Shown here piece by piece: positions 1 through 38,008 of a stretch of 38,008 bases of DNA. Position 1 is the first letter of the stretch; every line of letters begins with the position of its first letter. Under the pieces are notes generated by a model, which saw nothing but the letters and a program-made list of their open reading frames with translations, was not told the origin of the DNA and did no database searches. The DNA comes from Acidobacteriota bacterium (GTDB taxonomy: Bacteria > Acidobacteriota > Terriglobia > Terriglobales > Acidobacteriaceae). The stretch lies in NCBI GenBank assembly GCA_021790655.1, contig JAJYGR010000250.1:1-38008 (forward strand), given 5' to 3'. A program made the translations under genes and the position numbers.

Positions 1-290
1 GGCAGGCTCGGTGGATCGCCCCAGGCTGTCGGCTGCCAGGTTTTCTCGTCGAGCTTTTCTTTGATAAATTTCCCATTCCGCAGGGCGTAGAAGACCCTCC
101 GATCGGCTGGCGTCGCGCAGAACTCTGCATAGTCTTCCGTGAACGTGTCAAACCCACTGGGTGCTGAATCCGATGTTGCAGTCCCATTGCCTACAGGCGA
201 CTGGGCCTCTTCGACTGTCTCCGCCACGGCTGGCATGGCGCTGGCTGCTGCTGTGGCGGCGATCAGTTTACAAAAATCTCTCCGACGCAT
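1..290 (-). CDS. Partial secreted protein with Tat-like signal (N-terminus only; continues beyond the window start)
   Basis: Reverse complement from ATG at 290 reads MRRRDFCKLIAATAAASAMPAVAETVEEAQSPVGNG..., open to the window edge; RRRDF plus hydrophobic stretch resembles a Tat signal. Confidence 0.6.
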   Translation of the reverse strand, partial: MRRRDFCKLIAATAAASAMPAVAETVEEAQSPVGNGTATSDSAPSGFDTFTEDYAEFCATPADRRVFYALRNGKFIKEKLDEKTWQPTAWGDPPSL

Positions 291-377
291 AGGTGCTTCT
301 CCTTAGAGCAGACTCAACTGATATGGCAATCCGAGTGAAGGAACCATTTTGCACGTAGCTGCTACTCACTTATTGAG

Positions 378-803
378 TCAGGGAATGACGCCCTTCTTCA
401 AAATGATGTTGCCGTATAAGCGCACCTCGCCTGTCATTACCACGCAAAAGGCATGGCGGGCACGTTCATAAAATGCGTTTCGCTCGATACGTAACGGCAC
501 ACTCGCGTCCGGCTTATACCTCCGCGCAACCTGCATGAAATCCGATTCCACCTCGGGATCTAGCAGGTCGCCGGGAACTGCCTGCATCATGATGAGTGGA
601 TCGGCATAGCTGTCCAGGGGAAACAGTGGAAGGATGGCATTCAGCATCGTTACAACCGGCAGACCATCGGCGCGGACGAGGCGCACTGCGGTACTTGCGC
701 CAGGGAAATTTGCGTCAGCGAGGACGATTTCATCTCCGTGCCCCATTTCGCACAGGACCTTGAGTAAATCGGGACTGAGTAATGGTGAGATTCCTTTTAA
801 CAT
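378..803 (-). CDS. fucU: L-fucose mutarotase (RbsD/FucU family)
   Basis: 141 aa; [35 protein letters not shown] and C-terminal YGNIILKKG match the FucU/RbsD family pattern. Confidence 0.9.
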
Positions 804-1058
804 TCAGCTAATCTCCTCATCGAAACACACGGCGACTTTATCACATCGACCGGAGACCATCAGAGTACGCTTTGTCTGTCCGCTCGATCGGAAAGCGATT
901 AGTTTGCCAGGGCACTTGGCACATCGACAATCTCGACATGGGGGTCCGAGACAAGCTGAAATTGCAAGAGTACAACCATACGGTCCAGATGCAGGGGATG
1001 ACGGGGAAAAAAGAATAGTTCGGTCCGCAGAGAATGCGCGAAAAACGGAACTGAGAAG

Positions 1059-1727
1059 CTATTTGTGCTTCCGAAGAACAGGTTGCCCCACCCCACCTGT
1101 GCCTAACTGGATACTGCTTGCATTGCTTCCGCCCAAAGCGTTCGCATTGACGATGATGACGATTGAGGCGGCCGCGAATCCGCCCACTTCGAGCACTTCG
1201 CCTAAATGCAACGATGAGAACCGTCCGCCTGTCTGGCGAGGCTGCCGCACATTTGTACCGGTGGTCCGAGTGCTGGAGCTGCTACTGTTCGTTTTTTGAG
1301 AAGAGATATTGGTCTGGTGAATGACAGTATCCGCCGTCATGCCCATGTACGTAGCTTCCACTGCAATGACGAGATCTCCTGCGACATCATTGTGAGTGAA
1401 TCCACGGCCTACTGCCCGACCGAGAGAATCTGTTCTCGTCGTGTAAGTAGTCAGCCCGTTGGCAAAGGTGCCGCTCGCACCGTTATCGCTGCGGACCAGA
1501 AAGATGACGACAGCGCCGGCAACCGGTTTGTGGTTCTCATCCTGCACCTGCACGATGGGTTCGCGCGCAGTGCGGTCATGGATATTGTTGAGAGCGTCCT
1601 GACCGTCCAGGATGACGATTTGTAACTGCGGTGGCTGTGCGGCCCACCCGATACCGCATTGGCCAAGCAGAAGTAGGAACATCGGGAAACAGATCGCTGC
1701 GCGAGATTGGACTGAATATAGTTTCAT
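1059..1727 (-). CDS. Exported protein with bacterial Ig-like (Big-1-like) domain
   Basis: 222 aa with signal peptide; VQDENHKPVAGAVVIFLV...G.FANGLTTYTTRTDSLGRAVGRGFTHNDVAGDLVIAVEA is Big-1/invasin-like. 4-bp overlap with upstream gene. Confidence 0.6.
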   Translation of the reverse strand: MKLYSVQSRAAICFPMFLLLLGQCGIGWAAQPPQLQIVILDGQDALNNIHDRTAREPIVQVQDENHKPVAGAVVIFLVRSDNGASGTFANGLTTYTTRTDSLGRAVGRGFTHNDVAGDLVIAVEATYMGMTADTVIHQTNISSQKTNSSSSSTRTTGTNVRQPRQTGGRFSSLHLGEVLEVGGFAAASIVIIVNANALGGSNASSIQLGTGGVGQPVLRKHK

Positions 1728-4700
1728 TGTGCGGTTACCGGCGTTGAGCTTCCAACGGCATTTTGAAGCGTGACTGTGACCGATTGAACATTCGTAGCAT
1801 TCGTACTGAGGTTGAAGCTTTGGAAGTATGTGAAAGCACTCCCGTACTGGTTAGAGTTGGCCGAGCCGTACCAGGTCTGGAACAACCCGCTAACTGGAAC
1901 AACGAAAGAGCTCTGCGAAAAGTTCGCGCCCGCTGCTGCGGTGAACTGGAAGACAGCCGTCTGTACTTCGCGCGTGCTGGCGAAGCCTGTGACGTAAACG
2001 GTGAGCGTATTCTGGGTGCGCGCCAACCGTAGCTGGGTGATAGTTGGCGCAATTTGTTGCACCTGGATGATGACCGGCAAGATCGTGGCTGGCGTAACGT
2101 TCAGGCCGTTGGCAGTCAGTTGCAGAGTTACCGAAATGGAGCCAGCTTCTGTGCCAGCCTGAACAAGTACCGGCGGCACATTGGTGGTGTTCGCAGGGAT
2201 GTTAAATGTGTATGTGCGCCCACCGTTGGCAAACTGCACGGACGGATCGTCGGGCAAGCCTTGTAGTGGTTGAAATGTCAGCGTCAAAGTGCCGGTCAAT
2301 GCCTGGGCATAAGGTTGGCCAAGCTGAAAAGTGATCTGCGGCTGGTCCCCGGGGCTGGTGCTTGTCGGTCCGCTCAAAGTTGCTACCGGTTTGGGTAATA
2401 TGGTAAAAATCTGCGGCGCCGATATAGCGCCAGTCGCCTGATCGTATACCCCGATTTGAAGAGTTCCTGGATTTGCGATGAGGCTTGCTGGAATCACAGC
2501 GTTCAGTTGCGTGGCGCTGATAAATTGTGTCGGCAGGAATGTGTCAAGCGCGAGTGCTATAGATGTAGCCGTGAAGCCGCTCCCCGTCAGCATCAAATTC
2601 ACACTGGGGCCGCCAGCCAGTGCCTGGGTTGGGCTGATGGATGTCAATATCAATGGCACCGCTGGGCTGTTGACAGTAACCGGGACAGCGGCGGATTGCG
2701 CCAAGGCGAACGTCGCGTCTCCAGGATAGGCGGCATAGATGCTGTACGCGCCTGGAGCAATGACGGTAGTGGCTGCCGAGGCTGTCAGCGTTCCAGTGGT
2801 AAGCAGCAGGCCGTAGCCATTGCCGCCGCTAGTCGCTGATGTGTTATAGCCAACGGCCACGTCTGCGTAGCCGTCATGGTTGAAGTCTCCGATAAGTACG
2901 TTGGAAGGCGTCTGGGAAAGAGCATGGATCTGCGGCGCGGCAAAGACGCCAGAGCCGTTGTTCAACAGCACGTTCACATCGTTTCTGATTGCGTCTGAGG
3001 TAACAATGTCCGGCGACCCGTCTCCGTTAATGTCCGCAACGGCAATGCCGGCGATGTTGGAACCGTCGTTGAATGCGGCGCCAACCGTAAACGTGCCGGA
3101 GCCGCTGTTTGTCAAAACCTGCAATTGGGCCGTACCCGCGATCACGTCCACAGGCGGGTTCAGACCGATAACGATGTCCGGTTTGCCGCCTGCGCTCACA
3201 TCGGCCACGGCAATGTGCTGGATGTTCCCGTTAGCGACGATATAAGTTTGCAGACCGCCGGGCTGCGCAAACGCAGTTGAATACGCCTCTGTCGCCGTCG
3301 CGCCGTGGAGCAGGACCTCCACATCGTTCTGCGCGCTTACCGGACTTGCGGATGCAAAGACCACGTCCGGCAATCCGTCACCGTTCAGATCTGCCAAATG
3401 GAACGCCGTCAGACTGGCAATACTACCGACATTGGCAGCGTCCGTTTGCACAAACACAGCCCCACCCTGGTTCAGGAACGTAAGCAGATAGTTGGAATTG
3501 GTGATGACAGCAATGTCCGGTTTGCCGTCAGCGTTGATGTCCGCCACCTGCATTGCAATGGGCAGGCCATAGGTGCCGGTGTTAACTTGTACGCTCAACG
3601 GTCCTAGAGTAAAGTTTCCATGTCCGTCGTTGAGATATATAAGAACGTCCCCTATGCTGCCGCCGGGTGTGGGAGGCTGCAGGTCCGTATAGCCGATGGC
3701 GATATCGGGAAAGCCATCTCCGTTGAAATCCGCGATGGCAACGCCAAACGGAGTCAAATACGTGCTGCCGCCGAGCTGGTAGTACTCGTCGTAAAGCGGA
3801 TACTGCACAGATTGAAATGGCTGCACACCGTTTCCAGTACCCAGCAGCACATTGAAGGAGTTGCCGCCAGTTGAATTGTAATAGGCGCTATTCACCTCGA
3901 CAATGTCGGGAATTCCATCTGCGTTCAGGTCGGCGCTCGCGGAAAAACCAGGATTTGCGCCAGGTGTGCTGGCTGTCTGAGATTGCAGTATGCGCGTGCC
4001 CGCCGATATCGTGGCAGGCCCGGTCCCGTAGGTGTTCACTCCGTCGGTGAACGCCAGGTTGCCGGTGGGAACGCCGGGGGTCGGGGTAGTGCCGCTGCCA
4101 TTCGTAATCTGTGAAGTGAATTGCAGAGAACCTGTGCCGCTGATGTAGGGATTTGGCGTTACGTTCAACGCAAGCGAGAGAGGTTGTTTATTGGCCACCT
4201 GAATATTGAATGAGGCGTCATCGGCGCCACCCGACTCGGGATACACCGCAGGCTCATTGTCCACTGCCAAGGTCAGGCTGGCGGCGGTAGTCAGGTTTGC
4301 AGAGGGAATGACCACCTGGATATGGTTGCCGCTGACATATGTGGTGGTCAGTGGGGTATCTCCCGTGCCGGGTGTGGCGCCCACCTGTAGATATCCCTGA
4401 GCAGTCGATACAAAGCTGCCGAAGACATCGACTGTCGTCTGTGCGCTGCCCGGAGCGATGACATAGGGGCTGGCATAGGCGATGGTCGGTCCGGTTACGT
4501 AAAACGGCTCCGTATTTGAGTATTGCGTGCTGCAAGCTGTGGCGCCTGCGGCAGGGTTGGAGGAGGGGCCGAGAAAGACATTACTGCTGGAAAGTTGGGT
4601 CAGAAATGCGGATGTCCCCCCGTAACTCAACACTGCGGATGAAATGGTGAACTGAATTTGCGTCGTGGAGACGGAAGTTGGCGTAATCGCGGTTCCCTGG

Positions 4701-4909
4701 GTGTAGTAGCTTATTTGCGATTCCAGGCAGACAGCATCGACGGCGGTGGCAAAGCTGGCGAAGCTGCCAGTGAGTGTGACCTGCACGGATCCGGTCCCGG
4801 CTGGCACCGCAGAGGGGGTAACGCTGGTGATGGTGAAGGACACAGCGTTGGCGGGCAATGCCACTGCCATCAGAGCAATGAGCCCGAGCCATTTGCAAGC
4901 GCGCTTCAT
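1724..4909 (-). CDS. Large secreted FG-GAP/VCBS repeat protein with Ig-like/IPT-like domains
   Basis: 1061 aa, signal peptide; seven FG-GAP-type units (e.g. ADLNADGIPDIV, ADFNGDGFPDIAIGY, ADINADGKPDIAVI, ADLNGDGLPDVVF, ADINGDGSPDIV, GDFNHDGYADVAVGY, one degenerate ADVSAGGKPDIVIG). Confidence 0.85.
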   Translation of the reverse strand: MKRACKWLGLIALMAVALPANAVSFTITSVTPSAVPAGTGSVQVTLTGSFASFATAVDAVCLESQISYYTQGTAITPTSVSTTQIQFTISSAVLSYGGTSAFLTQLSSSNVFLGPSSNPAAGATACSTQYSNTEPFYVTGPTIAYASPYVIAPGSAQTTVDVFGSFVSTAQGYLQVGATPGTGDTPLTTTYVSGNHIQVVIPSANLTTAASLTLAVDNEPAVYPESGGADDASFNIQVANKQPLSLALNVTPNPYISGTGSLQFTSQITNGSGTTPTPGVPTGNLAFTDGVNTYGTGPATISAGTRILQSQTASTPGANPGFSASADLNADGIPDIVEVNSAYYNSTGGNSFNVLLGTGNGVQPFQSVQYPLYDEYYQLGGSTYLTPFGVAIADFNGDGFPDIAIGYTDLQPPTPGGSIGDVLIYLNDGHGNFTLGPLSVQVNTGTYGLPIAMQVADINADGKPDIAVITNSNYLLTFLNQGGAVFVQTDAANVGSIASLTAFHLADLNGDGLPDVVFASASPVSAQNDVEVLLHGATATEAYSTAFAQPGGLQTYIVANGNIQHIAVADVSAGGKPDIVIGLNPPVDVIAGTAQLQVLTNSGSGTFTVGAAFNDGSNIAGIAVADINGDGSPDIVTSDAIRNDVNVLLNNGSGVFAAPQIHALSQTPSNVLIGDFNHDGYADVAVGYNTSATSGGNGYGLLLTTGTLTASAATTVIAPGAYSIYAAYPGDATFALAQSAAVPVTVNSPAVPLILTSISPTQALAGGPSVNLMLTGSGFTATSIALALDTFLPTQFISATQLNAVIPASLIANPGTLQIGVYDQATGAISAPQIFTILPKPVATLSGPTSTSPGDQPQITFQLGQPYAQALTGTLTLTFQPLQGLPDDPSVQFANGGRTYTFNIPANTTNVPPVLVQAGTEAGSISVTLQLTANGLNVTPATILPVIIQVQQIAPTITQLRLARTQNTLTVYVTGFASTREVQTAVFQFTAAAGANFSQSSFVVPVSGLFQTWYGSANSNQYGSAFTYFQSFNLSTNATNVQSVTVTLQNAVGSSTPVTAQ

Positions 4910-5979
4910 GGCTGGCCCCCCGCGCCGCTACTGGTGGGTGCGGGAACAAATAAAATTCGCGGCCCTTTGGCAGCCGCTTGCATTATCCAGACTGGCCCGG
5001 CACCGATCTGTGTCAGTTGTACAGCGGCGCCATCCATAGACTGGACGGTGGTAGGCGTGCAATTGCACTGCGCACTGGCCGGGGGCTGCGCGCCAGTCAA
5101 ATCGAGTTGCAATACATTGCCTTGCGCGTTGGCCAGCAGTACCCAGTGCCGGTCGGATGTGACCTCCAGGCCGATAGGGTGCGAAATGCCGCTTCCAGTA
5201 TTCAGCGGGGTCGCAGCAGCCGCGGTGTTGATGCTGGCGATCTGATACACGCTGTTGGCATTGCCATCGGCAACAATGGCGGTGTCGGTGCCTGGGACAA
5301 AAGCCGCTCCTCCGAAGGCCGCCAATTTCAGTGGCGACGTCTCTGCCCCCTGCGCGGAGTATGCTTGAATGCTGACAGTGCCATCGCCATTTTGGCTGGC
5401 AGTCAGCACTGCTCCGGTGTCGCCGACAGCCGCTCCAACAATAGGTAACTGGGACGAGCTGAAGCCTAGAGGTTGCAATACCGGCTTCTGAGGCAGCCCT
5501 GTAATGATCTGGGGCGCGTCGCTGCTGGCTCCGAATACGAGAGCCTCATTGCCGGTACTGCTAATGGCGAGGCTGGTCCATCCGTTCTGGCTGCCCAGCG
5601 GACGAGGCGTTCCGGTCGGCAGCAGTGCAAGCGAAAGATTTCCCTTGGCATCCAGCAGTAGCGCGTAGCCCAGCTCCGAAGATGTGACCGTCGTGGTTAC
5701 GGACGTGTCCGTCAGTGCCGGAGCGCTGAAATAGGCTGAACCAGCGACACCCTCCACTTGCCGCAGCCCGTGTATGGTCCTATCCCAGACGTAGCCCAGC
5801 CCGGGCGCGGCCATCTGGCTCTGAGGCGTGGAAGTGGGGCTGGAAGGAACCGGGGCCGGTGAGAAATTGCTGCCGGGCGTGCGTCCGGCGCAGCCGCACA
5901 GTAGCAGCAGGATGACCGTAGCTACGCAGGGAGATGGAATCGGCCGGGAGAGCAGAGACACACGTAGAAAATTGTGCAT
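4906..5979 (-). CDS. Putative lipoprotein, beta-propeller-like
   Basis: ORF opens at 6063, but the lipoprotein signal (MHNFLRVSLLSRPIPSPCVATVILLLLCGCAG) favours a start at 5979. 4-bp overlap with the next gene. Confidence 0.6.
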   Translation of the reverse strand: MHNFLRVSLLSRPIPSPCVATVILLLLCGCAGRTPGSNFSPAPVPSSPTSTPQSQMAAPGLGYVWDRTIHGLRQVEGVAGSAYFSAPALTDTSVTTTVTSSELGYALLLDAKGNLSLALLPTGTPRPLGSQNGWTSLAISSTGNEALVFGASSDAPQIITGLPQKPVLQPLGFSSSQLPIVGAAVGDTGAVLTASQNGDGTVSIQAYSAQGAETSPLKLAAFGGAAFVPGTDTAIVADGNANSVYQIASINTAAAATPLNTGSGISHPIGLEVTSDRHWVLLANAQGNVLQLDLTGAQPPASAQCNCTPTTVQSMDGAAVQLTQIGAGPVWIMQAAAKGPRILFVPAPTSSGAGGQP

Positions 5980-6133
5980 AACTTCGCGGGAACCCTCGTT
6001 CGATCCTGTTTCAAGTGCAGCTAATAATGGAGTCCAGAAGAACGTACCGCAATTGCCGCACATTTCTCAAGAAAATTCGCGCGGAAAAAACAGAAATTGC
6101 GCGAAACAACTGTGGATTTTCTGGCCGGTGTGC

Positions 6134-6139
6134 TATAAA
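6134..6139 (+). promoter_or_regulatory. Candidate extended -10 element (TGCTATAAAT)
   Basis: TGC-TATAAA ~90 bp upstream of the 6228 ORF in the divergent intergenic region; no good -35 seen. Confidence 0.3.
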
Positions 6140-6227
6140 TCGGAAGATTTTCCCTTTACATGCACCCGAACAATCCAAATAGCCCCGGGGTCCGTATCTG
6201 GATGCAGAGAATTTTTTAGACGTTCCC

Positions 6228-6962
6228 ATGCATGTTGTTATGGAGGAAGTGTCTATGTGGCGAGTGAATCGATGGACTGCCATCGGCAGTAAGACGGTTG
6301 CTGTATGCTTGGCTGCTGCACTTTTATTTCGTGGCCACGCTGTAGCCAGTGACCCCGCACCCGCCAACCTGATGCAGATCACACTGGAGCGGAAGACAGA
6401 CAGCGGCGTGAAAACCATAGAGCCACAGCACGTCTTCAATCGAGGAGACACGCTGCATTTTCGCATTCAGCCTGCCTACGATGGCTATCTGTATGTTCTG
6501 GATCTGACCACCTCCGGCACGTATGTGCTGCTGTTTCCCCGCGCCGATACCGGCAGGGACAATCATATCGAACATGGTCACAGCTACCTGGTCCCCTCGA
6601 CAGAAGACGGATGGTTCCAGATCGGCGGCCCAGCCGGACATGAGACGCTTTACTTCGTGATGAGCCCCTCCCCGCTGGCGCCGAATCCGCTGCCGCCTGC
6701 TTTGCCTCAAGGCACTCCCCCAGCCAACATCAAGCCGCGTTGTGATGATGCCCTCTTCCGCTCTCGCGGCGAATGTATGGATATTGGGGCCGGGGCGCAG
6801 GCAGTTCCGCCGTCTCTCCCCTTGCCAGGACCGGTCGGCGCGCTGGCCAAGGGGGCCTCGCGCGATCTGACGTTTACGCAGAAGGGACAGTCGACGGAGG
6901 TTACAGCGGGGAAGACCATTCGCGGACCAGTCGTTTATGAATTTTTGCTGGCGCATAACTGA
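6228..6962 (+). CDS. DUF4384-domain secreted protein
   Basis: 244 aa; signal peptide, then FNRGDTLHFRIQPAYDGYLYVLDLTTSGTYVLLFPR...GHSYLVPSTEDGWFQIGGPAGHETLYFVMS, DUF4384-like. Confidence 0.75.
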   Translation: MHVVMEEVSMWRVNRWTAIGSKTVAVCLAAALLFRGHAVASDPAPANLMQITLERKTDSGVKTIEPQHVFNRGDTLHFRIQPAYDGYLYVLDLTTSGTYVLLFPRADTGRDNHIEHGHSYLVPSTEDGWFQIGGPAGHETLYFVMSPSPLAPNPLPPALPQGTPPANIKPRCDDALFRSRGECMDIGAGAQAVPPSLPLPGPVGALAKGASRDLTFTQKGQSTEVTAGKTIRGPVVYEFLLAHN

Positions 6963-6989
6963 AAAACCCCTCTCGCGTACACTGAGGGC

Positions 6990-9230
6990 GTGAATCCTGC
7001 GCCTCGATTTGTTCGTATTCGCGGATTCAGGAGAATGCTCATGCAACCTTTGTTTGCATATCGGGCCTTGTACACGGTAGCTTTGTGTGGTTTTCTGTTT
7101 GCAGGATCGGTCGGCAGCGGGACGTCACAGCAACCTGCCACGAACCCCTCTGCATCATCCACTGTAAATGCCGGACAACCCCCCCCCGCACAGAACGCAC
7201 CAGCGACACCCGCGCCGGCGACCCCGGAAAAAGACCAGAACCGCGATCTGGGATTTACCAAAAGTGGCAAGCAGCAGCCCACGCAGGCGGTGCAGATACC
7301 GCGCAGTTACGCCCTCATCATCGGCATCGCGCACTATAAAAATCTACCTGCACAGGCGCAACTGGAGTATCCGGACCGCGATGCCGAGTCTATGTACACC
7401 GTGCTCATAAGCAGCGAGGGCGGACAGTTTCCGCCAGAGAATGTGCATAAGCTGATCGATGACCAGGCCACGGACGCCAACATCCGGTATCAGTTGGAGA
7501 CCTGGCTGCCTTCGGTGACCAAAAGCGACGACCGCGTTTTCATCTACTTTGCCGGACACGGATTTATTTCAAACGCGCGTGCCTATCTGGCGCCGTATGA
7601 CGTGGACCTGAAAAATATTCCCGCCACGTCCTTCCCGATGGACGAACTGGGCCTCGACATTGGCAGCAAGATCCACGGTAAGTGGAAGGTACTCGCCACG
7701 GATGCCTGCCACTCCGGCGCAATTACGCCAGAAACAGACCGTGCCGCAGTCAATAGCAGCCTGCTCAACCTGAACAAGTCGCTTTTCTCGATTACCGCCA
7801 GCCGCGACCGCGAACAAAGTTACGAAAGCGCTCAGTGGGGCGGAGGTCACGGCATATTTACCTACTACGTGGTCAAGGGGCTGGAGGGCGAGGCGGACAC
7901 CAACGGCGACGGGGTGGTCAGCGCCGATGAACTGGCCGAATATGTGCATGAAAATGTACGTCAGGCAACGAACGCCGCTCAGAACCCTACATCTGAACGA
8001 GGCAGCTTTGACCCCAACATGTTGCTGGCCTACAACCCATCGCACATTACGGCAGCCCCACAGCAGACCCCCAAATTCGGCACGCTTGTCATTGAGAGCA
8101 ACATGGACGGCACCGAGGTCTTCGTCGATGGCAAGAGCGTTGGAGTGGTCAATAAGTCCGCTGCCTTGCGGCTGCCCGGCCTCGACCCTGGATCGCATAC
8201 CATCCAGGCGGTGCATATGGGTTATGAACCGGACGGCCCGCGTCAGGAAGAGGTGTATCCCGGGCAGGAAACCACGGTTACAGTGCGCATTCTGATTGCG
8301 CGCCATCGCGATCATGCGGCGGTCGAATCCTTCGACCACGGCATCGTGTACTACAACAAGGGCTATCAGCAGAACTACGAAAAGGCGGCGGGTTATTTTG
8401 AGCAGGCGCTCAAGGATGACCCAACCTACAGCACGGCAGCACTCTACGCCGGTCGCGTCTACAACGCGCTCTATCAGGACCAGAAGGCGTTGGCATTTTT
8501 CCGCCAGGCAATCGCCATCGATCCGGATTATATGGAGGCACGCTCCAGCTATGCCGCTGCTCTGCTCGATGACGGAGATATGGACGAGGCAGTCCGCCAG
8601 TTGAACGTGGTCACACAGCGCGAGCCTGCCAACGGCATGGCCTGGTATCTACAGTCGCAGGCATTTGCCCGTAAGGGGGATTATGCCGACGCTGTTACCA
8701 GTGCGCGCCAGGCCATCCAACTGACTCCGAACAACGCCGAGGCCCACTTCTGGCTGGCGGAGGCGCTGCGTCAGCAGCATGGGTGCTCAGAAGCCATCCA
8801 GCAATACAACCAATACCTGGCTCTGTCCAACTTCGACAGCGGCGTTGGCGGCAAGCTCGATTACTACATGGCTGGCTATCTGTTCGGCATGGGCAGCAAG
8901 AAGCGCGCCGCACAGACCGACATCTGGCGTGAGGTGCGTGGACAGGCATACACCGGCATCTGCGATTGCCAGTGGCTGCAGAAGCAGATGCCTACCGCCG
9001 TCCAATCCTGCCAGACGGCTTTGCGCTATACCCCGCGCGACCTGTTCACCAATTACCGGCTGGGTATTCTCTATGCAGCGGAGTACAACCAGTCTGGCTC
9101 CGTCAGCCTGCTGGCGGCTGCCCGGCAGCACTTTGACAGTGTGATTGCAGAGAACCCCGATGCCCAGGAGGCCAGCAACGCCCGCAAATACGTCAAGAAT
9201 ATCGATGACGTGCTCGCGCACCAACCCTGA
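6990..9230 (+). CDS. Caspase-like (peptidase C14) protein with EF-hand-like loop, PEGA domain and TPR repeats
   Basis: 746 aa; YALIIGIAHYKNLPA...DRVFIYFAGHG...VLATDACHSG (His/Cys dyad), DTNGDGVVSADEL, PEGA (GTLVIESNMDGTEVFVDGKSVG), C-terminal TPRs. Start may be 7035. Confidence 0.9.
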   Translation: MNPAPRFVRIRGFRRMLMQPLFAYRALYTVALCGFLFAGSVGSGTSQQPATNPSASSTVNAGQPPPAQNAPATPAPATPEKDQNRDLGFTKSGKQQPTQAVQIPRSYALIIGIAHYKNLPAQAQLEYPDRDAESMYTVLISSEGGQFPPENVHKLIDDQATDANIRYQLETWLPSVTKSDDRVFIYFAGHGFISNARAYLAPYDVDLKNIPATSFPMDELGLDIGSKIHGKWKVLATDACHSGAITPETDRAAVNSSLLNLNKSLFSITASRDREQSYESAQWGGGHGIFTYYVVKGLEGEADTNGDGVVSADELAEYVHENVRQATNAAQNPTSERGSFDPNMLLAYNPSHITAAPQQTPKFGTLVIESNMDGTEVFVDGKSVGVVNKSAALRLPGLDPGSHTIQAVHMGYEPDGPRQEEVYPGQETTVTVRILIARHRDHAAVESFDHGIVYYNKGYQQNYEKAAGYFEQALKDDPTYSTAALYAGRVYNALYQDQKALAFFRQAIAIDPDYMEARSSYAAALLDDGDMDEAVRQLNVVTQREPANGMAWYLQSQAFARKGDYADAVTSARQAIQLTPNNAEAHFWLAEALRQQHGCSEAIQQYNQYLALSNFDSGVGGKLDYYMAGYLFGMGSKKRAAQTDIWREVRGQAYTGICDCQWLQKQMPTAVQSCQTALRYTPRDLFTNYRLGILYAAEYNQSGSVSLLAAARQHFDSVIAENPDAQEASNARKYVKNIDDVLAHQP

Positions 9231-9319
9231 TACAAACTTTCGTACGGTTCCCTGACCTCCCCACATCTGGCAGCGTCCGTGCTAACCTACTGCACGGTAC
9301 ATCCCCACATTGTTTCCGG

Positions 9320-11311
9320 TTGTTGTCCGTCGTTTCGCAGCACCAGTCTATGCCATCGAGACCTCAGCACCGTTTGCCGGACCGTCTTCTCACCGCTGTG
9401 GCCATATCCTTCTTGCTGTGCGCCAGTGTGGGTCTTTTGACGGACTGGGTGCCCTACGAGGACCTGACACACTGGACCTACGACTTTCTGGTCAACCATG
9501 GCAGATATGGCAAACCCTCTTCGGATTTGGTGCTGGTCGACTTCGACGATGCCACTTTCAACAGGATTCAGCGCTATCCCATTCCGCGCGCCGACTTCGC
9601 CAGGGTGGTGCAGGCGGTTGGCGAAGCGAGGCCAAAACTGATTGGAGTGGACATTTTTCTTTCCGAACCGCGCTCGCCGCAATCCGATGCCGCGATGCAG
9701 CAGGCCCTTGCCGCCGCAGGGAATGTCGTTCTGGCCAGCCAGGCCGGAGTGGGGCAACTGCCGCCGGTGTTGCCGTTGCCCCTGTTCTGCAAGCCGGAGG
9801 CGACAGGTTTTGCCTCGGGCTTTTGTTCCGATCAGCAGCCAGGCGCGTACGGTTACGCATTTATCAATATGCCGATCGACAGCGATGGCTTCATCCGCCA
9901 GATGGAACTCTTCGTGGGGACGCCCAAGCCCGCGGTGTCGTTTCCGGTGATGCTTGCCGAGGAGTTTACTGGCAAGGCGATCCGTCCGTTAGATGCACAC
10001 CACGCCTTCTTCAATGGACACGCCATTCCCTACGCCGACACGCTGCACAAGACAGTGCTGATCGGCCACTGGAGCCCGGAACCGGTGCGTCGAATCTCTG
10101 CCTGGTCTGTATTGACCGGCCAGGTGCCACCGGATGTATTCCGCGACAAACTGGTGTTGATCGGTCAGGGGAGCGATGCCGCCCGCGACCGGCACTTTAC
10201 GCCGATATTCCGTGTGCGCCAACCGGATGGCAAACGTGAACGATTGAGTGGAACGGAAATCCACGCTGCCGCTATCCAGACCCTGCTCAATGGCGATGCG
10301 ATTGCCGTCACGCCGACGATCTGGATGTGGCTGGTAAACCTGCTGGTGGTTGGCCCGTTTGCATATTGCATCATGCGCTTGCGGCTGCGCAGCGGCTTCA
10401 TCGTTACTTTCGGAACCATGTGGGCCATCTACATTGCGGCGCAGATGGCGTTTACATTCGGCAGACTTTGGTTTCCCTATCTGACGACAGAACTTGCCGT
10501 TGCCGCGGCGTTGCCTGCCGGGGTGGCCTATCAATACGTCCGCGAGCAGTTGTTGCATTCCGAGACACGCAAGCAGCAGGAAGAGTTGATGGGATTGTTC
10601 TCTCGCTACGTCGATCCTGAAGTGGCCCATACCATTTGGTTGCGGCGAAATGAATTGAGTCTGGCTGGAGAAGAACGCGTCGCGACCGTGCTGTTCACCG
10701 ACATTCGCAGCTTTACCGCGCTCACCGCAGGCAAACCGTCGCAGACGGTCCTGCGCTGGCTGAATTATTACTTCACAGAGATGGATGACATCGTTCGCGC
10801 CCATGGTGGGTTCCTGAATAAATTCATCGGGGATGGTCTTCTGGTGGTTTTTGGCATCCCGCTGTCGCAAGGCCGTGAGCGGGACGCCATCCAGGCTGTC
10901 CGTACCGCGCTGGCCATGCTCGCCAGCCTGGAGGAGATGAACCGACAACACGCCGGACAGGAGGATTTCCCGGAGATCCACATTGGCATCGGTATTCACA
11001 CCGGCACTCTGACTTGCGGCAGTGTCGGCTCGGCAAAGCGGCTGGAGTATTCCGTCATCGGCGAGACAGTCAACCTCGCCTCGAGGCTGGAGGCTCTCAC
11101 CAAGGACTATCCAGCAGAAATCATCCTGACGGAAAGCACCTATGAACTGGTCCGGAGTACTTACCCCGAAATACACTCCCTCGGCATGGCCAAGGTTCGC
11201 GGATTTGAAGGGCCGGTTGCAATCTACACTGTAAACTCGAAAACGGCAAAGGAACCTGTCAGCGGCACATCGCCGCCCCGTGCCGCCACCAACTCTGGAG
11301 TAGGAACATGA
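9320..11311 (+). CDS. CHASE2-domain class III adenylate/guanylate cyclase
   Basis: 663 aa; N-terminal CHASE2 (LVLVDFDDATF...PKLIGVDIFLSEPR), TM helices, cyclase domain with FTDIRSFT, NKFIGDGLLVVFG, EYSVIGETVNLASRLE. Start may be 9350. Confidence 0.93.
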   Translation: MLSVVSQHQSMPSRPQHRLPDRLLTAVAISFLLCASVGLLTDWVPYEDLTHWTYDFLVNHGRYGKPSSDLVLVDFDDATFNRIQRYPIPRADFARVVQAVGEARPKLIGVDIFLSEPRSPQSDAAMQQALAAAGNVVLASQAGVGQLPPVLPLPLFCKPEATGFASGFCSDQQPGAYGYAFINMPIDSDGFIRQMELFVGTPKPAVSFPVMLAEEFTGKAIRPLDAHHAFFNGHAIPYADTLHKTVLIGHWSPEPVRRISAWSVLTGQVPPDVFRDKLVLIGQGSDAARDRHFTPIFRVRQPDGKRERLSGTEIHAAAIQTLLNGDAIAVTPTIWMWLVNLLVVGPFAYCIMRLRLRSGFIVTFGTMWAIYIAAQMAFTFGRLWFPYLTTELAVAAALPAGVAYQYVREQLLHSETRKQQEELMGLFSRYVDPEVAHTIWLRRNELSLAGEERVATVLFTDIRSFTALTAGKPSQTVLRWLNYYFTEMDDIVRAHGGFLNKFIGDGLLVVFGIPLSQGRERDAIQAVRTALAMLASLEEMNRQHAGQEDFPEIHIGIGIHTGTLTCGSVGSAKRLEYSVIGETVNLASRLEALTKDYPAEIILTESTYELVRSTYPEIHSLGMAKVRGFEGPVAIYTVNSKTAKEPVSGTSPPRAATNSGVGT

Positions 11312-12042
11312 GACGATTTGCACCGATCTTCGGCTGTGCGCTGACCATTGCTTCTCTCGGTCTGTCGGCACAAAACACGCAACCCGCGCCGCAGCAAAAC
11401 ATACAACAGCAAAAGACCGCTGCCAGCAGGCCCAGGCGTGTACATGCCAAACTCGATGGCTTTGAGCTTGCTTCGGGCGCGGCGCCGGCCAACCAGATTG
11501 GCGGCGCATCGCGTGGCTTCGGCGGCGTGACACTCTACGCGCCGCGCAAGGCGCTGGTCTACACATTGCACCCGGTCTTCTACTGGGGCGGCATAACATC
11601 GAACACGCGCTATGTTTTCCGCCTGATGGATATGCGCGATGAAACCATCTTCCAGACTGAAGTCACCGGCGATTCCCTTGCCTACCCCGCAAGCGCTCCC
11701 ACGCTGATTCCTGGCAAAACGTATTCCTGGACAGTGCAACCCAGATTGGACATGCTGGGTGGCCCAGCGCCTCCAGCGATGATCGTTATCGCCGATGCGT
11801 CCAAACGGCAGCAGATCGCCGATGCCATCGCACAGACACAAGGTGCAGACTTGGGGGCCGCGTTGAAGCGCGCCCAGATCTTCACGGATGATCGCCTGTG
11901 GTATGACGCCATCGACGCCTACACACAATTGATCCGGCAGTATCCGGACCAGAAGCAGTTGTATGACAAACGCGGGACGATCTACGCGCAGATACCGGCC
12001 ACGCAGAAACTCGCCGACGCTGACTTTGAGAAGGCGAGTTGA
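11308..12042 (+). CDS. Secreted DUF928-like protein with short TPR-like tail
   Basis: 244 aa; signal peptide; HPVFYWGGITSNTRYVFRLMD...ETIFQTEVTGDSLAYP...LIPGKTYSWTVQP; 4-bp overlap with the cyclase gene. Confidence 0.55.
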   Translation: MRRFAPIFGCALTIASLGLSAQNTQPAPQQNIQQQKTAASRPRRVHAKLDGFELASGAAPANQIGGASRGFGGVTLYAPRKALVYTLHPVFYWGGITSNTRYVFRLMDMRDETIFQTEVTGDSLAYPASAPTLIPGKTYSWTVQPRLDMLGGPAPPAMIVIADASKRQQIADAIAQTQGADLGAALKRAQIFTDDRLWYDAIDAYTQLIRQYPDQKQLYDKRGTIYAQIPATQKLADADFEKAS

Positions 12043-12058
12043 TCCATTCTGACTATCC

Positions 12059-12174
12059 AGAGCAAGAGCACAGATACTGTGATGTGGCGAGTTGAAATGG
12101 TGTGCAGCCGTTCTTTGAAGGAACGGCTGCGTTGAGAGCGGCTTTCCAGCTTACACCTTCTGTGCTCTTGCTCT
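12059..12174. repeat. Intergenic element with perfect 16-bp outer inverted repeats and an internal 10-bp-stem hairpin
   Basis: agagcaagagcacaga (12059-12074) is the exact reverse complement of tctgtgctcttgctct (12159-12174); inside, gcagccgttc (12104-12113) tttgaag gaacggctgc (12121-12130). No adjacent T-tract. Confidence 0.85.
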
Positions 12175-12781
12175 AGCCGATCAACAGAACGCAAAAGATA
12201 AGAACCGCACCCACCAGACTGAACATGGCCGTATGTAGTCGGTCGGATTTGATCTGCCGAATCAGGGAGACCATCAGCACCTCCTCGCACATGGAGGACA
12301 GCAGATCCTCATCGCCAGACTGTTTCAACGCCGCGAAGTAGGAATCGTGCGATTCGCTCAGGATATCGACATCAACGGTGTTGCGGAGCGTGTGCAGCAG
12401 CCAATGACCACGCTTGTTGTGGCCAATAAAAAATCTAGGACCGTGAGCTGCATGCGCTCCACCATCTCCAGGCACGGAAGGCTTTGTCGAATGCGGCTTA
12501 ATGGTCGGAAAGATGACTCGAAGACAAACCAGCAGCGTCCAGATCACTGAGAGCATGAACACGATGAACAGGACCTGGTGGGCTTGGTCGCGCATCCGGG
12601 CAACGTGGCCGCTTTGCAGCGCCGCCGCCACCATTCCCGAGAGCAGCGTCACGCAAAAAGCCGCCTTGGTGTCGATAAAGCGGATCGTGTTCTGCGTGTC
12701 CTCCACGATCTTGTAGAGGAATTCAAGATGACTGGAATACTTGGGTTGTGCAACACGCGTTGCCAGATCGCTATCTTGCAT
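12173..12781 (-). CDS. Small membrane protein resembling Pycsar effector PycTM (DUF5706)
   Basis: 202 aa; YKIVEDTQNTIRFIDTKAAFCVTLLSGMVAAAL (FxDTKA motif then TM), second TM, soluble linker, EEVLMVSLIRQIKSDRLHTAMFSLVGAVLIFCVLLIG third TM. Confidence 0.7.
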   Translation of the reverse strand: MQDSDLATRVAQPKYSSHLEFLYKIVEDTQNTIRFIDTKAAFCVTLLSGMVAAALQSGHVARMRDQAHQVLFIVFMLSVIWTLLVCLRVIFPTIKPHSTKPSVPGDGGAHAAHGPRFFIGHNKRGHWLLHTLRNTVDVDILSESHDSYFAALKQSGDEDLLSSMCEEVLMVSLIRQIKSDRLHTAMFSLVGAVLIFCVLLIG

Positions 12782-12887
12782 GTGGAGGAGTTTAGCAGAG
12801 GCATGGAAAATACGGTTGCCTCCAGGCGCACGAGAAGATACGCTGCATGAGTGTCCCGGCTCTGATCAACCATTTTGCCTTGCGTGC

Positions 12888-15047
12888 ATGACCATAACAT
12901 CTCAAATTCGGTGGCGACGGTGTTCGGCCTGCGTATTGGTCTTGAGTGCCGTGACGGCAACTGCTGCCGCCCAGCAACCGAGTGTAACGGAGACGCGACG
13001 CGACAGCGCCCCTCAGCAACAACTTCCCCAACAAACCCACCGGACAACCGGCGCGCTACAGGGAATAGTGACCGACCCGGAAGGCTCTCCATTGCCCGGC
13101 GTGCAGGTCCGATTGAACCACGCAGACGGAAGCCTTCTTGGAACTGTGCAGACCGCAGGCGACGGAATTTTCCGCGTCCTGCACATTCCACCAGGAGTAT
13201 ACGTTCTGTCGCTGACACCTCCGCCTAGCCTTGCGCCTGCAGGCGGCGCGCCGTCGATCCAACCGGGCGTCCGCTTGAACGCCGGCGAGGTGCTAACGGT
13301 ACAGATAAAGCTGGATGTTGTCCGCTCCTACCGCTCTCCAATCCCGCAGACTCCAACCCAAACCGGCAGTGCGCCGTCCTACAAGGAGTTGAGCCGTCGT
13401 CCGGATGCGGAGGGGGCATTGGTGCCCGCAGCGGAGGCGCAGGTCCCGCCGGATTCGAAGCTATACCAGACCCAAGCGTATCGCTGGGACACCGGCCTGC
13501 CCGATTTCCCCAACTACCACCGCTATGACGCAGCCGCCGAAGCGCCGTATGTACTGGGCCATTGGTATGATCCCTTCAATCGCAACCGTCTTAAGGGTGA
13601 CTATCCGATCTTGGGACAGAAGACTTTCTTCAGCTTCACCGCCGACGCCCTCACAGCCATCGATGGCAGACGCCTGCCCGTTCCCTCCGGCCAATCTGCG
13701 GTGAGGCCGGATTCGTCGCAATTTTTTGGCCGGGGAGGACAGTTCTTTTTGGATGAGACGTTCCGTTTCACCTTCGACCTGTTCCACGGCGATACGGCCG
13801 CTTTCCGTCCCGTTGACTGGCGCATTCGCATCACTCCCGCAGCCGATATCAACTATCTCGCGGCGCGTGAGAATGGTGTTGTCAGCCCGGACGTGCGCGC
13901 CGGAACGACGCGCCTGGATGGATGGGTGGGTCTGCAGGAAGCCTTCGCAGAAGTGAAACTGCACGACTTTGGCCCCGATTACGACTTTATGAATCTGCGG
14001 GCTGGAATTCAGGCCTTCAACAGCGACTTTCGGGCCTTTATCTTCGCCGACGAGCAGCCCGGGGTGCGTCTCTTCGGCAATCTGCGCTCCAACCGCATCC
14101 AGTACAACCTCGCCGGGTTCGATCTGCTGGAGAAGAACACCAACAGCGGTCTGAATACCTTTGACCGGCGCAGCCGCGATGTTGCCGTTGCCAATGTTTT
14201 CATTCAGGACTTTTTCGCCAAAGGCTATACCACTGAGTTCAGCTACGACTTCGCGCGCGACAACGCCACCATCCACTATAACGACAATGGTTTCCTGGTG
14301 CGGCCTGCGCCCATTGGGACCTTTGCGCCGCACCGTGTGGACGCGCATTACTTCGGCTGGACAGGAGACGGCCATATTGGCGTCATCAACGTCGATAATG
14401 CCTTTTACCAGGCTCTGGGAAACGACACGTTGAACCCGCTAGCGGGAAAGCGCGTCGATATCAACGCCCAACTGGCCGCACTGGAGCTTTCTCGCGACCG
14501 CGATTGGCTTCGCTATCGCGTCTCCTTCCTTTATGCCTCCGGCGACAGCAACCCGCGCGACGGCACCGGGCGCGGCTTCAGTTCCATAGTGGATGGGGAG
14601 AGCTTCGCCGGAGGCGAGTTCAGCTTCTTCAATCGCGAAGGCATTCCCCTGACCAGCACCGGAGTGGCCCTGACATCTCCGGACAGCTTTCTTCCAGACC
14701 TGCGCTCCAGCAAGGACGAAGGGCAATCGAATTTCGTAAACCCGGGCATTTATTTATACAATGCGGGCGTCGACGCAAAGCTGACGCCATCGTTGAAAGT
14801 GGTGGGGAATGTGAACTTCATGCAGTTCGCGCGCACCCAGCCGCTCATCTTCCTGCTACAGCAGAATGGGGTGCGCAGGACCATTGGTGTGGACTCGAGC
14901 CTGGGCTTCCTCTATCGTCCTCGTCTGTCGGAAAACATCCAGGTCCTTGGCGGCCTTGCGGTCCTTGCTCCTGGACAGGGACTCCGCGACATTTACACTA
15001 GCCAGACACTGATTTCGGCTTTTGGCACCATTCGGTTTCAGTTTTAG
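12888..15047 (+). CDS. Outer-membrane beta-barrel protein with N-terminal carboxypeptidase-regulatory-like domain
   Basis: Start chosen at 12888 (MTITSQIRWRRCSACVLVLSAVTATAAAQ signal). GALQGIVTDPEGSPLPGVQVRLNHADG...GVYVLSL domain, long beta-strand-rich region, C-terminal aromatic ending FGTIRFQF. Confidence 0.75.
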   Translation: MTITSQIRWRRCSACVLVLSAVTATAAAQQPSVTETRRDSAPQQQLPQQTHRTTGALQGIVTDPEGSPLPGVQVRLNHADGSLLGTVQTAGDGIFRVLHIPPGVYVLSLTPPPSLAPAGGAPSIQPGVRLNAGEVLTVQIKLDVVRSYRSPIPQTPTQTGSAPSYKELSRRPDAEGALVPAAEAQVPPDSKLYQTQAYRWDTGLPDFPNYHRYDAAAEAPYVLGHWYDPFNRNRLKGDYPILGQKTFFSFTADALTAIDGRRLPVPSGQSAVRPDSSQFFGRGGQFFLDETFRFTFDLFHGDTAAFRPVDWRIRITPAADINYLAARENGVVSPDVRAGTTRLDGWVGLQEAFAEVKLHDFGPDYDFMNLRAGIQAFNSDFRAFIFADEQPGVRLFGNLRSNRIQYNLAGFDLLEKNTNSGLNTFDRRSRDVAVANVFIQDFFAKGYTTEFSYDFARDNATIHYNDNGFLVRPAPIGTFAPHRVDAHYFGWTGDGHIGVINVDNAFYQALGNDTLNPLAGKRVDINAQLAALELSRDRDWLRYRVSFLYASGDSNPRDGTGRGFSSIVDGESFAGGEFSFFNREGIPLTSTGVALTSPDSFLPDLRSSKDEGQSNFVNPGIYLYNAGVDAKLTPSLKVVGNVNFMQFARTQPLIFLLQQNGVRRTIGVDSSLGFLYRPRLSENIQVLGGLAVLAPGQGLRDIYTSQTLISAFGTIRFQF

Positions 15048-15106
15048 TTTTTCGACCGTATTTTTAGGGAGGCAGTCTGCCGCAACGCTCCAATCCGCAC
15101 TCGCAG

Positions 15107-18100
15107 TTGCGTGACCGCTGGACACTTCTGCTGTTGGCGTGTCTGTCGGTCGCGGTACTGTGGAACAGATCGCTTCCCAATGCCGTACATGCGGGGCAGC
15201 GAGCGGCCAACCCTACGATCCAGATGTCTGAGTCGCCGCATCAGGCCCAGCAGGCCAGCGTGGGCTGTATCACCTGCCACACCGGCATCTCCCACGCCAA
15301 CATGCATCAGGAAAACATCGTCATCCTGGGGTGCGCGGACTGTCACGGAGGGAATGCGGCCATCTCCATCGCAGGCGCGAAAGGCTCGCGCGAGTACGCG
15401 GCTGCCGAGAGCAAGGCGCACATCCACTCGCGGCTGGCAGCCGACAACGTGAACGGCGGACACCCCGTCCGCGAATACACGCGCTGGATCGAGGAGAGTT
15501 TCGAGTATGTTCGCTTCGTCAATCCCGGAGATCTGCGCGTAGCTGCTGTCACCTGCGGGGCCTGTCACGGGCAGGAAACGCGCAATGTACGAAGCAGCAT
15601 GATGACCCACGGCGCAATGCTGTGGGAAGCGGCGCTTTATAACAATGGCGCATATCCCTACAAAAACGCCCACTTCGGCGAGTCCTACGATGAGAACGGA
15701 AAGCCGCAGCGCCTGCGCACCTTCCCCCCGCCCACGCCGGAGGAGACCAGGACCAAGGGGGTGCTGCCGTATCTCGATCCACTTCAGCGATGGGAGGTTT
15801 CGCAACCGGGAAATATGTTGCGCGCCTTCGAACGCGGTGGCGAGAAAAAGAGTGAGATCGGCAATCCCAGCCCGGATGAGACCGCCGGGGAGCCGGACAT
15901 AAAACTGAGCGAACGCGGCCTGGGCACCAACCTGCGGACAGACCCGGTCTTTCTGGGATTGCAGAAGACGCGCCTTCTAGACCCTCTGCTATCGTTTCCC
16001 GGGACCAACGACCAGCCCGGCGACTACCGCTCCAGCGGCTGCTCGGGCTGCCATGTGGTGTATGCCAATGACCGTGACCCCATGCACTCAGCCTATGCCG
16101 CCCGATTCGGCAACATGGGTCGTAGTGCCAGCAACGACCCTACGATCGACAAGACTGCGAGTGGTCATCCGATTGTGCATGCCTTCACCAAAGCGATCCC
16201 CTCCAGCCAGTGCATGACTTGCCACATGCACCCGGGAACGAACATGGAGGCCAGCTACTACGGCCTTACCTGGTGGGACAATGAAGTCGATGGCGATGCG
16301 ATGTACCCGAAGAAACAGCACAATCCAAGCCCGCAGCAGTTGCACGATGTACATGCGCGCAACCCGGAGGCCGCGGCACCTCGCGGCCTGTGGTCCAACC
16401 TCGATTTTCTGGAGAAGACAGGCACGCCGGAGTTCAACGCCAAGCTGAAAGATACCCAGTTCGCCGACTTTCACAGCCACGGATGGATCTTCCGCTCCGT
16501 CTACAAACGCGACCGCAAGGGCAGGCTGCTCGACGCGAATGACAAGATCGTTCCGTTCGATGACCCGGACGCCATGGGCAAGGCCGTTCACCTTGCGGAC
16601 ATTCATCTGGAAAAAGGAATGCAGTGCGTCGATTGCCACTTCACCCAGGATGTCCACGGCAATGGCAAACTTTACGGCGAGACCCGCAATGCTGTGGAGA
16701 TCGGCTGCACGGACTGCCATGGGACCATCTACAAGAGGGCCGCGCTGGTGACCACCGGTCCCGCCTCGGCGGGCGACGAATCGAGCGACCTGCTGCGGCT
16801 GCGCACCCCCTTCCAACAGCGGCGCTTTTACTGGCGCGACGGCAGGCTCTATCAACGGTCGAATGTGATCGAAGGCAAGCAGTGGGAGGTGGTGCAGGTG
16901 CTCGACAGCATCACGCCAGGCAATGCGCATTACAGCGAGAAGTCGCGCCTTGCCAAGACATTGCAAAAGGACGGCGTCACCTGGGGGCACACCGAAGCGA
17001 TGCAGAAGCTGGCCCATGCCGACTCACTCATGACCTGCTACAGTTGCCACTCTTCCTGGACCACCTCCTGCTTCGGCTGCCACCTTTCGATGAGTGCCAA
17101 CCAGAAGACGCCCATGCTGCACAACGAGGGCGAGACAACGCGCAACTGGACTTCGTATAACTTCGATGTGCTGCGCGACGACGTGTACATGCTGGGCATC
17201 GATGGAACGGTGACCGGCAACCGGGTGGCGCCGGTGCGTTCCTCCTGCGCGATTGTCGTGAGTTCGCAGAACGTGAACCGCGACTGGATTTATCGAATGC
17301 AGCAGACCGTCTCCGCTCCGGGGTTCAGCGGAGAGGCGTTCAGCACCTACGTTCCGCACACCGTCCGCGCCAGAGAGACCAAGGGCTGCACCGATTGCCA
17401 CGTCTCGCGTCAGGGCGACAACAACGCATGGATGGCGCAGGTCCTGGTCCAGGGCACGAACTTCCTCAACTTCATGGGCAAGTACATCTATGTCGCCGAC
17501 GGCAGCCACGGGTTCGAGGGCGTCTCTATCGCCGAGAGCAGCGACCCGCCAGCGGTGATTGGCAGCGACTTGCAGCAGATGGCCTATCCCGACGACTATA
17601 AGAAATTTTTGCGCAGCGGACGGAAGTTGAAACAGGCATACAGTCACGAAGGCAACTCCGTGCTCGACGTGCAATTGCGCGGCGAATATCTTTACGCCGC
17701 CATGGGCAAAGGCGGCTTCCGAATCTTCGATGTCGCGGCCATCGACATCAAAGACGACTCCCAGCGGATAAAGACCGCTCCTGTTTCGCCGCTGGGGCAG
17801 CGCCTGTATGTTAAGACGAAATACGCCACTGCCGTCGCTTCGCCGTCCACGCTAGCGCTCGACCCCGCGCGCACGCAGTTGCCGGAAAACGAGGAACAAA
17901 AAATCGCGCCGCTGTACGCTTTCCTGTATGTGACGGACAAGTACGAGGGGCTGGTCGTCATCGGCGACCCGAAGACCGGCGTTGCGACCCTGCTCGATGG
18001 CAACCCGCGCAACAATTTCCTGAAGCGCGCGCTCGCCTTCAACCCCGGCGGCAAACTCAACGGAGCGCGCCGCATCACCATCGCCGGGACCTATGCCTAT

Positions 18101-18829
18101 ATCCTGTGCGACCGGGGGATGGAAGTGGTGGATCTGGCAAACCCGCTCGATCCCAAGATCACCGCGGAGATTGGAGCGCCCAACATTGTCGATGGACGCG
18201 GCGTCGCCGTGCAGTTCCGCTATGCGTTTGTGGTGGACCGCGAGGGGCTGAAGGTCTTCGATGTCACACATCTCGACAGGCCGGTCCGCGTGGGCGGCAC
18301 AGTCCCCTTTGCCGATGCGCGCAATGTATATGTGGCGCGCACCTATGCCTACATCTCCGCTGGCGCGCAGGGCGTTGCCATCGTCGATGTCGAGCGGCCC
18401 GAGAAGCCCCGGCTCTACAAGATGTTCAATGCCAATGGAGAGATGAACGATGTGAACGACATCAAGATCGGCATGGTCAACTCCAGCCAGTTCGCCTTTG
18501 TGGCGGACGGCAGGAACGGAATGCGCGTGGTGCAGTTGTTCTCGCCCAAGTCGCAGGCCGGTTTTTACGGATTCAGCCCCGAGCCGGTGCCGAGGCTGAT
18601 TGCGACCCGCAGGACGAGCGGCCCCGCGCTGGCAATCTCGAAAGGCATTGACCGCGACCGCGCTGTGGATGAAAGCGGCAATCAGCTTTCAGTCTTTGGC
18701 AGGCGCGGCGCCCGGCCCTTCAACGGCGAAGAAATGCGCCGCATGTACCTCCGCGCGGGCAAGCTGTACACCGTCACCGACACTCCTCCCGGTCCGGCGA
18801 CAGACACAAAAACTATCGCTTCGAAGTAA
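15107..18829 (+). CDS. Multiheme cytochrome c (10 CXXCH) with C-terminal LVIVD-type/beta-propeller region
   Basis: 1240 aa; CITCH, CADCH, CGACH, CSGCH, CMTCH, CVDCH, CTDCH, CYSCH, CFGCH, CTDCH; C-terminal repeats such as [67 protein letters not shown] start at 15107 uncertain; a CTG at 15077 follows AGGGAGG. Confidence 0.88.
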
Positions 18830-20396
18830 GTTCATCGAGGGTAAAGACGCGGTGCGGCTGGCCCTCGACCGCCATGGCCGCCTGCGTCCAGCCATGATAC
18901 TGGTGGCAGAGGAAGCATCCGCTCTCCGCGTGCCCCGTGGACACCGGCGGCCCCTGAGGACGAGTGGCCCCATCGTGGCAGCGCTGGCATACGGCGATGC
19001 TCGGCAGCAACATATCCTTCCCTGTGGTGCTGGAAAGAGCGTTCGCATGGCACTGGGCGCACTGTACCTCCTGGTGCGCATCATGGCGAAAAACAGAGTC
19101 TGCAAACCAGCGTTGCGGCTGTTGGGTAGGAGCGACGACGGGCAACGCCGCTTGGTCCGCAGCAGAGATGGAAGCTGGCGCGGAAACCTCCAGCGAGGCA
19201 TTCCGCAGCACTGCTCTGGAAGAGATGGATGCAATTTCGCCGCCGGTAATCTGGTGGCATAGAGAGCACTTTCCGCGCCACAAAAGGCGATCCGCATGCG
19301 CGACTCTCGCTGCGATCCATTCCTGTGGAGTGTGTGGGGCGGGCCATGGCATCCGACCCGCGATATCGCTCATGCCCTGCCAATTCTTGATTTCATTCGC
19401 GACCACCTGTGGATGCGTCACCGCGTAGCTGGCGATTTCAGCTACGACAAACTTCTGCACCGTTGCCGGATCGGCGTGCGGCGCTTCCGCGGAGATGTGG
19501 GAATCGAACCTCAGCGTGTGACAGGCGCGGCAGGTCTGCTGATAGCTCGCAGGCTTCATGTACGCGCCGCCGGCATGAACATCTGGACGGGCGCTTTGAG
19601 CGACGCGGACCATCCGCGCACTCGCAGCCAAACTGCTCACTGCGCCTGTAGCTTGCGTCCCCTCGAACTCAGTGTCCTTCATCTGCGGCGTAGATTCAGG
19701 CGCTCCCTGGAACCGCCATACCACGCTCGACGCGTCATTTGGGGTGCGATGACAATCTGAGCACCGCATGTCTACCTTGCCGCGAGGGCCGGACAGTCCG
19801 GATTTCATGTGCTCGGCGTGATTGAATCTCAGACTGAACGCGGCCTCACGGGAGGCATCGCCAATGCCTTGCAAAGGGCGGAAATCCGGGTGCCCGTTCA
19901 CGAACGAGTGAATGCCACTCGGCACAGATAAGCTGCCGGAACGGACCTTCAGGTCGGCATGGCACTGGGTGCATGTGACGTCCGCGACGGAAGCCAGGCG
20001 CATGGAACCCTGGTGTTCGATATGGCACGATCCGCACTTCGGCGTGAAAGCGACCCTCGCCGGATGGTGCGCCGGAGCCGCATGACAATTCAGGCACGCT
20101 GAGTCGGGAACTCGCTTGCTGGATCCAAACACTGGCAACCAACCAGCGCCAGCAATCACCGGCTGATGGCAGGCCACGCACTTCTGGCCGAAGACGGCAT
20201 GCGCGGAAGACATCGGCCCGGCGGAGAACATGCGGTCGCCGTGGCGCAGGACGGAGACGCCCAGCCACAGCACCGCCGCGCACACCGCGGCCAGGGTAAG
20301 CCACCACTGCCATAGGCGTACGGGCGAGCCTTTCTTGAAGTAGTCGAGGTCGTGCCGCTTGGCGACGGACTTGGTGGTTCGGTTGCGAATCGCCAT
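18813..20396 (-). CDS. Multiheme cytochrome c (10 CXXCH), membrane-anchored at N-terminus
   Basis: 527 aa; N-terminal TM then CVACH, CLNCH, CGSCH, CTQCH, CSDCH, CRACH, CSLCH, CAQCH, CQRCH, CFLCH. Confidence 0.88.
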
Positions 20397-20471
20397 TTCT
20401 GTGTTCCTGCTCCCTTATGCCCAAAGCCCTGTTCCCATCGTTTCCTCCGGGCCATGTTTTTCACGCCATGT

Positions 20472-21347
20472 TCAATACCGCAACGCGACGATCGCGTGGA
20501 TGCACCCCAACAGAATCAGCGCGGCGGATAGCGGCAGATGGCACCACAGCCAGCCGTGCAGAACGCGATGCAGGCGTGCCTGATGGTCGAGTTGCCGCTT
20601 CTCCTCGCAGATCTCCTCGATGGCCGTGATAGGTTTCCACGCCGCCTCCGGAAACACCTCGCGCAACTTCTCAAACCGTTCCGAAGACCAGTCGCGGTCC
20701 CTGAGCGCGACTTTGCCCTGCTCATGCCCGAGATAGCCACGCACTTCCGCGGCAAAGAATTCCTCAAACTCGGCGATCTCTTTCTGTAGTTCGGGGACCG
20801 TGATCATGGTGAGCACGACCGTCGCTCCAGCACCGGTGCCCGGCGCGAGACTCTGCTTCACGTTTTCCGCGTTCAAGTCCGCCTCCGCAACCAACTGCTG
20901 GCGAATGACGCCAATCTGGTCGTAGATGGTCTCGAAGCGCACCTCGCGAAACATTTTGGATGGCAGTGTGTGCTGGATCCAGGCGCCAATCAGGCCGCTC
21001 GCCACCACAAGAACCGTCAGCCACATCAGGATGCCGGTCAGCAACCCCCGGGCATGGAATGCGGAGTGGAACAGCACCATGGGCAAAGCGAGAAAGCCCA
21101 GCCACAGGTGGGCGCGCATCCATATTTTCGCCCGTCCGATGCGCCAAATCGGAAAGCGCTTCCTGACGCTGAGAAGGGCGGCGAAGATCATCAGACCCAG
21201 CGCCAGGACGCCGAACATCAGGCCGACGGCAGTTCCGCCTCCAGGCACAGCCACGCGCAAGGAATAGGGGACGTACACCGCAATCGAAACAAGAATGACG
21301 CCGACGGCGAGCAACATCCAGGGCTGGTGGGTATGGTCGATTCGCAT
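20472..21347 (-). CDS. Multi-TM b-type-cytochrome-like membrane protein
   Basis: ATG at 21347 (MRIDHTHQPWMLLAVGVILVSIAVYV). Histidines in TM contexts: RAHLWLGFLALPMVLFHSAFH and LHRVLHGWLWCHLPLSAALILLGCIH. Confidence 0.65.
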   Translation of the reverse strand: MRIDHTHQPWMLLAVGVILVSIAVYVPYSLRVAVPGGGTAVGLMFGVLALGLMIFAALLSVRKRFPIWRIGRAKIWMRAHLWLGFLALPMVLFHSAFHARGLLTGILMWLTVLVVASGLIGAWIQHTLPSKMFREVRFETIYDQIGVIRQQLVAEADLNAENVKQSLAPGTGAGATVVLTMITVPELQKEIAEFEEFFAAEVRGYLGHEQGKVALRDRDWSSERFEKLREVFPEAAWKPITAIEEICEEKRQLDHQARLHRVLHGWLWCHLPLSAALILLGCIHAIVALRY

Positions 21348-21351
21348 TTGT

Positions 21352-23583
21352 CTATCGCCCTTTGCCCACTTGATCCAATAGGTTGTCGCCCAGCAGGCTG
21401 GCAAAAAATTCATTGGGCTTGACGCGGTGCGCCGCATCGTGTGGGCAGGCATAAACACAACTCGGCTCGGAGAGGTCATGGCATAAATCGCAGGAGGTCG
21501 CCTTGCGAACTTTTTTCGTGACGGAGGCCTTCTTGTCGAGCACGACATTCTGCTCCGGCGACGACTTCAATTCCTTGTCGAACTCATGGACCGTGATGTT
21601 GCCGTATGGACAGTTGGTTGCGCACAGCCCGCAGCCTACGCACCAGTCTTCGATGATGACTTCTAGTGAATTCCGGCGGCGGATCGAACCTACCGGACAG
21701 CCGACCATGCACAACGGGTCGCGGCATTGACGGCATGAAGTTGCCACCAGATAGTTCTCGAAGCGAACACCATCGCGCAACAGCCGCGTGACCCCGTCAT
21801 GCGCGTCCGCGCAGGCCTTTACGCATTGGTCGCATCGCGTGCATTTCTCCAGGTCGAGTATGAGCAGGCTCTGCGCATCCATAAGACCCTGCGTCAGGAA
21901 CTGGTGGAGCGGAGCGCTCTGTGTCCTTTCCGCCGTGCGCTGGGTCAGCAGCGTGTTTTCGCGCGCCCGCTGGCGAGCCGCCGTTTCGATTGCATGGCGC
22001 ACATCCGGAAAACGGTCCAGCATCTCATGGAAGTCCGGCGCCTGAATACGGACCACCTCGACATGATCGAGAGCGGTGCAGGTGGCGGTGCGCACACCAC
22101 CCTCCAGCAGTCCCATTTCGCCGAAGTAGCCGCCGCGCGGCAGGTAGGCCAGCACCAGCTCCTCGGTACCGCGACCCTGGCTCACTTTCACAAAACCGAT
22201 GCGGATCAGGAAGAACGAGTCCGCCACCGCGCCCTGCTCGCAGATGATCTGCCCCGGTGCGAAACGTATCAACTCCACACGGTCGCGCAACAGGTCGATA
22301 AAATCCTCGCTGATGTTAGAAAAGATGGGTACGCTGCGCAGATGCGTGCCCAGAGCGCGGCCGCGATAGTTGGCCTCAAGCTGCGCGCGAAACGTCTTGT
22401 TCTTTTGCATCACGTCGAGGACGTTGCGCAGCATCTCCAGCATGACGCAGTCCGTGCTGGCGCGCACGGTCGCCGAGCGCGGGTAGAAATTCATGCATGT
22501 CATCTCGCCGAACAGATCGCCGGCCCCCAGTTGGGCTATCGGATTTCCGTAAGGCAGATCGACCGGAGCATCGATGCGTATGTGTGTCGGCGCGTCGCAT
22601 GCTTCTTCCCGCGTGTCCTTGACTTTTGGACGCAGCAGGCTGCGCATGCGGGAGAAGACGCCGGGGTCCCCAGCCGCCTCGGTGGAAACGTGTGCGCGGG
22701 GCGACTCCAGCAGGATGTCCACCGTGCCTTCCAGGATGTAGAACGCTGTGGAACCATTTTCTCCCTCTCTGACGATGACCTCGCCAGCCTTGTACTTGCG
22801 CTTGACCACGGCCCCCTGGTTCAGTTCCAGAAATGTGCCGGAGACTCCCTTGAAGACGGGAAGCGCGAGCAGTTCCTCAGTCTCGACTTTGTAGCTATTC
22901 CCGCCAACCTGCGAGTGCAGGTCCTGGCCAAGTACGCGTTTGTTGGTGAGAGCGCCGGTGGGACAGGAGACCATGCATTCTCCACAGGAGACGCAACTGG
23001 AATTGCCCATTGGCTCATTGGCGTCGAACGCGATGGTGGTGAAATACCCCTTGCCCTGGCGGGCGATCACATAGTTGTGCCGTATCTCCGAGCAGCCCCG
23101 GATGCAGCGGTCGCACAGGATACAGGCCGAGTAGTCCACGTGGATACTGGGCGAGGAATCGTCCGCCGCGAGCACGGGAACTGCGCGCTTCTTGAAGCGG
23201 ACTTCTTTGACCCCAACTGCCGCGGCCTGCGTTTCGAGTTCACAGTCTCCGCTGGCCTGTTGTCGCATGCAAGGCGAAGGATGGTCGGAGAGCATCAGTT
23301 CGTAGAGTGTCTTTCGCACCGCTGCAATCGATTCCGTATTGGTCTTGACGGCCATGCCCGGCTCGGCCTTGAAGATGCATGCTGCCTGTAGCGCGCGCTC
23401 GCCGACATCGACCACGCAAATGCGGCACACAGCGATCGGCGCCTGGTTTTGCTGGTGGCACAGGGTGGGAATGGGAACTCCCGCCGCGACCGCCGCGTCG
23501 AAGACCGTGGTCCCATGTGGCACGGTCACTTCCATGCCATCCACGGTGAGCGTCATCATTCCATCCGCGCTGTGTTCGCTCAT
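21352..23583 (-). CDS. Fe-S oxidoreductase: NuoG/HoxU-like N-terminus, two cyclic-nucleotide-binding domains, DmsB/HybA-like ferredoxin C-terminus
   Basis: 743 aa; CHQQNQAPIAVCRICVVDV, CILCDRCIRGC, CVSCGECMVSC; CNB1 GDLFGEMTCMNFYPRSATVRA; CNB2 GGYFGEMGLLEGGVRTATCTA; C-terminal CTRCDQCVKAC, CRQCRDPLCMVGC, CVGCGLCATNC, CDLCHDLSEPSCVYAC. Confidence 0.9.
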   Translation of the reverse strand: MSEHSADGMMTLTVDGMEVTVPHGTTVFDAAVAAGVPIPTLCHQQNQAPIAVCRICVVDVGERALQAACIFKAEPGMAVKTNTESIAAVRKTLYELMLSDHPSPCMRQQASGDCELETQAAAVGVKEVRFKKRAVPVLAADDSSPSIHVDYSACILCDRCIRGCSEIRHNYVIARQGKGYFTTIAFDANEPMGNSSCVSCGECMVSCPTGALTNKRVLGQDLHSQVGGNSYKVETEELLALPVFKGVSGTFLELNQGAVVKRKYKAGEVIVREGENGSTAFYILEGTVDILLESPRAHVSTEAAGDPGVFSRMRSLLRPKVKDTREEACDAPTHIRIDAPVDLPYGNPIAQLGAGDLFGEMTCMNFYPRSATVRASTDCVMLEMLRNVLDVMQKNKTFRAQLEANYRGRALGTHLRSVPIFSNISEDFIDLLRDRVELIRFAPGQIICEQGAVADSFFLIRIGFVKVSQGRGTEELVLAYLPRGGYFGEMGLLEGGVRTATCTALDHVEVVRIQAPDFHEMLDRFPDVRHAIETAARQRARENTLLTQRTAERTQSAPLHQFLTQGLMDAQSLLILDLEKCTRCDQCVKACADAHDGVTRLLRDGVRFENYLVATSCRQCRDPLCMVGCPVGSIRRRNSLEVIIEDWCVGCGLCATNCPYGNITVHEFDKELKSSPEQNVVLDKKASVTKKVRKATSCDLCHDLSEPSCVYACPHDAAHRVKPNEFFASLLGDNLLDQVGKGR

Positions 23584-25349
23584 GCCGCTCCTCCCTGGAA
23601 ACAGATTCCAGCGCGGCAGCGCCGCTCCTCCAGGTGCTCCCGCATCAGTTCAGGAAAATGCCGGATGATGGACTGAATCGGCGCGGGCGCGATCTGCCCG
23701 AGTCCGCAGATGGAGGTGAGCGTGAGAACGGCGGACAGGTCCTTCAGCGTGGCCATGTCGTCGTTGCCGCCGGTGCCACGAGTCCAGTTCTCAATCAGGT
23801 CCACCAGCTTTTGCGTCCCAATGCGGCAGGGAGAGCACTTGCCGCAAGACTCGTTACGGTAGAACTTCACTGAGGTCAACGCCATGTCCAACATGCATGC
23901 GCGGTCGTCGCAAACCACAATCGCGCCAGAGCCAAGCATGGAACCCAGTTTCTTCACCTTGTCCCAATCGAGCGGTGTGTCCAGCAGGGACGCGGGCAAA
24001 TAACCGGAAGAAGGCCCGCTCGGGGCAAAGCCTATTAGCTCGTGACCATCCACCGCTCCACCTGCGTAATCGGAGATGAGTTCGCGGTAGGTAGTTCCCA
24101 TGGGGACCTCAAACACGCCGGGGTTCTTCACGTGGCCGGTCACGCCCACGAACTTGATGCCGGGCGAGCCTGGCTTGCCCGCATTCCTGTACCACTCGCC
24201 GCCCTTGCCCAGGATTGTTACCGCATACGCGAAGGTCTCCACATTGTTCAGCGCAGTCGGTTTGGCCCAGAGGCCGAAGTTCACTGTACGCGGCGGCTTG
24301 TTGCGCGGCTCTGAGCGATGGCCTTCGATCGCCTCCATCAACGCCGTTTCCTCGCCGCAGATGTAACCGCCGGGGCTGACGAAGACCTCCATGTCGAAGT
24401 TCAAGCCGGAGCCTTGAATGTTCTTGCCAAGCAGACCCAGCGATCGGATACGGGACAGCTCCTCCTCCAGCACGTCGGTCTGGCGTTCATACTCGTGTCG
24501 GATGTAGAGATAGCCCTTATGTGCACCCACAATCGCCGCGGCGATCATCATCCCTTCGAAAACCATGTGCGGCAGGTATTGCAGGATGAAACGGTCTTTG
24601 ATTGTGCCGGGCTCGCTTTCGTCCGCGTTGCAGACCACGAACTTCTCAGCGCTGGGCGTCTTCTTGCAGCCTTCCCACTTGATGTAAGTGGGAAAGCCGG
24701 CCCCTCCCATACCGCGCAGCTCGGCTGCCTTCAGCAACTGTAGCGACTCGTCGAAATTCTTCTCCGCGATCAACCTGCGGAAGATCGAGTAGTGCTCTTC
24801 CTCCGTTTTGTACGGGTCGCACTGGATCTCGATGCCGCGCTCCTCTGGGCTGCGGGGCGGGTGGCTGTGCGGATGCGTTGGCACCGTCCCGCCACGCGTG
24901 TTCACCATCTCGCGGTCCACCAGGCGGACTACCTCGGCGAAGCCGATGTTGTCGTAGTAGCGGTCGTTGATGGTGACCACCGGAGCATGATCGCAGCGGC
25001 CTACGCAGGAGATGTCGCGCACGCGCACAATGTCGGAGGCTCCAGCATATTGCCGCTCAAGCGATTCCCGAAGCTGGCGCGCCTGGTACAGATGACAGGT
25101 CATGTCGTCGCACACCCGCACATCCACCGGCGCAGGCGGCTTGACGTGGAAATGGGGATAGAAGCTGGCGACCGCGTGGACGTCCTTGATAGAGACAGCA
25201 CGCCTCTTCGCGATCAGCTCAATTTCGCGCGTCGGCAGATAGCCGTAGCTGTCCTGTACCCTGCGCAAGTCCTCGAAAACACCCAGGGTGCCATGCTCGG
25301 GGTCATGATATGGCACGACCTTCGCTGCAATTTCGTTTGGAATCGCCAT
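23580..25349 (-). CDS. NuoE-NuoF fusion (NADH-binding diaphorase subunit, HoxF-like)
   Basis: Start 25349 (MAIPNEIAAKVV). NuoE 2Fe-2S CDDMTCHLYQ...CVGRCDHAP; NuoF LRGMGGAGFPTYIKW, CNADESEPGTIKDR, SPGGYICGEETALMEAIEG, ESCGKCSPCRIG. ATGA overlap with downstream gene. Confidence 0.93.
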   Translation of the reverse strand: MAIPNEIAAKVVPYHDPEHGTLGVFEDLRRVQDSYGYLPTREIELIAKRRAVSIKDVHAVASFYPHFHVKPPAPVDVRVCDDMTCHLYQARQLRESLERQYAGASDIVRVRDISCVGRCDHAPVVTINDRYYDNIGFAEVVRLVDREMVNTRGGTVPTHPHSHPPRSPEERGIEIQCDPYKTEEEHYSIFRRLIAEKNFDESLQLLKAAELRGMGGAGFPTYIKWEGCKKTPSAEKFVVCNADESEPGTIKDRFILQYLPHMVFEGMMIAAAIVGAHKGYLYIRHEYERQTDVLEEELSRIRSLGLLGKNIQGSGLNFDMEVFVSPGGYICGEETALMEAIEGHRSEPRNKPPRTVNFGLWAKPTALNNVETFAYAVTILGKGGEWYRNAGKPGSPGIKFVGVTGHVKNPGVFEVPMGTTYRELISDYAGGAVDGHELIGFAPSGPSSGYLPASLLDTPLDWDKVKKLGSMLGSGAIVVCDDRACMLDMALTSVKFYRNESCGKCSPCRIGTQKLVDLIENWTRGTGGNDDMATLKDLSAVLTLTSICGLGQIAPAPIQSIIRHFPELMREHLEERRCRAGICFQGGAA

Positions 25350-25558
25350 CAATGGATCGCAAACCTCGGTTGCACACACGTTCGTTTGCGGCCAGCATAA
25401 CGACGGCGCAGCAACTTGGCAACCATTTTCATTGGGAGGGAAAACCTGGGCAAAACATTCGTTGCAATTCCCACCATCGCCCGGTATAAAACTGGAAAGT
25501 AAAATTTGTTCATTTTAGACCTTGCAAGTGTACACTCCACGTTGCATTCGGGAAAACA

Positions 25559-27001
25559 ATGGTTCCAGCCTTGACATGCTTTTTGCGCCGCCCTGGCAGA
25601 CGCTACAGAATCGCCTTCGCGCTGTTCGCGGCAACCTCTCCGGCATTTCTTGTAGCTATTACTGGCGCTGGCGCGCTGGCCCAGAGCGCAACCTCTTGGG
25701 GAAAACAAGGCACACATGTCCATCCTCTGCTTAGAACATCTACCCCCGGCGAGAGGAAGCCGGAAAGAATGACTTACGTCGGTCCCGGAGGCTGTAGCGC
25801 CGTCGCCTGCCACGGCGGCATCCAGCCGCGCAGCGTCACCAAAGTGCTGCAAAACGAGTACAGCACCTGGATCACCCAGGACAAGCACGCGCGGGCCTAC
25901 ACTGTGCTGACCGGTCCGCTGGCCACGCAGATGGCGGCAACGCTGAAGATTGGACCTGCGCAGAATGCCGCAAAGTGTCTGGTCTGCCATGCCATCCACG
26001 TGGATGCCGCCGACCGGTCGCGCAGTTTCGAGATCGCCGACGGCGTCAGTTGCGAGAGCTGCCACGGGCCTGCATCGCAATGGATCGGGCCGCATATCCA
26101 GCCAGACGCGAAGTATGCCGATATGGTCTCGCTCGGGCTGGTCGACAATAAAAGCTTGACCGCGCGCGCGGAGAAGTGCCTGACCTGCCACCTGGGAGCG
26201 CCGGGCATGTCGGTCGACCATGAGATGATTGCGGCCGGCCATCCTGACCTGACCTTTGAACTGGACTCCTTCACCGCCGTCGAGCCGCCACACTGGATCG
26301 AAAAGGCGCCCAACCAGATGGCCCCGCTCAATGACCCCTTCTTCGGCGTTCGCGCATGGGGCATCGGCGAGGCAGTTCAATTGCGCGAGAGCATGTTGCG
26401 CGTGGCGCGGCGCGCGCATGATGGACCATGGCCGGAGTTCAGCGAGATGGACTGCGTCACTTGCCACCATTCACTCACCGGGCCGCAAAGCTGGCGGCAG
26501 CAAACTGGCTACGTGGGTCATCTCCCCGGAGATCCTCCTTACAATCTTGCACGGTACATCATCTTCCGCCCTCTCGGCGATCAAGCGGACGCTCCCCTGG
26601 AGAAGCGGCTGGATGTGGAAGTGACTCGCGTCTCGACGCTGATCACTACCATGAGTCCAGACCGCGCCGCAGTGGAGGAGGCGGCCAACCGGGCCGCAGC
26701 CACGGCTGACGAAATGGTCGCCAAGGTGCGGGCCGTGCATTACGACCGCGTTCTGACGGCGCAGTTGATGAAGTCCATCGCATCCGACGCGGACCTGATA
26801 TCCCGAGAGGGCGAGCGTACGGCGGAGCAAGCCACCATGACGCTGAACTCCCTGTACATTGCCTCGGCAAAGGACGGAGCCGCGAACACTGCAACCCGGT
26901 CCGCGCTGGATGCGCTGTTCCAGCAGGTAAGCAATCCTTCCGCCTACAATGGGCCCCAGTTCGCCGCGCAGATGAAAGCAGTGAGCGCCACGCTGCCATA
27001 G
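25559..27001 (+). CDS. Cytochrome c554-like multiheme protein
   Basis: 480 aa; signal sequence; CSAVACH (CX4CH), CLVCH, CESCH, CLTCH, CVTCH; YVGPGGCSAVACHGGIQPRS resembles the c554/c-prime family. Confidence 0.8.
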   Translation: MVPALTCFLRRPGRRYRIAFALFAATSPAFLVAITGAGALAQSATSWGKQGTHVHPLLRTSTPGERKPERMTYVGPGGCSAVACHGGIQPRSVTKVLQNEYSTWITQDKHARAYTVLTGPLATQMAATLKIGPAQNAAKCLVCHAIHVDAADRSRSFEIADGVSCESCHGPASQWIGPHIQPDAKYADMVSLGLVDNKSLTARAEKCLTCHLGAPGMSVDHEMIAAGHPDLTFELDSFTAVEPPHWIEKAPNQMAPLNDPFFGVRAWGIGEAVQLRESMLRVARRAHDGPWPEFSEMDCVTCHHSLTGPQSWRQQTGYVGHLPGDPPYNLARYIIFRPLGDQADAPLEKRLDVEVTRVSTLITTMSPDRAAVEEAANRAAATADEMVAKVRAVHYDRVLTAQLMKSIASDADLISREGERTAEQATMTLNSLYIASAKDGAANTATRSALDALFQQVSNPSAYNGPQFAAQMKAVSATLP

Positions 27002-27048
27002 AGTTGCCGCTGAGGTATAGATTTCCTCGACACGGCTAACTGTCCCGT

Positions 27049-28590
27049 CTAATCCGTCGGATTGCGCGGAAATTTCTGGTAGGGCAGGCGAACGTTGCGG
27101 ATGAATATCTGATCGGCGCGGATGGCGAGCGGCGCGTAAAAGCCGACAGCGCCTCCCGCTGCGGCATAGTCGTCTTGATCGACGCCATCGCCAGAGACGC
27201 CAAGGCCACCCACCAGCTTTCCATTCAAATAAAGCGGCAGCGATCCCGGAAAGAAGACAACTCCGTTCTGGTTCGCCGAAACGGGTTGCGAGCCCTGAGT
27301 GCAAGGGTTGGCCAGATCGTTCAGAAAGAGTGGGAAGAACGGACCGGGCTGGGTGCCGTTGATGCCCTCTGGATAAAGGGGCTGCGCCCCGAAGCCCACG
27401 GTCCGATTGGTGACGGCTGTTCCCGCAGGAACACCCGGCAGATCGTTACCGGGATTGCCACTGAAATAGACGACATTGCGCGACTTGGCCACGGCAACAT
27501 CCACGCTGAACACGGTCGCATCCGGCATCCGGTAGAGCGCCAGCAAGCTCCCATCCAAGTCGGCCACCGCGATGACAAAGCGTGCGCGCACACCCACTGG
27601 CAGGCGAATCGCGGCGCGAGTCAAGTTTCCTGTGGCAACGGTATTTTGGACGATCTGCCGCACTTGCGCGAGGGTAAGGCCGCCAGGCTGACCGGCATGT
27701 TCCGCAATCAGATCGCCCTCAGGCGCTGGACCGCTGCCAGCCGTTGGCCCGAAGCTATAGCCGCCGTCGGCGGCGCCCGCGCTCACACCCGGGGGGAGCG
27801 TTGTTTGATTTACAAACGGCAGCGCGACGCCACCCACCACCACAACTCCGGGATATGGGACCACCGGCGCGAATCCGTTGTCCAGCGTGCCCGCCACCGC
27901 TGCATATTCCGTGACCGCGCCGCTATTGGCCAGCGTTGGAGCGGCTGCAACCCCAATGCCTCCGGCGAGCCGTCCATTTTTGAAAATAGGCACGCCCCCC
28001 GGATCGACAGCATTTGGGTTGGAGTCGAACACGTCCGCCTTGCCAGTCTGGATTCCAAGCCCTGGGGCCGCCGAGTGCAGCAGTTGCGGAACGGGCAGAC
28101 TCTGCCCAGGAAGATACGTCGTGTTGAAGCCACAGCCGCGGTTGGTGTTTTCAATTCCGTACAGCGGCGCGGACTCCGAATTGGCCACTCCAGGCGGAAA
28201 ATGAATCCCACTCAAATAGCGGACCGTGCGGCTGCCGATCGGTGCCTGGTCATTGCTGAAGTAGGCGGCGGTCCGGGCCAACGCAGCCGCCACCTCATCC
28301 GCTGGCTGCGCGGTGTCAAAGTTGGCGGTCGCCGTCGCCGGAGCGTTGGCCTTCTGGTAGACGGCCAATATCTGCCCGCGGCGGTCGCTGATCGCGATGA
28401 CGAGCGGGACATTTACCGATGATGCGGCGGCTTTCACGATAGAATCCACGTCGGCCTGCGTCAAAACATTGTCGGCTGTGTTTGGAGTGACGACTGGGAT
28501 CGCGGCCGGGCTGACTCCCCCGCCGCAGGAAGAAAGAAAAATCAAAGCGGACATGATTGCACACGCTGCAATCGAACGCAGGCGCGACAT
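27049..28590 (-). CDS. Lipoprotein with two GlcG/HbpS-like (heme-binding/DUF336) domains
   Basis: Start likely 28590 (MSRLRSIAACAIMSALIFLSSCGGG, lipobox). Two units: LTQADVDSIVKAAASSVNVPLVIAISDRRGQILAVYQK and LTLAQVRQIVQNTV...RFVIAVADLDGSLLALYRMPDATVFSVDVAVAKSRN. Confidence 0.75.
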   Translation of the reverse strand: MSRLRSIAACAIMSALIFLSSCGGGVSPAAIPVVTPNTADNVLTQADVDSIVKAAASSVNVPLVIAISDRRGQILAVYQKANAPATATANFDTAQPADEVAAALARTAAYFSNDQAPIGSRTVRYLSGIHFPPGVANSESAPLYGIENTNRGCGFNTTYLPGQSLPVPQLLHSAAPGLGIQTGKADVFDSNPNAVDPGGVPIFKNGRLAGGIGVAAAPTLANSGAVTEYAAVAGTLDNGFAPVVPYPGVVVVGGVALPFVNQTTLPPGVSAGAADGGYSFGPTAGSGPAPEGDLIAEHAGQPGGLTLAQVRQIVQNTVATGNLTRAAIRLPVGVRARFVIAVADLDGSLLALYRMPDATVFSVDVAVAKSRNVVYFSGNPGNDLPGVPAGTAVTNRTVGFGAQPLYPEGINGTQPGPFFPLFLNDLANPCTQGSQPVSANQNGVVFFPGSLPLYLNGKLVGGLGVSGDGVDQDDYAAAGGAVGFYAPLAIRADQIFIRNVRLPYQKFPRNPTD

Positions 28591-28930
28591 GCCCGCGCGC
28601 GAAGGAACGGCATGCTCGCGAATTTCCCGGTCCCTTGCTGGTTCCATATCGAAATGCATCAGAATTGAGCAGCCAGCAGGGTAACACAAATCCGCGCGGA
28701 ATTGGCGCGTGGCTTGTGATATCGTGGACAATCGTGCATGGAATGTTGCATCCGTATCATATATATATATGGACTTGATCGCGAAGGGTCCCACCGATCA
28801 GTCGCTTCGGGTAACTCGCTTCGCTATTTTATAAGCAAATTTCGACCACTCAGCCCGGGCAGCAGCGGATTCTTCGCCATCGCGCTGACGGACTGTGACA
28901 AAACTTTCATGCATCTTGGACGAGGTTGCG

Positions 28931-29836
28931 ATGGGTGAAGTCTCAGGTCGGCACCTTCCCCAAGAAAAGGTGTCCGACAGGGAAAGACCGAAGAGCACGG
29001 AGATCGAACTGCGCTTCTGGGGCGCTCGTGGATCGATCCCCACGCCTGTGCCGGAAAACCTGGGGTACGGCGGCAATACAGCTTGCCTGGAGGTCAGACT
29101 GCCGGAGGGCGAGTCCTTCATCTTCGACGGGGGCACCGGACTGCGCGAACTCGGCATCGAGATAGCGAGCGCGCACTCCGCCAGCCCTGCGGGTGCTCCC
29201 CATACGCTTCATCTCTTCCTCACCCACTTTCACTGGGACCATGTACAGGGCATCCCCTTTTTCGCTCCCCTCTATACCGCGGGCAACGAAGTCAAGTTTT
29301 ATTCCAGTCATCCCGCGGAGCGTCTTCGCAACATCCTCAGCGGGCAGATGGCAACTCCCTACTTTCCTGTCCAATTCGAGTTCCTGGCTGCAAAGATGAG
29401 CTTTGGCCATGTGGGCCGCGCGCCCGTACACTTCGGCGATCTGCGGGTTTCCACGTTTCCGATGAATCATCCTCAGGGAGCGTCCGGCTATCGGATCGAA
29501 TTCCGCGACTCCGTGCTCATCTATGCCAGCGATCTGGAGCACGGCAAGCCCGAATTCGACGCAATTTTGCGTGAGGCGGCGCATGGGGCTGACATGCTGG
29601 TCTATGATGCCCAGTTCACTCCCGAGGAGTATCCTAGCCGCGTCGGCTGGGGACACAGCACATGGCTTGAGGCCACGCGCGTCGCGAAGGACGCGGGAGT
29701 TAAAAAGCTCATCCTGTTCCACCACGACCCGGGACACGACGACGCTTTCCTCAGCGACATTGTGCAGCAAGCGCGCAAACACTTCCCTGCAACCCAGGCC
29801 GCCCGCGAGGGACTGTGCCTTCGGGTAGGCGGCTGA
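28931..29836 (+). CDS. MBL-fold metallo-hydrolase
   Basis: LRFWGARGSIPTPVPENLGYGGNTACLEV, LTHFHWDHVQGIPFF, FPMNHPQGASGYRIE, YASDLEHG, VYDAQFTPEEY, GWGHSTW, LFHHDPGHDD. Confidence 0.9.
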   Translation: MGEVSGRHLPQEKVSDRERPKSTEIELRFWGARGSIPTPVPENLGYGGNTACLEVRLPEGESFIFDGGTGLRELGIEIASAHSASPAGAPHTLHLFLTHFHWDHVQGIPFFAPLYTAGNEVKFYSSHPAERLRNILSGQMATPYFPVQFEFLAAKMSFGHVGRAPVHFGDLRVSTFPMNHPQGASGYRIEFRDSVLIYASDLEHGKPEFDAILREAAHGADMLVYDAQFTPEEYPSRVGWGHSTWLEATRVAKDAGVKKLILFHHDPGHDDAFLSDIVQQARKHFPATQAAREGLCLRVGG

Positions 29837-29866
29837 AGCAATTCTCGCCGCCATAAAACGAGACGA

Positions 29867-30784
29867 ACGCCGCTGAAGCAGTTTGCCGCGCAGTTGTGGA
29901 AGGAAGACGAGATCGCCGTGGAAGCGACGGGCAACACGCGGTTGTTTTACGACGCGGTGGTCGAACGCGTTAAGCGGGTTGTGGTCGTGAACCCGAGCCA
30001 GTTCAAAGTGATCAGCCTGTCGGTGAAGAAGACCGACCGCAACGACGCCGAATTGTTGGCGCTGTACCTGGAGAAAGGACTGCTTCCGGAGGTGCGGATG
30101 AAAGAACGCAAGCAAAGAGATCTGAGTCGTCTGGCGCAGACGCGCGACCTGCTGGTCAAACAGCGGTCGGCGCTGAAGGCCAAGATCAACAACCTGCTTT
30201 CCGCCGAGGGAATCAACCTGAAACGCGAGTCGCTGTCCAGCAACAAAGCGTTGGAGCGAGTGCTCACTCTTCCCTTGTCTCCACTGATGCGGGCCGAGCT
30301 CCACGTGCTGGTGGCGCAGATCCGCAGCCTGAACGGCAGCATCGCCGAACTGGAAGAGATGATCGAAGAGGAAGGACCCAAGCTGGCCAGCCATGAAAAC
30401 CTGATGAGCATTAAGGGCATCGGGCCGGTCAGCGCCGCTGTTCTGCTCAGCGTTATTGGCGATATCCGGGACTTCTCCGACCCCGGCAAACTGGCCGCCT
30501 ATCTGGGCCTGGTGCCCAGAATCCAAAACTCCAACGAAACGGAAAGGTCCGGGCGCATCACCAAGCAAGGCAACAAACTGGCGCGAACGGCGCTGGTGCA
30601 ATGCGCGCTCATCGCCAAACGCTACAGTTCGTACCTGCAGCAGTTCTATCAACGCATCCAGCGCCGCCGCGGCGGAGGAAAGGCCAACATAGCACTGGCG
30701 CGCAAATTCATGGGAGTCATCTACCACACCCTCAAAAATAACTGGGTGTTCGAGGACTTCCCCAACTTCGTCCTGGCCTCCTGA
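29867..30784 (+). pseudogene. IS110-family transposase, 5'-truncated
   Basis: Coding homology begins near TPLKQFAAQLWKEDEIAVEATGNTRLFYDAV, then NPSQFKVISLSVKKTDRNDAELLAL...IKGIGPVSAAVLLSVIGDIRDFSDPGKLAAYLGLVPRIQNSNETERSGRITKQGNKLAR. The expected N-terminal G(I/M)DVxK segment is absent; in-frame stop at 29834-29836. Confidence 0.85.
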
Positions 30785-30823
30785 AAACAGGCCACAACCT
30801 AACAATGAGTAGACAACTATTCA
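29867..30823 (+). mobile_element. Remnant of an IS110-family insertion sequence (left end missing)
   Basis: Truncated transposase followed by ~40 nt before the MFS-like coding stub resumes; exact ends not determined. Confidence 0.6.
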
Positions 30824-30970
30824 TGGGAGAAGGCAGGTCTTGCAGGCGCGGGCTTCATTTTTGCGGTAGGGATACTGGTGGATCGATTTTCCTACAGACC
30901 GGCATTTCTGGCCGCTGGGCTGCTGTCCCTCCTTGCCACAGCTTTCTTATTTCTGCTGATTCGCCCTGCT
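30824..30970 (+). pseudogene. C-terminal remnant of an MFS transporter
   Basis: Frame from 30824 reads WEKAGLAGAGFIFAVGILVDRFSYRPAFLAAGLLSLLATAFLFLLIRPA, typical of the last two TM helices of an MFS transporter; no N-terminal part present. Confidence 0.65.
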
Positions 30971-31296
30971 ACACAAATCCAACTTCTACCACCTACCACC
31001 TTGATCGGCCAATCGATTTGCAGGCTTTCCTTCAAAGGAACGTTGCCCTGGAAAGTGAGACCTCGTCTTCAAAACGTTAACAGGATGGAGTTGAGTCGGT
31101 ATTGGAAAATTCAAGAAGAAGCGTAAACTCGTCACAGATGAGGGATGATGTCAAGTAGTTGTATCGCGCGATATGGCTCAAGGCGTCATTGGCGTTTTCA
31201 AAGATAAAGATATTGAAGCGCTGATTTGAACGAAAGCAACCTCCCTCTATAACGGAACCGGATGTTGAGCATACCCCTTTTAGGAGACAAAATTCA

Positions 31297-32136
31297 ATGA
31301 GTGCGTTACGGAACATTGCCAATAGCGCTAAAGCCTCTTTGCAAGGGTCACCGGAGGATTCAGACAGCGATCCAATGCTGATAGAGGAACGGCGACAGCA
31401 TATCTTGTCCGTCGCGCACAGCGAGGGCCGTGTTCGCGTTCGAGCTCTTTCCAAATCTTTAGGTATTTCTCAAATTACGATTCGTAAGGACCTGGATTAT
31501 CTCCAGATGAAAGGGCTTCTGCAGCGAAGCCACGGCGGGGCGCTGCCGATACAGCCCGGCGCTTTATTCGATCCTCCACTACAGGAAAAAGAAAAGAGCC
31601 ACCACTCTGAAAAGGACCGCATAGGCCAAGCCGCCGCCAATATGGTGCAGGAAGGTCAGTGCGTGATGCTCGACTCAGGTACGACCACCACAGCAGTCGC
31701 AAATGCATTGAAGAGGTTTTCACAGTTGACCGTGATTACAAATGCTGTGAACATTGCCGCCGAATTAACCGGGACCGACTTTGAAGTAATTCTCACCGGC
31801 GGCACCTTGCGGAAGAATTCTTTTTCCCTGGTGGGTCCACTTGCCGAAGATATGCTGGCAGAGATTCACGCGGACATCTTATTTCTCGGCGTGGATGGCT
31901 TCGACATGGAGATAGGATTGACAACTCCCAATCTTCTGGAGTCGCGCGTAAACCGCGCTATGGTGAACGCAGCTACAAAGGTAGTGGCCGTTTGCGACTC
32001 AACAAAATTCAATCGCCGCAGTCTTTCTCGTATCGTCCCGCCCTCGGCAATTCATCATGTGATTACAGATATAGACCTTCCGAAATCAGTCAACGAAGCA
32101 CTCTGCAATCTCAATGTTGAATTGACACTCGTCTAG
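31297..32136 (+). CDS. DeoR/GlpR-family transcriptional regulator
   Basis: 279 aa; RRQHILSVAHSEGRVRVRALSKSLGISQITIRKDLDYLQMKGLLQRSHGGA HTH, then DeoR sensor domain (LDSGTTTTAVANAL, VILTGGTLRKNSFSLVGPLAE, DILFLGVDGFD). SD-like taggag upstream. Confidence 0.95.
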   Translation: MSALRNIANSAKASLQGSPEDSDSDPMLIEERRQHILSVAHSEGRVRVRALSKSLGISQITIRKDLDYLQMKGLLQRSHGGALPIQPGALFDPPLQEKEKSHHSEKDRIGQAAANMVQEGQCVMLDSGTTTTAVANALKRFSQLTVITNAVNIAAELTGTDFEVILTGGTLRKNSFSLVGPLAEDMLAEIHADILFLGVDGFDMEIGLTTPNLLESRVNRAMVNAATKVVAVCDSTKFNRRSLSRIVPPSAIHHVITDIDLPKSVNEALCNLNVELTLV

Positions 32137-35100
32137 GCCACTGGCTGGAAACCATTCATCGCATTCAGGGCCACACGGACCTGCCAAAAGCTCGGATCCA
32201 TTTGCAGCGCATGTTGAAAATCGCTACGGGCCCGGTTCGCGTGCCGGGTGTAGTATTCTGCCATGCCAGCCACAAAATATGCTTCCGGCTTAGCTTCCAG
32301 ACCTGTAGCGGAAGAAATGCATCGCTCCAGTATCTGCTGTGCGATCGCCGATTGTCCTAGCTTTTGAAAAGCCAAGGCTGAAAAAACCGCAGAGAGGTTG
32401 GTCCGGTTCCTGGCCTGCTCCGCTGCTTTTTGCCAGGCAGCCTGGGCCTCTGAAGTCTTGCCCTCCGTCTGCAATGCCTTCCCTAGCCAATAGAGTTGTT
32501 CTGCGTATACGGGATTGGAAGGTTCTCCGGTGCCCAAGGTCTCCGGATATTGCATTGCTTTTCGAAAGGCCTGTTCCGCATCCTGGGGGCTATGATTCTC
32601 CAGCGCTTTTTCACCCATCTCTATGTTGGCCTGGACAAACATATTGTGCACCACAACGCCGCCCTCCCACGGCCTGAAGGTATGATCGTTAAGCAGTTCC
32701 AGCGCGCGTCTTGGGTCTCCCTGTTCAATTAAAAATAGCGCGTCGCGGGCACGTACGCTGTCTTGCGCCAGTATTCCCGGAGGAGCATTCTGGAAAAGGG
32801 CCGCCCTGGCAGAGGAGTTTCCCGCCTGCTCGTAAATCCCATCGAGATCCACATAAAGCCGGTAATCATTTGCGTTTAGTTGGATTGCGCGCTGATAAAA
32901 ACTGGCTGCGCTGGCAAGGTCGTCCTTTACACGCCACTTGTAGACCCCAAGGTTCCGCAGCAGTACGGAACTTTTCATGCCTTGATTCAAAGCCCGTGTC
33001 CAAAGGTCCGCCGCCGCGTCGTAGCGCTGGTGGGCGAACAAAAAATTGCCCAACGCATATTCGGCATGCACATCCGAAGGATGATCCTGAACGGCCTCCT
33101 TCAGCACGGCGACATCTGCAATTCGATTGGGGAAGAAGTCCGCGGCTTGCATGGAACTCGCTTTATCCGCGTCCTGCTGCGCCTGCTTCAGGCGTCCTTC
33201 CTGGCGGGCGTTCGAAGCCAAATAGTACTCAATCATGGGAGATAGATTTGCTGACGAGAGGCTGGCCTGCGCCGCATGAAGCACAGCGTCTGAAGATTGC
33301 CATGCGCCGAGATCGTGATACCAGGAGGCGACGGCAAGATAGTTCTGCGGATCGGAGCTGAATATCCTGGTCCACGTTTCGCTGGCCGATTTCTTCGGAT
33401 CTGACGCAGCGATCGCATCCACCTGCGATCGCTCGGCAAGAGCATACGGCAACAGTGGCATTTTTTGAACCGCTTCCGAGGAGGCCAGGACTGCTTTCTG
33501 AAGATTTCCGGCCAATCGCTCGGCAGCCGCTAAATCCGCCAGGGCAAATGCATCCTGCGGATTGTAACTGACGGCTCGTTGCAGCAGGGCTGCGGCTTTC
33601 TCATATTGCCCCTGGCGTATTTCGATCTCGCCTAGTTCTACAAATGCGGAGGCGGGCGGACCGCCGTAATGGATGGAAGCCCAAAACGAGTTTTTCGCCA
33701 ACGACAGACGCCCCTGTGCCCGATACACTACTCCCGCCGCATATCTGGCGGAGGGATTTTCATTGTTGCGCTGGAAGGCGCGAGCAAGAAGGGACGCGGC
33801 TTTTTGAAAATTCGTCGCGCGATATTGATACCAGGCTTCACTCTGCAAAGCGGGGACATAACCGGGATCGCGTTGCAGGACTTCGTCGTAGACCTTCAAC
33901 GCCCTTTGCATGTCTCCGCTTTTTTGCAAAAATATACCGCGGCGATAGAGCGCTTCGACAGGCGTGTGAGGGCTGTCTGGAATGGGTGCTTCCAAAGCAG
34001 TGCCGACGGAGTCAGCCAGGTCAGGATTGCCATCGATCGGTCCGGATGCGCGCCATTGCAGAAGCACCTTACCCTGTGCGGATTGGATTTCTACATTCAG
34101 GTCTCTTTTTGCATTCGCAATACTACTCTGAAGCGGAATGGTGTAAATGACCGGTTGCAAGGGCGCCAGATGGACACCACGAAATTCTCGCAACAGCGTA
34201 GACCCCTGTTGAATGCGAACGGATGCATTCGGTATGTCAGCCACGGGACTCACAATCAACTTGATTGCAGGGCTTCCCTGCCCGTTGCCGGGATAAATGA
34301 CATTCACTGCCATCTGACTTGTCGCCTCCACAAATCCCCCGTCCAGGCCGCAAACCGGGTACCAGTACTCAGTCCACTTCTCCACTCTCCGCGGATTCAT
34401 GAACTCGCGGTATCCCTGGGTATAAAAGCGCCCGCTTTGAATCTCGTTATATGGACCGTCATCATCGCTGAGGATGTGGTCCCATATCTTTCCGCTGGGC
34501 GCTGTGCCCCAGCTCCAGATCTTTTTTCCAGGGTCCTGGCGAAAGTCCGCCACATGCACGACCCCATAGTTGGAGCGATGATAGTAGACGCCGAAGAAAT
34601 TGCGATGGGAAGCGCGAGCGAAAATTGCCATGGCAGCCGGATTGTTCCTGTACCAACTCCGGTCCACGCCATGCCATACCGGCCAGCTCTGCACGATGGC
34701 AAAAGGATCGTCGGAGATGGTCTCACGCATGGGATAGATGTACTGCATGTCGTCTGTGGCTTTCACGGCGGTATTGGTCCAGAACAAATACAGGTGGTCC
34801 TGCGGTGTCGAGTTGAACAGGGTGACCTGCTCCTCCACACGGGCCGTTTCCGGCCGCAGGGTCAGAGCGATCTCCCAGTGCATGTTAGAAACCCAATCGA
34901 TGGCTCCCACAATGGCGGTAGAGCTGCCATCGGAATGATGCTGCAGCACGTACTCCACAGGAGAGACGGTGTCATTGGTGTGCGCATAGGGAAAACTGAA
35001 TTCCATACCCCCGGAAATCCATGCGCCACGAGCGCCAACCAGTCCATACTTAACTACGCGGTTGCGATACAGGACCTCCCGATGGTCGATCTTGTCGTAG

Positions 35101-35429
35101 ACGGAATATAGATGGCCGCCAAGATCGGGAAGGATCGTCAGCTTCAGGTATTGATTTTCGAGATAAATGGCTCTGTAAGTCTTCTGAATTTTATGGTCTG
35201 TAAGACTGTCCATCATTGTGTAGGGATAGACATTTTTCCGATTGATCAATGGGAAAGCTGGGTTCGGGTCCGCGGGCCCGAGCTCGTAGGTGGGAATTGT
35301 GATGGTCCCTTCCCATGCATCGACCGCTGCTCCTGACGCAAGCATCGGCGCAAGCAGAAAAAGAAGTGCGGTCAGCCGTATCGCCTTTCGACATCGGTTT
35401 ACTACCATATAGAGTCCCCACATTTTCAA
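32133..35429 (-). CDS. DUF5107-domain and TPR-repeat secreted protein
   Basis: 1098 aa; signal peptide; IPTYELGPADPNPAFPLINRKNVYPYTMMD...YLKLTILPDLGGHLYSVYDKIDHREVLYRN, followed by many TPR-like repeats. Start may be 35408. Confidence 0.88.
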   Translation of the reverse strand: MKMWGLYMVVNRCRKAIRLTALLFLLAPMLASGAAVDAWEGTITIPTYELGPADPNPAFPLINRKNVYPYTMMDSLTDHKIQKTYRAIYLENQYLKLTILPDLGGHLYSVYDKIDHREVLYRNRVVKYGLVGARGAWISGGMEFSFPYAHTNDTVSPVEYVLQHHSDGSSTAIVGAIDWVSNMHWEIALTLRPETARVEEQVTLFNSTPQDHLYLFWTNTAVKATDDMQYIYPMRETISDDPFAIVQSWPVWHGVDRSWYRNNPAAMAIFARASHRNFFGVYYHRSNYGVVHVADFRQDPGKKIWSWGTAPSGKIWDHILSDDDGPYNEIQSGRFYTQGYREFMNPRRVEKWTEYWYPVCGLDGGFVEATSQMAVNVIYPGNGQGSPAIKLIVSPVADIPNASVRIQQGSTLLREFRGVHLAPLQPVIYTIPLQSSIANAKRDLNVEIQSAQGKVLLQWRASGPIDGNPDLADSVGTALEAPIPDSPHTPVEALYRRGIFLQKSGDMQRALKVYDEVLQRDPGYVPALQSEAWYQYRATNFQKAASLLARAFQRNNENPSARYAAGVVYRAQGRLSLAKNSFWASIHYGGPPASAFVELGEIEIRQGQYEKAAALLQRAVSYNPQDAFALADLAAAERLAGNLQKAVLASSEAVQKMPLLPYALAERSQVDAIAASDPKKSASETWTRIFSSDPQNYLAVASWYHDLGAWQSSDAVLHAAQASLSSANLSPMIEYYLASNARQEGRLKQAQQDADKASSMQAADFFPNRIADVAVLKEAVQDHPSDVHAEYALGNFLFAHQRYDAAADLWTRALNQGMKSSVLLRNLGVYKWRVKDDLASAASFYQRAIQLNANDYRLYVDLDGIYEQAGNSSARAALFQNAPPGILAQDSVRARDALFLIEQGDPRRALELLNDHTFRPWEGGVVVHNMFVQANIEMGEKALENHSPQDAEQAFRKAMQYPETLGTGEPSNPVYAEQLYWLGKALQTEGKTSEAQAAWQKAAEQARNRTNLSAVFSALAFQKLGQSAIAQQILERCISSATGLEAKPEAYFVAGMAEYYTRHANRARSDFQHALQMDPSFWQVRVALNAMNGFQPVA

Positions 35430-35886
35430 GGATTGTCACTTAATTAAAGATCGAGACACGAATTGTCAGCGCTATTGGCCTGGATTGGAGCGGTTCGCCC
35501 GAAAGCAACGTAAGCGCTTTGGATTATTTTCGATTCTGCGATGTGTTGTACCGTTCTCCCCTCGCCTGCCCTTCTAACGATCCAAGTGGAATAGTACGAT
35601 AACAAACAGAAACATTCCAATCGCATAAAAATAATATAACGAAGCTTTTCGATGGTATATACTTTGGTGGATATTTCAACCCCCAAGTTACCCGCGGGGA
35701 CGTGTTGGGATGTGTTTAAAAAGCCGATCTTGCTTCAGCTATTTGCATCTGAACGGCATATTCACCCGTCATCTCTATTTCCCGCATTGCTCGTTGGCCC
35801 AATCTGCCTCGTCTGTTGCGCTATCCGAAAGGTGCAGGATGGCGGTATGAACGAACTTCTTAAATGCGTTGATTGATTGCTTCCAA

Positions 35887-36648
35887 ATGAAGATGAATCG
35901 TGCAGCCGTTGCCAGTGGCAAGATCTTCCGGAGAGTGTTCGTGAACAAATGGATCCCAACATTTTTAGTCTTGATTACAAGCATGCCCACTGCGCTAGCA
36001 GCCAAACCCGCAATTTTCAAGAGCACGCAGGCGACCCATGATGTCGCCCTGGAGACAGACCCCCATTCCGCGTTCTGGCGCGGGGCGTTGCCGATATACG
36101 CGGAAGTTGACAAATATGGGCGTCCCCTCCCCCGCTACCGGACGGAAGTGCTTTCCCGCTGGACGAAGAACAATCTTTATTTTTTGTTTGTCTGTCCTTA
36201 TGAAGAGCTATACCTTAAACCCTCCCCTGACGTCATGGCGAAGACCAATCTGCTTTGGAATTGGGATGTAGCGGAAGTTTTTATCGGGTCTAACTTCCAA
36301 AATATTCGGCACTATAAGGAATTTGAGTTGTCCCCACAAGGTGAGTGGCTCGATCTCAGTATCAATCTGGACCATCCGCACCACGAAGACGGATGGACCT
36401 GGAAGTCAGGATTTGCAACGGCCGCCAGGATCGATCGCAACACCAGGGTATGGTACGGGGCGATGCGTATTCCCTTCTCGGCCATCGATCGCCGGAAGCC
36501 AGCACCTGGAAATGATTTCCGCATCAACTTGTTCCGCAGCCAGGGACCACCAGCCGATCAGAAGCAGGTGGCCTGGCAGGCTCCTATGAGCGATTCGTTT
36601 CACGTTCCGGAGCATTTTGGATTACTTGAATTGGTTAAGCGCAGATAA
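35887..36648 (+). CDS. Secreted CBM9-like carbohydrate-binding protein
   Basis: Start may be 35869 or 35887; signal peptide then AFWRGALPIYAEVDK...TEVLSRWTKNNLYFLFVCPYEEL...LLWNWDVAEVFIGSNF...YKEFELSPQGEWLDLSINLD, CBM9-like. Confidence 0.78.
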   Translation: MKMNRAAVASGKIFRRVFVNKWIPTFLVLITSMPTALAAKPAIFKSTQATHDVALETDPHSAFWRGALPIYAEVDKYGRPLPRYRTEVLSRWTKNNLYFLFVCPYEELYLKPSPDVMAKTNLLWNWDVAEVFIGSNFQNIRHYKEFELSPQGEWLDLSINLDHPHHEDGWTWKSGFATAARIDRNTRVWYGAMRIPFSAIDRRKPAPGNDFRINLFRSQGPPADQKQVAWQAPMSDSFHVPEHFGLLELVKRR

Positions 36649-36689
36649 GGATTTCGAAACACTCCAGCACTCGTTTTACAGAGGGGGCC

Positions 36690-37658
36690 TTGAACAGGAT
36701 GAAGCTATTGGATCGCAGAAGCTTCGTGCATCTCGCTGGCGCAGCTTGTATTTCAAGCAGTGTCCCGCACGCTCTTGCACAATCGCCGCCACACGTGGCT
36801 GTTTCTGGCGCTACGCCTATGCGGCTGGGGGTACACCTTTGGATTCCCGTGGGAGAATCTATCGACGGTGCGGTAAAAAGCGTCCATGATATGGGCCTGC
36901 CAACCTGCCAGATAGGGTTCAATCGCCTGACTCCCGATGTCGCAAGCCCAGCAAAAATAAAAAATGCTTTGGAAAAATACGGAGTGGAGGCCACAGCATT
37001 CAGTGAACATGGTCCAGGAGTTCGGATATACGACTTCTATCGAGGGCCGGAAACAATTGGGATCGTTCCCCCAGCCACTCGACAAGCCCGCATTCGCAAC
37101 CTGAAGTTGGCCTCCGATATAGCCAGCCAGTGCGGGATCCCGGCTGTCCATACGCTTTGCGGTTTTATACCGGAAAATCCCAACGATCCTCTCTATCCGC
37201 AGGCGGTGTCTGCAGTGAAAGACATTGGCGGTCATTGTAAAGAGCGAGGACAAATATTTCTTTGTGAGACTGCAACGGAGACACCGATCACGTTGCTGCG
37301 ACTGATTGAGGACGTGGGCCTCGACAATGTCTTTGTAAATCTCGATATGGCCGACCTCATTATGTGGGGAAAGGGAAATCCGGTAGACGCCATGGATGTA
37401 ATTGGACATCGCGTCCGCGGAATTCATGCAAAAGACGGCCTGTTCCCGACCAACACGAAAGATCACGGGGAAGAAGTTGCTATGGGGAAAGGAAAGGTCG
37501 ACTTTCCCCTTGTGCTCCAGAAATTGAAGCAAGTGGGATACAAGGGAGCGATGACAATCGAATGCGAGGTCCCAGGGGCTAGCTCACACCAGCAGAAGAT
37601 GTGCATCCTGGAATCGAAGGCCTTCCTTGAGGACCTGCTCGCCAGGACCTACAGCTAA
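36690..37658 (+). CDS. Secreted sugar phosphate isomerase/epimerase-like TIM-barrel protein
   Basis: 322 aa; LDRRSFVHLAGAACISSSV Tat-like signal; IGFNRLTPD, ETATETPITLLRLIEDVGLDNVFVNLDMADLIMWGKGNPVDAMDVIGHRVRGIHAKDG, TIECEVPG. Confidence 0.85.
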   Translation: MNRMKLLDRRSFVHLAGAACISSSVPHALAQSPPHVAVSGATPMRLGVHLWIPVGESIDGAVKSVHDMGLPTCQIGFNRLTPDVASPAKIKNALEKYGVEATAFSEHGPGVRIYDFYRGPETIGIVPPATRQARIRNLKLASDIASQCGIPAVHTLCGFIPENPNDPLYPQAVSAVKDIGGHCKERGQIFLCETATETPITLLRLIEDVGLDNVFVNLDMADLIMWGKGNPVDAMDVIGHRVRGIHAKDGLFPTNTKDHGEEVAMGKGKVDFPLVLQKLKQVGYKGAMTIECEVPGASSHQQKMCILESKAFLEDLLARTYS

Positions 37659-37724
37659 CACTGTAGACAACCATTGGGAACTTCCCCTCTAAAAGAACAG
37701 CAACAATAACAAAAGGGAGATTGC

Positions 37725-38008
37725 ATGCGACTTTTGATTGTCCGCCTAATACTGGCGCTCATGGCCCTATCGACATCGGCATATGCTCAGCGGCCTGGCA
37801 ACTTCCGCATCCTTGGACCAGGCGGCGGCGGCGCGATGTTTTATCCCGCCATCAGCCCTAACGACCCCAGGACAGTCCTGGTGGCCTGCGATATGTCCGG
37901 CTCCTACATCACACATGATGCGGGCCTGTCCTGGCGCATGTTCAACCTGCGCGGACCGGTGCATTTTTTTATTTTCGACCCGCTCCAGCCAAACGTCATC
38001 TATGCCCA
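37725..38008 (+). CDS. Partial sialidase/VPS10-sortilin-like (BNR) glycosidase-type protein (N-terminus only)
   Basis: ATG at 37725 with aaagggaga SD; signal peptide then RPGNFRILGPGGGGAMFYPAISPNDPRTVLVACDMSGSYITHDAGLSWRMFNLRGPVHFFIFDPLQPNVIYA; runs off the window. Confidence 0.7.
   Translation, partial: MRLLIVRLILALMALSTSAYAQRPGNFRILGPGGGGAMFYPAISPNDPRTVLVACDMSGSYITHDAGLSWRMFNLRGPVHFFIFDPLQPNVIYA

Follow-up and report, generated by a model that had tools for sequence, protein, structure and literature searches.

A 743-residue protein encoded in the window (the whole 38,008-nucleotide stretch of Acidobacteriota DNA analysed here) holds a tandem pair of cyclic-nucleotide-binding (CNB) domains between two sets of iron–sulphur clusters, and we favour a post-translational reading, in which electron transfer from NADH to the envelope through this protein is gated by a cyclic nucleotide, probably cAMP. 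What the analysis establishes is the architecture of this FeS-CNB protein, its conservation, its gene cluster and its association with a nucleotide cyclase. The CNB sensors are intact and a cyclase is a recurrent neighbour, which makes it probable that a second messenger acts on this respiratory branch directly, as a switch, and not via gene expression.

The FeS-CNB gene (positions 21352..23583, minus strand, ATG start) was characterized by its ORF, Pfam matches, an AlphaFold model and an alignment of 69 full-length sequences from Acidobacteriota and Planctomycetota, the window's included, which share 55–80% identity. From the N to the C terminus, this redox-signalling fusion comprises a 2Fe-2S domain like that of NuoG and formate dehydrogenase, two [4Fe-4S] motifs, the tandem CNB domains and four further [4Fe-4S] motifs, an order that the initial annotation had proposed and that Pfam and the cysteine alignment bear out. 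The N-terminal [2Fe-2S] domain (residues 9–83; 23335..23559, minus strand) matches Fer2_4 (3.3e-18) and carries the invariant C42, C53, C56 and C69. Pfam places NADH-G_4Fe-4S_3 at residues 90–129, and the family alignment, together with alignment to the formate dehydrogenase structure 6tg9, reveals a degenerate NuoG N5-like site (H101, C105, Q108 at a Cys position, and C114; 23242..23283, minus strand), in which the second Cys of the pattern H101-x3-C105-x2-[Q108]-x5-C114 is Q, E or H in 69 of 69 sequences. The site either holds a cluster in which one ligand is not a Cys or has lost its cluster. Loss of the same Cys is common to the formate-dehydrogenase-like proteins L126 and L127 of Acidobacteriota, whose N-termini are 53–56% identical to that of the FeS-CNB protein, and this shared loss suggests that the N-terminal module probably originated from an NAD-dependent formate dehydrogenase.

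The two NuoG/FDH-like [4Fe-4S] motifs (residues 148–213; 22945..23142, minus strand), identified by Pfam and by both alignments, comprise C154, C157, C160 and C164, and C197, C200, C203 and C207. At the other end of the protein, Pfam and the alignment define a HycB/DmsB-like module (C581–C713; 21424..21870, minus strand), with Fer4 matches at residues ~580–717 and four [4Fe-4S] cysteine groups (C581–591, C617–629, C648–658 and C698–713). Each cysteine of the 2Fe-2S and [4Fe-4S] clusters is invariant or present in 68 of the 69 sequences. No HTH family is matched by Pfam in the protein, in agreement with what had been said of it at the outset, and a reading as a CRP/FNR transcription factor is ruled out by the lack of a C-terminal HTH. 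Membership of complex I as NuoG was likewise rejected, as only residues 12–215 match, at 111 bits versus a cut-off of 470; no membrane Nuo subunits occur among the annotated neighbours of the gene. The AlphaFold model has a mean pLDDT of 71.8, with values of ~80–95 over the CNB core, lower values in an insert of CNB1, and values below 50 at residues 134–220, which places the cluster–CNB and cluster–cluster geometry beyond judgement, and we claim no distances.

The cNMP_binding family is matched (1.6e-36) in three stretches. CNB1 (residues ~236–395; 22399..22878, minus strand; Pfam and AF2) is split by an insert of ~50 residues, and CNB2 (residues ~420–545, with the best stretch at 439–524; 21949..22326, minus strand; Pfam) has PKA-R and PKG as relatives. 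The phosphate-binding cassette of CNB1, FGEMTCMNFYPRSATVRA (residues 358–375; 22459..22512, minus strand), includes E360, R369 and S370, each found in 69 of 69 sequences, and that of CNB2, FGEMGLLEGGVRTATCTA (residues 487–504; 22072..22125, minus strand), includes E489, R498 and T499, the Glu and the Arg each being kept in 68 of 69. Judged from the alignment, this conservation of the E/R cassettes lies far beyond chance expectation. In such cassettes, the Glu engages the ribose and the Arg the phosphate (PMC10354285). When compared with the PKA consensus F-G-E-[LIV]-A-L-[LIMV]-x3-[PV]-R, the CNB1 segment FGEMTCMNFYPR differs at three positions (M, T and C) and the CNB2 segment FGEMGLLEGGVR at two (M and G); the Thr-Cys that follows GEM in CNB1 is unusual, PKA having Ala-Leu there. 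We note that each cassette contains a conserved cysteine (C363 in 69/69 and C502 in 67/69), a possible redox-sensitive element of the nucleotide pocket.

The nearest solved structures, both by sequence comparison and by a Foldseek search with the AF2 model, are the tandem CNBs of PKA-R and PKG, an outcome of the AlphaFold modelling and comparison that the initial annotation had suggested; HCN2 and HCN4 domains are among the CNB2 matches. That annotation had also taken the residue after the cassette Arg, Ser in CNB1 versus Thr in CNB2, as a hint to the ligand. However, position 499 varies among the 69 sequences (T in 61, S in 4, M in 3 and V in 1), and the cAMP-binding HCN channels, too, can have Thr in the place after the cassette Arg, so that Ser or Thr is not diagnostic of the ligand and the hint falls away. 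The broader claim of two ligand-competent-looking CNBs stands: both cassettes quoted for it are present, Glu and Arg are kept in at least 68 of 69 sequences, cyclase neighbours recur, and an Arg-less sister clade has FHA-domain partners instead. Taken together, the sequences make it likely that the FeS-CNB protein binds a cyclic nucleotide.

The genes that surround the FeS-CNB gene encode candidate electron donors and acceptors. Immediately upstream, on the same strand and with a 4-base overlap, lies a NuoE-NuoF fusion, an NADH/FMN diaphorase (23580..25379, minus strand; TIGR01959 at 3.7e-129, NuoE matches and Pfam), which contains the motifs RGMGGAGFP, NADE and CGKCSPCR and keeps the N1a/N3 cluster cysteines in 65–67 of 67 sequences. 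Downstream are a membrane b-type cytochrome of 291 residues (20472..21347, minus strand) and a membrane-anchored decahaem c cytochrome with 10 CXXCH motifs (18813..20396, minus strand; annotation and conserved neighbourhood). The cytochrome b has two near-invariant His pairs, H80/H94 and H270/H284, each 14 residues apart, a di-haem b pattern for which two bis-His haems are predicted; it matches no significant named family. A divergently oriented gene encodes a tetrahaem cytochrome c554-type protein (25559..27001, plus strand; annotation and conserved neighbourhood). On the far side are a decahaem ExtM-like cytochrome with LVIVD repeats (15107..18829, plus strand; profile matches and neighbourhood) and a predicted AlgE/OprD-like outer-membrane beta-barrel (12741..15047, plus strand; Foldseek), whose AF2 model, of low to moderate confidence with a mean pLDDT of 57, is weak and supports ‘beta-barrel’ only. 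One genome per species was scanned, which yielded 78 loci, nearly all from Acidobacteriota plus two Planctomycetota genomes; among these loci, the neighbours are cytochrome b (76 loci), decahaem c (73), NuoEF (68), c554 (66), the ExtM-like cytochrome (32) and the barrel (21). A protein with two HbpS-like (haem-degrading) matches, encoded at 27049–28794 and near the operon in 21 of the 78 loci, may have a role in haem or redox sensing.

Among genomes of the same genus as the window's, a CNB-containing relative was found in none of nine searched and a class III cyclase in none of seven checked, and the window segment (G000:C68) was either gained laterally or belongs to a misbinned contig. The genomes compared are mostly metagenome-assembled and the window contig might be misbinned, which leaves the conclusion unaffected because the named strain Granulicella aggregans M8UP14 carries the same gene unit (L016, 77% identical, on a contig of 1.29 Mb). 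Two records titled Rhodanobacteraceae (L009) and Betaproteobacteria (L081) contain genes 77% and 63% identical, in clusters of the Acidobacteriota type; mislabelling of the records or contamination of the bins is the probable cause. One Planctomycetota contig (L067 and L084) carries two input versions of one core: a full-length copy beside NuoEF, and a short one beside cytochrome b, decahaem c and c554.

The putative source of the ligand is a CHASE2-class III nucleotide cyclase (9320..11311, plus strand; Pfam and catalytic motifs), the sole PF00211 protein of the window's genome. It contains the catalytic, metal-binding Asp of FTDI, the adenine-type Lys of NKFIGDG and a Ser at the second base-selecting position. 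These adenine-type residues make cAMP a more likely product than cGMP. The FeS-CNB gene has a class III cyclase within 13 kb in 22 of 40 carrier genomes, versus 0.54 expected, the genomes being related and the counts not independent; a flanking cyclase had already been seen in 14 of the 40, and 8 of the remaining 26 are positive. Of the 18 carrier genomes that have no cyclase within this distance, 6 have one at 65–80 kb and 1 has none at all. Where a genome has a single class III cyclase, it is within 13 kb of the FeS-CNB gene in 11 of 16 cases. In an independent sample of the phylum, three of four full-length carriers (G022, G342 and G179) have one at 7–11 kb, and any class III cyclase at all is found in 5 of 30 genomes of the family or order that are devoid of the FeS-CNB gene, compared with 7 of 7 carriers (Fisher p = 8e-5, the genomes not being independent). 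The six genomes with a cyclase 65–80 kb from the FeS-CNB gene (G427, G428, G434, G438, G440 and G443) show a conserved longer-range linkage.

The nearby cyclases differ in kind, including CHASE2-cyclases of ~640 and ~800 residues and FHA-GAF-cyclases, and they stand on one side of the cluster or the other; the tree shows 9 changes of arrangement, which points to repeated re-association and not to a single inherited layout. In the window, the cyclase is on the side opposite to that in the closest relatives. Simple synteny as the cause of the proximity is weakened by these differences in type and side, by the 9 changes and by the window's own arrangement. A caspase-TPR protein and DUF4384 and DUF928 genes flank the CHASE2 cyclase in the window (6228–12042); DUF928 adjoins the cyclase in L009 and L011–L014, and a caspase-TPR relative does so in L109. 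A Pycsar defence system was considered and rejected: the similarity is limited to generic cyclase and CNB domains, and the protein has iron–sulphur modules and lacks a killing domain of the TIR or TM type.

A sister clade (L120, L121, L123–L125 and L129–L131) retains the core of two CNBs and four clusters and has lost the cassette Arg in both CNBs. Like the FeS-CNB loci, most of its loci have cytochrome b (L121, L123–L125 and L129) and several have decahaem c (L123–L125 and L130). Unlike them, FHA proteins are nearby (L121, L123–L125 and L129), and in L123–L125 NuoEF is replaced by a FAD/NAD(P)H-type flavoprotein that contains FHA and 2Fe-2S domains. The clade shows that the CNB fold can persist in the family without canonical binding; what selection has kept in the clade of the window is the set of binding residues.

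This bears on whether the CNB pair needs a ligand at all. That the domains are ligand-free structural spacers between two cluster modules would agree with a fold that outlives the loss of its Arg, yet we regard it as highly improbable, given that E and R are near-invariant in both CNBs of the window's clade and that, in our sample, the cyclase association is confined to this clade and is not seen in the Arg-less one. A metabolic sensor of another small molecule, a purine nucleoside or some other metabolite, has a precedent, in that the CNBs of trypanosomatid PKA-R have switched ligand, with loss of Arg and a change of Ala to Glu underlying the binding of purine nucleosides (PMC10959531). The sister clade has lost both Arg, and the CNB2s of L123, L124, L125 and L130 combine this loss with Glu at the PKA Ala position. 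However, the window's clade retains both phosphate-binding Arg, which nucleosides would not need, and we hold such a sensor to be very improbable there.

It is also conceivable that the cyclase acts via another receptor, for example one of CRP type, its proximity reflecting shared regulation and the CNBs of the iron–sulphur protein being incidental. The genomes have several CRP/FNR-type CNB proteins; G022 has one further canonical CNB protein (L135), and the ambiguous cassettes of L003 and L148 could bind, the CRP-like L003, with its shifted Arg, being a protein that might still bind cAMP. In three genomes, namely the window's (G000), G342 and G417, by contrast, an unambiguous E+R cassette occurs only in the two CNBs of the FeS-CNB protein, and we consider the other-receptor account improbable; as the window's genome is 88% complete, the absence of other canonical CNBs and cyclases there is provisional. 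These three genomes and G022 have one class III cyclase each, near the FeS-CNB gene, and no class I adenylate cyclase was found in the four. A closer competitor accepts that the CNBs bind a cyclic nucleotide and supposes that the effect is on the assembly, localization or stability of the FeS subunit with NuoEF or cytochrome b, and not on the rate of electron flow. It fits the cassette and cyclase evidence equally, the CNBs lie between separable modules, and short forms devoid of the NuoG-like half keep both the CNBs and the cytochrome partners; still, a covalent place between two cluster modules makes pure recruitment less economical, and we judge it unlikely.

For the preferred reading, direct gating of electron transfer, we infer the formation of a complex, the route and direction of the electrons, the identity of the ligand, and the step and sign of gating. 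The NuoE-NuoF fusion would oxidize NADH and pass electrons into the N-terminal [2Fe-2S]/[4Fe-4S] module, a homologue of the N-terminal part of NAD-dependent formate dehydrogenase and NuoG; they would exit via the C-terminal HycB/DmsB-like four-cluster module to the di-haem membrane cytochrome b, and from there reach the decahaem c cytochrome anchored in the membrane and other cytochromes of the envelope. The simplest route would run from NADH through FMN, the N-terminal clusters, the C-terminal clusters and haem b to decahaem c. The tandem PKA/PKG-like CNB pair would be positioned between the input and output modules. An envelope signal would be sensed by the neighbouring class III cyclase via CHASE2 (FHA-GAF in some lineages), and the cyclic nucleotide made, most likely cAMP, would bind both CNBs and shift their relative orientation, so that either the path taken by the electrons or docking between the two halves is opened or closed.

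Like the alpha chain of FdsA-type NAD-dependent formate dehydrogenase (6tg9), NuoG, HoxU and the N-terminus of group A [FeFe]-hydrogenase, the FeS-CNB protein pairs a 2Fe-2S and [4Fe-4S] module with a NuoE/NuoF diaphorase, its N-terminal module matching 6tg9 at 1.5e-43. Unlike formate dehydrogenase, hydrogenase and NuoG, it has CNBs and four clusters in place of a molybdopterin, hydrogenase or NuoG C-terminal domain, and it is short of one Cys at the N5-like site. The two serial CNBs with E/R cassettes, its best fold matches, resemble those of PKA-R and PKG, but no kinase is present, the CNBs lie between iron–sulphur modules, and CNB1 has an insert and a Thr-Cys cassette. The C-terminal Cys pattern of four [4Fe-4S] clusters, with predicted electron delivery to a membrane partner, is that of HycB, HydN, DmsB and FdhB, whereas here the module is fused to CNBs and the partner is a di-haem b protein. 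CNB domains of similar sequence serve as direct allosteric or targeting domains in the mycobacterial Pat acetyltransferase, the SthK and MloK1 channels, Pycsar effectors and family 2B encapsulin; to our knowledge, none of these contains redox cofactors or belongs to an electron-transfer chain. No description of a CNB–iron–sulphur–NADH protein was found in the open-access literature searched. The parts are known, and what appears to be new is that they are combined into an electron conduit under second-messenger control.

Bacterial cAMP signalling is known mostly via transcription factors. If the gating reading is true, a second messenger would control a respiratory electron-transfer chain within seconds, and in some organisms this chain would be the main cAMP target. 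It is quite possible, though we hold this tentatively, that Acidobacteriota have a dedicated cAMP circuit with a single source and a single receptor: an envelope-sensing class III cyclase would make cAMP, an iron–sulphur protein in place of a CRP-type regulator would be the main receptor of this cAMP, and the messenger would directly switch an NADH-driven conduit to multihaem cytochromes; such a circuit would be the redox equivalent of a cyclic-nucleotide-gated channel. For many soil Acidobacteriota the electron acceptors and their regulation are poorly known, and these bacteria would gain a regulated path, open to experiment, that leads from NADH to multihaem cytochromes of the envelope, the named strain Granulicella aggregans M8UP14, at least, being among those that have the genes for it.
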